From Harmothoe impar (Eukaryota > Annelida > Polychaeta > Phyllodocida > Polynoidae), in the NCBI GenBank assembly GCA_947462335.1, contig OX381720.1:60722233-60786232 (forward strand): a stretch of 64,000 nucleotides of DNA, written 5' to 3'. This document shows, one piece after another, positions 1-64,000 of this stretch. Under the pieces are notes generated by a model. The model was given only the letters and a program-made list of their open reading frames with translations, was not told the origin of the DNA and did not search any database. Position 1 is the stretch's first letter. Each line of letters begins with the position of its first letter. Position numbers and translations under genes: made by a program.

Positions 1-655
1 CTGGTGAATAAAACGGGCTGCTGGTGGTGGTGGAGGGGTGAGGGGGGGCTGTGTGTGTGTGTGGGGGGGGGGGTCCCTTTGGTGGCGTCCTAGACGCATC
101 CTGGTTCCTTCTTTGCCCGCTGAGGGCGCTGTGTAGAAAGCCGCTATTACTGCCGCTCGGACGGACTTCTTTACGGCGCGGATTTGGCCGCTGAGCGGTG
201 CTGCGGCCCGGCAGCTGCGGCCTGCTTACGGCGCGGATTGATTTCTGGCCGTTTGTATCGGCAAAATGTGGTTAATTAGGGAGTGGGGGGTGCAGGGGGG
301 CAGGGGGAGGGGGGATTTGTGCTTATCTCTCTAGTATCGGTGCCTGTAAGGGAATGCCTCTCTTCATCTCCCTTTCACTTTGAGTCTCCATATTCTTCCA
401 CCCCTGTCCGTTTGTACCTCTCTGTATCCCTGTTCAGGAAGGACTTTCAGAGCAAGTTTCAAAATGGTGAAAAGAAATTCTTCGCGAAAAATGTGTGAAT
501 GGAAATTTTCAACTCGATGAGTGCTCTTGTCATCAGCTAATCCATGGATGTACAGAACGGGCGTCAAATAAAGAATGGTTGGGTCTTCCACAACATGTGA
601 AGATGAACATGCTATTATAGACACTATATATGTCATAAGCATCCGTGTGTCCCTC
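1..655. other. No gene recognised; GC/G-rich single-copy-looking DNA
   Basis: Only short open frames occur and none resembles a protein family. A G-rich start (poly-G near 61-72) is followed by a short direct repeat, CTTACGGCGCGG, near 170 and 228. Pyrimidine repeats take over after about 655. Confidence 0.5.
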
Positions 656-2262
656 TTCTTTCTCTGTCTGTCTCTGTCTGTCTGTCCCTGTCTGTCTGCC
701 TCTGTCTGTCGCTGTCTGCCTCTGTCTGTCTCTGTCTGCCTCTGTCTGTCTCTGTCAGCCTCTGTCCGTCTCTGTCTGTCTCTGTCTGCCTCTGTCTGCC
801 TCTGTCTGTCTCTGTCTGCCTCTGTCTGCCTCTGTCTGCCTCTGTCTGCCTCTGTCTGCCTCTGTCTGTCTGTGTCTGCCTCTGTCTGCCTCCGTCTGCC
901 TCTGTCTGTCTCTGTCTGTCTCTGTCTGCCTCAGTCTGTCTCTGTCTGTCTCTGTCTGCCTCTGTCTGCCTCTGTCTGCCTCTGTCTGCCTCTGTCTGTC
1001 TCTGTCCGTCTCTGTCTGCCTCTGTCCGCCTCTGTCTGTCTCTGTCTGTCTCTGTCTGCCTCTGTCTGCCTCTGTCTGCCTCTGTCTGTCTCTGTCTGCC
1101 TCTGTCTGCCTCTATCTGTCTCTGTCTGTCTCTGTCTGCTTCTGTCTGTCTCTGTCTGCTTCTGTCTGCCTCTGTCTGCCTCTGCCTGCCTCTGTCTGCC
1201 TCTGTCCGTCTCTGTCCGTCTCTGTCCGCCTCTGTCTGTCTTTGTCTGCTCTGTCTGCCTCTGTCTGCCTCTGTCTGCCTCTAACTGCCTCTGTCTGCCT
1301 CTGTCTGCCACTGTCTGTCTCTGTCTGCCTCTGTCTGCCTCTGTCTGCCTCTGTCTGCCTCTGACTGTCTCTGTCTGCCTCTGTCTGTCTCTGTCTGCCT
1401 CTGTCTGCCTCTGTCTGCCTCTGTCTGCCTCTGTCTGTCTCTGTCTGCTTCTGTCTGCCTCTGGCTGCCTCTGCCTGCCTCTGTCTGTTTCTGTCTGTCT
1501 CTGTCTGTCTCTGTCTGTCTCTGGCTGCCTCTGGCTGCCTCTGGCTGCCTCTGGCTGCCTCTGGCTGCCTCTGGCTGCCTCTGTCTGTCTCTGTCCGCCT
1601 CTGTCTGTCTCTGTCTGCCTCTGTCTGTCTCTGTCTGCCTCTTGTCTGCCTCTGTCTGACCCTGTCTGCCTCTGTCTGCCTCTGTCTGCCTCTGTCTGCC
1701 TCCGTCTGCCTCTGTCTGCCTCTGTCTGCCTCTGGCTGTCTCTGTCTGCCTCTGTCTGCCTCTGTCTGCCTCTGTCTGCCTCTGTCTGCCTCTGTCTGCC
1801 TCTGTCTGGCTCTGGCTGCCTCTGTCTGCCTCTGTCTGTCTCTGTCTGTTTCTGTCTGTCTCTGTCTGCCTCTGTCTGCCTCTGTCCATCTCTGTCCATC
1901 TCTGTCCGCCTCTGTCGGCCTCTGTCTGCCTCTGTCTGTCTCTGTCTGGCTCTGGCTGCCTCTGTCTATCTCTGTCTGCCTCTGTCTGCCTCTGTCCGTC
2001 TCTGTCCGTCTCTGTCTGCCTCTGTCTGCCTCTGTCTGCCTCTGTCTGCCCTCTGTCTGCCTCTGTCTGCCTCTGTCTGCCTCTGACTGCCTCTGACTAA
2101 CTCTGACTGCCTCTGACTAACTCTGTCTGCCTCTGTCTGCCTCTGTCTGTCTCTGTCTGCCTCTGTCTGCCTCTGTCTGCCTCTGTCTGTCTCTGTCTGT
2201 CTCTGTCTGCCTCTGTCTGCCTCTGTCTGCATCTGTCTGTCTGCCTCTGTCTTGTCTGTCTG
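656..2262. repeat. 10-bp pyrimidine minisatellite (CTCTGTCTGC)n
   Basis: About 160 head-to-tail copies of a 10-bp unit, CTCTGTCTGC or CTCTGTCTGT, run with few interruptions. Three units make ten codons without a stop, so long open frames appear on both strands ([10 protein letters not shown] type on the plus strand, [10 protein letters not shown] type on the minus strand). These are composition artefacts. The strand is almost purely pyrimidine on one side, so triplex or slipped structures are possible. Confidence 0.95.
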
Positions 2263-2489
2263 TATGTAAATGTGCAGGTCTATCTCTGTTGGTCTGTGTG
2301 TCTCAGCCTCTGTCTGTCTCTATCCTGCTCTACCATCTTTCTTTTCTCTTTCTCCCATCACAGCTGACTTCACCCATCTCCACGTCAAGATGTCCCTTTC
2401 AACTGCGCTGCTCTCCAACTATAAACACCCCACCCCCCCCCACCCTTACACCACCAACCCTCCTGCTCGTCCATACCATGAGTCTACCT

Positions 2490-2721
2490 TTAACCCTTTA
2501 AGGACGGCATAATGCCTTAATGCATCATGCCCTTGGTCGTCATGATGCATGAATGCAGCCCTACATTCAAGCATCATGCCGACCCTACAGGGTTGAGACA
2601 CTCCCGAAGGGTCGGCATGATGCTCCAATGCAGCACCGGCGAGTTACTCCCCGGGGGCTGCATTGGTGCATCATGACGACAAATGTCATCTTTTAGGGAC
2701 ATGCCGCCCTTAAAGGGTTAA
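2490..2721. mobile_element. piggyBac-like MITE (TTAA target, CCCTTTAAGG ends)
   Basis: The copy is bounded by TTAA on both sides, with inverted ends CCCTTTAAGG and CCTTAAAGGG. The interior is palindromic, with repeated GATGCATGAATGCAGC-type words. TTAA target sites with CCC...GGG ends are typical of piggyBac elements. There is no coding capacity, so this is a non-autonomous copy. Relatives lie near 3.2-3.7, 17.6-18.1, 29.3, 34.1, 52.3, 52.7, 53.8 and 59.5 kb. Confidence 0.75.
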
Positions 2722-3013
2722 CACCCCCCCCCCTGCCCCCCCCCCCCCCCCTTGCTGCAGTCAGGGAGCCCTTTATGCCGGTTTCTGGGCACCATGCCTC
2801 CCGTCCCTACACCCCCCCGCTCTGTGGATAACCATACACCTCCGTCCTTGAGGCCTACAGCCAGGCCTCCTCAGTCCCTTCTGCAAGCAGGGCTTCTTCT
2901 AAACCCCTCCACACTCGTCCTTAGCTGCTCAAAGTCCACCACGCGTCCAATTACAGTGAATGCAGGCTGCTTGCAAGACGTTGCATGTAGGTGGGGGGGG
3001 GGGGGCTGTCGAC

Positions 3014-3213
3014 NNNNNNNNNNNNNNNNNNNNNNNNNNNNNNNNNNNNNNNNNNNNNNNNNNNNNNNNNNNNNNNNNNNNNNNNNNNNNNNNNNNNNNN
3101 NNNNNNNNNNNNNNNNNNNNNNNNNNNNNNNNNNNNNNNNNNNNNNNNNNNNNNNNNNNNNNNNNNNNNNNNNNNNNNNNNNNNNNNNNNNNNNNNNNNN
3201 NNNNNNNNNNNNN
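3014..3213. other. Assembly gap (200 N)
   Basis: A run of exactly 200 undetermined bases, which is probably a scaffold gap of arbitrary size. Open frames spanning it are meaningless. It interrupts or abuts a TTAA-type MITE copy. Confidence 0.99.
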
Positions 3214-3675
3214 CCGCAGAGTGCTTTAATGCACTACATACCCCTGTGTTATCATGATGCATGAATTCAGCTATTGCGAGTAACTCACCAATCATGCATT
3301 CATGCATCACGCAATCACTATGGGATATGTTCTCTTCGAAGGCTCAGCATGATGCACCAATGCAGCGATGGCGTAGTTACTCACTGGCACTAAATTGGTG
3401 AATCAAAACAACAAAAGAGGCATCAGGCCGACCTTAAAGGTTTAACCCTTTAAGGCCGGCATGTTGTATTTGTCTTCATGCAGTCCCAGCGAGTAACTCA
3501 CCAGTGCTGCATTGGTCCCTCATGCTGACCCTTTGCGAGTGTCTCAACCCTGTAGGGTCGGCAAGATGCTTGAATGCAGCACTGACTAGCTACTCACCAG
3601 GGCTGCATTTATGCATCATGACAACCAAGAGCATGATGCATTAATGCCTTACACCGTCCCTAACTGGTTACCGGC
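3214..3675. mobile_element. Two adjoining piggyBac-like MITE copies, the first truncated by the gap
   Basis: The first copy runs from the gap to the AAGGTTTAA end near 3441. The second starts in the same TTAA with CCCTTTAAGGCCGG and decays near 3672. Both carry the family words GCATGATGCA, TGCATTGGT and GAGTAACTCACCAG. Sharing one TTAA suggests one copy inserted at the end of the other. Confidence 0.6.
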
Positions 3676-4395
3676 GTGATGCCAGAATTAGGACACAGAG
3701 CATGCGATCCTCTCACTGGGAGCCGATAAGGTGATGGATCAGGGCCTTGTTTCTTATCCAAAATGGCCGCCGCTCGATCTGCGCTTACTTCTGCCTCATT
3801 GATGACAGACAAGGTTTTGTGACGGAAGCCATCTGAATTATGAATATTATTATTATTTGAAAGCTGCATAGTGCCTGAAGGCATTTTGTCTATTGTTGTA
3901 ATGTAATGCATGAATGCAGCTCTGGTGAGAAGACCAGTTCTGCATTCAAGTATTATGCTGTGATGATGAATGCATCATTTCATCATAATGGAATGCTGGT
4001 TGACGAAGGTTGTTGTGCTCTCTGCCACTACTCTATCAGAACTAAATCAGGTAAGGTTTTTCCGCCCTATATTCGCTCACTTAACCTCAACTTGGTGTAA
4101 GGGACCTTCTGATTGGTTCATGTCAGGATTCAGGTCACATCCTGGCATTTTCTTTTTCCAAACTTCAGAAATATAACTTTAACATTTTCCAAATTGAAAA
4201 CTTTAAGTTATGGATTTGAAATCCTAAAGTCCACTAGTGGATCTTCTGAATTTAGTTCATCATAATGCTTTCACGTGTCGTATCAACAAAGGCGTCACAT
4301 GTTTGTACTCCTGCAGGGACAGCCGGAGTGGAGCCGGGAGAGGTACTCAATTGTCAACAAATGTTGAGCGTTTCAGGCCGTGTCTCACCAAATAA
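3676..4395. other. No gene recognised; MITE fragment near 3900-3990
   Basis: The stretch is mostly unremarkable AT-rich DNA. Around 3900-3990 there is a fragment of the TTAA-type MITE family (ATGCATGAATGCAGC, TGCATTCAAG). No credible coding sequence was seen. Confidence 0.4.
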
Positions 4396-4518
4396 ATACA
4401 AGTTGAAGTCTATGACTGGATGCAATCTACGACCAGGTGCAATCTATGACCAGCATGAAAAAATGGTTTATTTAGTGCAGTCATAGATTGCACCTGGTCA
4501 TAGACATTAAACTTGTAT
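4396..4518. mobile_element. Short fold-back element, 123 bp
   Basis: The inverted arms begin ATACAAGTT and end AACTTGTAT. Both hold GTCTATGAC and GGTGCAATCTATGAC words in opposite orientation, so the element can fold into a hairpin with a loop near 4455-4475. It is probably a MITE; its target duplication is not clear. Confidence 0.55.
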
Positions 4519-4867
4519 CGCTGTCATGAGACATGGTCTACTTATCTCTATGGAGGGAGGGAATGAGACAGAACGTGGCATGTATGTCCAATTCCCCCCC
4601 CCCCCCACTTGTCCCTGTCTACCAGTCACCAAGATCCAACATGCCGCTATTTACTTATACCATACCTAAGTACACATGCGGGGTACACACTGACCATGTA
4701 TACACGAACCTGTGTGTTCAATTGCAGATATGGCTTTGCACTTCAGAACAGGCAGCAAGGTCAAACATCAAAGGTAGGCCCTGCCTGCCGCCAGCAGTCC
4801 AGGTGAGACCAGGATGCACAGGTGGTACCCCGTCTATATAAAGGGCTGTAGTAGTCTACTCCTTGAG

Positions 4868-7800
4868 GCGGCCATCTTGTCCCCCTACAGCAGGTGGCCA
4901 TCTTGTCCCCCTACAGCAGGTGGCCATCTTGTCCCCCTACAGCAGGCATCCATCTTGTCCCCCTACAGAAGGCGGCCATCTTGTCCCCCTACAGCAGGCA
5001 GCCATCTTGTCCCCCTACAGCAGGTGGCCATCTTGTCCCCCTACAGCAGGCGGCCATCTTGTCCCCCTACAGCAGGTGGCCATCTTGTTCCCCTACAGCA
5101 GGCATCCATCTTGTCCCCCTACAGCAGGCTGCCATCTTGTCCCCCTACAGCAGGTGGCCATCTTGTCCCCCTACAGCAGGTGGCCATCTTGTCCCCCTAC
5201 AGCAGGCGGCCATCTTGTCCCCCTACAGCAGGCGGCCATCTTGTCCCCCTACAGCAGGTGGCCATCTTGTCCCCCTACAGCAGGCATCCATCTTGTCCCC
5301 CTACAGCAGGCTGCCATCTTGTCCCCCTACAGCAGGTGGCCATCTTGTCCCCCTACAGCAGGCGGCCATCTTGTCCCCCTACAGAAGGCGGCCATCTTGT
5401 CCCCCTACAGCAGGTGGCCATCTTGTCCCCCTACAGCAGGTGGCCATCTTGTCCCCCTACAGCAGGCGGCCATCTTGTCCCCCTACAGCAGGCATCCATC
5501 TTGTCCCCCTACAGCAGGTGGCCATCTTGTCCCCCTACAGCAGGTGGCCATCTTGTCCCCCTACAGCAGGCGGCCATCTTGTCCCCCTACAGCAGGTGGC
5601 CATCTTGTCCCCCGACAGCAGGCGGCCATCTTGTCCCCCTACAGCAGGTGGCCATCTTGTCCCCCTACAGCAGGCGGCCATCTTGTCCCCCTACAGCAGG
5701 CGGCCATCTTGTCCCCCTACAGCAGGCGGCGATCTTGTCCCCCTACAGCAGGCTGCCATCTTGTCCCCCTACAGCAGGCGGCCATCTTGTCCCCCTACAG
5801 CAGGCATCCATCTTGTCCCCCTACAGCAGGTGGCCATCTTGTCCCCCTACAGCAGGCGGCCATCTTGTCCCCCTACAGCAGGCTGCCATCTTGTCCCCCG
5901 ACAGCAGGCGGCCATCTTGTCCCCCTACAGCAGGCGGCCATCTTGTCCCCCTACAGCAGGCAGCCATCTGTTCCCCCTACAGCAGGCGGCCATCTTGTCC
6001 CCCTACAGCAGGCTGCCATCTTGTCCCCCTACAGCAGGCAGCCATCTTGTCCCCCTACAGCAGGCGGCCATCTTGTCCCCCTACAGCAGGCTGCCATCTT
6101 GTCCCCCGACAGCAGGCGGCCATCTTGTCCCCCTACAGCAGGCGGCCATCTTGTCCCCCTACAGCAGGCAGCCATCTTGTCCCCCTACAGCAGGCGGCCA
6201 TCTTGTCCCCCTACAGAAGGCGGCCATCTTGTCCCCCTACAGCAGGCAGCCATCTTGTCCCCCTACAGCAGGCGGCCATCTTGTCCCCCTACAGAAGGCG
6301 GCCATCTTGTCCCCCTACAGCAGGTGGCCATCTTGTCCCCCTACAGCAGGCTGCCATCTTGTCCCCCTACAGCAGGCGGCCATCTTGTCCCCCTACAGCA
6401 GGGGGCCATCTTGTCCCCCTACAGCAGGCATCCATCTTGTCCCCCTACAGCAGGTGGCCATCTTGTCCCCCTACAGCAGGCGGCCATCTTGTCCCCCTAC
6501 AGCAGGTGGCCATCTTGTCCCCCGACAGCAGGCGGCCATCTTGTCCCCCTACAGCAGGTGGCCATCTTGTCCCCCTACAGCAGGCGGCCATCTTGTCCCC
6601 CTACAGCAGGCGGCCATCTTGTCCCCCTACAGCAGGCGGCGATCTTGTCCCCCTACAGCAGGCTGCCATCTTGTCCCCCTACAGCAGGCTGCCATCTTGT
6701 CCCCCTACAGCAGGCGGCCATCTTGTCCCCCTACAGCAGGCGGCCATCTTGTTCCCCTACAGCAGGCGGCCATCTTGTTCCCCTACAGCAGGCGGCCATC
6801 TTGTTCCCCTACAGCAGGCGGCCATCTTGTCCCCCTACAGCAGGCATCCATCTTGTCCCCCTACAGCATGCATCCATCTTGTTCCCCTACAGCAGGCAGC
6901 CATCTTGTTCCCCTACAGCAGGCGGCCATCTTGTTCACCTACAGCAGTTGGCCATCTTGTCCCCCTTTAGAAGGCAGCCATTTTGTCCCCCTACAGCAGG
7001 CAGCCATTTTGTCCCCCTACAGCAGGCGGCCATCTTGTCCCCCTACAGCAGGCGGCCATCTTGTCCCCCTACAGCAGGCGGCCATCTTGTCCCCCTACAG
7101 CAGGTGGCCATCTTGTCCCCCTACACCAGGCGGCCATCTTGTCCCCCTACAGCAGGCAGCCATCTTTTCCCCCTACAGCAGGCGGCCATCTTGTCCCCCT
7201 ACAGCAGGCGGCCATCTTGTTCCCCTACAGCAGGCGGCCATCTTGTCCCCCTACAGCAGGCGGCCATCTTTTCCCCCTACAGCAGGCGGCCATCTTTTTC
7301 CCCCTCAGCAGGCAGCCATCTTGTCCCCCTACAGCAGGCGGCCATCTTGTCCCCCTACAGCAGGCGGCCATCTTGTCCCCCTACAGCAGGCGGCCATCTT
7401 GTCCCCCTACATCAAGCGGCCATCTTGTCCCCCTACAGAAGGCGGCCATCTTGTCCCCCTACAGCAGGCGGCCATCTTGTCCCCCTACAGCAGGGGGCCA
7501 TCTTGTCCCCCTACAGCAGGCGGCCATCTTGTTCCCCTACAGCAGGCGGCCATCTTGTCCCCCTACAGCAGGTGGCCATCTTGTCCCCCTACACCAGGCG
7601 GCCATCTTGTACCCCTACAGCAGGTGGCCATCTTGTCCCCCTACAGCAGGCGGCCATCTTGTTCCCCTACAGCAGGCGGCCATCTTGTCCCCTAGAGTGG
7701 GCGGCCACCTCGTCCCCTAGAGTGGGCGGCCATCTTGTCCCCCTACAGCAGGCGGCCATCTTGTCCCCTAGAGTGGGCGGCCACCTCGTCCCCTAGAGCG

Positions 7801-8026
7801 GGCGGCCATCTTGTCCCCCTACAGCAGGCAGGCATCTTGTCCCCCTACAGCAGGCAGCCATCTTGTCCCCCTACAGCAGGCAGCCATCTTGTCCCCCTAC
7901 AGCAGGCGGCCATCTTGTCCCCCTACAGCAGGCTGCCATCTTGTCCCCCTACAGCAGGCGGCCATCTTGTCCCCCTACAGCAGGCGGCCATCTTGTCCCC
8001 CTACAGCAGGCTGCCATCTTGTCCAC
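4868..8026. repeat. 26-bp minisatellite, about 120 copies
   Basis: The unit is GGCCATCTTGTCCCCCTACAGCAGGC or a close variant. Twenty-six is not a multiple of three and the unit has no plus-strand stop in any phase, so all three plus frames stay open for up to 2.9 kb, giving repetitive proteins with a 26-residue period (PPTAGGHLVPLQQAAILSPY type). This pattern indicates a repeat, not a gene. Variant units with CCCCTAGAGTGGGCGG occur near 7690-7800. Each unit carries a splice-acceptor-like CCCCCTACAG and a YY1-like GCCATCTTG. Confidence 0.95.
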
Positions 8027-8440
8027 CCCCTTCTGCAGCCAACTATTTTTTCCCCCGACTTTTGACTTTTGAATGGCCTTGGGGACTTCAAATGGGTGAG
8101 TGGGACATTTCGTCAGACATTTCCTGAATGGACACAGCTATGTTGCTTATATAAATGCCATGTGATAACTGTAACAGGTTGTCAAGGTGGGACCAACTTT
8201 GTAGTATTCAGCAACACACAATTCATTCTGGACTAGGTGGGAATCGCTCACAGAATAGTAGTCCATCCGAACATAGGCAGAAAAGACCAAGAGAAACAGT
8301 GTTAACCGGTTAAGCTGCTATACATGTACATACCCTTCTGGTCAGAGGGTTACCTGAGATACAACTACAGGTATTGATTCCAGTACTAAAGCAGCCCTTC
8401 ATGCACCTGGTTAACGTCACAGCTACCTGTCTGTGTGACC
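8027..8440. other. No gene recognised
   Basis: AT-rich transitional DNA between two tandem arrays. I see no coding, RNA or repeat signature that I can support. Confidence 0.4.
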
Positions 8441-8605
8441 AGTGGGAGGTATGTGTGTATAACACATGTATGAGGCTGTGTGTATAAAACATGTGTTGGG
8501 CATGTGTGTATAAGACATGTATGAGGTATGTGTGTATAAGACATGTATGAGGTATGTGTGTATAAGATATGTGTGGGGCATGTGTGTATAAGATATGTAC
8601 ACACC
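8441..8605. repeat. Degenerate GTGTGTATAAGACATGT tandem repeat
   Basis: About six imperfect units of roughly 26 bp contain GTGTGTATAAGACATGT and TGAGGTA. The array translates on the minus strand as a Thr/His-rich low-complexity frame that is not a credible gene. Confidence 0.75.
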
Positions 8606-8836
8606 AATATAACCTGTAGTGTGTGAGCAGTGCCTTCAGTCAGCATGTACATACTACATAATGTGTGTACACTGCACAGAGACAATGTGAGGCTCTCCAC
8701 TACTATAGTCGGTTTTGGGTAAAACAATGCTGGACCACTGCAGCCTTGAAGGAGAGCATCCAACAGTCTAGCATTGCCAGACTATGAGAAGAGAATATTG
8801 CCAGATTTGCAATTGCAATTCGTGGTAATGCAGGAC

Positions 8837-9019
8837 TATCGCAAAACCTCGTGTATAAGCTATGCCTAGAGTTTGTACCGATTACAGTGACCTTTCTACT
8901 GTTCGATAGTAGCAAAAACTCACATGTAAGCCGCACCCTGACCCTGGGCCGATCCTATAAGCCGCATAGCCAATTTGACCCACGTACCAGCTGTGGCTTA
9001 TACATGAGGTTTTACGGTA
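8837..9019. mobile_element. Fold-back MITE with AAAACCTC ends
   Basis: The inverted ends are TATCGCAAAACCTCGTG on the left and CATGAGGTTTTACGGTA on the right. The interior carries paired TATAAGCC/GGCTTATA words. A TA target is possible. Fragments of the same family recur near 18.98-19.03, 47.80-47.88 and 48.33-48.39 kb. Confidence 0.6.
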
Positions 9020-9175
9020 TATATATACGCCACACCCAAATTAAAATGCCTGACCCTGGCAATGCGGAGAGACACTTGGGGAGGCCTGGGGAGGCTGAGA
9101 CTCACCATTTTCTCTGTAGTATACAGCAGCTGACTCTTTGTATCTTGCTGTTGTTTTAACAGCATTATCTGTAGT

Positions 9176-9265
9176 AGTTATAGGACGTGTACCAATCTGT
9201 ATCTGAAATACAGTGAAGGAGCCTTATACCCCTACAGATTGGTACTAGGCCCATAACTACTTTAT
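9176..9265. repeat. Short inverted repeat with a second copy at 53.68 kb
   Basis: GTAGTTATAGGACGTG followed by TACCAATCTGTA is mirrored by TACAGATTGGTACTA and CATAACTAC about 40 bp later. A reverse-oriented copy of the left half, including AAATACAGTGAAGGAGCC, lies at about 53677-53727. It is probably a small MITE. Confidence 0.5.
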
Positions 9266-9534
9266 ACCACTAGGTGTATGTGGTATACAAGAGGTGTGAA
9301 ATGCTTTGTTCTCCTGGCCTGCTGTGGTATAAGTTATCATGATAACCCAGTTAAGATGCACATCAAACAAGTTAATAATGTTGATTCATTGTTGAAGGGC
9401 CTTCTTTATTTTGTCACACAGTTACATCTGCAAGACTGATGGAACATTATTCGTCCATTACCTGATCTGGTACCAGCAAGATAAGCACTGATAACACCGA
9501 AAGTATTTGTATGGCTTTGTAACGTAGACTCAGT

Positions 9535-9755
9535 CTGGACAAAGTGTGTCCGGACAAAGTGTGTCCGGACAAAGTGTGTCCGGACAAAGTGTGTCCGGAC
9601 AAAGTGTGTCCGGACAAAATGTGTCTGGACAGAATCTGCCTGGACAGAATGTGCCTGGACAGAATGTGTCTGGACAGAATGTGCCTGGACAGAATGTGTC
9701 TGGACAGAATGTGCCTGGACAGAATGTGCCTGGACAGAATGTGTCTGGACAGAAT
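9535..9755. repeat. 15-bp minisatellite (TGTCCGGACAAAGTG)n
   Basis: Fifteen units of 15 bp occur in two blocks: TGTCCGGACAAAGTG first, then TGTCTGGACAGAATG or TGCCTGGACAGAATG. The period is five codons, so frames stay open on both strands (SGQNV, LDRMC and CPDTF pentapeptides). The core TCCGGA is palindromic. Confidence 0.9.
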
Positions 9756-10494
9756 GGCTTTAAAACAGCATGGAGGTAAACAGTCAATACATGGTGCCTT
9801 GCCCCCCCCCCCCCCACCACCACAGCTTACATCCACCTCCCCACACACCAAGGCCGTAGCCAGAGAGACGAATAAGTTTTAGAGACAGCATCCTGAGGAT
9901 GCTGTTTACACTTGACCCCCAGACATCTGGTGTGGGGCTCTACAGCGGGGGATGGGGTAAGGGGTGGGATTGGGATGTTTTTTTGTTTTTTTTTGTTTTT
10001 TTTTGGGTGTGTGTGTGTGTGAGAGTACTGAGCCCCTAATACCCCCTCCCCACCGCACACACATACAGACCCTATACGCTAAGTCATCATGCAGTGATTA
10101 GGCACTGGACACTTAATTACCTCCAACTGCCACCATATAAACAGAAAGACATATGGCCGCCTTTAAAGGGTCCACCATGCATAGTTTCATAAACATATAA
10201 CCAATCCCCCTAATCCCCCCCCCCACACATACACCCTGCAGGGCAGGCCTTGAGGTCAGCCCCAAGGTCAGCAGTATATAAAATCAGTGCCAATCGAAGA
10301 GAAGTGATCGATAAATGCCGCGGGCTGCCCCCTCATACGGAGGATGAAATACACCGATCTTTATGTAGTGGGTATTTATATACCAGTATGGAGGGTGTCT
10401 ATTTATATAAATATACAGGGTAGGTCTACAAAGGTAGAGGAAGTGGTACACACAGGACCAGGTGTACACAGGGGCAGGAGGAAGGGGGAGGTGT
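9756..10494. other. No gene recognised; homopolymer-rich
   Basis: Runs of C (about 9805), T (about 9978-10003) and GT (about 10006-10020) are present. I found no gene or mobile-element ends. Confidence 0.4.
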
Positions 10495-12295
10495 TAACCC
10501 TGTAAGGTCTCACAGTACAAAACCAGCCAATGTAAGGTATCACAGTACAAAACCAACCAGTGTTAACCCTGTAAGGTATCACAGTACAAAACCAGCCAAT
10601 GTAAGGTATCACAGTACAAAACCAACCAGTGTCAGCCCTGTAAGGTCTCACAGTACAAAACCACCCAGTGTCAGCCCTGTAAGGTCTCACAGTACTAAAC
10701 CACCCGGTGTCGGCCCTGTAAGGTCTCACAGTACTAAACCACCCGGTGTCGGCCCTGTAAGGTCTCACAGTACAAAACCACCCGTGTCAGCCCTGTAAGG
10801 TCTCACAGTACAAAACCACCCGGTGTTAACCATGTAAGGTCTCACAGTACAAGACCCCCCAGTGTCAGCCCTGTAAGGTCTCACAGTACAAAACCACCCG
10901 GTGTCAGCCCTGTAAGGTCTCACAGTACAAAACCACCCAGTGTCAGCCCTGTAAGGTCTCACAGTACTAAACCACCCGGTGTCGGCCCTGTAAGGTCTCA
11001 CAGTACTAAACCACCCGGTGTCGGCCCTGTAAGGTCTCACAGTACAAAACCACCCGGTGTCAGCCCTGTAAGGTCTCACAGTACAAAACCACCCGGTGTC
11101 AGCCCTGTAAGGTCTCACAGTACAAAACCACCCAGTGTCAGCCCTGTAAGGTCTCACAGTACTAAACCACCCGGTGTCGGCCCTGTAAGGTCTCACAGTA
11201 CTAAACCACCCGGTGTCGGCCCTGTAAGGTCTCACAGTACAAAACCACCCGTGTCAGCCCTGTAAGGTCTCACAGTACAAAACCACCCGGTGTTAACCAT
11301 GTAAGGTCTCACAGTACAAAACCAACCAGTGTCAGCCCTGTAAGGTCTCACAGTACAAACCACCTGGTGTCAGCCCTGTAAGGTCTCACAGTACAAAACC
11401 ACCCAGTGTCAGCCCTGTAAGGTCTCACAGTACTAAACCACCCGGTGTCGGCCCTGTAAGGTCTCACAGTACTAAACCACCCGGTGTCGGCCCTGTAAGG
11501 TCTCACAGTACAAAACCACCCAGTGTCAGCCCTGTAAGGTCTCACAGTACAAAACCACCCAGTGTCAGCCCTGTAAGGTCTCACAGTACTAAACCACCCG
11601 GTGTGGGCCCTGTAAGGTCTCACAGTACTAAACCACCCGGTGTCGGCCCTGTAAGGTCTCACAGTACAAAACCACCCAGTGTCAGCCCTGTAAGGTCTCA
11701 CAGTACAAAACCACCCAGTGTCAGCCCTGTAAGGTCTCACAGTACAAGACCCCCCAGTGTCAGCCCTGTAAGGTCTCACAGTACAAAACCATCCGGTGTC
11801 AGCCCTGTAAGGTCTCACAGTACAAAACCATCCGGTGTCAGCCCTGTAAGGTCTCACAGTACAAAACCACCCAGTGTCAGCCCTGTAAGGTCTCACAGTA
11901 CAAAACCATCCGGTGTCAGCCCTGTAAGGTCTCACAGTACAAAACCACCCAGTGTCAGCCCTGTAAGGTCTCACAGTACAAAACCACCCGTGTCAGCCCT
12001 GTAAGGTCTCACAGTACAAAACCACCCGGTGTTAACCATGTAAGGTCTCACAGTACAAAACCACCCGGTGTTAACCCTGTAAGGTCTCACAGTACAAAAC
12101 CACCTGGTGTTAACCCTGTAAGGTCTCACAGTACAAAACCAACCACTGTAAGGTCTCACAGTACAAAACCACCCAGTGTCAGCCCTGTAAGGTCTCACAG
12201 TACAAAACCACCCAGTGTCAGCCCTGTAAGGTCTCACAGTACAAAACCACCCAGTGTTAACCCTGTAAGGTCTCACAGTACAAAACCACCCGGTA
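10495..12295. repeat. 39-bp minisatellite, about 45 copies
   Basis: The unit contains CAGCCCTGTAAGGTCTCACAG and TACAAAACCACCCGGTGT. Its 39-bp length equals 13 codons, so one minus-strand frame stays open as VRPYRADTGWFCT repeats and one plus-strand frame as SHSTKPPSVSPVR. Shortened units occur near 10525, 10600 and 12140. Several units read TTAACCCTGTAAGG, like the ends of the TTAA-type MITEs in this window. Confidence 0.95.
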
Positions 12296-12916
12296 AACCT
12301 AGAACAGCTGAATAGTCCCAATTAAATATCGATTTCTAGTGCATATTTAAGGTGCTATAGACCAATACAACAATAAAGGGTGACCTTTTCATAAAGTAGT
12401 GTCTATGTTGGTTTTCGCAGAATCCTCATAACATTGTCTGTAATGGCTATATTTGCAAACATCTCATATCAGGAGATTACCAGGATAGTTACCTTTCAAA
12501 TATTACACGTGGGAATATTAAGGCTTGATTGATGCACTTGTCAGCCACACTACAGAAATGATTAAAAACTTTATTAGCAACTTTTCGGAAAAGTCTCCCC
12601 ATGTGTTAGATTTGGGGGTCTAAGCTCGAGGTCACAGGTCAGTGGGGTACCTGTAAAATTAGTTGAGACTAGATACAATTTCCATGGCAACAACCACAAT
12701 ATAATACAATGAAGCAACTTGGATGTTGGATAAGCGCCTGGTTGATAACATATTTACCCACAATGTACTGCTGTGGAGTCAGGGGTCAGTTAAAAATGGC
12801 GGCTGTCATCTTATGTAGATTCTCCTCTATATAGGAACTGATAAGGCTGATAGGTGGCCTCCCACCTCTATCGTGGTCACCTTAATTACGTCCCCATTGT
12901 CTTAGGTGCGAGGTGA
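12296..12916. other. No gene recognised
   Basis: AT-rich DNA without repeats or reading frames that I can support. Confidence 0.4.
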
Positions 12917-14342
12917 ACACTGCATGAGTTTATTGATTTACAAAAACGGAAATGTCAGTAAATCTCAACTATATTTACTAAATTCCATAAATCTGAGTAA
13001 ATCCCAATGCCATATTTACTGACCTGTGTAAACCCTAGAAAACCCAAATGCCATATTTACTGACCTGTGTAAACCCTAGTAAACCCAAATACCATGTTTA
13101 CTGACCTGTGTAAACCCCAGTAAACCCCAAAGTCATATTTACTGACCTGTGTAAACCCCAGTAAATCCCAATAACTTATAATAATTCATAATTCATCAAA
13201 ATAAATATCAGTAATGTCATCTGTGGCTAATTTTACATCTAGACATGTATCATTTGTTTTAATCTGAGACTTTTAAAATGTGATTTTTCTACAAGTTCAC
13301 CTCTTTGCCTGGCCCAGGGCTCCAGTAGCCCGCAACAAGCCATCCCAGTGTTTTCTACCCGCCATACAAGCCCCAGGGCCGGCTACAAGCCACCCCAGTG
13401 CTTCCTCCCAGGCCCTACCAGCCCCAGCCTCAATATGTGATGTAAAACTCATGTTTACATGACATATACCTCATATTTATGTGATGTAAACCTCATGTTT
13501 ACATAACATAAACCTCATGTTTACATGATGTAAACCTCATGCCTCCCCATGTGCACTCCATGGTGGCCAATGCAATAATGATCCCTCAGCCAATCAGGAG
13601 CTAGTCTCGTTCTAGTCATGTGACCAGCACTGCACCCCCTATATAATGGGGATGCAGTGTGAGCTCCTCAGTCCACTGCTGTCTGACCATAGGAACACAC
13701 CTCCTGCCTGCCTCCTGCCTGCACCTACCCCCTGCCTACTGAAGAGCTGCCTGATAACAATGAATCAAATTTGATAAACTGATGGAATCCTAATCCCTGA
13801 AAATAATATATGCCCCACCATCCCAGGAAAAATAGCCCTGGCATTCTGGGATTTTATGTCAAGTAAATATCAGGTTTACATCACATAAACATGAGGTTTA
13901 CGTCACATAAACATGAGGTTTGTATCACATAAACATGAGGTTTACATCTCGTAAACATGAGTTTTACATCCTGTAAATATGAGGTTCACATCCCGTAAAA
14001 ATGAGCTTTACATCACATAAAAATTAGGTTTACATCACGTAAACATCAGGTTTACATCACATAAACATGAGGTTTATGTTTTGTAAATATGAGGTTTATG
14101 TCATGTAATCATGAGGTTTACATTGACATTTACTTGGCTTTATCGACAGGTAAACTAGATAGTTACTTGATTTTACGTTTGCGTAAACAGGGACGTTCCG
14201 TTGTATACTGAGTCTGTAAAACACATGTTTAGGTCATTTTACTTTTTCAGACCAATATCACGTAAATATGTGTAAACATAAGTAAATAAAATGTTTACAT
14301 GAAAGTAAATCTAATGTAAATCCAACTTTTCGTGCAGTGGAA
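12917..14342. mobile_element. Possible 1.4-kb non-autonomous element with GTAAAC-rich arms
   Basis: The ends are inverted: CACTGCATGAG on the left and TTCGTGCAGTG on the right, each followed inward by GATTTAC or GTAAATC words. The left arm has four ~41-bp units containing ATTTACTGACCTGTGTAAA (12975-13165). The central arms carry ~22-bp units ATGTTTACATGATGTAAAC (13440-13540) and, in the opposite sense, ACATGAGGTTTACATCACAT (13865-14115). The whole reads as a fold-back structure around about 13.7 kb. The target duplication is uncertain (possibly GAA), and no protein is encoded. Confidence 0.45.
13590..13672 (+). promoter_or_regulatory. Candidate polymerase II core promoter inside the GTAAAC element
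   Basis: CCAATCAG sits at 13590-13597, TATATAA at 13640-13646 and an initiator-like CTCAGTCC around 13667-13673, which places the TATA about 30 bp upstream of the putative start A. The spacing is canonical. No long open frame follows, so the product, if any, would be non-coding or spliced. Sequence evidence only. Confidence 0.35.
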
Positions 14343-14816
14343 GGCCTGTTTGAGAGACAATGCATTGATAACCCTCTGACTGACTAACATGTAGTCACCC
14401 ACAGAGGTGTCAATGCTCTATTTCTCTGAGATTTAAGGTAGTCTCCCTCCTTTAGCCTTATCTAACTGAAGGCCAGTTTATGAAGAATCCATGCATCTAA
14501 TTTATAAAGAAGATTTAAGCAGATAGTAAATGAGAGGGAACCCTACAAAGTAAACCAAACAAAGAGCTAGCATAGAGGTTTGACACACGACTACCTGAAC
14601 CTCCTGGTATATACCTCTGGTACCAACATAGGCTCTGCCCCTTATTTCATGGTGGATACGGCTATCACTATTCTTAAGTACTAGAAATCCCGTATTCCAT
14701 GCCCCCCATGGGATACAGTGTTCCCGTATCACATGGCCTGTGACATCATCATTGGTTCAAATTGTTATGGTCATTTATATGCTATATTTTGAGGAGTAAA
14801 ACCCATGAAATAAAGG
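14343..14816. other. No gene; part of a dispersed repeat
   Basis: From about 14706 to 14810 the DNA resembles, in reverse orientation, the segment at 29690-29810 (CATGTGATAC, TGACATCATC and ATTTCATGG words). This is one more copy of the dispersed repeat described at 29.6 and 35.2 kb. Confidence 0.4.
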
Positions 14817-14966
14817 CAAAGGCCCATGGCCAGATGAGTTTTGGTATCGTTCCCCCCTTGGTGAGGCTGGGGCTGCATCCCACTCAGCCTGCGGCTTTGC
14901 AGGATACTGCCCCAGCCCCACCTTGGGGGGAACGATACCAAAATATCCTCTGGCCATGGGCCTTTG
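14817..14966. repeat. Strong inverted repeat, 150 bp
   Basis: AAAGGCCCATGGCCAGA plus TTTTGGTATCGTTCCCCC on the left are mirrored by GGGGGGAACGATACCAAAA and TCTGGCCATGGGCCTTT on the right, with a short loop around 14888. A related half-copy occurs at 29618-29665, so it belongs to a dispersed family. Confidence 0.7.
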
Positions 14967-15950
14967 TCTATGTATACAGTGTGCCTGTATACGTCAGTAT
15001 GTGGCTGATTAAGGGGACGTTTAAGGTTGGCACGCGGCGCACACCGACCATTCACCCACCTGGCTGAGCACTTCTTTACCTGCCCATTCTGGCACCGATC
15101 TGGATTTAAATATTTAACGAGATGTTTTCTCCTCCCTGGGTCTCCTTAACCTTAAACAACCTACTGCACCGGGTACCCCTCTGTGTCTATACCCCTCACT
15201 CACTATTTACCTTTCTGCCAATAGAAGAATAGAGGAGAGATAATCTGATGTGGTAGATAGAATGACTAGGTTTGAGAAAGATGGTTTTCTTAAAACTAGC
15301 CATTTGTCTGCCATGCAAGTAATACATTTTGTTAAAATAAGAAATTTCAACAAAATTACATTTGGCTGAAACTATGCCTACGCTGTTATACAACTGAAGG
15401 TGACTCAGTGTTTTATCTCATTTATCGTAAACTTATTGTGAGTAATGGGTTAGGTAGGGGGTGCTATGGCCAGTGTGGCTCATTCTCCACTTTTTGGGGA
15501 TCAAAATCCCAGGGAGGCGTTGGGGAACATTGAGTGGGATAAGGCCATATTGATTGACATCTTGTGAGATCAGTTGGTATTAAATGAATTGAATGTAAGA
15601 CATTGGCAGATATCGAGACATCATCTTAGGGCATTCTGAGTATTTGCCAATGCCGACGAACATCGGTCAACATTTGCTGACATTCTGTATCATTGGGAAG
15701 TATCTGAATGCATTGGATGACACTATATTGCATTTCTTTTTTAACGTGGATTTATTGGGTCTAATCACCCTTTCAGGTGAAAACTAGCTTGGGCGCATTG
15801 CCCTTCTGCCGCCAGTACCCCTATCTATACATAATTCTTTGACGGTCTTTAATGAGAAGAAATAGCAATGGCATCCGTACAAATATTCACTTATACAATG
15901 GAGGTTACAAAAAATATATTTACTAAGCGATACACAATATTTCTGATGAG
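14967..15950. other. No gene recognised
   Basis: AT-rich, with isolated ATTGG-type words towards the right end that grade into the next array. The segment near 15780-15935 resembles the untranslated tail of a reverse-oriented retroposon, but no protein remnant is visible. Confidence 0.35.
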
Positions 15951-16460
15951 ATGAGATTGGCTGACATTGGGTGACATTGGGTGACATTGGTAAGCATTGG
16001 CCAACATTGGGTGACAATGGCCAACATAGGATGATATTTGGCAGCATTGGGAGTCATGAGAGCCATTGGGCGATATTGGGAAGTATTGGGAGGCATTTTA
16101 CAATATTATATGGCATTGGATGACATTGGGAGACACTGGCTGACATTGTGTGACATTGGGTGATATTGAATGACATTGAGACACAATGGATGGGGCATTG
16201 GATGACATTGAATGGCATTGGGTGACATTAGCCAATATTGGATGACATTTGGCAGCATTGCCAGTCTTTACGAGGCATTGTGTGATTTTGGGAAGTATTG
16301 GGTGGCAATGGGGGACATTTGATGATATTGTTTGGCGTTTGGTAATATTGGGAAGCATTGGGAGGTATTTGGGGGTCATGTGATGGCATTTGTCAACATT
16401 GGGTGACATTGGTCGATATTGGCTGACATTGGGTGCCATTGAGAGGCATTGGGTGTTATA
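15951..16460. repeat. Degenerate GACATTGGG tandem array
   Basis: About 45 imperfect copies of a 10-11 bp unit (TGACATTGGG, CAACATTGGG, GGCATTGGG). The minus strand gives a pseudo-protein of SPNVTQCQP type. Divergence between units indicates an old array. Confidence 0.85.
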
Positions 16461-17636
16461 AGGTTATATTTGCTGACGTTAGGTGATGATTTGATTTGAA
16501 ATTATTTTATTTATCTTGGCAAAATGTATGGCCTGGAAGACCGTTTTATGCATACGCCAGCATTTGTCCAATGGGCGGAAATTAATAAAGGCAAAATAAG
16601 CCTTGTAATATTGGTATAACAAGAAAACACACATTTAGGTGTATGTTCTTGTCATGTATAACTTACCTATCAGGTCATTTTATTAAATTATGGTGTTAGG
16701 AATTTTTACTAAGGTAATGATGTTGGGATTGATTGGGTGGCATTATGAAGTATGTGAAGGGGATTCATTAAGCAGGGGGGGCATCAGGAGACACCTTTTT
16801 TTTAAATGTGTTTTATTGGGTAAAAGAAACAAATACAAAAGTAGATGATTCATCCCCTATCATTTCAATAAATAACTGATATCGGTCAACAAAAGTTGGT
16901 TATGACGAGACAAGTTGTACACATATCACAGCTTAGTATTCAGACATTACAATTTAAAACCATTTACTTATATACAATTCAGTAGTAATGATGAGATGAG
17001 ATGAGATGAGGGGGTGGGGGTCGGTATTACATTGTAGGGGGGCATTCTTCAAGTGATATGGTAGGTTTAATTACATGAAACGGTGATTGTAATCTTTCTT
17101 AATAGCTATTTTAAAAGTATCTAATTGTTCTATTAAAGTATAGAACTCCCTAATAGAAGATATTGCCCCGACAGATAAAGACATAAAGATGGATAGGCAA
17201 TTGAAGCTAGCTAGTTTTCTTCACACACAACATTGTTCTGAATTCATGACAGAAATTTATTTGATTTGATATTCATTTCCTTACTTACACCAACAGAGGG
17301 AGTTGGTCACCAGGGGCTGTGAACCAGATGAGAAACATCAGAGTGTGAAGGAACTCTTGGTTTAGAAGTGGTGCGGAGAGGAAGGGTTGTCTGTTCACGC
17401 TTATTACCCCGTGCAGTTAACGCCCAGGTGAATTATTCACTCACATCAATAAGGACCACTCAGTGCCCTGCCACCCTGCGCACACCACCCCCGCGCACCA
17501 CCCCGCGCACTGCCCCGTGCAGCCCGCACACCACCCGCACAGTCCGCACACCACACCGGCCGTCTTATAGATCTACCCACTGCTGCCCATCTATTCTTTA
17601 TACCCTCCTTGACGCTACTACCCCATACTCCTTCTC
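16461..17636. other. No gene; possible reverse-oriented retroposon tail
   Basis: Near 16795-17015 there is a T-rich start, an AT-rich stretch and a GATGA microsatellite (about 16990-17010), a common arrangement for a non-LTR element tail. No reverse-transcriptase remnant is visible. A short CACCACCCCGCGCAC-rich patch lies near 17470-17560. Confidence 0.3.
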
Positions 17637-17886
17637 TTAACCCTTTAAGGATGGATGTTGCTAAAATATGACATTTGTTGGCATGATGCACCAATTCAGC
17701 CCTGGCGAGTAACTCACCAGTGCTGCATTGGTGCATCATGCTGACCCTTTGGGAGTGTCTCAACCCTGTAGGTTCGGCATGATGCTTGATTGCAGCACTG
17801 GCGAGTTACTCGCCAGTGCTGCATGCATGCATCATGACGACCAAGGTGTGATGCATTAATGCATCATGCCGTCCTTAAAGGGTTAA
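17637..17886. mobile_element. piggyBac-like MITE, intact ends
   Basis: The copy lies between TTAA (17637-17640) and TTAA (17883-17886), with CCCTTTAAGG and CCTTAAAGGG inverted ends and family words GCATGATGCACC and GAGTAACTCACCAGTGC. It is non-coding. Confidence 0.75.
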
Positions 17887-18125
17887 CCCTCTAAGGACAG
17901 CCTTGTGCTTTAACACGTTCTGGCATGATGCCCCAAAGCAGTGCTGGTGAGTCACCCACTGGTATTGCTGCATCATGCCGACCGATTCACAAGTATATCA
18001 ACCCCATAGGTTGATGCATGAAGCATCAGTGCGGCATGGGGGAGCTACTCACCAGGGTTGTATCCATGCGTCATGACGACAAAGGGCATAATGCATGACA
18101 ACAATATGCTAGCCATAGATGGTTA
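17883..18125. mobile_element. Second piggyBac-like MITE copy sharing a TTAA with its neighbour
   Basis: The copy begins TTAACCCTCTAAGGACAG in the terminal TTAA of the preceding copy and decays at GATGGTTACC near 18124. Internal words GAGTCACCCACTGG and TGCATCATGCCG match the family. The head-to-tail arrangement implies insertion of one copy into the target site of another. Confidence 0.6.
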
Positions 18126-18454
18126 CCGGTGTAAGATGCCTTAAGCCCTGCTGGCCACCTGGTACTAGTACGACACAGGTACTTTGACACAGGGGTAGAA
18201 AGCATGTGCCTTTGGGCTAACCAAGTCAATCTGCCAATCTGGCAGAGTAGCTATTTTAATGGAAGTATTCACTCTTTAGTCTAATGCTTCCAGCCACATG
18301 TCCCTCAATGTATTCCCACCTGTTCACCATCTACAAGGTATTCCTAATACATAAATATAGATTTATAATCCGGGCTTTGTTTGATGTCAACTCCACCCCT
18401 CTTGGACACTCCTCCCACCGCTTCTCTCTGCTGCTAAAATCAAAATGTGTGAGC
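18126..18454. other. No gene recognised
   Basis: Mixed-composition DNA without supported features. Confidence 0.35.
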
Positions 18455-18616
18455 TACTGTGAAAGTACTTTATTTCGCTGGGTATATATTTTTGCGATTT
18501 TCGCGGATATGAAAAATCGGCGAAATTTTTATATGCTTAAGTATAGAATAAATACCTGTGAAATTGCTGATTCTCACTGTTCTGCGACACCCGTGGAAAT
18601 AAGTACTTTCACAGTA
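18455..18616. mobile_element. Fold-back MITE with TA target (CTGTGAAAGTACTT ends)
   Basis: TA-CTGTGAAAGTACTT on the left is matched by AAGTACTTTCACAG-TA on the right, about 160 bp apart. A TA target and a short palindromic non-coding body are typical of Tc1/mariner-type MITEs. Confidence 0.65.
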
Positions 18617-18839
18617 CACCAATATTGACATGTTTGCAGCAGTATAATCATGCTGGACATGTGGAGTACCTTTTGGAGAACATGATTGACAATTTTGAGG
18701 GACTGACAGTGAGTACATTCACACTCACCCTTTTTATTCCCACTATAGGCTCCCTATGTAGCTGCAGTCTGGCGCAGTAGCACCAGATGTGTTGGACTAG
18801 ACACAGGTAGCTACCTGTACCCTCAGCACCCCCAGGTAA
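18617..18839. other. No gene recognised
   Basis: Nothing supported. It separates two fold-back elements. Confidence 0.3.
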
Positions 18840-19197
18840 TCACACCAGGGACCTCTTTCAGAACAACTGCCGTATCTGCCGGGCCATCAAATATGTTGCC
18901 GATAATGAAATTTCAACCTGACGAGAGGTCTCGACAGCGGCAATTGAATGCATACCAAGTGGTTATCAAATTAAACTTATTGGCTATTTCATAAGCCGCG
19001 GCTTATACAGGAGGTTATCTACAGTATTTTTTGCTACTACTATACAGTACTATTGGCTAACCTGTTAACTTCATAATTCTAACCATTATATATTGTGAAA
19101 CACTTTTGACGATGTACCTGATTGTCATCGTCAAACCCTAATTTATACCCCCGGCAGATACAGCAGTCATTCTGTATCAGACCCCTGGAAGGTGGAC
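18840..19197. mobile_element. Possible fold-back element, about 350 bp
   Basis: Left arm ACACCAGGGACCTC...GTATCTGCCGGG is mirrored by CCCGGCAGATAC...GACCCCTGGAAGGT on the right at roughly 80 percent similarity. The centre includes a fragment of the AAAACCTC/GGCTTATA MITE family near 18980-19030. Confidence 0.45.
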
Positions 19198-19795
19198 TGT
19201 CCATGAAAGGCTTCCACATTCCCATGAGTCTCTATTGTGCCATTTCTCAAAAAGGGATGCACGCGTCATGAAGCATGCGTTGTATTACATGAGATAGACA
19301 AGAGATATTCTGAACATGCCAAATAAAGTTCTTGGAGTGTCACATCCAATATCGAAATAACTGTTGGCTTAGGAATCGGTCAATAATTTTTCCAGAAATG
19401 CCTCTAAGATATTTCCCTGCTATGCTCCTTACCCATACCCCCCCCCCCCAACCTTTCACTGACCTTATAATCCGTTGTTTAAGACCAGCCCCAGGCTATA
19501 CGGGGATGGGGAGAAGGTGAACTCACAGAGAAAGGCAGGCTGCTGTTCTTTGCTATTTTCTTTTTTCTGTGGAGTAATGAGATTGAAATACCTTTTCTAA
19601 TAGGTAAATTGTCGACTAGATGAAGGTCTAGTCCTAATGGGGTGTCAATGCGTAATTCTAGTTAATGGTGGTGGGGTAATGGGTCCCTAATGCATGCTCT
19701 CACAGAGGACCAGCAGGAAAAACGCAGCCTTTCTGTCACCTTCAACCAATGTAAGTAGCCATGCGGAAAGGATCATCGGTGCATGCTGAGCAGAC
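19198..19795. other. No gene recognised; left flank of element E1
   Basis: No repeat or gene seen. It ends with GAC immediately before the 6-bp target duplication of E1. Confidence 0.35.
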
Positions 19796-19801
19796 TATCC
19801 T
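19796..19801. repeat. Left target-site duplication of E1 (TATCCT)
   Basis: TATCCT directly precedes the AGTAGTATTG terminus. The same six bases follow the opposite terminus at 28500-28505. The sequences beyond them differ, as expected for a true insertion. Confidence 0.85.
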
Positions 19802-20205
19802 AGTAGTATTGTATGTATCGGAACGGGACTATAGTTAACTACTGTTTATTACTCAATCGACCTGCAGCCAATCAGAGGCCTCCATTTGGTCACGTGACCC
19901 GTTGCCATGGTAACGTGACCTACTTAGGGCTCTCAGCCAATCAGAAGCCAGCATTCTGGGTGACCTACTGACCTACTTAGAAGCTCTCAGCCAATCAGAG
20001 GCCGGCATTCTGGTAACCATGGTAACGTGACCTACTTACGTCACGTGACCTACTTAGGCTCAGCCAATCAGAAGCCGGCATTCTGGTAACTAGGGTAACG
20101 TGACCTACTTAGGGTTTGTTTGTAAACAACACCACGTGGCTCTCTTGTTTGTAAACAACACCACGTGACACGTGACTGTTTGTAAACAAACAATTCGACT
20201 TAGTC
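19802..20205. promoter_or_regulatory. E1 left terminal region with arrayed transcription-factor-like sites
   Basis: The terminal ~100 bp are shared with E2. They are followed by at least four CCAATCAGA words (NF-Y-like), several CACGTG E-boxes within GTCACGTGAC, repeated GCATTCTGG and ACCTACTTAGG words, and three TTTGTAAACAA words (forkhead-like) near 20117, 20150 and 20180. The mirror copy is at about 28096-28499. Factor assignments rest only on consensus resemblance. Confidence 0.6.
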
Positions 20206-20339
20206 TGACATTTTCAGCTGTCGCATGCTGACCTGCTGCTATCATAAGAGAAACAAAAGCCCTAATCACGCTTTTCAGCTGGATCCTTCCACCCACCAGA
20301 CATGGATCCAGATGGGAGGGTGCTTTAAAATTAATCCGT

Positions 20340-20580
20340 GTACCGACTGTCATACAATAGTGTAATTAGTTGAACACGTGTTACCTGTATAAAGGATTAG
20401 CAGGTCATGGGCTTAGAGTGTGTATAGAAAAACAACTACAGGTAGCGTGAACAAAGCGACCCCCTCCCTTTCTGTCACTCTGTCTGTGACTAGAGGGCGC
20501 GCGTGTGGTAAGCGGCTTAAATCTAAAGAAAAAAAATCACCCTCTCCTGTCGTCAGCAGTCAGCTGGCCGGCGGCTGGAA
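20340..20580 (-). promoter_or_regulatory. Iterated control module, copy in E1 left arm (reverse)
   Basis: Read on the minus strand this ~240-bp block contains, in order, CCGGCCAGCTGACTG, a T-rich run, TTTAAGCCGCTTACCAC, CACAGACAGAGTGAC, CTATACACACTCTAAG and TAATCCTTTATACAGG. The same order recurs at 21520-21715 (forward), at the mirrored positions in the right arm, and in E2 at about 38090-38300. It lies in non-coding DNA and is probably a promoter or replication-control module. Confidence 0.55.
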
Positions 20581-21519
20581 AATGCGATTAGAGGGATGAT
20601 GAGCGCGGTTTTTTATATTCAATATATTAGAAGTGTGCTTTGTTGCTTATATAGTTCATTATGCGTTTAAAATGTTCGCGAGTATCGTAGAAATGTAGAA
20701 AAATCCTATTGTGGCGCCATCTGACGAAAAGAGCGGAGAACTATACTAGGGTATGGCGAGCTAGACTAGAGCATGTAATCACCAGGCGGCAGAGTGGTCA
20801 AAAGACAATCTCGTAGTAGTAGGTCTACTTGGATCTTGAGTAGCCACCCTTGTGGTTGCAATTACCTAGACTAGTTGACCCTGCCAGCCTGGTCAAGTGA
20901 AATTAGTAAGGAGACCGCACATTAACGCGCTCCACAGTCTTTAGACAGTTAAGACTATAGTACCGTAGATTCTACTGTGTACTCACACTAACTATTTACA
21001 GTGCTACATATTCATACCCGTGTTCTAAGTGTTTTTTTTAGAAAAAAGCGATCTACTCACCCTTTTTTTTTTAGACAAACTCCTATTAGCAGGTAACCCC
21101 TGTATAAACCATACTGCAAAGATCTGCTACTTCGAGCGTCTGCCTCGTGACTGATAGTGTACAACAAGACGAAGTGGGCAGAGGTGAAGTACTGTTCCAA
21201 GAAAAATTGAGGCTCTTTATATAGCTGAGAGAGCGGCTAATCCGGATGTTCTAAGCTTGTTTTCACCTAGAGCCCCACCCTCTTCCAGAGAGGAATCAAA
21301 TTGCTTTTCACCTGGACCCTTCCACCCCTCATCCATCAGCATGAAAAGAGGGATAACAAGTGTAACGTGCGCTACATGTATATGGGATTATAGCTGGTGA
21401 AGAGATAAAGCCGGGTCAACTGTGTATACAAAGACTACAGGAGGTGATTAACGACAGGTGTGACGCGCCAGCCCGTGGACGGATTATCTTCTAAGCTGAC
21501 GCTTATTCAACTAGCCAGC
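20581..21519. other. E1 left-arm non-coding region
   Basis: No reading frame of note. It contains T-runs near 21027 and 21064, a TTTATATAG word near 21217, and TTTTCACCT words near 21259 and 21307 that resemble the CAGCTGAAAAC motif repeated in both elements. Confidence 0.4.
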
Positions 21520-21715
21520 TGCCGTCCGCTCCACTCACCACGGCAAGAGGAGGTGCTTTTGTTTTACACTTAAGTCGCTTACCACATGTACTCGTCTCTA
21601 CCTCACAGACAGACACCCTCTCGCTTGCTTCACGACCCCTGTAGCTTTTTTTGTATACACACTCTAATCTCATAACCCCCTGATCCGTTATACAGGTAAC
21701 GGGTATTCTCTTTTA
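21520..21715 (+). promoter_or_regulatory. Iterated control module, second E1 left-arm copy (forward)
   Basis: Holds CACTCACCACGGC, ACACTTAAGTCGCTTACCAC, CACAGACAGACA, TGTATACACACTCTAA and CCGTTATACAGGTAACG in the same order as the E2 module at 38090-38300. Within the arm it faces the copy at 20340-20580. Confidence 0.55.
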
Positions 21716-21751
21716 AATAGCTGCCAGTCAGCCTGCGGCAGCTGAAAACGA

Positions 21752-21795
21752 CGGTAAGTAGCTTAGCTCTAGAAGCAAGAAGGCGTATATAAGGA
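21752..21795 (+). promoter_or_regulatory. TATA-containing promoter block conserved between E1 and E2
   Basis: GTAAGTAGCTTAGCTCTAG followed by AAGAAGGCGTATATAAGG matches E2 at about 38617-38659 almost base for base. In E2 the TATATAAGG sits about 65 bp upstream of a start codon. In E1 the 288-aa gene starts about 340 bp further down, so either a leader or intron intervenes or a nearer start is used. Confidence 0.6.
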
Positions 21796-22032
21796 GGCTG
21801 ACACGTGTATAGGCGCCTTATAAGTCGGCAGGGGGTAAATACTAGTGAAAAAGGAAGGCAGGTGTGCAGGTAGCTTTCTAACAGACACGTGTGTGCACTA
21901 AGCTGCTTAAGTCTAAACCCACCTGCAGTAGTCAGGTAGCATGTGAAAACTTACTTAACAGATCTCTTAATTGAGTAGAGACTCTGTACTGAGAGAGTCT
22001 TTTCAGCCGTTTAAGAGGATTATCTAGGACAG

Positions 22033-22043
22033 GGTACATAAGG
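22033..22043 (+). promoter_or_regulatory. Candidate proximal TATA variant of the 288-aa gene, left copy
   Basis: GGTACATAAGG lies about 90-100 bp upstream of the first ATG and is followed by pyrimidine-rich CTCACCCATCACAC, similar in layout to the E2 TATA followed by TTCACTCACTCATTC. It is a weak TATA, and the only support is its position. Confidence 0.35.
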
Positions 22044-22130
22044 AGTGAAACGAAGCTCTCACCCATCACACTTTCTCGACCCGCCCTTCATCATCGTAGC
22101 ATCGTCCACTCTACGCTCGCTCAGAATGTT

Positions 22131-22997
22131 ATGATGGTTAGTTCTGCTATTTTCAGCTACTTTTCTTATCGAAGTGTTGACGCTACAGAGCATCGAAACT
22201 CTTTCCAAATGAGTCCAAGAAAGAAAAAGCAACTTCCACTTGAAGCAGGAAGAGAAACAGTGCCCTATGATGCATGTGAGGTAAAGAAACATTGGAAGGA
22301 CGTCACCAAGGAGCAATGGATAGAAGCATGCTTCAACTTCATCGGAACGGAAGTAGTTTCATTTGGACAGAGGGAGAAGATTTTGTTGGAGCTATTTTTC
22401 TTAGCTCCGTATACTTGGCCTGACTGTGGTGAAATTCCTTCAGGTATTTGTTCAGTCTTCGCCATAGAAGTTATCAGGTCTTTGAAGGAGCTTCGATATA
22501 TGCAAGGCACTCACGAGGAGATTGTTCAGAAAATGACGGAATTCGAAACAGGAGAAGACACAATATGGTGCGAGGAGACGACATATACGGACGATGATCT
22601 GGAGTACATCATTTGTAGCCCGTTGGAACATTATGTTAAAGACTTTGAGGACATGCTAGACAGCACTGAGATGAACCCGAAAGAGAGATCCCTTACTGCA
22701 CAGAAAGAGGCCAAAGCTGTGTTGGAAAAGCTCAAGTTTGGTCAAGGATTCACTCTTCAAAGCAGCTGTGTGAGTGTGATAAAAGGCCTTGTGTTGAAAC
22801 ATCCAGACATGAAGTTTTCGCGTGCTGTCGACACACTTCCTTTGCCTGAACTGATGATGAACATGATCGATCCCATCGTACCAACATGTTTCGACTCTGC
22901 CAATTGTCCCATGTATAAAATGGTTTCAAGTTTTGCCCGTGGCCGATGGCTAAACGATCCACTGAAGTCAGAAAACCTCCTTGATTTAATCAACTGA
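22131..22997 (+). CDS. Uncharacterised 288-aa protein of E1, left copy
   Basis: I do not recognise this protein. It is intronless as read, contains no obvious signal peptide or membrane segment, and looks largely alpha-helical and mildly acidic. A basic cluster SPRKKKQ follows the internal Met27, which could be a short nuclear-targeting signal. Clustered acidic residues lie around residues 142-185. The second ATG (22134, A at -3 and G at +4) has the best start context; ATG at 22209 (Met27) is an alternative. The gene occurs twice, in mirror image, with identical protein sequence, and is the only credible gene of E1. That identity suggests either a very recent palindrome or continuing gene conversion, and makes it the likely reason the element is maintained. 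It has no counterpart in E2. Capsid, regulatory or host-interaction roles are all open. Confidence 0.75.
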   Translation: MMVSSAIFSYFSYRSVDATEHRNSFQMSPRKKKQLPLEAGRETVPYDACEVKKHWKDVTKEQWIEACFNFIGTEVVSFGQREKILLELFFLAPYTWPDCGEIPSGICSVFAIEVIRSLKELRYMQGTHEEIVQKMTEFETGEDTIWCEETTYTDDDLEYIICSPLEHYVKDFEDMLDSTEMNPKERSLTAQKEAKAVLEKLKFGQGFTLQSSCVSVIKGLVLKHPDMKFSRAVDTLPLPELMMNMIDPIVPTCFDSANCPMYKMVSSFARGRWLNDPLKSENLLDLIN

Positions 22998-23056
22998 CTA
23001 AATGTATTTTCTCATACTAGTATTAGTAGCATTAGTAATAGCAGCTACTCAGTCTC

Positions 23057-23280
23057 GTGCAGCACAAGCAGCAGCATCTGTCAGCAGCATCCGTGACATC
23101 GTCAGCAGCAGCAGCAGCTGCACGAGCAGCACAAGCAGCAGCATCTGTCAACAGCATCCGTGACATCGCCAGCAACTGCAGCAGCTGCACGAGCAGCACA
23201 AGCAGCAGCAGCTGTCAGCAGCTGCAGCAGCTGCACGAGCAGCACAAGCAGCAGCACCAACAGCAGCAGCAACAGCAAAT

Positions 23281-23318
<38 letters not shown>

Positions 23319-23330
23319 GCGGTGTGGACC
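23057..23330 (+). repeat. CAG-rich tandem tract, E1 left arm
   Basis: Units such as CAGCAGCATCTGTCAGCAG, GCTGCACGAGCAGCACAAG and a terminal run of about 14 CAG triplets. Frames across it give Gln-, Ser- or Ala-rich peptides without support as genes. The right-arm copy has one CAG fewer. Confidence 0.85.
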
Positions 23331-24100
23331 ACTAAATTCGAGATGGCGACATGTCTGTTTCTTAGAATCGACATTCGACATGAGGCCTAGTGACATTTGA
23401 CATGAAGCTTGAAAAACATAGTGACAGGTGACATGAGCAATTCTTAAAATCGACATGAGATATGAGCATAATTAAGCGACATCGACATGTGCCATGGCTA
23501 TTTTTTTTTAAGACAAACGCCATAGACTCCTCATTCAAACCCCCACTAGTAGTGCTCTATAAGCGCAAGCTTTGCCTTAAGAGAGCTGTGGCTGTGAACC
23601 CTCTCCTCCCCCCGTACACACAGGTAAATATCAGAGTCAGCCAATGTCGCCAATACTACTCTCATACAAGGGTCAGGCACTGCTGGACTATAATAGATGG
23701 GTCAAGGACCATTCTACTGAGGGTCAGGCTAGGCTGGACATTCAATAACAGGCTGGACTTTGGCAAACTTGCTTGAAAGTCTGGCCAGCAAGAGTCCGTT
23801 GAAGGACTATACGGTAAAAAGGCTGCTGTTACAGTCAAGATACTCATATTTCAAGCCCGGAAAACTGTAATTAGCTTTCCAAGTTGTTTATTTAACAATA
23901 TCCTGGCCTAGCAAGAAGCTGTCAGATGACATCTAAGAAAAATGGGGCTGTTAATTGATCAAGAGAGCTACATTGTTACAGAGTCCTATTCCTCTTTTGA
24001 GGTGGGACCAAATTTGAAAAAAGAATAAACTCAAAAAAAAAGCCTTAAGATTGAAACAGTTGTAGATGACAAATTTAATGAGGAAGTCGTATTAATTAGT
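23331..24100. other. E1 left-arm inner non-coding region
   Basis: Begins with iterated GACATGT and GACATGAG words (23340-23500). An AATAAA lies at 24024-24029, far downstream of the 288-aa gene. No gene recognised; frames of about 100 codons here lack any family resemblance. Confidence 0.4.
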
Positions 24101-24200
24101 TTACAAATAGCCGCTACGAGCAGCACAAGCAGCAGCTGACACTAGTGTCAGCTGCAGCAGCTGCACGAGCTGCTTGTGCTGCTCGTGCAGCGGCTATTTG
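24101..24200. repeat. Hinge of the E1 palindrome
   Basis: The exact centre is a 24-bp perfect palindrome (24132-24155) around ACTAGT. Beyond it the arms are asymmetric: the right side has an extra GCAGCTGCACGAGC-type stretch and GTGCAGCGG where the left has CTACGAGC. The words match the CAG-tract units at about 23.2 kb, so the hinge may derive from that repeat or from an imperfect terminal hairpin. Confidence 0.75.
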
Positions 24201-24965
24201 TAAACTAATTAATACGACTTCCTCATTAAATTTGTCATCTACAACTGTTTCAATCTTAAGGCTTTTTTTTTGAGTTTATTCTTTTTTCAAATTTGGTCCC
24301 ACCTCAAAAGAGGAATAGGACTCTGTAACAATGTACCTCTCTTGATCAATTAACAGCCCCATTTTTCTTAGATGTCATCTGACAGCTTCTTGCTAGGCCA
24401 GGATATTGTTAAATAAACAACTTGGAAAGCTAATTACAGTTTTCCGGGCTTGAAATATGAGTATCTTGACTGTAACAGCAGCCTTTTTACCGTATAGTCC
24501 TTCAACGGACTCTTGCTGGCCAGACTTTCAAGCAAGTTTGCCAAAGTCCAGCCTGTTATTGAATGTCCAGCCTAGCCTGACCCTCAGTAGAATGGTCCTT
24601 GACCCATCTATTATAGTCCAGCAGTGCCTGACCCTTGTATGAGAGTAGTATTGGCGACATTGGCTGACTCTGATATTTACCTGTGTGTACGGGAGGAGGA
24701 GAGGGTTCACAGCCACAGCTCTCTTAAGGCAAAGCTTGCGCTTATAGAGCACTACTAGTGGGGGTTTGAATGAGGAGTCTATGGCGTTTGTCTTAAAAAA
24801 AAATAGCCATGGCACATGTCGATGTCGCTTAATTATGCTCATATCTCATGTCGATTTTAAGAATTGCTCATGTCACCTGTCACTATGTTTTTCAAGCTTC
24901 ATGTCAAATGTCACTAGGCCTCATGTCGAATGTCGATTCTAAGAAACAGACATGTCGCCATCTCG

Positions 24966-24985
24966 AATTTAGTGGTCCACACCGC

Positions 24986-25020
<35 letters not shown>

Positions 25021-25250
25021 ATTTGCTGTTGCTGCTGCTGTTGGTGCTGCTGCTTGTGCTGCTCGTGCAGCTGCTGCAGCTGCTGACAGCTGCTGCTGCT
25101 TGTGCTGCTCGTGCAGCTGCTGCAGTTGCTGGCTATGTCACGGATGCTGTTGACAGATGCTGCTGCTTGTGCTGCTCGTGCAGCTGCTGCTGCTGCTGAC
25201 GATGTCACGGATGCTGCTGACAGATGCTGCTGCTTGTGCTGCACGAGACT
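24966..25250 (-). repeat. CAG-rich tandem tract, E1 right arm (CTG on plus strand)
   Basis: Mirror copy of 23057-23330 with one fewer triplet and one base change near 25136 (GGCTATGTC). Confidence 0.85.
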
Positions 25251-25303
25251 GAGTAGCTGCTATTACTAATGCTACTAATACTAGTATGAGAAAATACATT
25301 TAG

Positions 25304-26170
25304 TCAGTTGATTAAATCAAGGAGGTTTTCTGACTTCAGTGGATCGTTTAGCCATCGGCCACGGGCAAAACTTGAAACCATTTTATACATGGGACAATTG
25401 GCAGAGTCGAAACATGTTGGTACGATGGGATCGATCATGTTCATCATCAGTTCAGGCAAAGGAAGTGTGTCGACAGCACGCGAAAACTTCATGTCTGGAT
25501 GTTTCAACACAAGGCCTTTTATCACACTCACACAGCTGCTTTGAAGAGTGAATCCTTGACCAAACTTGAGCTTTTCCAACACAGCTTTGGCCTCTTTCTG
25601 TGCAGTAAGGGATCTCTCTTTCGGGTTCATCTCAGTGCTGTCTAGCATGTCCTCAAAGTCTTTAACATAATGTTCCAACGGGCTACAAATGATGTACTCC
25701 AGATCATCGTCCGTATATGTCGTCTCCTCGCACCATATTGTGTCTTCTCCTGTTTCGAATTCCGTCATTTTCTGAACAATCTCCTCGTGAGTGCCTTGCA
25801 TATATCGAAGCTCCTTCAAAGACCTGATAACTTCTATGGCGAAGACTGAACAAATACCTGAAGGAATTTCACCACAGTCAGGCCAAGTATACGGAGCTAA
25901 GAAAAATAGCTCCAACAAAATCTTCTCCCTCTGTCCAAATGAAACTACTTCCGTTCCGATGAAGTTGAAGCATGCTTCTATCCATTGCTCCTTGGTGACG
26001 TCCTTCCAATGTTTCTTTACCTCACATGCATCATAGGGCACTGTTTCTCTTCCTGCTTCAAGTGGAAGTTGCTTTTTCTTTCTTGGACTCATTTGGAAAG
26101 AGTTTCGATGCTCTGTAGCGTCAACACTTCGATAAGAAAAGTAGCTGAAAATAGCAGAACTAACCATCAT
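25304..26170 (-). CDS. Uncharacterised 288-aa protein of E1, right copy
   Basis: Mirror-image copy of the gene at 22131-22997, with the identical 288-residue product. Function is unknown; no domain is recognised by eye and the predicted character is soluble and helical, with a basic SPRKKKQ segment after Met27. Its upstream region differs from the left copy by one visible base (CGACGC instead of CGAAGC, about 45 bp after the TATA-like word). The two copies are transcribed towards the hinge, so their transcripts converge and could pair, which might provoke RNA interference. Start choice is as for the left copy: second ATG favoured by context. Confidence 0.75.
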   Translation of the reverse strand: MMVSSAIFSYFSYRSVDATEHRNSFQMSPRKKKQLPLEAGRETVPYDACEVKKHWKDVTKEQWIEACFNFIGTEVVSFGQREKILLELFFLAPYTWPDCGEIPSGICSVFAIEVIRSLKELRYMQGTHEEIVQKMTEFETGEDTIWCEETTYTDDDLEYIICSPLEHYVKDFEDMLDSTEMNPKERSLTAQKEAKAVLEKLKFGQGFTLQSSCVSVIKGLVLKHPDMKFSRAVDTLPLPELMMNMIDPIVPTCFDSANCPMYKMVSSFARGRWLNDPLKSENLLDLIN

Positions 26171-26505
26171 AACATTCTGAGCGAGCGTAGAGTGGACGAT
26201 GCTACGATGATGAAGGGCGGGTCGAGAAAGTGTGATGGGTGAGAGCGTCGTTTCACTCCTTATGTACCCTGTCCTAGATAATCCTCTTAAACGGCTGAAA
26301 AGACTCTCTCAGTACAGAGTCTCTACTCAATTAAGAGATCTGTTAAGTAAGTTTTCACATGCTACCTGACTACTGCAGGTGGGTTTAGACTTAAGCAGCT
26401 TAGTGCACACACGTGTCTGTTAGAAAGCTACCTGCACACCTGCCTTCCTTTTTCACTAGTATTTACCCCCTGCCGACTTATAAGGCGCCTATACACGTGT
26501 CAGCC

Positions 26506-26549
26506 TCCTTATATACGCCTTCTTGCTTCTAGAGCTAAGCTACTTACCG
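26506..26549 (-). promoter_or_regulatory. Mirror copy of the conserved TATA block
   Basis: Reads on the minus strand as GTAAGTAGCTTAGCTCTAG then AAGGCGTATATAAGG, as in the left arm and in E2. It lies upstream of the right-hand 288-aa gene. Confidence 0.55.
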
Positions 26550-28095
26550 TCGTTTTCAGCTGCCGCAGGCTGACTGGCAGCTATTTAAAAGAGAATACCC
26601 GTTACCTGTATAACGGATCAGGGGGTTATGAGATTAGAGTGTGTATACAAAAAAAGCTACAGGGGTCGTGAAGCAAGCGAGAGGGTGTCTGTCTGTGAGG
26701 TAGAGACGAGTACATGTGGTAAGCGACTTAAGTGTAAAACAAAAGCACCTCCTCTTGCCGTGGTGAGTGGAGCGGACGGCAGCTGGCTAGTTGAATAAGC
26801 GTCAGCTTAGAAGATAATCCGTCCACGGGCTGGCGCGTCACACCTGTCGTTAATCACCTCCTGTAGTCTTTGTATACACAGTTGACCCGGCTTTATCTCT
26901 TCACCAGCTATAATCCCATATACATGTAGCGCACGTTACACTTGTTATCCCTCTTTTCATGCTGATGGATGAGGGGTGGAAGGGTCCAGGTGAAAAGCAA
27001 TTTGATTCCTCTCTGGAAGAGGGTGGGGCTCTAGGTGAAAACAAGCTTAGAACATCCGGATTAGCCGCTCTCTCAGCTATATAAAGAGCCTCAATTTTTC
27101 TTGGAACAGTACTTCACCTCTGCCCACTTCGTCTTGTTGTACACTATCAGTCACGAGGCAGACGCTCGAAGTAGCAGATCTTTGCAGTATGGTTTATACA
27201 GGGGTTACCTGCTAATAGGAGTTTGTCTAAAAAAAAAAGGGTGAGTAGATCGCTTTTTTCTAAAAAAAACACTTAGAACACGGGTATGAATATGTAGCAC
27301 TGTAAATAGTTAGTGTGAGTACACAGTAGAATCTACGGTACTATAGTCTTAACTGTCTAAAGACTGTGGAGCGCGTTAATGTGCGGTCTCCTTACTAATT
27401 TCACTTGACCAGGCTGGCAGGGTCAACTAGTCTAGGTAATTGCAACCACAAGGGTGGCTACTCAAGATCCAAGTAGACCTACTACTACGAGATTGTCTTT
27501 TGACCACTCTGCCGCCTGGTGATTACATGCTCTAGTCTAGCTCGCCATACCCTAGTATAGTTCTCCGCTCTTTTCGTCAGATGGCGCCACAATAGGATTT
27601 TTCTACATTTCTACGATACTCGCGAACATTTTAAACGCATAATGAACTATATAAGCAACAAAGCACACTTCTAATATATTGAATATAAAAAACCGCGCTC
27701 ATCATCCCTCTAATCGCATTTTCCAGCCGCCGGCCAGCTGACTGCTGACGACAGGAGAGGGTGATTTTTTTTCTTTAGATTTAAGCCGCTTACCACACGC
27801 GCGCCCTCTAGTCACAGACAGAGTGACAGAAAGGGAGGGGGTCGCTTTGTTCACGCTACCTGTAGTTGTTTTTCTATACACACTCTAAGCCCATGACCTG
27901 CTAATCCTTTATACAGGTAACACGTGTTCAACTAATTACACTATTGTATGACAGTCGGTACACGGATTAATTTTAAAGCACCCTCCCATCTGGATCCATG
28001 TCTGGTGGGTGGAAGGATCCAGCTGAAAAGCGTGATTAGGGCTTTTGTTTCTCTTATGATAGCAGCAGGTCAGCATGCGACAGCTGAAAATGTCA

Positions 28096-28499
28096 GACTA
28101 AGTCGAATTGTTTGTTTACAAACAGTCACGTGTCACGTGGTGTTGTTTACAAACAAGAGAGCCACGTGGTGTTGTTTACAAACAAACCCTAAGTAGGTCA
28201 CGTTACCCTAGTTACCAGAATGCCGGCTTCTGATTGGCTGAGCCTAAGTAGGTCACGTGACGTAAGTAGGTCACGTTACCATGGTTACCAGAATGCCGGC
28301 CTCTGATTGGCTGAGAGCTTCTAAGTAGGTCAGTAGGTCACCCAGAATGCTGGCTTCTGATTGGCTGAGAGCCCTAAGTAGGTCACGTTACCATGGCAAC
28401 GGGTCACGTGACCAAATGGAGGCCTCTGATTGGCTGCAGGTCGATTGAGTAATAAACAGTAGTTAACTATAGTCCCGTTCCGATACATACTATACTACT
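28096..28499. promoter_or_regulatory. E1 right terminal region, mirror of 19802-20205
   Basis: Same array of CCAATCAGA, CACGTG, GCATTCTGG and TTTGTAAACAA words in reverse order, ending CATACTATACTACT. Confidence 0.6.
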
Positions 28500-28505
28500 T
28501 ATCCT
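28500..28505. repeat. Right target-site duplication of E1 (TATCCT)
   Basis: TATCCT follows ...ATACTACT exactly and matches 19796-19801. Confidence 0.85.
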
Positions 28506-28827
28506 TTTTGCGCGGCCGCTCAAAATATCTCCGTTTATTCAACTAAAAAAAGGATGAACACACATTCAATCACCATCTTCCAGCACTAGCCCCACAGTCA
28601 GCTCCATAGACAGATCTACTAAACCCTTAACGTTGACGGCCAGGGAATACGGAATTTGAAATTCTACAGGTACACACGGGCCAAGTTATTTGTATAGAAA
28701 CAGTTAATTTCACACTATTTTAAATGTCATTACATCTATTATGTGACTAATATGGCAAAGGCATGTGATAGTAATGTATTTGGGGTAATGTACGTCATGG
28801 TAACGACATTGTGCTCATGAACAGTAA
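28506..28827. other. No gene recognised; right flank of E1
   Basis: Ordinary AT-rich DNA with GCGGCCGC near 28513. No repeat or gene supported. Confidence 0.35.
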
Positions 28828-28967
28828 GGCGCATTTTCCATTAGCCAATTTGGAGGTGATCGGCAGGCCATCGGCAGGTAGAGCCACTGGTAAGGGCACT
28901 CTGTTTAGTGTAATTGTTGTGACTCTACCTGCCGATCATCTCTAAATTGGCTTATGGAAAATGACCC
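28828..28967. mobile_element. Harbinger-like MITE, copy A (TAA target)
   Basis: Ends GGCGCATTTTCCATTAGCC and GGCTTATGGAAAATGACCC, flanked by TAA at 28825-28827 and 28968-28970. The palindromic arms contain GATCGGCAGG. The TAA target fits PIF/Harbinger-type MITEs (TWA targets). Confidence 0.65.
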
Positions 28968-28970
28968 TAA

Positions 28971-29171
28971 GGGCCATTTTCCACTAACCGATTTGGCGGT
29001 GATTGGCAGGCAATCGACAGGCAATCGGCAGGTAGAGCCACAACAATTATACTATACAGAGTATGATTATGGTAGCTCTACCTGCCGATTCTCTGCCGAT
29101 TGCCTGCCGATTGCCTGCCGATCACCTCCAAATCGGCCATCACCTCCAAATCGGCCAATAGAAAATGGCCC
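28971..29171. mobile_element. Harbinger-like MITE, copy B, sharing one TAA with copy A
   Basis: Ends GGGCCATTTTCCACTAACC and GGCCAATAGAAAATGGCCC; TAA on both sides (28968-28970 and 29172-29174). The right arm has an extra CCATCACCTCCAAATCGG duplication. The two copies are head to tail with a single shared TAA. Confidence 0.65.
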
Positions 29172-29270
29172 TAATCGATATTTTGAAATAGTCACACACT
29201 CTCCAGACTTTGACCCTAATATTTACAGTGAGACCTTAATAAACCAACCATCCCTGTTTCGGTCAGATGT

Positions 29271-29467
29271 TTACCACTTTAAGGACGGACGTCGCTGAAA
29301 GATAACATTTGTCGTCATGATTCACCAATGCAGCCTGGTAAGTAACTCGATGGTCCTGCATTGGTGCACCATGCCAATCCTCCAGAAGTGTCTGAATCTG
29401 CCATGATGCTTGAAAGGCATGATGCATTAATTATCAATTCACTATGCCGTCCTATTAAAGCGGTTAA
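29271..29467. mobile_element. piggyBac-like MITE, degraded
   Basis: ACCACTTTAAGGACGG on the left and CCGTCCTATTAAAGCGGTTAA on the right bracket family words ATTCACCAATGCAGCC and GCATGATGCATTAAT. Confidence 0.55.
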
Positions 29468-29549
29468 TCAGCCAGATTATTGAAGCGTATTCAAAGGGAT
29501 GTCCCGGTTAATCAGCCAGATTATTGAAGCGTATTCAAAGGGATGTCCC
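29462..29549. repeat. Perfect 44-bp tandem duplication
   Basis: GGTTAATCAGCCAGATTATT through GGATGTCCC occurs twice in a row (29462-29505 and 29506-29549) without visible change, so the duplication is recent or an assembly slip. Confidence 0.8.
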
Positions 29550-29614
29550 GGATCACCGAGGGTGCTGGATTCTAAACAAGGTCTGACTGATTATAAACCT
29601 TGCCTTAATACATA

Positions 29615-30520
29615 GACAAAGGCCAGAGGATATTTTGGTATCATTCCCCCCGAGGTGAGGCTTGGGCCGTACACCAGGAAGCCGCCATGGGACTTTCACT
29701 TTATTTCATGGTTTTTACTATTCAAAATATGTTTAATTGTAAATAAATGACCATACAAATTTGAACAAATGATGACGTCACAGGTCATGTGATACAGGAA
29801 CACTGTATCACCAGGTAGGGGACAGGAATACCTTTTTGGGACGTACCACTTTTGTGGTACAGTCCTGTCAAGTAGACCATACCAGTATTGTGGTACTGTG
29901 CATGGTTCTGGGGCGTACCATTTAACTAGTACATTTGGTGTGATCATTAGACCATGAACAGCCAGCTGTACTAGAATACTGACCCCCATTGGTGGGTCTG
30001 CAGTACTCACAGAACAATGGGTCTTAGCTATACCAACACTGGGGGCATGGATGGGGGAGAAAACATCAGCTTTTTTTTAAGATTTTATCTTTTTATGACC
30101 TTACCATTCCATTAGGAGATAAAACCAAAACGTAGAGGGATAGATCAGTATCCATTCTATTAACCTGTGTAATTAGATTTATCAGCAAAAATTCGGAAAT
30201 GGATTTTGCTAGGTCTTTATGAGAGGGTTTTCTGAGTGTAGCAACTTCAATGCATTATATCTGAGTAAATACAAATCATTGTAGTTTGTAAATCGGCTAG
30301 TGTATAGATTGAAATATCCTCTTTCCAATGGTACCATACATGATATATAACATATCAGGATTATTAGATAAATCATATATACATGCTTAGATACACTGAC
30401 CCTGGTGGGCAGGCTTTTATACTAGTACGTCCTAGGTAGTGAGTACAAGTACAATTCATTTAGGGCGTACTAGAATAGTCGTTCTGTCCTCAACCTGATC
30501 ACAGAGGGCATGGAATAAGG
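29615..30520. repeat. Dispersed repeat, empty-site paralogue of the E2 locus
   Basis: This block matches 35175-35813 followed by 47427-47490, that is, the two flanks of E2 joined together (shared words CAGGTAGGGGACAGGAA, ACCAGTATTGTGGTACTG, TGGTACCATACATGATATA). At 30436-30441 it carries GTAGTG followed by AGTACAAG, where the E2 locus has one ATGGTG on each side of the element. It therefore shows the pre-insertion state. No protein coding remnant was recognised. Confidence 0.7.
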
Positions 30521-31204
30521 GATTCCTAGTACTCAAGCATAGTGATAGTTGTATCCACCATGAAATAATGCCGCATTGTCCCTGCCCCCTGTGTACCCCT
30601 CCCCCCACAGAACCCGTGTCCCTGCCCCCTGTGTACCCCTGCCCCCACAGAACCCATGTTCTCCCACACCCACAGGTCACACCCCTCCCACCCCTCATAC
30701 CCTGCAGCAGCTGACACCCACTGGAGGAGGAGGAGGCCTGCTGGGGGCTCATTCATAACCTGAAAGGGGTAGCAATTCACACCATACCGTACCGTCGCGA
30801 TTTAGCGCCGGATCGCTCTTCAATTTGTCGGGGCACTTTATGGCAATGGTAGAGGCTGAAAGCAGCGGCAGTAAACATGGTCCTCATTTCTCCACTCTGA
30901 TTCGCTATCGCAATTCACAATCTATTGTGATGATCATTCTGCATGTTACCTCAATGGAGGTAGACTAATAAAATATCATTATCTAAGGAAATTCTATGAA
31001 CAAAATGAGACTGGAGTATCAATCGATTCACCTTTGATCCAAAATGTGTCCATTATATCCTGCAAAACTATGATAGCTGTACATGCCCCAAGAACAAATA
31101 ATTTCCAAATGACCTCAGAGGAGAATGTCTTCATGAACTATTTACTCCTCTAGATGGTCTGCAAAATCCCCAAGTCAGCTGATATCATCTGTAAATTGCA
31201 CATT
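30521..31204. other. No gene recognised
   Basis: A small C-rich tandem patch (GTCCCTGCCCCCTGTGTACC, two copies, about 30578-30655) is the only structure seen. Confidence 0.35.
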
Positions 31205-31785
31205 GGGACTTACTAAAATCAGTGCCTTGACAAGAAGCATATCCCCCATAGTCTTAGAAAGCTTATCCCCATTCGTCTCAAAGCATATCCCCCGTCGTAT
31301 TACTGCTCCATCACTATACCGGCTCTAAATGTCGACACAATTTCTACCAATAGATCATCTAGAGGGATAGAGCCCGGGTAGAGCAGTGAGGCTGCGGGGA
31401 TATGCTTTTTGAAGGCTATGAGGGATATGCTTTTGAAGGCTATGGGGGATATGCTTTTGAAGGCTATGGGGGATATGCTTTTGAAGGCTATGGGGGATAT
31501 GCTTTTGAAGGCTATGGGGGATATGCTTTTGAAGGCTATGGGGGATATGCCTTTGAAGGCTATGGGGGATATGCTTTTGAAGGCTATGGGGGATATGCTT
31601 TTGAAGGCTATGGGGGATATGCTTTTGAAGGCTATGGGGGATATGCTTTTGAAGGCTATGGGGGATATGCTTTTTAAGACTAGGGGGATATGCTTTTTAA
31701 GACTAGGGGGATATGCTTTTGAAGACTATGGGGGATACACTTTTGTCAAGGCACTGATTTCAGTTAGTGCCTTCTTGACTTCTGT
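31205..31785. repeat. Fold-back element with an internal 24-bp minisatellite
   Basis: The outer arms AATCAGTGCCTTGACAAGAAG (31220 region) and CTTTTGTCAAGGCACTGATT (31740 region) are inverted, as are CATATCCCCCATAGTCTT and its complement. Between them, 31398-31700 holds about 12 copies of GATATGCTTTTGAAGGCTATGGGG. The 24-bp unit is 8 codons, so an open frame of AFEGYGGY repeats arises; not a gene. The array seems to have grown from one arm of the fold-back element. Confidence 0.75.
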
Positions 31786-32255
31786 TTAGACTAGAGTGAT
31801 ATTGTAAAGGTGCTCTATAAATAGTCTATGAAGTTTATACTACAACTTTACTCACGATGAAGATAGCTGTGATCCCTTTCTGTGCCCAGCTGTTTGATGA
31901 ATGTATATTCTCATAACTAGATTATTGACCTCATGCTGCTGTCAACTGATCCATCTTTGACCTCTTGTAGAAATGTTCATTGAATCTGATGTTTGTACAC
32001 ACCCTTTGGCTTTTGTCTACTTAAGGACTCTATTTGTAGAGGATTTCTGGCAGATAAATATTAATAAACTCAAACTCAAACTCTTATGAACCAGGCCCCT
32101 GGAGGGGACCGCGGGAGGGGTACGCTGCTGGAGGCCCGGGGTGGGCAGCCAGGCCTCATTTGGCCAGGATAAAAAACACCTGGGTTCTGGCTCTATATTG
32201 ACTGAAGCTGGGAGCAGCCCGCCTTGACCGCCCTGAGAACTGGCACCCTGCCACT
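31786..32255. other. No gene; possible retroposon tail at about 32060
   Basis: AATAAACTCAAACTCAAACTC near 32064-32084 looks like the 3-prime tail repeat of a non-LTR retroposon. The upstream sequence has no recognisable coding remnant. Confidence 0.3.
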
Positions 32256-32850
32256 TGGCATGCCACAGGGGAGGGGAAGGGGAGGGGGAGAAAGGGGGAG
32301 GGGGGGGAGGAGGAGAGAATGTGAGGGACTGAGTGGACTGAGAGAAGAGGGAGGAGAGGAGAGGGAATGAGGGAAGGTGGGGGGAGAGAAGGAAGAAAGA
32401 GAGACGGAGATGTGAGGTGGGAGGGGGAGAAGAAGTCAATGAGTGAGTAAGGGAGTTCTGAGGAACGGAGGGAAGGAGGGAGGAAGATAGGTAGAAGCGG
32501 TGAGGGATCAAGGTAAAGATGGAAGGTAGAAGGTGGTAGGAGCATGACGGAGGAAGAAGGAAAAAGCTAACGGTGGAAGAAGGGGAGGGGGAGGGAGGAG
32601 GGGGGAGGAGGGGGAGAGGAGGGGGAGGGAGGAGGGGGAAGGAGTGAGAGGAGGGGAGAGGAGGGGAAAGGAGAGGGAGAGGAGGGGGGGGAGAGGAGGG
32701 GGAGAGGAGAGGGAGAGGAGGGGGAGAGGAGGGGGAGAGGAGAGGGAGAGGAGGGGGAGAGGAGGGGGAGAGGAGGGGAGAGGGGAGGAGAGGAGGGGAG
32801 AGGAGGGGAGAGGAGGGGAGAGGAGGGGAGAGGAGGGGAGAGGGAGGTAC
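32256..32850. repeat. Purine-only GGGGAGA tract
   Basis: Near-continuous G/A composition with (GAGGGGA)n and (GAGGGGGA)n arrays, densest at 32580-32850. Potential G-quadruplex or H-DNA former. Long minus-strand Pro/Ser/Leu frames are artefacts. Confidence 0.9.
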
Positions 32851-33227
32851 ATGTACTACCTGACTAGCACCAACTACCTCATGAACTACAACCTTTACAC
32901 CTTATATAGAGTTCAGCCGTTTTTCATACATCAGAAAGGAGGGCAGTACTACAAAGTTGAAGGGTAAGAGTGCGCCTCAAAGGGCAGTGACGTTTCTACG
33001 AACTGCAAAAGGTAATTTAGAGGGTACAATGAAGACAGTACCAGCTATACAACCAGCTGCCCTGGAGGGGAAAAGGAGTGCCTCTTTTTGTAAAACTGAG
33101 GTGAGTCTGGACCAGTCTTGTTGGCTGTACAGGAATGTCTGCAGCTCCACACTGACACCTGGTGGGCGGATTGGGAACCAATCTGTGGTGGCACAACTTG
33201 TACCACATTATCACAGAGCACGGGTAT
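32851..33227. other. No gene recognised
   Basis: Single-copy-looking sequence between a purine tract and a fold-back element; no supported feature. Confidence 0.35.
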
Positions 33228-33512
33228 AAGGTACATTCACCTTGAGTCGGACACATTCCTGGAGACGGACATTTGAATTTGTGATTATTCAAGCTTTCTA
33301 ATCTATTTATTTGGGAATAATTGGTTTAAGTGTTATTCTTCCCCAATAAATCACTGATCCATGTTAACGTCCCATGCGTAGGACAAGGACATGACGCCGT
33401 ATACAGACTGTTCCACAATAAACCACCAATACAATTATCATACAAGAGTGAGCAGAAATATCAATGCCCTCCTCAGGGTATGTGTCCGACTCATGGTGAA
33501 TCTATCCTACTT
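33228..33512. mobile_element. Possible fold-back element, about 285 bp
   Basis: ATTCACCTTGAGTCGGACAC on the left is mirrored by GTGTCCGACTCATGGTGAAT on the right, with further partial matching inward. No target duplication was established. Confidence 0.45.
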
Positions 33513-34135
33513 GCCACAGTTTTAACAATAAGTATGATCGGTTATTACCTTTCTTGCTTTAAATTCAAAGTATCTTTCACAGTCATAGATTTTAACGAGA
33601 CCCCAAGATTGGTGCCATACTCTTGTTAAGATCCCTAGCCATGAACTTCTTTCCCATCTGTGCAAGCATTGTTGCAGGGACATGACTTATTTTGTTGAGG
33701 GGACCCTTGTTTTGCCCCCCCCCCCCTTCAAAAGGGGTCCAAATCTTTTTGGCCTCCCCTTCAAGTGGTCCAAATTGTCCTCCCCCGCCACAAAATCCAC
33801 TAACCCCCCCCCCCATATTGTTAAAAAATGACTACTACCCTAATTGTTAAAAAACACCAGCCTACATCACTCACTGTCAGAGAACAGATCACCCAACCTG
33901 TGCCGCAGAACCAGCCACCAAGAACAAAAACACATTAGCTTATTTCAACTTTTTATTTATTTTCCTCCCCCCACCCACCCAATCTGTCAGACCTTCCCGA
34001 AGTGACCTGTGCCGACTGCAGTAGTGGGCAGCACAAGTGACAGACAAGTTCCGGTGCGTGTTTGTAACCGGCTGATTACATACACACACCCGATGCAACG
34101 CAAGGCCTCAGCGTCTCCCACAACCCTGTACCGGC
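33513..34135. other. No gene recognised; C/G homopolymers
   Basis: C-runs near 33715 and 33806 and a pyrimidine patch near 33965. Nothing else supported. Confidence 0.35.
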
Positions 34136-34372
34136 TGCATCATGCCTCATAGTCTCATGTGTCGTCATGATGCACCAATGCAGCTGGGGGGAGTAACTCA
34201 CCAGCACCTGATTTGTGCATCATGTCGACTTGTAGGGAGTGTATCAGCACTGCAGGGTCGGCATGATGCATTAATGCAGTCCTGGGCCAATTCCGCGCCA
34301 GCGCTGCATTCATGCATCATGATGAGAAAAGGGTATGATACATTGAAGCAGTGTGCTGCACTTAAAGGGTTA
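34136..34372. mobile_element. piggyBac-like MITE, degraded left end
   Basis: Family words GTCATGATGCACCAATGCAGC, GAGTAACTCACCAGC and GCATTCATGCATCATGATG precede a good right end, CTTAAAGGGTTA. Confidence 0.55.
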
Positions 34373-34519
34373 CCCCCCCCCCACCCCTCTTATCGATAGC
34401 CTCTCTGCTTTTCCTCTAAATAGTTTTTCTCCGGTGCTCGGCCCGAGTCACGAACGTTGTGGTTTGCGTCTTGACAGGTTACTATCGATTGGCAAAGCTT
34501 ATAGTGAGGGTACAACCAG

Positions 34520-35065
34520 GGCAATAGTGGTGGGTGGTGGGTGGTAGGAGGGGGGCAGGGGGCAGGGGGGGAGGGCAGACAGGGCAGACAGGGCAATAGT
34601 GGTGGGTGGTGGGTGGTAGGAGGGGGGCAGGGGGCAGGGGGGGAGGGCAGACAGGGCAGACAGGGCAATAGTGGTGGGTGGTGGGTGGTAGGAGGGGGGC
34701 AGGGGGCAGGGGGGGAGGGCAGACAGGGCAGACAGGGCAATAGTGGTGGGTGGTGGGGGGGGGGGGCAGGGGGGGAGGGCAGACCGGGCAATCTATAGTG
34801 GTGGGTGGTGGGTGGTGGGGGCAGGGGCAGGGGGGGAGGGCAGACAGGGCAATAGTGGTGTGTGGTGGGTGGTGGGTGGTGGGGGGCAGGGGGCAGGGGG
34901 GGGGGGAGGGCAGACAGGGCAATAGTAGTGGGTGGTGGGAAGGGGCAGGGGGTGGGAGGGGGGCAGGGCAATAGTGATGGGTGGTGGTTGGGTGGTGGGT
35001 GCGGAGGCTACAACAAGGGCAATAGTGGTGGGTGGTGGGAGGGGGCAGGGGGGCAGACAGGGGAC
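34520..35065. repeat. 72-bp G-rich minisatellite
   Basis: The unit begins GGGCAATAGTGGTGGGTGG and includes GGGGGGCAGGGGGCAGG and GGGCAGACAGGGCAGACA. The first three units have an exact 72-bp spacing; later ones are shortened. All long frames are repeat artefacts. Confidence 0.9.
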
Positions 35066-35174
35066 AGAGGAAGGACGGAGCGAATGGAGGAAGGTACCGA
35101 CGAAGGGGAACAAATAAACTAATGAACTAAGCAATGAACGAATGTATGAATGAATGAACGAAATTACACGTGAG

Positions 35175-35813
35175 CAGGTAGGGGACAGGAACACCTTTTT
35201 GGGACGTACTACTTTTGTGGAACAGTCCTGTTAAGTAGACTATACCAGTATTGTGGTACTGTGCATGGTTTTGGGGTGTACCATTTAATTGGTACATTTG
35301 GTGTGATCATTAGACCATAACCATTAGCCCATGACAAGGTCTGCAGCTCCCTCAGTACCTTATCAGTAATCACAGAACAATGGGTACTATCTATACAAAC
35401 ACTGTGGGTATGGTTTGGAAAGAAAATCCCACTTTTTCTCAATATTTTCCCAATTTGTGACCTTACCCTTCCATTAAAAGATAAAACCAAAACGCAGAGT
35501 GATAGATCAGTGTCTAAGCTACTACTCTGTATGCTTATTTTTATCAGCAAATGTAACAGAAAATTCGGAAATTGATTTTGCTGGGTCTCTATGGGACTGT
35601 TTTAAGAATGTGGCTTGTTCAATGTATGTTATCTGAATAAATATAAATTATAGTAGTTTGTAAATAGGCTAGTGTATAGATTGAAATATCCTATTTCCAA
35701 TGGTACCATACATGATATATAGTGCATTAGGATTACAAGAGAAATCTTATGTAAATGCCTAAATATACTGATGCTGGTGGGCAGGCCACTATACTAGTAC
35801 GGCCTAGATGGTG
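35175..35813. repeat. Dispersed repeat, left part, interrupted by E2
   Basis: Matches 29815-30441 closely. The repeat resumes after E2 at 47433. This supplies independent proof that E2 is an insertion. Confidence 0.7.
35808..35813. repeat. Left target-site duplication of E2 (ATGGTG)
   Basis: ATGGTG immediately before AGTAGTATAG; identical to 47427-47432. Confidence 0.9.
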
Positions 35814-36235
35814 AGTAGTATAGTATGTATCGGAACGGGACTATAGTTAAGTACTGTTTATTACTCAATCGACCTGCAGCCAATCAGAGGCCTCCATTTG
35901 GTCACGTGACCGGAAGTGACCTACTTAGGGGATTAGTGGTGAGGTCACGTGACCTAGTTAGCCAATCAGAGGCCGCCATTTGGTCACGTGACCGGAAGTG
36001 AGGTCATATGACCTACTTATGGACCGGAAGTGACGTCATATGACCTACTTAGGGGACCGGAAGTGACCTACTTTAGGATCACGTGACCGGAAGTGACCTG
36101 ATGAGTCACGTGACCGGAAGTGACGTCACATGACCTAATGGCCAACCAGAAGTGAGTGACCTGATTGAGGATCACGTGACCGGAAGTGACCTGATTGATC
36201 ACGTGACCGGAAGAAGAAGAAGAAGTGACGTCACG
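35814..36235. repeat. E2 left terminal inverted repeat
   Basis: The first ~115 bp match the right end with two or so differences, then similarity continues with indels. The region is a dense array of CACGTG E-boxes (seven), CCGGAAG ETS-like words (eight), TGACGTCA CRE-like words and CCAATCAGAGG NF-Y-like words (two). Composite ACCGGAAGTGACGTCA appears repeatedly. Confidence 0.8.
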
Positions 36236-36885
36236 CGACTTAATGAAGAGATGAGCGTCTTTAAGGGGTCACGCGCTTTAAAATGTGATATCTTTTTTTT
36301 TTTGGAGGAGGAGGAGGAGGAGGAGAGGAGGAGGAGGAGGCGAGTCTCTTATTTTTTTCGGTAAACTAATAAAAAACACTACGATATAAGTTTTTGTTTT
36401 TTTTCATTTTTTATTGTTTTACGAGCGACTGGAAGTGACTTATTGAACTAGGTAGAAGCGTTCTTTAGAGTGTATAAAGGGGGGGGGGGAGGGGAGAGGA
36501 GGGGAGGGGAGGGAAGGGGAGGGGGGCCCCTTTAAGATGCATGGGGAGGGGGGCGCTTTTAGGATGCATGGGGCGAGTGGTGGGGGGGGGAGGGGGGGAG
36601 GGGGGAGGGGGGCACTCTAGGGGGGTGGGGGGGCACTCTAAGGGGCGTTTGTCTCTTTTAAGAAAAAAAGAAAAGAAAAAGATTTCAATCGAGAGACACG
36701 CTTCTTCCTCTCGAGAGGAAGAAGCGTGTCTCTTCGTTTTTTTTTGTTTATCACGTGCTTCGATGAGGCGATCAGCTGCGACTGGAGGAAGTGACACTTT
36801 AAGAGGGCGCGCGTCTTAATTGTTATGATATTTTTTTTTTTTTACTTACTAATAAAGAAGACGTATGAAAATAAAACACAACAAT
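36236..36885. other. E2 left subterminal region with simple repeats and a perfect palindrome
   Basis: Contains (GAG)n near 36303-36345, G-runs at 36480-36640, a perfect 42-bp palindrome at 36692-36733 (centre TCGA), and an inverted homologue of the right subterminal region: AAGAAGACGTATGAAAATAA near 36854 is mirrored near 46900. Most of 36240-36790 has no partner on the right and may be an expansion. Confidence 0.6.
36692..36733. repeat. Perfect 42-bp palindrome
   Basis: AGAGACACGCTTCTTCCTCTC followed immediately by its exact reverse complement. It would extrude as a loopless cruciform or form a stable RNA hairpin. It is unique in the element and just inside the left TIR. Confidence 0.85.
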
Positions 36886-37626
36886 TCACATGTCCGTCGT
36901 TCTCGTTGTTTCTTGCTTGATAAAGTCAAGTAATATCGCGATGCCGAGGTCAAACTTTCCCATGTCCTCAGTCAACACTCGAAGGAGTTCAAAAGGTGTA
37001 CCGCCGGCACCGTCAGCTTCATCTTGCCACATTTTCAACACTCGGAAGGCCCACTCAGCGGGACTTCCTCCGTATTCGCATTCTTCAGCGATCTTATCTA
37101 ACCTCTCAGGCGACAATTTTAAATGGTCCCCCACCTCTTTCCACCTGCTACCTAGACGTCTGCCGAGGGTGCCCAAGTGCTTATGCATCGCGCGCGAGTC
37201 GGGGTTTTCGAAATCCAACCCCTGTCTGTGGAGAAGGGACATCCACTGAGCCAACAGTTCCACGCGTCTAATGCGGGTGAAGACGCGACCGAGCTCTCCC
37301 CATCTATGACGATGCGGGGTTTCACCCCACCAGACTCGGAACATCGCCGTACACAGCTCCTCCGGTGTCTTGACACTGCGCTCTACTAGAGCAACCATAC
37401 GGGCGGCGGTAACTTTTAAGCTACTGCCCAACTCTCTCCAACAGCCGCTCAACTCTTTACCTAGTTGACGAAGCAAGGCGTCGCTATAGGCTAACCGCCG
37501 CTGTCCTACCTCTCTGTTCTCCCCATCGGTCTGCCTCGCGCGTCTCACGTCGTCAAGCCGCATTAACTTTTTTTCAGGTGGACAAGGCGGTGAAGGCGAG
37601 CTTGAAAGTGGAATAGCTTGAGCCAT
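36886..37626 (-). CDS. Tandem death-domain protein (246 aa) of E2
   Basis: Two six-helix death-domain-like segments fill the protein. The first covers about residues 48-130 (LLRQLGKELSGCWRELGSSL, then a Trp-rich W99-W100 and W109). The second covers about residues 148-235 (LGRRLGSRWKEVGDHLKLS, W162, then VLKMW at 196-200 and LLRVLTEDMGKFDLGIAIL). The spacing of LG, W, the L-S-x-E-x-L turn and the late W matches the death-domain pattern in host adaptors and receptors. A Pro/Ser-rich, basic leader (1-45) precedes them. No catalytic or membrane segment is seen. Death domains assemble apoptotic and innate-immune complexes by homotypic contact, so a mobile element encoding only such domains suggests interference with host signalling; that is inference. 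The upstream TATA at 37765-37772 supports real expression. The ATG at 37626 is preceded by a GGC-repeat leader. Confidence 0.8.
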   Translation of the reverse strand: MAQAIPLSSSPSPPCPPEKKLMRLDDVRRARQTDGENREVGQRRLAYSDALLRQLGKELSGCWRELGSSLKVTAARMVALVERSVKTPEELCTAMFRVWWGETPHRHRWGELGRVFTRIRRVELLAQWMSLLHRQGLDFENPDSRAMHKHLGTLGRRLGSRWKEVGDHLKLSPERLDKIAEECEYGGSPAEWAFRVLKMWQDEADGAGGTPFELLRVLTEDMGKFDLGIAILLDFIKQETTRTTDM

Positions 37627-37639
37627 CTCGTCTCGTCTT

Positions 37640-37640
37640 G

Positions 37641-37701
<61 letters not shown>

Positions 37702-37705
37702 TGGT
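37640..37705. repeat. GGC triplet repeat in the leader of the death-domain gene
   Basis: About twenty GGC or GGT triplets on the plus strand lie directly upstream of the minus-strand ATG, so a transcript would carry a GCC-rich 5-prime leader. Confidence 0.9.
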
Positions 37706-37764
37706 GGTAGTAGACGTTACTGTGGTCAGAGGCGATATGGTTTTTTTCCAACAGAAATCAGAGC

Positions 37765-37772
37765 TTTTTATA
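37765..37772 (-). promoter_or_regulatory. TATA box of the death-domain gene
   Basis: Reads TATAAAAA on the minus strand, within CTGTATAAAAAGCTC, about 140 bp upstream of the ATG at 37626. Confidence 0.55.
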
Positions 37773-37849
37773 CAGAGGGAGTTTAATCCCATTTCCAACA
37801 GCACTCCAGCTGTGTAGCGACCTATCCGCATGACGCTTTTTCAACCGCT

Positions 37850-38640
37850 CCGCTCCTTAAGAGCTTAGATGACGAGGGGTGTGTCATCGCTATCCGTGGA
37901 GACCAGCTGAAAACGGTGTTTCTTCCTCATCCATAGCCTTACCTCCTACCCCCTACCTGAGGACGTCTCCCTCCCTCTGACATTCATTGTAACAAACGTC
38001 AGAGGTCAGGTGAAAATCGGATTTTTTTCATGCACAGCCTTAGTCAGCTGTCACCCCTCCCTATTGAACTAGCCGGCCACCGCCTGGCCGGCCCGGTCTA
38101 CTCACCACGGCAGGAGGTGGTGATTTTTTTTTTGTCTTACACTTAAGTCGCTCACCACATGCACACGCCTCTACTCACAGACAGACATGTTCGTCTTAGG
38201 GGGGTCCTGCTTCACGCCACACGCCTCCTGTAGTTTTTTTTTGTATACACACTCTAAGCTCATCACCGTTAATCCTTTATACAGCTAACGCGCGCTGAAT
38301 GGCTGAACAGGGTGGTAAGTGGCTTAGCTCATGACAGTGGATCCCTCAAAAAAAAAAGAGGGGAAAGGGATCCAGCTGAAAACGTCATACCTTATGTCTT
38401 TGTGAATGGCCGCCGGTCAGTCGACGGCAGCAACCGCTTAATCCTTTATACAGCTAATGCACGTTGAATTGCTGAACAGGGTGGTAAGCGGCTTAGCTCA
38501 TGACAGTCGATCTCTCAAAAAGGGGGGAAAGGGATCCAGCTGAAAACGTCATGCCTTATGTCTTTTGTTTCTCTTTGTGAATGGCCGCCGGCCAGCCGGC
38601 GGCAGCTGAACAGGGTCAGTAAGTAGCTTAGCTCTAGAAG
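37850..38640. promoter_or_regulatory. Divergent control region of E2 with iterated modules shared with E1
   Basis: This non-coding stretch separates the divergent death-domain and PC4-like genes. It holds CAGCTGAAAAC words at about 37908, 38374, 38538 and a variant at 38009, two copies of a ~170-bp block containing TAATCCTTTATACAGCTAA and GGTGGTAAG-GGCTTAGCTCATG (about 38269 and 38451), and the E1-type module with CACTCACCACGGC (E2: TACTCACCACGGC), ACACTTAAGTCGCTCACCAC and TGTATACACACTCTAAG (38095-38265). Shared order and wording with E1 indicate common regulation of both elements. Confidence 0.65.
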
Positions 38641-38650
38641 CGAGAAGGCG

Positions 38651-38658
38651 TATATAAG
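38651..38658 (+). promoter_or_regulatory. TATA box of the PC4-like gene
   Basis: TATATAAG within GGCGTATATAAGGGG, 59 bp before the chosen ATG, followed by an initiator-like TTCACTCACTCATTC. The surrounding 40 bp are conserved in E1 at about 21752-21795. Confidence 0.65.
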
Positions 38659-38716
38659 GGGTCTGGAAACCTCCATTCACTCACTCATTCTTTTGCTGCT
38701 CTCTACAGTCACCACC

Positions 38717-40291
38717 ATGAGCAAAAGACAACACCTAGCGCCGTCCAAGAACAAGAAGACTACGCGGAACAGCGCTCGTTTAGCGTCAGTGCCTCCTCTT
38801 GCTACTGAAAATGAGACTACCGCCGCAGCCGCTTGGTCTTATCACCCTCCCGCTGTAGCGAGCGCTCGCGGCAGTAGTAGTAGTAGTAGCAGTAGTAGTA
38901 GCAGTAGTAGTACTAGTAGTAGTAGTAGTAGTAGTAGTAGTACTACTGGTAGTAGTCGTCGTGCTAGCGACGTTGTTACACTCGCGACGGTACACGTTGC
39001 TGCTAAGCGCGCTGCCGCTGCTACTGCCGCCCCGCCTGCTGCGGCTGCTGCTGCTGCTGCACCTGCTATCGCTGCGCCTGCTACTGCTGCGCCTGCTGAG
39101 GCTGCTGCGCCTGCTGCTGCTGCTGCTGCTGCTGCTGCTTCTGCTGCACCTGCTGCTACCGCTACTACTACTGACGACAACGCTCCTGGCACAGCGCAGT
39201 ACTGGCAACCGGGTTTTTACCTCCCCACTACTGTTGATGACTTTGATGACCTGCCGCACGTTGCACAGCCCCTCTCCTCCACCACTACATCGACCGACGC
39301 CCTCGACGCCGCTCGCGCTGAGAGTGACAGCTATTCGGACACTCAGCCCCTAAACCGAGAAGAAGAGGAGGAGGAGGAGGAGGAGGAGGAGCAGCAGCAA
39401 CAGGGTGAGACAGAGAACGACGCTGACGACGAGGCGTACGAACAACCCGAAGGGAAAGGGGTGGGCGGTACGTTTTTCGGCTTCCCTCTTCGACCTTTCG
39501 ACCTCACTTCCTCCACTAGTAGCGTCCCGTCCGGTCCGTGGCGACTGCCCTCACCGCCACCTTACGAGGGCGGCGGCGCTTCATCTTCTACCGCTACACT
39601 CAGCACCGACGGCGTGTGGCTGCGCTGTTCCAACAACGAGGCCTCGGATACCACCAGCGCTGACGCTGCTCCTGCTATCGGTTCTGCTGCTGATTCAGCT
39701 CACGCTGATGGTGTTACTCATCCTGCGGGTGTGAAACGTTCTAAGGTGAGTTCCAGAACAACAAGGCCTAGTAAGAAGAGAAAAATACAAGAAAAAGAAC
39801 GAGATGGACGAGAAGAAGCAGAGAAAACCTTCTCCCGTCTTCTCGGGTTAGAGTTCTGCTTAGACGGAGCTTTGACGCTGGAGATCTGGGAGGACGTGGC
39901 TAGACTGTCTAGGAGGCCGCGCTACACAAAAGACGGCCAGGTGAAAGAGGCGTCTCTGACCAGAAGCAAGAGAGTGCACTTCACGGCCGACGCGCTGCGC
40001 GAGCTAATAGCACGCATCGCCGATATCCGCGCAGTGGTGCGCATACGCGACACAGCGGCCGCGCAAGGAAAACCTAATCACACCCCCTGGTTCGCAGTGC
40101 TGGATGAGGAGGGCGAAGTGTACGCAGCTGTGAGCTACTACAGCGGTAAGAACCTCGTCCACGTGCGCAAGTACGAAGGTCCTGACAAAAAACCCACACA
40201 GCAGGGAGTGACGCTGTCCGCCAGAGCGCTCAAAGAGTTGGATGACAAAACAGAGATCATTCTGAAATATCTCGGCATAGATTCGGAATGA
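38717..40291 (+). CDS. PC4-like ssDNA-binding-domain protein (524 aa) of E2
   Basis: The start at 38717 (ACCACCATGA) is favoured over the upstream in-frame codon at 38693 by its strong Kozak context; it gives MSKRQ. Layout: basic N-terminus; Ser-rich tract (about 52-76); Ala-rich tract (about 95-152); acidic Glu/Gln tract (about 214-232); a lysine-rich nuclear-signal-like PSKKRKIQ near 350; and a C-terminal domain. Residues about 458-520 (VYAAVSYYSGKNLVHVRKY, then KPTQQGVTLSARALKEL) follow the PC4/Sub1 pattern of a beta sheet with V-x-I/V-R-x-Y, then P-T-x-x-G-V/I-S/T-L and a final helix. PC4-family domains bind single-stranded DNA and melted promoters, so a role in replication beside the polymerase or in late transcription is likely. 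The low-complexity half is unusual for PC4 proteins, which are normally small. The polymerase gene begins 200 bp downstream on the same strand. Confidence 0.75.
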   Translation: MSKRQHLAPSKNKKTTRNSARLASVPPLATENETTAAAAWSYHPPAVASARGSSSSSSSSSSSSSTSSSSSSSSSTTGSSRRASDVVTLATVHVAAKRAAAATAAPPAAAAAAAAPAIAAPATAAPAEAAAPAAAAAAAAASAAPAATATTTDDNAPGTAQYWQPGFYLPTTVDDFDDLPHVAQPLSSTTTSTDALDAARAESDSYSDTQPLNREEEEEEEEEEEQQQQGETENDADDEAYEQPEGKGVGGTFFGFPLRPFDLTSSTSSVPSGPWRLPSPPPYEGGGASSSTATLSTDGVWLRCSNNEASDTTSADAAPAIGSAADSAHADGVTHPAGVKRSKVSSRTTRPSKKRKIQEKERDGREEAEKTFSRLLGLEFCLDGALTLEIWEDVARLSRRPRYTKDGQVKEASLTRSKRVHFTADALRELIARIADIRAVVRIRDTAAAQGKPNHTPWFAVLDEEGEVYAAVSYYSGKNLVHVRKYEGPDKKPTQQGVTLSARALKELDDKTEIILKYLGIDSE

Positions 40292-40306
40292 GAGACGCTC
40301 AACGCT

Positions 40307-40310
<4 letters not shown>

Positions 40311-40347
<37 letters not shown>

Positions 40348-40460
40348 CGTTTGACGTACGCTGTATGAGACAGACAGACGGATACACAGACAGCAGACAG
40401 AAAGATAAATAGATAGATAGATAGACAGATAGATTGATAGATAGATAGATAGTTAGACGG
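40311..40460. repeat. CA and GATA microsatellites between the PC4-like and polymerase genes
   Basis: (CA)n at about 40313-40346 and (GATA)n at about 40404-40452. No AATAAA or TATA box was seen in the 200-bp spacer, so the polymerase may be on a shared transcript or use a TATA-less promoter. Confidence 0.85.
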
Positions 40461-40491
40461 CTAAGTAGTTGGTAACTGAGTGAAAAAAAAC

Positions 40492-43400
40492 ATGACACAG
40501 TACGTATGCGAAAAGTGTTTCAAAATGTTTAAAAGACCGTACAACCACGAGAGACACGTAGAAAATTGTAGAGTAGTACCTAAGTTTTGCCCTCTATGCG
40601 GCGAAGGCGATTGCCGAAAGATCGCCTGTCGACGCGAATCTCTGGACGGGGTGACCGTCCCTCCGCGCATATGTGCTGTACCGAACGGGGAGGAAACGTT
40701 CACGGCGAATTGGCCTGCGATACAAACGGGCGTCAGGATGCACGGGACTCGCGTGAGTGTAACAAACTTCAGGCTACCAACCGGCGAGTTGAGTGACGCT
40801 GTAGATACTATGCGTCGCATTCACTTGACACAAAGATTCAGATACAAAGTGGGTTTCTCGGTAGGCTTACTCTTACAACACAGAGAAGACAAGAGCAAAC
40901 TGCGCTACTTTCACGCCTCCCAGAACAACGCAACTCTCATACAACCGCTCCCTACTATAACTAATTCAGAAACTTTGGAAGAGCTCCTCTCAAAGATGGA
41001 AAACACCGTCGCTTGCGAGGAAGTACGGAAACTTTGCGACGCTGACACCAAGTGGCACGTTCTTTTTCCTACCAATTTGAACATTTGCGTTTACATGGGA
41101 CCGGGGGATTTCCCCATAGGCGGTAGGATCACTCAGGCCGGTCGAGTTGGAAAGAGAAGCGGCGTGTTAGATTTTCCCAACAAGGACAACCTCTGCATCT
41201 TCCGCTGCATTTCCTTTCACTTATACAACACCAGCAAGCGCGCTTCAGATTTGTTACGTCAGTTCTGTCCCGCTGCCACACCTGAATCCTTTCCGGGTCT
41301 GAACATCCGCGACTTACCCGCGTTAGAGAACTTGTTTGACGTACAGATAGCGGTTTACACCGCGTCGCGTCAAGTGCCGGGGCGGAAGTTGAGAAGACGC
41401 GTTACTCTGATCAGACCGCCTTCCAGAACTCTGGCCGCCCGAGGTAAAGTCAACCTACACCTGACGGCGAAAGGCGGTTTGCACGTCTCTCTCGTCACGG
41501 ACTTCAACGCGTACGCGGGCATATACGAATGTTGCAAGTGTAAGGCGGCGTTCACCACCGAGTTCTTGCTGAAGAGACACAGGAACCAGCTTTCCTCTTG
41601 CCGACAAGTCAAGTTGCGCTACGTAGGTGGCATCTACCAAAATTCGAGAACGATTTTCGAAGCGCTAGCAGACTTCTCCATTTTTCCCCCCGACGGACAT
41701 TCCGGAATCTACCCTTACAAGATCGCCTTCGATTTCGAGGCTTTCTTCAGACCGTGCAAAGAACCGTCGACGGAACACGTGTCCCTGCTGTGGGATCACG
41801 TCCCTTTGTCGGCTAGCGTCGCATCCGACTTTCCGGGGTGGGAGGGGCCCGTCTGCTTCGTCAGAGAATCCGACGCAGATTCCGATCCCTTGTTGGACCG
41901 AGTTTTAAATCACATAAACGAGAACGCCAAAGTCATCGGGGAAGCTGTGCTAGAACTTTACCGACCGACCTTAGCGAAGTTAGATGCGGCGATAGGTGAA
42001 GCTCTCCTGCTGGAGGAGGCGACGTTCACCCCTTCTCCAGGCGGCTTCGCTGCGGCTCAGACCAGACACCCGTTAGTTCAACTGAAGAAGCGTCTTCTGA
42101 GATACATCCGTCAAGCTCCAGTCGTGGGCTTCAACTCGGGGCGTTACGACTTGAACCTGATCAAAATACGCCTTCACTCGTTCTTCGCCTCCGGAGACCG
42201 AAGAAACCAAGAATTCAGCGTCATAAAGAGAAGCAATCAATACTTGGCGGTTTACACACAGCACACGGTTTTCTTGGACGTAGTCAACTATTTGGCACCC
42301 GGTTACAACTACGCGACCTATTTGCGAGCTTTCACCAGGAACGAAGAGAAAGGTCACTTTCCTTACGAATGGATGACGTCTACCAGGAAACTGGCAAACA
42401 GAACGCTGCCACCGAGATCGGCTTTCGACAGCGAGCTGACGGGCGTCAAAATGTCCGAATCCGACTACGCCGCATGTCAGAAAGTTTGGTCCGACGAGAA
42501 GATGCAAACTATGGAAGACTACTTGATCCACTACAACAACAAAGACGTCAAACCTTTCATAGAAGCTCTGAAAAATCACGCTAAATTTTTCCAAGATCGC
42601 GGCATTGACATGTTGAAAGACGGAGTTTCTCTCGCCGGTTTGACTTTACGGTTCCTCTTCCAAAACCTAGAAGACGCGTTCACAACGTTCCCCCAGTTCG
42701 ACGCCGTCCTCCACGCTCTGATCAAAGAAAATCTAGTCGGCGGTCCTTCCATCATCTTCCATAGATTTCACGAGAAGGGCACCACGCGGATAAGGGAGCA
42801 CAAGTACGGCGAAGAAGCGAGACCGTGCCAACACATCCTAGGACTAGACGCTAACTCTCTGTACTTGCGCTGCATGAGCGAAGCGCACTGCACGGGCTAT
42901 TACGCGGTGAGACGGCCCGAGACCGAGTTCAAGCCCGAAATTAGGCAAAGAAACTCTCACAGCGCTTTGGAGTGGTTACGCTTCGTAGAGCACGACCGCG
43001 ACGTGAAACTGCGCCACGCTTTGAACGGCGGCGAGATGGTTGTAGGCTGTCGGAGAATTCGCGTGGACGGGTTTCACGCGGCCTCTAATACGGTTTTCCA
43101 GTTTCACGGGTGTTGGTTCCACGCTCACGAGTGCATACCGTCGCACCGATATCAGTGCGCTTCACTGAGAGAGGAGAGACGCGACAGAACGACCAGAGTA
43201 AGCGCTTACTTGAAAGCGCTAGGTCACAAGCTGGTCGTCGTGTGGGAGTGCGAATGGCGAGAGATGAAGCGTCGAGATGAGCGGGTCAAGGCCTCCCAAC
43301 AACGCTGGAAGGTTGACGCTTTGAAAGTGTCTCGAAACGCGATGAGCGAGAGCGACATCCTTTCCGCTGTGAAAGAGGAGAAAATGTTCGGTTTAGTTCA

Positions 43401-44586
43401 AGTGGACATCACTACGCCGCCTCACCTACGAGACTACTTCGAAGAAATGACCCCCGTTTTCAAGAACGCGACCGTTTCAAAATCGGACATAGGACCTCAC
43501 ATGTCAGACTTTGCGCAGGAAGAAAAGCTGTTGAACACGCCTCAGAGATGTCTGATAGGGAGTTACCACGGAAAAAATATTCTCTTGGGAACGCCGCTTC
43601 TCAAGTGGTATTTAGAGCACGGTTTGATAGTCACCAAAGTGCAGCTGGTGGTAGAATACCTACCTAAACGCTCCTTTGCCGGTTTCGCGGACGAAGTAAC
43701 GGCGGCGCGAAGACGTGGCGACGTGAACGAGAACGAGAAAATTCTGTCAGACTGTTACAAGTTAATGGGAAACGCTACGTACGGTAAAACAATCTGCAAC
43801 AAAGAAAAACACACGGCGGTGAGATACACTGACAGTCGGAAGTTCGAACTATTGGCCAATTCGTGGCGCTTCAAAAAGGCGTCCGAGTTGAGTTCCGATC
43901 TGTTTGAAGTCGAACTACAACCGAAAACAGTCAACAACAACCTCCCTATTCAAATAGGGTTCATGGTATACCAGTACGCGAAGTTGAAAATGTTAGAGTT
44001 CACATACGACTTCTTGGATAGATTCGTCGATCGGCGCGATTATGCCCTTTGTCAAATGGACACCGACAGTCTTTACATGGCTCTCAGCGGTGACACGTTG
44101 GATGACCTAGTCAAACCTCGCCTGAGAGAGACGTACTTCAGAGAGAAACGAAAGTGGCTTCCGACAGCGGTGTGCGACGATCACTTAGAGCTTTTCGTGA
44201 AGACAAAAACGGAAAGAGTGCGAGAATGGTGTCCGCCGCCCGGCGGATGTTGTGAGAGACGGTACCTTCACGATCTGAGAACTTCGGGGCTTATGAAAGC
44301 GGAGTGGGAAGGTGACGGGATCCTAAGTCTCAACCCTAAGACTTACATTTGCTACGATCGAGTCAGCGACACCGGTGAAAGAAAATCCAAAAAATGGAGT
44401 GCAAAAGGCGTACAGAAGAAACAAAACCCTCAGGAACCAGACGACTTCTTGGATGTTCTTCGCCAACGAAAAACTCTCATTGCTGTAAATAGAAACTTCA
44501 AAGTGGTGCGAAACAAAATGGTCACCTACACCATAGAGAAAGACGGCGTGCCCCAGTGGGCACAGCAACACTTAATAAGTGACTAA
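40492..44586 (+). CDS. polB: Family B DNA polymerase (1364 aa) of E2, organellar/viral PolB_2 type
   Basis: Start taken at the first ATG (40492, MTQYVCEKC); a longer frame would need a GTG. Domains in order: a C2HC finger (C6, C9, H22, C26); an OTU-protease-like segment with D232-N-L-C235-I-F-R238 and a late H331; a second finger (C347, C350); the 3-prime-to-5-prime exonuclease with Exo I D414-x-E416, Exo II N548...D553 and Exo III Y681-x3-D685; palm motif A D786-x2-SLY791; an insertion with D859-G, FHGCWFHAHEC (871-881) and WECEW (918-922), typical of PolBs of invertebrate mobile elements and nuclease-like; motif B K1090-x3-N1094-x2-YG1098; and motif C MDTDS (D1190, D1192). All catalytic residues seen are intact, with no frameshift over 4.1 kb, so the gene looks functional or recently so. 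It would copy the element, probably by protein-primed synthesis from the TIRs as in Polintons (family knowledge). No terminal-protein domain was identified. Confidence 0.93.
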   Translation: MTQYVCEKCFKMFKRPYNHERHVENCRVVPKFCPLCGEGDCRKIACRRESLDGVTVPPRICAVPNGEETFTANWPAIQTGVRMHGTRVSVTNFRLPTGELSDAVDTMRRIHLTQRFRYKVGFSVGLLLQHREDKSKLRYFHASQNNATLIQPLPTITNSETLEELLSKMENTVACEEVRKLCDADTKWHVLFPTNLNICVYMGPGDFPIGGRITQAGRVGKRSGVLDFPNKDNLCIFRCISFHLYNTSKRASDLLRQFCPAATPESFPGLNIRDLPALENLFDVQIAVYTASRQVPGRKLRRRVTLIRPPSRTLAARGKVNLHLTAKGGLHVSLVTDFNAYAGIYECCKCKAAFTTEFLLKRHRNQLSSCRQVKLRYVGGIYQNSRTIFEALADFSIFPPDGHSGIYPYKIAFDFEAFFRPCKEPSTEHVSLLWDHVPLSASVASDFPGWEGPVCFVRESDADSDPLLDRVLNHINENAKVIGEAVLELYRPTLAKLDAAIGEALLLEEATFTPSPGGFAAAQTRHPLVQLKKRLLRYIRQAPVVGFNSGRYDLNLIKIRLHSFFASGDRRNQEFSVIKRSNQYLAVYTQHTVFLDVVNYLAPGYNYATYLRAFTRNEEKGHFPYEWMTSTRKLANRTLPPRSAFDSELTGVKMSESDYAACQKVWSDEKMQTMEDYLIHYNNKDVKPFIEALKNHAKFFQDRGIDMLKDGVSLAGLTLRFLFQNLEDAFTTFPQFDAVLHALIKENLVGGPSIIFHRFHEKGTTRIREHKYGEEARPCQHILGLDANSLYLRCMSEAHCTGYYAVRRPETEFKPEIRQRNSHSALEWLRFVEHDRDVKLRHALNGGEMVVGCRRIRVDGFHAASNTVFQFHGCWFHAHECIPSHRYQCASLREERRDRTTRVSAYLKALGHKLVVVWECEWREMKRRDERVKASQQRWKVDALKVSRNAMSESDILSAVKEEKMFGLVQVDITTPPHLRDYFEEMTPVFKNATVSKSDIGPHMSDFAQEEKLLNTPQRCLIGSYHGKNILLGTPLLKWYLEHGLIVTKVQLVVEYLPKRSFAGFADEVTAARRRGDVNENEKILSDCYKLMGNATYGKTICNKEKHTAVRYTDSRKFELLANSWRFKKASELSSDLFEVELQPKTVNNNLPIQIGFMVYQYAKLKMLEFTYDFLDRFVDRRDYALCQMDTDSLYMALSGDTLDDLVKPRLRETYFREKRKWLPTAVCDDHLELFVKTKTERVREWCPPPGGCCERRYLHDLRTSGLMKAEWEGDGILSLNPKTYICYDRVSDTGERKSKKWSAKGVQKKQNPQEPDDFLDVLRQRKTLIAVNRNFKVVRNKMVTYTIEKDGVPQWAQQHLISD

Positions 44587-44984
44587 TAAGCTCTCCAATG
44601 AAGTGCTTATTATCCATCTATATTGTGGCTAGAATGTAAGAACTATTAGTCAGCTAATCTGCAGCACTTATTAAGCCTTTCAAAGCAGTGGTTATCAAGA
44701 GGTTCAATAATTCAGCTAATAAGGGCAACAAAAGTCAAATTTATTCAAAGATTATAATTGTGACACTACCGCACTGCTATAAAGCAGCACTTATAAGTGA
44801 CTTGCTCTGCAGTTCTTATTAGGCACTTCAAAGCAGTGATTAGTAATAAGCTGAAGTGTGCCACTATATAAAAAGGAATTCCACTGAAACTTTCTGCTGT
44901 TTATTCAAGCATATAACATTCATAAGCAGCTCAGTATACATACATCAGAAATTCATGATTGTTGTACAAATTAATGTTGTCAAT

Positions 44985-45062
44985 GGGAATCAAACTCCTT
45001 ACCTTCAGATGTAAAGTCCAGTGTGCTATTGCATGAGCTAGTGGGGCTGATGATAAGTGGTG
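44985..45062 (-). repeat. tRNA-like SINE fragment
   Basis: On the minus strand, a box-A-like TAGCTCATGCAATAGC is followed about 30 bp later by a box-B-like GGAGTTTGATTCCC. This resembles a degraded tRNA-derived SINE head, not a functional tRNA (no clean acceptor stem). Confidence 0.4.
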
Positions 45063-45796
45063 GTCCTAAACCTTACTGTACCCCTAGCATACCCTGGGTA
45101 CACTGCAAAAGCAGCCCCTCATATATCATGCTCACGCACTGGCTAAAAAGGGCTTTATTTGCAGTGAGATACAATCAAAAACTGTCTTATTTGAATCTGA
45201 TTGAATGAAAAACTCTCTCAATTCATTTTGGAAATAGATGGGAAGTATTGTTCTCTTCAACTATGCACCCATGCTCTTTGCATAAAGCAAAAGCAAAAGG
45301 TTCGGATGAGTTTTTCTCCACTTCTTTTCGGTTTTGAAAAGTGTTTATCAAACCTCTCACAATATACAGAAAAGTGGGAATAGCAGTATTATATCAAAAT
45401 TGAGTTTGTATTGACAGTGTACAAGTCATAGTCAACCACTGTGAACACATCCTAGCTCCTGACCCTGGCGAAACTGACACACCTGATTACCAACTGGTGA
45501 CTGTGGTGCAATGTGCCTTGACCGTACTCACTGTCAGATAGCGTGGGATGGCTGCTGTCACAACCTTTTCTCAGAGTCTCCAGTGGTCCATTGTAGCCTT
45601 TTCCCCTCCCGGCTAGGACCACCTTCGTCAATACTGATATCTGCTATCTTTTTACCAGTCGCAAGTGTATTATGCTTCTACGGGCTGAAGCGGATCTGTG
45701 CAAGTCTCATGGGAGACCAGGACACTGAAGGTTCACTGCAGTCTGTCTACTGACACTTACAGACGCGACTCCTGTCAGGACAACTCTTGGGAAAAT

Positions 45797-45885
45797 TTGG
45801 TGCCGTGGCTCCTTCTGGGATCGCACCCAGGACCTCTCACACACAAGTCCAGCGACTTACTCATTAGGCCACCAAATCTCCTTGC
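45797..45885 (-). repeat. tRNA-like SINE fragment
   Basis: The minus strand reads TGGTGGCCTAATGAGTAAG, then TGGACTTG, then GGTCCTGGGTGCGATCCC, the arrangement of internal Pol III boxes A and B in tRNA-derived SINEs. No cloverleaf closes properly. Confidence 0.45.
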
Positions 45886-46683
45886 AGAATCATGGTGTAT
45901 TCCCCCCCTCAAATAGGTACCAGAACAGAAGACAACAAGGAGACACAAAGTATTCTCAAAGATCACACAACTTACCCTTGGGTATTAATATGTTATGACA
46001 TAAAGTGGTTCTTAGACAATACAAATACAGTCCTTATCAAGGGATGTCAATGCAGTGACTAATAAGAACTTCATTTGCGGGGCTTAATATCCATTATAAA
46101 GAAGGTGGTTAATCAGTTACTAACAAGCCCTGCTTTTGCAGCCCTGCAGAACCTCTCTAATAAGGTCTTACATGTGATGGTTATTAGACAGTGAAAAAGC
46201 AGCCCTTATCAGGGCATGTCGATTCACTGCTTAATAAGGACTTATCTTGCACTGACTGATAAGAACTTAATTTGCAGGGCTTGATATTCATAACAAAGAC
46301 AATAGTTAATCAGCTATGAATAAGCCCTACTTTTGCAGCCCTGCATAACCCCAAATAAGGTCTTACATGTGATGGTTATTAGACAGTGCAAAAGCAGCCT
46401 TTATCAGGGGATATTGATGCACTGCTTAATAAGGACTAAAAATGTAGGCCTTCTTAGTTATTATGAATATCATTAATAAGTCCTGTTTCTGTAGCCCTTC
46501 AGCTGTTGTAGCTAACCAGAGCTGCATGGCCCCGCCTAATAAGGGAGGCATATGTAGCCCTGCATGTGCATCACTTATTAAAAGCTTAATATTCTGTTAA
46601 TTATTGAGTACAAATACCATGCTAAATGTTACCAACTATTGTGTGCTGCCTGAATGGATAATACGCCCTGCAAGGTCATTAGC

Positions 46684-46999
46684 CACCAGAGCAGCTACTA
46701 ATCAGTGGTGGCGTGCCCACTGGGGCGCTACTTGTATTATAAGCGTCGCGTGCATTCTGACGGTGTGACAACGAGTCCTTTAGAGATATGAAAAAAAAAA
46801 AAAATAAGCGTGTGCATCTTTTCAAAAATAGAGTGTTTATCAAGATTGAAAAAAAAATAAATAAAAAAAATAAAATAAAATATTGTTGTGTTTTTATTTT
46901 CATACGTCTTCTTTTACTAGTAAGTCGCGCAGTCTCTTAAAGCGTCACTCATGTGACGACGTCGCTTCCAGTCACGTGATCCTAAAGACCCTCACTTCC
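46684..46999. other. E2 right subterminal region
   Basis: Contains A-runs (46793-46806, 46850-46875) and the inverted homologue (46875-46945) of the left segment 36790-36885. No gene. Confidence 0.5.
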
Positions 47000-47426
47000 T
47001 AAACAAAAAACTTCTTCTTCCGCTCACGTGATCAATCAAGTCACTTCCGGTCACGTGATCCTCAATGAGGTCACTCACTTCCGGTCGGCCATTAGGTCAT
47101 GTGACGTCACTTCCGCTCACGTGACTCATCAGGTCACTTCCGGTCACGTGATCCTAAATTAGGTCATATGACGTCACTTCCGGTCCCCTAAGTAGGTCAG
47201 TAGGTTACCCAGAATGCACCACTAATCCCCTAAGTAGGTCACTTCCGGTCACGTGACCAAATGGTGGCCTCTGATTGGCTGCAGGGTTACCCAGAATGCA
47301 CCACTAATCCCCTAAGTAGGTCACTTCCGGTCACGTGACCAAATGGAGGCCTCTGATTGGCTGCATGTCGATTGAGTAATAAACAGTACTTAACTATAGT
47401 CCCGTTCCGATACATACTATACTACT
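47000..47426. repeat. E2 right terminal inverted repeat
   Basis: Reverse complement of 35814-36235 with indels. It contains an internal duplication of a ~110-bp block (CCACTAATCCCCTAAGTAGG to CTGATTGGCTGCA) absent from the left end. Rich in CACGTG, CACTTCCGG and TGACGTCA words. Confidence 0.8.
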
Positions 47427-47432
47427 ATGGTG
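47427..47432. repeat. Right target-site duplication of E2 (ATGGTG)
   Basis: Follows ...ATACTACT directly; identical to 35808-35813. The dispersed repeat then resumes with AGTACAAG. Confidence 0.9.
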
Positions 47433-48019
47433 AGTACAAGTACAGGTCATTTAGGCCGTACTAGAATAGTGGTTCTGTCCTGAACCTGGTGAGGACATTA
47501 GGATAGAACGAATAAAGAAGGCAAGGAAGAAGGTACTCTTGTCACCAGAACATTCCTGGAGGTTGCCGGGTTTGGGCAATCCCTGTTGGTAACTTGGAAC
47601 CAGTCAACAAGAACGACAATGTATGATGGTAGTAGTTCCATCCTATTTTCTGGTTCCAGTTCTAGTTCTCTGGTTCCAAGCTAGCCACAGGGATTGCATA
47701 AACCCAGCAAAAACTAAAATTCAGGGTTATAGTGATGTTTTCAAGTTCCATTCTGTGCCAGAATGGTGTGTTGGACACCATCCCAGGGTCAGGGTGCGGC
47801 TTATACGTGAGTTTTTGATGGTACTGTACTAAAAGTCACATATTCAGATCCCTGGTGCAGCTTATTAGGCACTAGCGAGATACTGGTGTTGACCTGGTAC
47901 CAAGTGTATCCCCCTTGTCACCAGCAACCAGCTCAGCCAAATCTCAGGTCCGAAATTAGGGTACAAACAGGGTGTGAGTATTGTGAGTAAGTTGTACCTG
48001 GGCATTCCTTATGTCACCT
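47433..48019. other. Dispersed-repeat remainder and MITE fragment; no gene
   Basis: 47433-47490 continues the dispersed repeat seen at 30442-30500. Near 47790-47880 GTGCGGCTTATACGTGAG and a partial mirror belong to the AAAACCTC/GGCTTATA fold-back family. Confidence 0.45.
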
Positions 48020-48115
48020 GTCCCTCATAGAGTAATGGTTAGCATGGTGGATTCATGATGCAGAGGACCTAAGCTCAAATCCCTGTCAAGTCATGTCTTG
48101 GTGACCATACCATGA
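48020..48115 (+). repeat. tRNA-derived SINE fragment
   Basis: Box-A-like TAATGGTTAGCATGGTGG and box-B-like AGCTCAAATCCC about 30 bp apart on the plus strand. No acceptor stem, so not a tRNA gene. Confidence 0.45.
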
Positions 48116-48325
48116 GTTTACATTTGTATATATCAAATATTTGTTGCTTTGATAGGTAGAAGTGAGTAACAAAATGATATCAAAGAAATATCAATAGTCT
48201 TTGAACAACTTTTTTAATTCCCATTTCTTTAAAGGAACTATATGTACATAAATAAGAAAAGGTATTGGTTGTTAATGGTATGGTGACAAGATGTGGCCTG
48301 GGACATCTTGCTAATGCGGAATAGG

Positions 48326-48392
48326 ATCTGCCCAAAGTCGAGGTGCGGCTTATACGAGAGTTCAGGCTTACACATGAGGTTTTACGGTCTAG
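48326..48392. repeat. Fragment of the GGCTTATA fold-back MITE family
   Basis: GGTGCGGCTTATACGAGAG and CACATGAGGTTTTACGGTC match the right half of the element at 8837-9019. Confidence 0.5.
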
Positions 48393-48829
48393 GCTGTACT
48401 GCAGTATGCCACTACTACTCCGACACACCACACACTGGCTCAGCCATCAATGGAGCTTGTCCCAGAGCCAGCTGAGCTAGCTAGACACATTCATTGATAA
48501 CCTTGACTGGCCTTCCACACTTGTGTTCATGTATCCTAAAGGCATTAACTTGTATAGGTTTTATCGAATGCACGCACACTTAGAAGTGAAACTACTAGTG
48601 AACCTTCTATTGAAACAGGCTTAGGCCCAAAAAAAACTTTGTTATTTATCAATACAAGTGGCTTACTTGACAGACCTGCTTGTTCTATGGAGTATATATC
48701 GCGGTTATCATAGTTACAGTATTATTGGTATTAGGTTAAATACAGTTTGCTATATGTACATATGTATTGATAATATATTGATTACCCCCACCTCACACAC
48801 ATGCATACATCATCCTGCCCAGATTTCTA
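48393..48829. other. No gene recognised
   Basis: AT-rich DNA with no supported feature. Confidence 0.3.
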
Positions 48830-49712
48830 CATCAACTAGGTAAGGGTCCTGGTGGTACCTAGTCCTGTACAGACTCCTGCCACAACTAGGTAAGGGTCCT
48901 GGTGGTACCTAGTCCTGTACTGACTCCTGCCACAACTAGGTGAGGGTCCTGGTGGTACCTAGTCCTGTACAGACTCCTGCCACAACTAGGTAAGGGTCCT
49001 GGTGGTACCTAGTCCTGTACAGACTCCTGCCACAACTAGGTAAGGGTCCTGGTGGTACCTAGTCCTGTACAGACTCCTGCCACAACTAGGTAAGGGTCCT
49101 GGTGGTACCTAGTCCTGTACAGACTCCTGCCACAACTAGGTAAGGGTCCTGGTGGTACCTAGTCCTATACAGACTCCTGCCACAACTAGGTAAGGGTCCT
49201 GGTGGTACCTAGTCCTACACAGACTCCTGCCACAACTAGGTAAGGGTACTGGTGGTACCTAGTCCTGTACTGACTCCTGCCACAACTAGGTAAGGGTCCT
49301 GGTGGTACCTAGTCCTGTACAGACTCCTGCCACAACTAGGTAAGGGTACTGGTGGTACCTAGTCCTGTACAGACTCCTGCCACAACTAGGTAGGGATCCT
49401 GGTGGTACCTAGTCCTACACAGACTCCTGCCACAACTAGGTAGGGATCCTGGTGGTACCTAGTCCTATACAGACTCCTGCCACAACTAGGTAAGGGTCCT
49501 GGTGGTACCTAGTCCTACACAGACTCCTGCCACAACTAGGTAAGGGTACTGGTGGTACCTAGTCCTGTACAGACTCCTGCCACAACTAGGTAAGGGTCCT
49601 GGTGGTACCTAGTCCTACACAGACTCCTGCCACAACTAGGTAAGGGTACTGGTGGTACCTAGTCCTGTACAGACTCCTATCACAACTAGGTAAGGGTCCT
49701 CGAGGTACCTAG
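48830..49712. repeat. 50-bp minisatellite, about 17 copies
   Basis: The unit contains CACAACTAGGTAAGGGTCCT and GGTGGTACCTAGTCCTGTAC plus AGACTCCTGC. Spacing is exactly 50 bp and units are 95 percent or more alike, so it is young. Each unit has a near-consensus splice donor AG/GTAAGG, which is incidental unless transcribed. Confidence 0.95.
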
Positions 49713-50335
49713 TCCTACCCAGTCTCTAAGTAATGCAGTCACACCCCATGTACCTGTATGACAGTGCCTAGAGCAGGTTAATCCCTACCTGCGGTCACCA
49801 TGGTCACCGTACTGACCGATCAATGGCCGCTCATCCTACCGTAAAGCCGCTAATCCGGTCTGCAGCTATCCTGGCCATTTCCCCCCCCCCCTCCCCCCAG
49901 CTAACCCGGCCATTTACCCCCCCCCCCCCCAACTCCTATATACCCACAATCCTGCCATCATGGTCTATTCTGGGACGCTCTGACGTCTTCTTCCAACGGT
50001 GAGTGTGGAGGGGGGTATAGTGTAGGTTAGGGAGTGATCTCTTTTTTAACAAGAGGCGGGGGGCAAAAAAAATTGGACCCCTTGACCGGGGGGTGAAAAT
50101 AGTTTGGACCCCTCTTGGGGGGGGGCGGGGTAATGTTATAACCTGTTGGTCTCCTTATCAGACAACAAAAAGCCCCAACAAAGTTGCGGCGTAAATAGAC
50201 ATATTAAATTAGACATTTGCCTGTTATGACAGCCTGTTATAGTAATGTGTCAGACATGAGTCTGCATGGTTTACTTCAGCTGACTCATCACTCCTGCCTC
50301 CAGGTGTAGCAGCTACAGGCCACAACAGGACACAC
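49713..50335. other. No gene recognised; C/G homopolymers
   Basis: C-runs near 49880, 49918 and G-runs near 50115. Nothing coding. Confidence 0.35.
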
Positions 50336-50940
50336 TTCATCTCCTCCTTTTCTGCCTCTCTGCTTCTGTCTGCCACTGATTCTGCCCCTGCCTCTATCTC
50401 TGCCTCTATCTCTGCCTCTATCTCTGCCTCTATCTCTGTCTGCCTCTGATTCTGTCTGCTTCTGTCTCTGTCTGCCACTAATTCTGTCGCTGCCTCTGTC
50501 TGCCTCTGCCTCTGTCTGACTCTGTCTCTGCCTCTGTCTGTCTCTGTCTCTGTCTGCGACTGATTCTGTCCCTGTCTTTGTCTGTCTCTGTCTCTGCCTC
50601 TTTGCTTCTGTCTCTGTCTGCCACAGATTCTGTCCCTGCCTATGTCTGTCTCTGTCTCTGTCTGTCTCTGTCCGTGCCTCTGTCTGCCTCTGTCTTTGTT
50701 TGCCACCGATTCTGTCTGCCACTGATTCTGTCTCTGTCTCTGTCTGTCTCTGTCTCTGTCTGCCTCTGTCTCTGTCTGCCACAGATTCTGTCCCTGCCTC
50801 TGTCTGTCTCTGTCTGCCATTGTCTCTGTCCCTGCCTCTGTCTGCCTCTGTCTGCTTCTGTCTCTGTCTGCCACTGATTCTGTCTCTGCCTCTGTCTGTC
50901 TCTGTCTCTGTCTGCCACTGATTCTGTCCCTGGCTCTGGC
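50336..50940. repeat. Degenerate CTCTGTCTGCC array
   Basis: Interspersed TCTGTCTCTGTCTGCC and CCACTGATTCTGTCCCTG units, looser than the array at 0.66-2.26 kb but of the same base words; trailing pyrimidine-rich sequence reaches about 51200. Long Asp/Arg/Gln-rich minus-strand frames are artefacts. Confidence 0.85.
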
Positions 50941-51363
50941 TCTGGCTCGCTCTTTACCTCTGTTTGCCTTTGGCTCTTTGCCCCTGCCTGTTACTGACTT
51001 TTTGCCTCTGCCTCTCTCCATGTCTGGAATCTTTGCATCCGCCCTTGTCTGCCTCTTATTTGCTGTCTCTGTCTGTCGCTGGATGTCTGCCTCTGCCTCT
51101 CTCTGTCTTTCAATCTTTGCCGCTGCCCCTGTCTGTTTCAGATTTTCTCTCTCTGTCTGCCTGTCTCTGTCCCTTGTCCTTTCCCTTTCCTCCCTTCCTG
51201 CTTCCATTCTAACTGATTCCATTTGCTATAAATGTTAGGTAGGGAGGGCAGAAGGGTTGGGAGGGAGTGGCAGAGGACTGGGAGAATGGGGGGAAGGTAT
51301 ATATGGAGACAGGAACCAACATGAGGGTTAGATGGTTGGAGGTGCACAGAGAAAAGACGTAGA

Positions 51364-51575
51364 ATCACTGTGACTCCTGACTTGATCACTGAGGTAACTC
51401 TCCCCGTAAATCTGAAGTCACTCCCTAACATTAGCAGGACCATAAAATAACTCTATAATGACTCCTATTCTAAGACTCCCTAACGATTGGGAGTCACTTA
51501 AGAGTCCTGAGGAGAGTTACCTCAGTGCTCGGGGCTGGACCCGCATTTGAGAGTTACAGTGATGCTACTTCTTCT
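51364..51575. mobile_element. Possible fold-back element, about 210 bp
   Basis: ATCACTGTGACTCC and CACTGAGGTAACTCTCC on the left are mirrored by GGAGAGTTACCTCAGTG and AGTTACAGTGAT on the right. The centre has CTAAGACTCCC facing GGGAGTCACTTAAG. Confidence 0.55.
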
Positions 51576-51849
51576 CTCTGTGTGGGTGGATGAGAAGAGA
51601 GGTGTGGTGCATCCTCTGCGCCTCGTGATAAGACGGTATTAGGTGTAGGTGTGATGAGATTGTCCCACGTTAAGTTTTGTAATTATAAAAAGGTGAGGGT
51701 TGTATTAGTGTAGAGCAGGCCTACTGCCGCGTGTGTCTATCCGTTATCACCCTGTGGGGGTTCAACACCTGGACTAAGCTGCGGCAAGGCCTCATATCTT
51801 CTGGTGCCATTAATATTCCACCTAATTGAATATTGGACCTCTGAACCTG

Positions 51850-52155
51850 GGTTTCAGATTAGAAAGCGCCTACCTTGAAACTGAGGGCCCAAATTAAGGG
51901 ACCTAAGCACGAAGGGTCCCAATTTAAGGACCTTGGAACTAAGGATCTTAATTCAAGTACTCCTAAATTGAGGGTTCCATCTTTGGAATTAAGGCTAACT
52001 TTATGGAACCTAGAGCTGAAACGGCCGATTCATGGACCCTAGAATAAAGGCTCCCAATCTCAGGAGGGTCTCAGTCCAAGCATCCCTGGAGTGAGAGCTC
52101 AAGGAATTTTTTAATTGAGGGCTCCATTTCATGGACTCTGGAACTGAGGGTTTAA
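51850..52155. repeat. Degenerate tandem array of GGACCTAGAACTGAGGG-type units
   Basis: About ten diverged units of 25-35 bp with words GGAACTAAGG, AAATTAAGGG, GGACCCTAGAA and GAGGGCTCC. Old minisatellite. Confidence 0.6.
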
Positions 52156-52298
52156 CAGGCCACCCCTGCCATCTATAGTAGAGTTAAATAAGTTTTATCA
52201 ATGTCCTTTTCAACCATTTCCGGAACTATTCGGAGACTGCACTGTGATATTACCATAACATACAATGGACAAGGACCATCACGCCGACACAATATATA

Positions 52299-52513
52299 TT
52301 AACCCTAGAGTGCATTAATACATTAATGAATACAGCCGTATTAAGTAACTTGCCAGGGCTGCATGCATGCATCATGCCTTCCCTGTGGACAAACAGCTGG
52401 CATGATGCATGCATGAATGCAGCCCTGAAGAGTACACTCACTACAGCTGCATTCATGCATCATGACACCAACGTCAAGCTCATTAAAGCATTCTCCTGCC
52501 TTGAGAGGGTTTA
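52299..52513. mobile_element. piggyBac-like MITE
   Basis: Begins TTAACCCTAGAGTGCATTAA and ends CCTTGAGAGGGTTTA, with ATGCATGAATGCAGCCCTG inside. Confidence 0.6.
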
Positions 52514-52737
52514 GCACTGTGGGAATGCTCACACCTGACTGCCTATAGCTTCACGCACGAGCTGTCCCTTCCCTCACACACGAGTAACTCCCATATGCTG
52601 AATACACCTATTGAGCACCTTTGAGCATTTCTTCCTTCACAGCAGAAGAGAAACTTAATTGCTCTTTCTACTACGGCGTATTTGAGATTTACTTGCCTGG
52701 GTCTTCTTCCAACTGTGTGGCATTGATTTACCTCTAA

Positions 52738-52967
52738 AAGGGTGCATAGTGCTTTAATGCATCATGCCCTATATCCTACTGATACATTCATACAACCATG
52801 GTGAGTAACCTGTCGGTGCTGCATTCATGTGTCATACCTACTCCTGAAGGATCGGCATGATGCATGAATGCAGCCCTGGGGAGTAGACTCAACAGGGCTG
52901 CATCCAAGCATCATGATTACAAAGGGCATTGCACATTAAAGCACTATGCGGCCCTTGGAGGGTTTAA
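52738..52967. mobile_element. piggyBac-like MITE
   Basis: Left end AAAGGGTGCATAGTGC is degraded; right end GCCCTTGGAGGGTTTAA. Family words GGCATGATGCATGAATGCAGC and TAATGCATCATGCCC. Confidence 0.6.
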
Positions 52968-53139
52968 CTGCAGGGGGTTGGAGACGGGGGGGGGGTGTAT
53001 TGTCCCGGGTTAATTGCTTGCCTGCAGGTGTCGGGGAGATATAACAGTCCTGTAGGAAAGACAAAGGGGTGCTGGGTGGGTGCTGCAAGGGGCGGGGTGG
53101 GGGGTATTAATAAGGGTGTGACGGCTTGAATGTAGTGTG

Positions 53140-53672
53140 CTCTGAATCAGGCCCCTATAGGACCAGGGCCTGTGGAACCGGGGGTCCCCATAACCAGGGC
53201 CTGTGGGCCTGGGGCTCCCTGCAACCAGGACCTGTGGTACCGTGGCTCCCCTGGGCTTCCCCGTAACTAGGGCCTGTGGGCCGGGGCTCCCCGCAACCAG
53301 GACCTGTGGTACCGGGGGTCCCCGTAACCAGGGCCTGTGGTACCGGGGCTCCCCGTAACCAGGGCCTGTGGTACCGGGGCTCCCCGTAACCAAGGCCTGT
53401 GGTACCGGGGCTCCCCGTAACCAGGGCCTGTGGTACCGGGGCTCCCCGTAACCAGGGCCTGTGGTACCGGGGGTCCCCGTAACCAGGGCCTGTGGTACCG
53501 GGGCTCCCCGTAACCAGGGCCTGTGGTACCGGGGGTCCCCGTAACCAGGGCCTGTGGTACCGGGGGTCCCCGTAACCAAGGCCTGTGGTACCGGGGCTCC
53601 CCGTAACCAGGGCCTGTGGTACTGGGGCCCCCCGTAACCAGAGCCTGTGGTACCGGGGCTCCCCGTAACCTA
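53140..53672. repeat. 31-bp minisatellite
   Basis: About 16 copies of ACCAGGGCCTGTGGTACC-GGGGCTCCCCGTA (31 bp). Since 31 is not a multiple of three, several minus-strand frames stay open; none is a gene. Confidence 0.9.
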
Positions 53673-53674
53673 TA

Positions 53675-53730
53675 AGGCTCCTTCACTGTATTTCGCATAG
53701 ATTGGTACATGTCCTATAACTACTACGTGA
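53675..53730 (-). repeat. Second copy of the inverted repeat from 9176-9265
   Basis: Minus strand reads GTAGTTATAGGACATGTACC then AAATACAGTGAAGGAGCC, as at 9176-9222. Confidence 0.55.
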
Positions 53731-53784
53731 AACCCAGCAGCATTCATATATGATAGCCCTTCCAGACTGTATCAGCCCAGTAGG

Positions 53785-54020
53785 GTCAGTATGATGCTTG
53801 AATGCAAGTTACACGTGAGGGATGCATTGACGCATCATGTCGCTGCATTGACGCATCATGTAGCTGCATTGATGCATCATCTTGCTGCATTGACGCATCA
53901 TCTTGCTGCATTGACGCATCACGTTGCTGCATTGACGCATCACGTTGCTGCATTGACGCATCATGTTATTGCATTGACGCATCATGTTACTGCACTGATG
54001 CACTATAATCCCTTAAAGGG
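53785..54020. mobile_element. piggyBac-like MITE with an expanded internal 15-16 bp repeat
   Basis: Starts in family words TAGGGTCAGTATGATGCTTG and ends CCCTTAAAGGGTT. Between 53823 and 54000 about eleven units of GCTGCATTGACGCATCAT have expanded, showing minisatellite growth inside a MITE. Confidence 0.65.
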
Positions 54021-54880
54021 TTGTATAAACCTCATTTTTAACGAGGGCTCGTTAGGCTGGTTTTACTCTCCACAGACAACATTGTCAACACACATTACAT
54101 CTAGGCTGTAGAGATTTCCACTTCCGGTGAGACTGGCAGACAGGAAGTTGCAATGAATCTTGGGACGCCAGTGTTGGTGGAATGGGATAAGAAGAACGAA
54201 TGTGAGGTGGGTGGTGGGGTGGGGGGCAGGGGGGGTACTCAGTATAGCAATGGGTTCCAACTGTGGTGACGACCCTCGAGAGCTGTCCCTGCGAAAGCGG
54301 AGAAGAAGGAAAAATGGGGGGCTGTCAATTACATGGTAGCTTAACATTTACTGGAAAATACAGAATGAGGGGCGGTCACAATTGATATAGATATCATGAA
54401 CATATACTTGTCATACATACCTTGAGTAGTTTATATAACTCCAAAACAACTGTCAAATAGAAGAGGCCTCATCTGATTTATTGGGGGCTGTAAAAAATGC
54501 ACAGGGGTTGTCAAATAACAAAATGTAGGGACTGTTGAGTTGATACTCACACTCAGAGAGCCAGTGAGCCCCCCCCCCCCCCCCTCCCCGGTTTGGCGGG
54601 GGGGGGGGATGAGTTAGGGTGGTCGCGTGTCTCCCCCGCTCTACACTAGTGCAGCAAGCGGAAGGAATGAAATCCCGATAATCAGACGCATTTAATTTTC
54701 GAATGCGATTTGGTCGGGACAAATAAGCTATCTGTCGTTGAACATATAGGTGTAGGGCGCTTTAGGAGGAGCGGGAGGAGGGAGACTGATGGTACTGGGT
54801 GGTAGGGGAAGGAGGAGACATGGGGGCGGGGGATGGAAGCAAGGAAGGGGAAATAAAGTTGTCTGGGAGGGAAGATAGGA
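54021..54880. other. No gene recognised
   Basis: C/G homopolymers near 54570-54610 and a purine patch near 54760-54870. No coding or RNA feature supported. Confidence 0.35.
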
Positions 54881-54904
54881 CGTGTCCCACACACTGTACC
54901 TACT

Positions 54905-55074
54905 GCGTCCCTCTCCACCCATCGCTGTCTGCCTCTGTCTCTGCCTCTTTCTGTCTCTGCCTCTGACTGTTTACATGTATCTCCGCCTAGCTATGTCTGT
55001 TCCTGTCTCTGTACGTCTCTGTCTCTGTGAGTCTCTGTGTGTCTCTGTGTGTCTCTGTTTCTGTCTGTCCTTCC

Positions 55075-55168
<94 letters not shown>

Positions 55169-55505
55169 GGCTCTGTCTCTCTCCCTCTCTCTAGCCGTCT
55201 CTGTCTCTGGCTCAGTCTGTCTCAGTTTCTCAGACTCTCTCTGTCTCTGATGCTCAGCCCCTGGCTCATTTGCTCTGCCAGTCTCTTTTCTGTCCTTTCC
55301 GTCTGTCCCTGTCTTTCTCTGTCTGTATGTTTGTTTCTGTCTCTCTGTCTCTGTCTCTCCCCTTCTCTCGCTCTATCCCTGAATATATTTATATCTTCCC
55401 CCTCCCTCCTGCCCTCCCCCTCCTGCCTCCCTCCTGTCCCCCCCCCCTCCTCCATCCTCCCTCCTGCCTCCCTCACCTCCCCCCTGCTACTGCCCATTCC
55501 CTATA
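54905..55505. repeat. Pyrimidine tract with CT and CTGT microsatellites
   Basis: CTCTGTCTCTG-type units, (CT)n at 55078-55132 and (CTGT)n at 55137-55168, followed by CCTCC-rich sequence. Leu/Ser/Val-rich frames are artefacts. Confidence 0.9.
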
Positions 55506-56526
55506 ACACGCCTCCCCCTTAAAAACCTGCCCCTTTCTGCGCGTCGCAGCCAATTCATGGCGACTCAATTGTAGCATTTGAAATCATTTTCTAAAATTAA
55601 CACAATCATACGCCCCTCCTATTGTATTTACATAAAGATTGCCTGCCGCACGGAGAGGGGGTGAACATGGAGAGGGGGGGGGGGGGGCTGCAGAGAGGGG
55701 GACTCCACACCTACCGGGGCCTGTTTCCTGCATTCATATTACACTAATATTGAAGGTAAATCTGGAAGGTCTCCATTTATTTCCTCCCTTCGATGCTGAC
55801 TAGATAGTATTTGCCTGTAGCAAGGCCATCTATATTTATTGTAGTGTGTACGTGTTGTAAGCAGGAAGTTCTTTTTCTCGTGAGAATTGAATTTTCATCA
55901 ATACTACAATGTTTGCGATTGACGAGTACTCATGACCATCAATAAGTAGGCTTTACATATTGTGTATACGTTTCAACAGTTTTTCATAACTACCTCCAAC
56001 CCATAACGTAACAAAACATCTCATCCTTGTGAAGTGTTCTGAATGACCTTCCTGGTTTTAAACCTATTCATTTTTCATTTCTTAGACTGAATGACCCACA
56101 CTCCCAGTCAGTATTGGTCCCTGGGGCCCATATGTGTTTACTTGGCCCAGCTGGGCTTGCCCATATCTGGGTTATGGTCCTTTTTGTCCAGGGCTACCAG
56201 TGGGAGCCCAGATGTATCAGCCCAGGACATAAAGGACCAAAACCCAGGGTGGGCAAATCAGCCTGCCCAGGTGAAAACACATATGAGCCCCATTAGAGAA
56301 AAGTACCCTAGTTCCGGATACTTCAATTCAATTCAATTCAAAGATTTTTATTTGAACTGCAACTGACAGGAACAAGTCCTGTATTTTGTCAATTACAGCA
56401 AGTTGGAGATATGATATTACACAAGGTAGGAATATTTACTATCATACAGTGTTGCGCTCTAGAGCATCAACCTTTGCCCTACCTTTAAGGGCATCAATAC
56501 CTTCTTCCTTGTACATGTATAACACT
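55506..56526. other. No gene; possible retroposon tail at about 56320
   Basis: A C/G-run patch near 55672-55687. Near 56322-56350, TTCAATTCAATTCAATTCAAA followed by an AT-rich stretch looks like a non-LTR retroposon tail. Confidence 0.3.
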
Positions 56527-56600
56527 TAGACAAGTTTTTGACTCGTTTATTTTATGATAGTCACTTGGACGAGTCTGGAGACAAGTTTATGTTTTGAGTG
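56527..56600. mobile_element. Fragment of the TA-flanked MITE found at 62643-62906
   Basis: TTTGACTCGTTTATTTTATG, GACGAGTCTGGAGACAAGTT and TTTTGAGTG match the right half of that element. Confidence 0.55.
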
Positions 56601-56827
56601 CAGCAGTAATAGATCGGATTTAAGTATGTTCTCTTGTAGGACATTTACAAGGTATGGTCACATAACAAATCATGTATATATTTAATGCCACAATCATCAT
56701 ATCATTGCAGGGTGTCCGGAATTAGCGTCTGATCGCCTTTATTCTAAGCAATGGTGACTGGGGTTGTGAAACAGCCCCCGGCCGGCTGCATCATACCCCC
56801 AGTATGGGCTGAGAACGGGCCCCAAGG

Positions 56828-57545
56828 AGGCGCGTTACCAAGGCACTAATAGTTACCAAGGCACCCACAGTTACCAAGGCACCCACAGTTACCAAGGCAC
56901 CCACATTTACCAAGGCACCCACAGTTAGCAAGGCACCCACAGTTACCAAGGCACCCACAGTTAGCAAGGCACCCACAGTTACCAAGGCACCCACAGTTAC
57001 CAAGGCACCCACAGTTACCAAGGCACCCACAGTTACCAAGGCACCCACAGTTACCAAGGCACCCACAGTTAGCAAGGCACCCACAGTTACCAAGGCACCC
57101 ACAGTTACCAAGGCACCCACATTTACCAAGGCACCCACAGTTACCAAGGCACCCACAGTTACCAAGGCACCCACAGTTACCAAGGCACCCACAGTTACCA
57201 AGGCACCCACAGTTACCAAGGCACCCACAGTTACCAAGGCACCCACAGTTACCAAGGCACCCACAGTTACCAAGGCACCCACAGTTACCAAGGCACCCAC
57301 AGTTACCAAGGCACCCACAGTTACCAAGGCACCCACAGTTACCAAGGCACCCCCAGTTACCAAGGCACCCACAGTTACCAAGGCACCCACAGTTACCAAG
57401 GCACCCGCAGTTACCAAGGCACCCGCAGTTACCAAGGCACCCGCAGTTACCAAGGCACCCGCAGTTACCAAGGCACCCACAGTTACCAAGGCACCCCCAG
57501 TTACCAAGGCATCCACAGTTACCAAGGCACCCACAGTCACCAAGA
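56828..57545. repeat. 18-bp minisatellite, about 40 copies
   Basis: TTACCAAGGCACCCACAG repeated with very few changes. Six codons per unit keep a minus-strand frame open as VTVGAL hexapeptides over about 230 residues; regarded as non-genic because the frame extends only through the repeat and its edges. Confidence 0.95.
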
Positions 57546-57929
57546 CACCCACAGCCGACGCCATTTTATGCTGCTTTATTCTGGAAATCAACGCGCTAAA
57601 AGAAACTGTCACATCGGGTTTGGTATCAAGCGAACTGAGCATTGCATTTTGACACGGGCGCCGCTCTTCCATTTGTTCATAATACAATGTAGGCATGGGA
57701 GAATGGAGCCCCCCCCCCCTCCCACCCAGCCCTCTGTGTGAATGGGACCGGTTTCTTTGTATTGAGAATGGGTATGATCGCTAATTAGTTTATATAGTGT
57801 TGTCACGACAGTTTCCCATATCTGCCTGGCATGGTGTTATTTGTGATATTTACACAGGAGGAACAAAAAGGGCTGACTGTGGGCGACAGGATGGGCGACA
57901 GAGACAGAGACAGACAGGGACAGAAGGAG

Positions 57930-58080
57930 ACAGAGGGAGGGAGGGAGGGAGGGAGGGAGAGAGGGAGGGAGGGAGGGAGGAAGGGAGGGAGGGAGGGAGG
58001 GAGGGAGGGAGGGAGGGAGGGAGGGAGGGAGGGAGGGAGGGAGGGAGGGAGGGAGGGAGGAAGGGAGGGAAAGGAAAAGA
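57930..58080. repeat. GGGA microsatellite
   Basis: Roughly 35 GGGA units with rare AGGA variants, preceded by GACAGAGACAGA-type sequence from about 57895. Confidence 0.95.
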
Positions 58081-59510
58081 GATGGGGAGTGAGGATGAGA
58101 GATAGAGGAAGAGAGAGGCAGATATAGAGGCAGAAAGACATGTTAAAGCCCAAACCCTTGCCGGACAAATTAGGTCAGCATGATGCATGCAACCCTTGCA
58201 TCAGCTGTCTAATTATCTAGTGTTGGCCGCTAAAGACCAATGCACAACATTTCATAGAAGTTGTTGACAGAGTGATTTTTTTTTGGGTTAACCTGAACAT
58301 TAAAGCAATGAAATGATTAGAATTGAACAGTTTGATCATTTAGTCCTGTACACTAACGGTTCACTATGAAAAGAAACTGCCATAATTTTGTTGAGGGACA
58401 CCGGGGGATTTGGAACTGTCGAAAAATGTTATAGGAATGCTAGCCTATATATAGCAGAGTGGGGTGCACAGAAGACCTAAATGCCCCTGGCCTTCACACG
58501 TTAGTGATTGGAAATTGACCAAGTGCTATTCAAAAATGACTGAGGCATACCAACATATGACTAATGCGTTACTCAAAAGGACTTAGCCTAAAACTCATTG
58601 AAATAGAGAAGACTAAGGTGAGTTTGTCAGCACTGAACAACCTGGCAATATTAAACAACCTAGATTGGTCATATAGGGAGCTAACTTGGTTAGGCTATAG
58701 TGACTGAGAGATGGGGAGCCAAAGAATATATCAGAGTATAGTGAAGGGAAAGTCAGGAGATGGCGGGGAGTGGTCTGGAATTGGGAGGAGGTTCAGAAAG
58801 CCTCCAGCCACCCTCACACCAACACCCCGCCTCACTCCTACCCTTACCGCTGCTGGGATCGGTGCCAATTTGGGAGTGGATGGCATTTGGTATTTCCCTG
58901 GCATTTCCACAGAGTGAAATGCCAAACATTCACTGAAGCGGTCATTACCCTTTTTTTTGGAATCATAATAATAAGAATATATAGGATAATGAGTTATTGG
59001 GTTTTAGTTCCGTCGCTTTCTGCCTGTCCCCGCCCCCTCTTTATTTGTTTTTTTCCGAATAAAAACCCTTAGATTCCTATGAAATGAATTGCATCAAGCG
59101 CACTCTTGATATTGCTGAAATAGTCTAAAATGCTACTGAAATCAATGGACTACTGCAGCTCTGAATTCCTTCTCAATGCCTGTGACTCAGACCGTAGTGC
59201 CGCCCTTCCCCTGGTCCTGGTTCAAGGCTACTTTCTCCCGGGAATGCCTAGTTTGGGCCCCCTCCCCTAGGGCCCTTGTTGAGGGCCCCTCCCCTAGGAG
59301 TCCCTCACTTGTATGTATTACAAGCGCATCTTTACACAAAGGTATTGGTCAGGTACTCCCACTGCCAAGGTCCCCCTCCCTGAAGGCTCTTGGTCGACCC
59401 CCCCCCCCCCACCCCCACCCCTATACTAAGGGCTTTGGATCTGTGCTCCTTCCCCCGATGGCTTTAGCACTGATTCATGGGCCCCTATATTTCAATCGTT
59501 CATAAACTCT
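58081..59510. other. No gene recognised; small MITE fragment near 58160-58200
   Basis: GGTCAGCATGATGCATGCAACCC near 58170 is a short TTAA-type MITE fragment. No gene found. Confidence 0.35.
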
Positions 59511-59637
59511 AACCCTATAAGGGCTGCAAAGTGCTTGAGTTCATTTTGCCATTTGTTAGAGAGCCAGGGCTGCATTCATGCATCATGACGACCAAGGACG
59601 TGATGCATTAATGCATCATGCCGACCTCAAAGGGTTA
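59508..59637. mobile_element. Short piggyBac-like MITE
   Basis: TAACCCTATAAGGGCTGC on the left and ACCTCAAAGGGTTA on the right; interior GCATTCATGCATCATGACG. Shorter than the 230-250 bp copies. Confidence 0.55.
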
Positions 59638-59767
59638 CCTGGTAACACCAAGATGAGGCCTGTACAAACACAGGCTGCCACGTGACCTGATTGACACGTG
59701 ACCCCGCGTCCACGTGTAGCCTCGTTCTGGTTATGTGCCCGCATGTAATGGCCGCCGCTCTGACTGA

Positions 59768-60012
59768 TGTAGCCCTGTAAGGGCAGCAGGGTGCTTAAAT
59801 GTAACCCTGTAAGGGCAGCATGCTGCTTTAATGTAACCCTGTAAGGGCAGCATACTGCTTTAATGTAACCCTGTAAGGGCAGCATACTGCTTTAATGTAA
59901 CCCTGTGAGGGCAGCATACTGCTTTAATGTAACCCTGTAAGGGCAGCATACTGCTTTAATGTAACCCTGTAAGGGCCGCAGGGTGCTTTGATGTAACCCT
60001 GTAAGGGCCGAG
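59768..60012. repeat. 32-bp minisatellite with MITE-end-like unit
   Basis: About eight copies of TAACCCTGTAAGGGC-AGCATACTGCTTTAATG. The first half is nearly the terminus of the TTAA-type MITEs, which suggests the array arose by amplifying a MITE end. Confidence 0.85.
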
Positions 60013-60646
60013 TATGCCCGAATATTATGTGCCAGGGAATATTTTCTTTATGCTGTATTCTGAAATAGTAACATACAGTTGTTTTTTTTTAAATACGATT
60101 TTTTATACCCTCAGCCCCCCCCCCCCATTGTTAAGTTACAAATCTCCTGTTTATAATGAACGACACTCCTTAATGTACACATGGTATTGGAGTGTTGGAA
60201 CGGATTGATTGAAGGGGTTATAGTCTCTCTTTTTCTTTTGCTATTTTTTTTATTAAAAAAATGTTAAAAATGTACAAATGTTGGCATATTTGGTATCAAA
60301 TTAAAGCTTATACTGACAGCAATACAGTGGAATAGAAATAACTTACACTTTCTCCACTTTCAAAGATCAATAGATTCTTAACTACTAAAATGTGAATTTC
60401 GGCCACCAAATATGTACTTCCTCCTACATTTTAGCCTGCGGATTAAAATTTGAAAAAAAAAGCCTCGCTCTTCTTTTTTTGAGTTGCCTTGAAGTGATTC
60501 TTCATGGACACGATGGCTAACCCGATGTGCAGTCGGCATCAGATCCGCACCAGCCTGTAGGGTAGCAGCAGGCCAAGTCAGGACGGGGGGGGGAGGGGTG
60601 GGTAACGTGACCCGACAGCTGCTCCTAATGTATTAACGCCGCAGTA
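60013..60646. other. No gene recognised
   Basis: AT-rich with T- and A-runs near 60080, 60250 and 60455, then a G-run near 60585. Nothing supported. Confidence 0.35.
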
Positions 60647-62495
60647 CCCAGTAAACACACCCACGTTATTAGAACGTAATTTCACTGCGTAAAACAACGT
60701 CAGGATGTAAGGGTTTATTTAGGTTATTTTCCCTAAATTTACGTAATATGACGTTTAAAATACGTTTATATCACGTAATTTGCAGGTTAATTTACGTAAC
60801 AGTATTCACATTGTTTAACTAAAAGCTCACGGGTTCGAATCCCACATTGGCACAATTAGTAGGACTGTTGATATCTGCATAATACAACTGAGCTACATTA
60901 GTCTACCTTTTCAAATATTTTTATAGGTAGCATTGTTATGTCAATACAGGTGCATTTACATCTCAAATTGGTTGAATAAATAATGCAGAAAAAAGTACTC
61001 CCCTTTGTGCCAAGGTAGGATTCGAACCTGTGATGCCATCCACAACCTCATTGAGAAAAGTTCCAGGATCCCACATTAGTTTATTTAAATAGATAACCAC
61101 CAACTAGAATAACACGGACATTATTTTACATGTATAATGCTGTTAAATCATGGGACTTGGCCCATATGAAGGTTAAGATTGTGAGTTAGAATCCCCAGGC
61201 CCTCATTGAACGTCCATGATGTAAGATAACCACTCTTCCCCCAATGGTAGCTACAGTCACCACTGGTCACAGTTGATATACCTCTCCCAATACATGGCAG
61301 GCATAAAATGGTTAAATATGATGTGGAAGCTTTTACATGAATATTTTAAACACTTACACAGCACACATTCACTAGAAAAATGCAGTTCTTTTAGTAATGG
61401 GATTCGAACCTATGCAACCCTTGGTACCTGTATCCTGTAATATCCAGAATGCACTAAAAAAATATGCTAACATATCAATGGGGATACGTGTGTGTGTGAC
61501 CTGACTGGGAAGGGAACCATTTTACCCCTGCCTTGTCTGGGAAGTGAACCTGCTACCTGTAGATCTATAGTCCCGTGTGCTAGGCCCTCACCTACCGGGG
61601 CATGCGTTGGGAGAGGTATATAAACTATGACCAGTGGTGACTATTCCATAGTACATAGAGTAGCAATTTTGGACCTTCAGTATATTTTAAACGCTGCTAT
61701 AGGGACCTTTAGCAACCACGTAAAAGTTCATAAAACGCAGACGTAGCAGTGCTGAAAGTATAGGATACGTCTACATTTAATTGGCTACGTCGGGTTTGCT
61801 AAAGGTCCCTTATGTCTCCATAACTAGGGGCCTGCATAACCACACAATAGTTAGCAAACCCGACTTAGCTCATTTAACACAGACATATCCTATACCTTCA
61901 GCACTACTACGTCTGCGTTTTTGAGCTTTTACGTGGTTGCTAAAGGCAGATGTAGTAGTGCTGAAGGGATAGGCTACGTCTGCGTTTAATGGGCTTTTAC
62001 GTGGTTGCTAAAGGTCCCTTATATGGCTAAACAGTAATCGTAGCCTATAGACTATGTACTATGGCACAGTCACCACTGGTCACAGTTGATATACCTATCC
62101 CAATACATGCCCCGGTAGGTGAGGGCCCAGAGCACGGGACTATAGATGTGCAGGTAGCTGGTTCACTTCCCGGTCAGGACATGCATATGTAACATTGTTA
62201 GTGGTTAAAAGGAATCACAGTGGGTATTTTTTTCTTTGAAATAAAGTTTAAAGTTTATGTTTTAATATACGTTCTAAAGGTTATAATTTAGATCAGGTTA
62301 TTCTAAGTAATTTACCTAGATAAACCTAGAATAACGTTTATATAACGTTTGTAGTACGTTTATTTAGGTAAATCTACGTTAAATAACTTAAAATAACCCT
62401 TACATTTCAACGTTATTTTACGTAGTGAAGTTACGTGATTTACACCTGGAGAAAACGTTATTTGAACGTTAAAATACGTATGTGTGTTTACTGGG
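60647..62495. mobile_element. 1.85-kb non-autonomous TIR element with TA target
   Basis: CCCAGTAAACACAC on the left and GTGTGTTTACTGGG on the right, flanked by TA (60645-60646 and 62496-62497). Long arms rich in ACGTAAT/ACGTTAT words are inverted (60660-60800 against 62290-62480). The interior contains further inverted blocks (61610-62050) and three tRNA-like box-B segments (GGGTTCGAATCCC near 60828, GGATTCGAACC near 61018, TTCACTTCCCGG near 62161). No protein is encoded. The TA target fits Tc1/mariner-like or related superfamilies. Confidence 0.6.
61545..62190. repeat. Inner inverted repeat of the 60.6-kb element
   Basis: 61550-61640 (TCCCGTGTGCTAGGCCCTC, ACCTACCGGGGCATG) is mirrored at 62095-62185 (CATGCCCCGGTAGGT, GAGGGCCCAGAGCACGGGA). 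Between them, arms with GCAGACGTAGCAGTGCTGAA and GGTTTGCTAAAGGTCCCTTA face each other, so this is a fold-back nested in a fold-back. Confidence 0.6.
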
Positions 62496-62642
62496 TAGGT
62501 GCAGTAGGTAAAGGTAGATCTAGATGCCGTCCTAACTGGCCTTCCTCCTACCCCTGGTTAGCCACTCTGCCAGATTAGAGTGGAATATTTATACTTTACA
62601 ATAATAGTACAATAACAGCAGTCTCTCTCCACACACATTGTA

Positions 62643-62906
62643 CACTCAAAAAGTAAACTTGTCTCCAGACTCTTCCAAGTGACAGTCATAAAATAAACGA
62701 GTCAAAAACTCATCTAAGTGACAAGGAAGCGGGTCTTCTAGCTGGAGATAGAAGACCCACTTGGCATGTGCCAGCCCCAAACCCGACATTTGCCAGCTCC
62801 AGATTCTATTTGTGGGATGGTAACCTGATAGATTAGACAACTTTTGACTCGTTTATTTTATGATAGTCACTTCGACGAGTCGGGAGACAAGTTTACTTTT
62901 TCAGTG
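62643..62906. mobile_element. Fold-back MITE, 264 bp, TA target
   Basis: CACTCAAAAAGTAAACTTGT on the left and ACAAGTTTACTTTTTCAGTG on the right, TA on both sides (62641-62642 and 62907-62908). The arms also share GTCATAAAATAAACGAGTC. Non-coding. Confidence 0.75.
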
Positions 62907-63089
62907 TAACATGAAGTTTACATCTCATAAATGCTCATTATTATGACATGTGCTACCATGAAGTCAACAGTGGTCCAGTCCTTAATACCGGACAGAATAT
63001 AAAACATTTAAACATGCTCAATTAGTTTTAAGATACTTCCCTGTGAGTGCTCCCTGATTCAGGGCACCCCCTATGAGGGGAGCACTCAC

Positions 63090-63382
63090 CTCAGGCTGTG
63101 TCTCACGACCGTGGGCCAGTGTTTTTGTCTCTGACCAGGTGCTGTCTCTGACCAGGTGCCGTCTCTGACCAGGTGTCAGAAAACACCAGTGTTTTAAAAA
63201 GAATTATACTCATATATATAAGGATTTGTAAAAACGTTATAGCTGTTGTTATATATTTATAATTGTGATTACAATTAGCCTCATGCTGTTGGTATTTTGA
63301 CCTTATCAAGCCAAGCCGGTCAGAGACGGCACCTGGTCAGAGACAAAAACATTGGCCCAAGGTCGTGAGACACAGCCCTGAG
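63090..63382. mobile_element. Fold-back MITE, about 290 bp
   Basis: GGCTGTGTCTCACGACC and TTTTTGTCTCTGACCAGGTG on the left are mirrored by CACCTGGTCAGAGACAAAAA and GGTCGTGAGACACAGCC on the right. The left arm has three GTCTCTGACCAGGTG units. Ends approximate CTCAGG...CCTGAG. Confidence 0.7.
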
Positions 63383-64000
63383 TAGAGCCATATAACTCCC
63401 CCCTAAGGAAGCTGTATGTATGTTTCTCTATTTACATCCGAGATCATGCACGACAAGACTGTATGTGGCAAATAGGCCCTGGGCCTGCTTTATACAGTTT
63501 AGATAAAGGAAATGTCAATTCAATGACCTGTCTTGTTATCACAGCCAGTTAGGAAATTTCGTATACTTGTCTCCCGGACTTATGTCCTGCATGCCTGTCT
63601 TCCTCCTCCCCGTCTGGCAAGAGAATCAGACATTTGAGAAGTGGCTCCAATTCTCTGCTACTACAATTCTCCGTCTATGCATCCCCACAAATATGTTCTT
63701 CATCGCATGAAATAGGCGCCCTCTGCCCCCTCCCTGGTTGGGGAGCGGGTAAGTTGTTGTCCATCCTATGTTGAAATTTAAAAAAAAAAAAATAGAAAAG
63801 AATATAAAGTGGCATGGTCCGAATTTTTCCGTATTTTGATTTCTATCTAAATATGTTCAAAATGTCATTACAATATAATATTTGGAGGAAGGGATACAAT
63901 AAGATATCATTCATGGGCACTATAAGAGGCAATTAAAAGGGTCCCATGAACACAGGTAAAGCCCTTTACAGTGTATTTTCAATGGGTGGAATTATAGCGT
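63383..64000. other. No gene recognised
   Basis: Ordinary DNA with one A-run near 63780. No supported feature up to the window edge. Confidence 0.35.

What the first reader, a model, noticed from the sequence alone, without database searches (positions are those of the whole stretch)
35814..47426. A Polinton-type insertion reduced to PolB, a PC4-like protein and a tandem death-domain protein
Seen: AG...CT ends, long TIRs, a perfect 6-bp target duplication (ATGGTG), an intact 1364-aa PolB, a PC4-like gene and a double-death-domain gene. Known: Polintons and adintoviruses normally also carry a retroviral-type integrase, FtsK-like ATPase, protease and capsid genes. Inferred: this is a separate, reduced or multipartite family in which replication is self-encoded but integration and packaging come from elsewhere. 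I know of no described element with this gene set.
Basis: partly seen in the sequence, partly recalled or inferred. Interest (0 to 1): 0.92.

Follow-up and report, generated by a model that had tools for sequence, protein, structure and literature searches.

The report
A Maverick split into two segments
The insertion appears to be the replication half of a Maverick-type virus whose genome is divided: a neighbouring insertion with the same ends carries the integrase and virion-type genes but no polymerase.

Summary
The insertion at 35814-47426 (A) is real: AGTAGT...ACTACT ends, TIRs, 6-bp duplication ATGGTG and a paralogous empty site in the window. Its PolB is interrupted near the 3' end by a ~2.2-kb host-like insert that two other copies lack.
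A's gene set recurs: a copy on contig C15 is 9,410 bp with TSD CTGGAT and, of the genes tested, only the death-domain, PC4-like and PolB genes. PolB has at least 34 near-identical stop-free copies, A included.
A's terminal sequence ends four more insertions within 264 kb. One, E2 (10.5 kb), holds the complementary set: rve-chromodomain integrase, IVa2/A32-type ATPase, adenovirus-type protease and two ORFs capsid-like by recall, with no PolB detected. Two others are palindromes with nearly the same centre; one has E2's TIR, one has A's.
Best reading: a bipartite Maverick/Polinton with palindromic satellites. 'Multipartite' is supported; E2 is the likely 'elsewhere'. Not settled: only one E2-type copy was seen, its genome search did not complete, and a full-length parent is not excluded.

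The parts
35814..47426 (.). Element A: replication segment of the proposed divided Maverick (DD, PC4-like, PolB), 11,613 bp including a later ~2.2-kb insert
   Evidence: TIRs, TSD, paralogous empty site; same gene set in C15 copy L030:403-9812
35808..35813 (+). TSD ATGGTG, left copy
47427..47432 (+). TSD ATGGTG, right copy
35814..36219 (+). Left TIR of A (outer ~128 bp 99% to right TIR; 87% over 421 columns)
47011..47426 (-). Right TIR of A
36886..37626 (-). Tandem death-domain protein gene, 246 aa
   Evidence: Pfam Death 3.8e-6, 27.4 bits, 2 stretches at E <= 1; also in the C15 copy
38091..38300 (+). Internal block shared (about 74-75%) with element B and E2, upstream of the PC4-like gene
38693..40291 (+). 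PC4-like gene (532-aa ORF; PC4-like domain at the C-terminus)
   Evidence: Pfam PC4 1.2e-4, 22 bits, below cut-off 25
40480..44586 (+). PolB ORF (1368 aa in this copy; its last residues come from the insert)
   Evidence: Pfam DNA_pol_B_2 6.7e-7; 34 scored copies genome-wide, this one included
44600..46700 (.). Host-like, CpG-depleted insert in A (approximate bounds), with short inverted repeats at its ends
   Evidence: CpG; ends; absent from L029 and L030
19802..28499 (.). Element B: palindromic insertion with the same terminal sequence; two 4,349-bp arms, 99.5% identical
19796..19801 (+). TSD TATCCT of B, left
28500..28505 (+). TSD TATCCT of B, right
21993..22997 (+). ORF of 334 aa in the left arm of B, no Pfam match
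25304..26308 (-). Same ORF in the right arm of B
24118..24180 (.). Fold-back centre of B (approximate), nearly the same in E3
29812..30497 (+). Host repeat copy representing a paralogous empty site for A

Best explanation
A is the replication segment of a divided (at least bipartite) Maverick/Polinton. Segment I (A; 9.4 kb in the C15 copy) encodes PolB, a PC4-like protein (PC4 binds single-stranded DNA; recalled) and a tandem death-domain protein. Segment II (E2; 10.5 kb) encodes integrase, packaging-type ATPase, protease and capsid-like proteins, with no PolB detected. Proposed working: PolB made from segment I starts protein-primed strand-displacement synthesis at the common terminal sequence of every segment; the PC4-like protein coats displaced strands; the death-domain protein dampens host death or inflammatory signalling; the segment-II integrase joins every segment carrying the common ends to host DNA with a 6-bp duplication; segment-II virion proteins package them. 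The palindromes (B, E3) are fold-back products of strand-displacement synthesis that kept a terminus at each end and so spread as satellites, picking up termini of either segment. Shown: shared ends, TSDs, complementary gene sets, recurrence of segment I, termini of both kinds on one palindrome type, nearly the same palindrome centre. Inferred: priming mode, trans-action, packaging, how termini were exchanged, and every protein function.
For: Five insertions in 264 kb share the terminal sequence (first 86 bp 95-99% in the pairs with E1), each with its own perfect 6-bp TSD. E2: rve 4.3e-6 and Chromo 6.2e-4, Adeno_IVa2 1.3e-5, Peptidase_C5 3.7e-4 (IVa2 is above its curated cut-off, the other three below; the ATPase ORF also just passes the RNA_helicase cut-off, 21.6 against 21.5). 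tblastn of 15 protein queries (PC4 by its last 172 residues only) at E <= 1e-3: no A gene in E2 and no E2 gene in A. The C15 copy is complete with TSD CTGGAT and, of those 15 queries, matches only PolB, PC4 and DD. PolB: 34 scored copies, none with a stop, on 16 contigs. Codon changes between A and two copies: 7 synonymous to 1 non-synonymous and 4 to 1, which suggests selection on function, though the numbers are small and changes private to A may be counted twice. B and E3 have nearly the same interior and centre but termini matching E2 (392 bp, about 99%) and A's right end (239 bp, about 99%) respectively. An internal block is common to A, B and E2. A and E2 termini agree only over ~128 columns (89-90%) and then differ, while each is matched by its own opposite end over 421-440 columns (87% for A, 94% for E2): long-separate segments rather than recent deletions of one another.
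Against: Only one segment-II copy was seen; the genome search with its MCP-like ORF did not complete. Surroundings of 31 of the 33 other scored PolB copies were not seen, and only 34 of 7429 first-look candidates were scored, so a PolB-plus-capsid element could exist. The C4 copy (L029) is rearranged and its left end was not in view; so 1 of 2 extra copies looked at has the exact layout of A. The PC4 frame has a stop in L030 and a frameshift in L029. MCP and penton identity rests on recalled motifs: no Pfam match, no useful PDB sequence match for the MCP-like ORF, failed fold. Termini could also have been exchanged by recombination between integrated copies. No direct evidence of virions, co-packaging or trans-integration.
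Confidence: 0.66

Rival explanations
1. A and E2 are reciprocal internal-deletion derivatives of one ordinary monopartite Maverick that exists elsewhere in the genome; the short elements are non-autonomous and live off it.
For: Elements without PolB or integrase exist here (B, E3, and E1, whose L005 part has one ORF of at least 90 aa). The PolB search scored only 34 of 7429 first-look candidates, and most surroundings were not seen.
Against: A's right terminal region follows PolB closely, and the C15 copy has the same layout, 9.4 kb, without A's insert. A and E2 share only ~128 columns of terminus (89-90%) and internal blocks at ~75%, far more diverged than the copies of segment I that were compared (95.7-99.9% by piece). 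No trace of E2 genes in A or of A genes in E2 by tblastn. Of the six elements seen end to end (A, B, E1, E2, E3, C15 copy), none matched both modules.
Confidence: 0.23
2. Segment II is an autonomous virus using another polymerase, and A is a PolB-bearing satellite or linear plasmid-like hyperparasite that borrows its integrase and capsid.
For: Loss of the morphogenetic module is known: passages of PMC11071308 derive cytoplasmic linear plasmids and transpovirons that way. PMC11071296 section 16 mentions virion-gene genomes without recognisable PolB and integrase. A carries no integrase by Pfam or tblastn.
Against: No polymerase family was found among the ten E2 ORF pieces scanned (the plus-strand 247-aa ORF was not scanned). 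The shared termini suggest a shared replication origin.
Confidence: 0.08
3. A separate reduced Polinton family whose integration comes from unrelated elements.
For: No integrase, ATPase, protease or capsid gene was detected in A.
Against: An insertion with the same terminal sequence carries those gene types 42 kb away.
Confidence: 0.03

Closest known systems
Vertebrate Mavericks/Polintons (Barreat & Katzourakis 2021, PMC8097293; sections 7 and 8 and passages seen)
   Same: (AGT)2//(ACT)2 end motif, 6-bp TSD, TIR length in the reported range (46-1,447 bp), PolB and integrase/ATPase/protease gene types
   Different: There the conserved ORFs (eight, seven in Xenopus tropicalis) lie in one element of 12.7-24.6 kb; here PolB and the integration/virion set lie in separate 9.4- and 10.5-kb elements
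Adintoviruses and other meldviruses (PMC11071296, section 16 and passages seen; Starrett 2021 not held)
   Same: rve integrase with C-terminal chromodomain (E2); adenovirus-type protease and ATPase; large PolB. That section also reports genomes with adenovirus-class virion proteins lacking recognisable PolB and integrase
   Different: Here PolB and virion-type genes are on separate TIR-sharing elements, with the integrase beside the virion-type genes; hexon identity by BLASTp could not be tested
Bidnaviridae and segmented bidna-like Vesanto virus (PMC4061559 and PMC8363768; passages seen)
   Same: Divided genome with Polinton-type PolB; similar terminal inverted repeats reported on many Vesanto segments
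   Different: Those are ssDNA viruses with parvovirus-type capsid and helicase; here the second segment carries integrase, IVa2/A32-type ATPase and adenovirus-type protease, and the segments are integrated with TSDs
Transpovirons and cytoplasmic linear plasmids (PMC11071308; passages seen)
   Same: Polinton-derived or related PolB elements without a morphogenetic module
   Different: A shares termini with a resident virion-gene element and integrates with a 6-bp TSD

Membership tests
Vertebrate Maverick | (AGT)2//(ACT)2 termini | tested here: met
   A, B, E1, E2, E3 and the C15 copy
Vertebrate Maverick | 6-bp TSD | tested here: met
   Perfect in 6 of 6 elements with both ends in view
Vertebrate Maverick | Core ORFs incl. 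PolB, integrase, ATPase, capsids, protease in one element | tested here: not met
   A and C15 copy: PolB but no E2 gene; E2: integrase, ATPase, protease, capsid-like (recall), no PolB
Adintovirus | rve integrase with C-terminal chromodomain | tested here: inconclusive
   On E2 (rve 4.3e-6, Chromo 6.2e-4, both below curated cut-offs); not detected in A
Adintovirus | PolB with N-terminal OTU-like domain | tested here: inconclusive
   Pfam gave no OTU hit; a motif was seen by eye from recall only
Adintovirus | Hexon recognisable by BLASTp | not testable with these tools
   Protein database off; no Pfam or useful PDB match for the MCP-like ORF, AF2 pLDDT 30
Bidnaviridae | Parvovirus-type capsid and SF3 helicase (NS1) with PolB | tested here: not met
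   No such Pfam family in three A proteins, ten E2 ORF pieces and the B ORF

The most novel reading that the evidence does not exclude
A truly multipartite dsDNA virus lineage of the Maverick kind, endogenous and recently active: at least a PolB segment and an integrase/virion segment, plus palindromic satellite segments that trade termini with both, all integrated in trans by one integrase.
Probability: 0.55. Interest if true: 0.95.

Novelty: new variant of a known kind. Interest (0 to 1): 0.9.

Why it matters
Intact vertebrate Mavericks are described as carrying replication and virion genes in one element (PMC8097293 section 7). A stable split into two TIR-sharing segments, with dozens of near-identical PolB copies, would show that a lineage of this kind can become multipartite. 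It would also give a model for how bidnaviruses and virus-derived linear plasmids arose, and for how satellites form. My paper searches (listings only, plus passages of the papers named) showed no divided Polinton; the library lacks most subscription papers, and the shared protein database was off.

Tried and rejected
Rejected: 'intact PolB in this copy' (the 33 other scored copies). Rejected: capsid or integrase genes hidden in A's non-coding tail; no frame above 89 aa is listed there (frames of 50 aa or more), it is host-like, and it is absent from two other copies. AF2 of the MCP-like ORF failed (pLDDT 30). AF2 of the death-domain protein is weak (pLDDT 50); Foldseek had no hit at E <= 1e-3, and the ankyrin-G death domain appeared with probability 0.97, E 0.49. 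Viral contigs gave no confirmed relatives for PolB, DD, PC4, the TIR or the MCP-like ORF; the phage collection gave none for the MCP-like ORF. ORF334 has no Pfam match and one PDB hit at E 0.48; its four copies differ at 1-3 positions, all non-synonymous, too few to show selection. A TIR search of the genome returned nothing, not even the window itself, probably because the tool skips very common words. An 80-kb sample of contig C1 held no TIR core (up to 5 mismatches) and no gene match, so the density near the window need not be the genome average. Host identity was not determined. No Rfam or tRNA hit. PMC12567637 was looked at in passages; nothing on a divided Polinton there.
Full report
Observation. 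A (35814-47426) begins AGTAGT and ends ACTACT between two ATGGTG copies. The outer 128 bp of the TIRs are 99% complementary; 421 alignment columns are 87%. A host repeat at 29812-30497 aligns at 81% straight through A's insertion point with one copy of TSD-like bases, so A arrived by insertion without evident loss. A's coding part has CpG o/e about 0.6-1.4 in a window mostly at 0.2-0.6.

Genes of A. PolB ORF: DNA_pol_B_2, 29 bits, cut-off 25.8. Death: 27.4 bits, cut-off 22.6, two stretches at E <= 1. PC4: 22 bits, below its cut-off 25. PolB also shows a weak Vsr-endonuclease-like stretch (E 0.02). By eye, and from recall only, PolB has exonuclease and polymerase motifs and an N-terminal OTU-like stretch; Pfam gave no OTU hit. 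Near its 3' end PolB runs into a ~2.2-kb CpG-depleted block with short inverted repeats at its ends. Two other copies lack the block, and the 33 other scored copies have frames of 1377-1380 aa.

More elements with the same ends. The TIR core occurs 4 times in the window (0 expected) and 10 times, in five convergent pairs with no solo end, in the 264 kb of C20:60622233-60886232 (up to 4 mismatches; cores cut by a stretch border would be missed). The five are A; B (19802-28499, TSD TATCCT); E1 (L005:3027-L006:2680, ACAAGG); E2 (L013:5140-L014:5639, CATTTG); E3 (L016:8056-L017:6883, TGGAGG). Eighty kb of C1 held none.

E2 is complementary to A. Its ORFs include integrase (rve 27.4 bits, cut-off 32.6; Chromo 20.1, cut-off 25.1), ATPase (Adeno_IVa2 24.6, cut-off 21; Pox_A32 20.1, cut-off 22.8; RNA_helicase 21.6, cut-off 21.5) and protease (Peptidase_C5 20.7, cut-off 21.3). 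It also has 404- and 438-aa ORFs that I recognise from recall as penton-like and MCP-like; neither has a Pfam match, and the MCP-like ORF has no useful PDB match. The integrase frame crosses the border of two fetched stretches and was read in two pieces. Not scanned: the plus-strand 247-aa ORF and small frames. tblastn of 15 queries (PC4 by its last 172 residues) against the 264 kb found no A gene in E2 and no E2 gene in A.

Recurrence of A. PolB has 34 scored copies (of 7429 first-look candidates, so a lower bound), including A, on 16 contigs, none with a stop. Two were fetched. L030 (C15) is a complete 9,410-bp element with TSD CTGGAT; of the 15 queries it matches DD, PC4 and PolB only, and its pieces are 97.6-99.8% identical to A. 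Its PC4 frame has one stop in the low-complexity N-terminal part, and the domain lies in a 321-aa frame. L029 (C4) has the same right half (95.7-99.9% by piece), but its left part is a second PolB stretch joined to A-like sequence; its left end and any DD gene are not in view, and its PC4 frame is shifted. Between A and these copies PolB shows 7 synonymous to 1 non-synonymous and 4 to 1 changed codons, which suggests recent selection on function; the numbers are small and changes private to A may count twice.

Palindromes and exchanged ends. B is two 4,349-bp arms, 99.5% identical; E3 is the same kind (97.9-99.2% to B by piece). Both have nearly the same centre, so one fold-back event probably preceded their spread. 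Yet B's first 392 bp match E2's TIR (98.5-99.2%), while E3's first 239 bp match A's right TIR (98.7-99.2%). B's arm also holds an E2 block (96% over 406 bp) and A-like blocks (74-85%). The simplest reading is that all were replicated by machinery that accepts all these ends; recombination between integrated copies is an alternative. E1 has 713-bp TIRs that are 99.4% alike and one ORF of 90 aa or more in its L005 part (its L006 part was not listed).

Why divided rather than deleted. A and E2 share ~128 columns of terminus at 89-90% and internal blocks at about 75%, far more diverged than the compared copies of segment I. tblastn found no trace of the other's genes in either. A's layout recurs on another contig. 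Intact vertebrate Mavericks described in PMC8097293 (sections 7 and 8 seen) carry PolB and virion genes in one 12.7-24.6-kb element; A plus E2 would sum to about 20 kb. Against novelty, PMC11071296 section 16 already mentions genomes with adenovirus-class virion proteins that lack recognisable PolB and integrase.

Limits. The number of E2-like copies, and whether any PolB+MCP element exists, is unknown. The host was not identified. Functions are inferred from families.

Noticed in passing
window 19802-28499: 8.7-kb near-perfect palindromic insertion with the same ends as A and, in each arm, a 334-aa ORF without a Pfam match.
   Followed up: yes
L029 (C4:1409500-1419499): Rearranged PolB-segment copy: a second PolB stretch joined upstream of the PC4 region in place of the death-domain side; may be a recombination or concatemer product.
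   Followed up: partly
C19:20413290-20417363 and 20428672-20432745: Two near-identical PolB copies 15.4 kb apart on the same strand; surroundings not seen.
   Followed up: no
B arm positions ~3816-3986; L001:6044-6490; L022:406-851: A ~171-bp repeat, in inverted pairs elsewhere in the genome, lies inside the palindrome arms: the satellite may have captured host DNA before it folded back.
   Followed up: partly
window 44600-46700: Insert in A has end inverted repeats starting CAGTGGGCAC, like a hAT-type transposon (recalled), but no clear target duplication was established.
   Followed up: partly
window 35814-36250 and 46960-47426: TIRs packed with CACGTGAC, CCGGAAGT and TGACGTCA motifs (E-box/ETS/CRE-like, names recalled), suggesting promoter-rich termini.
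   Followed up: no
window 4866-8059, 10490-12294, 48813-49726, 56834-57554: Large minisatellite arrays in the flanking host DNA.
   Followed up: no
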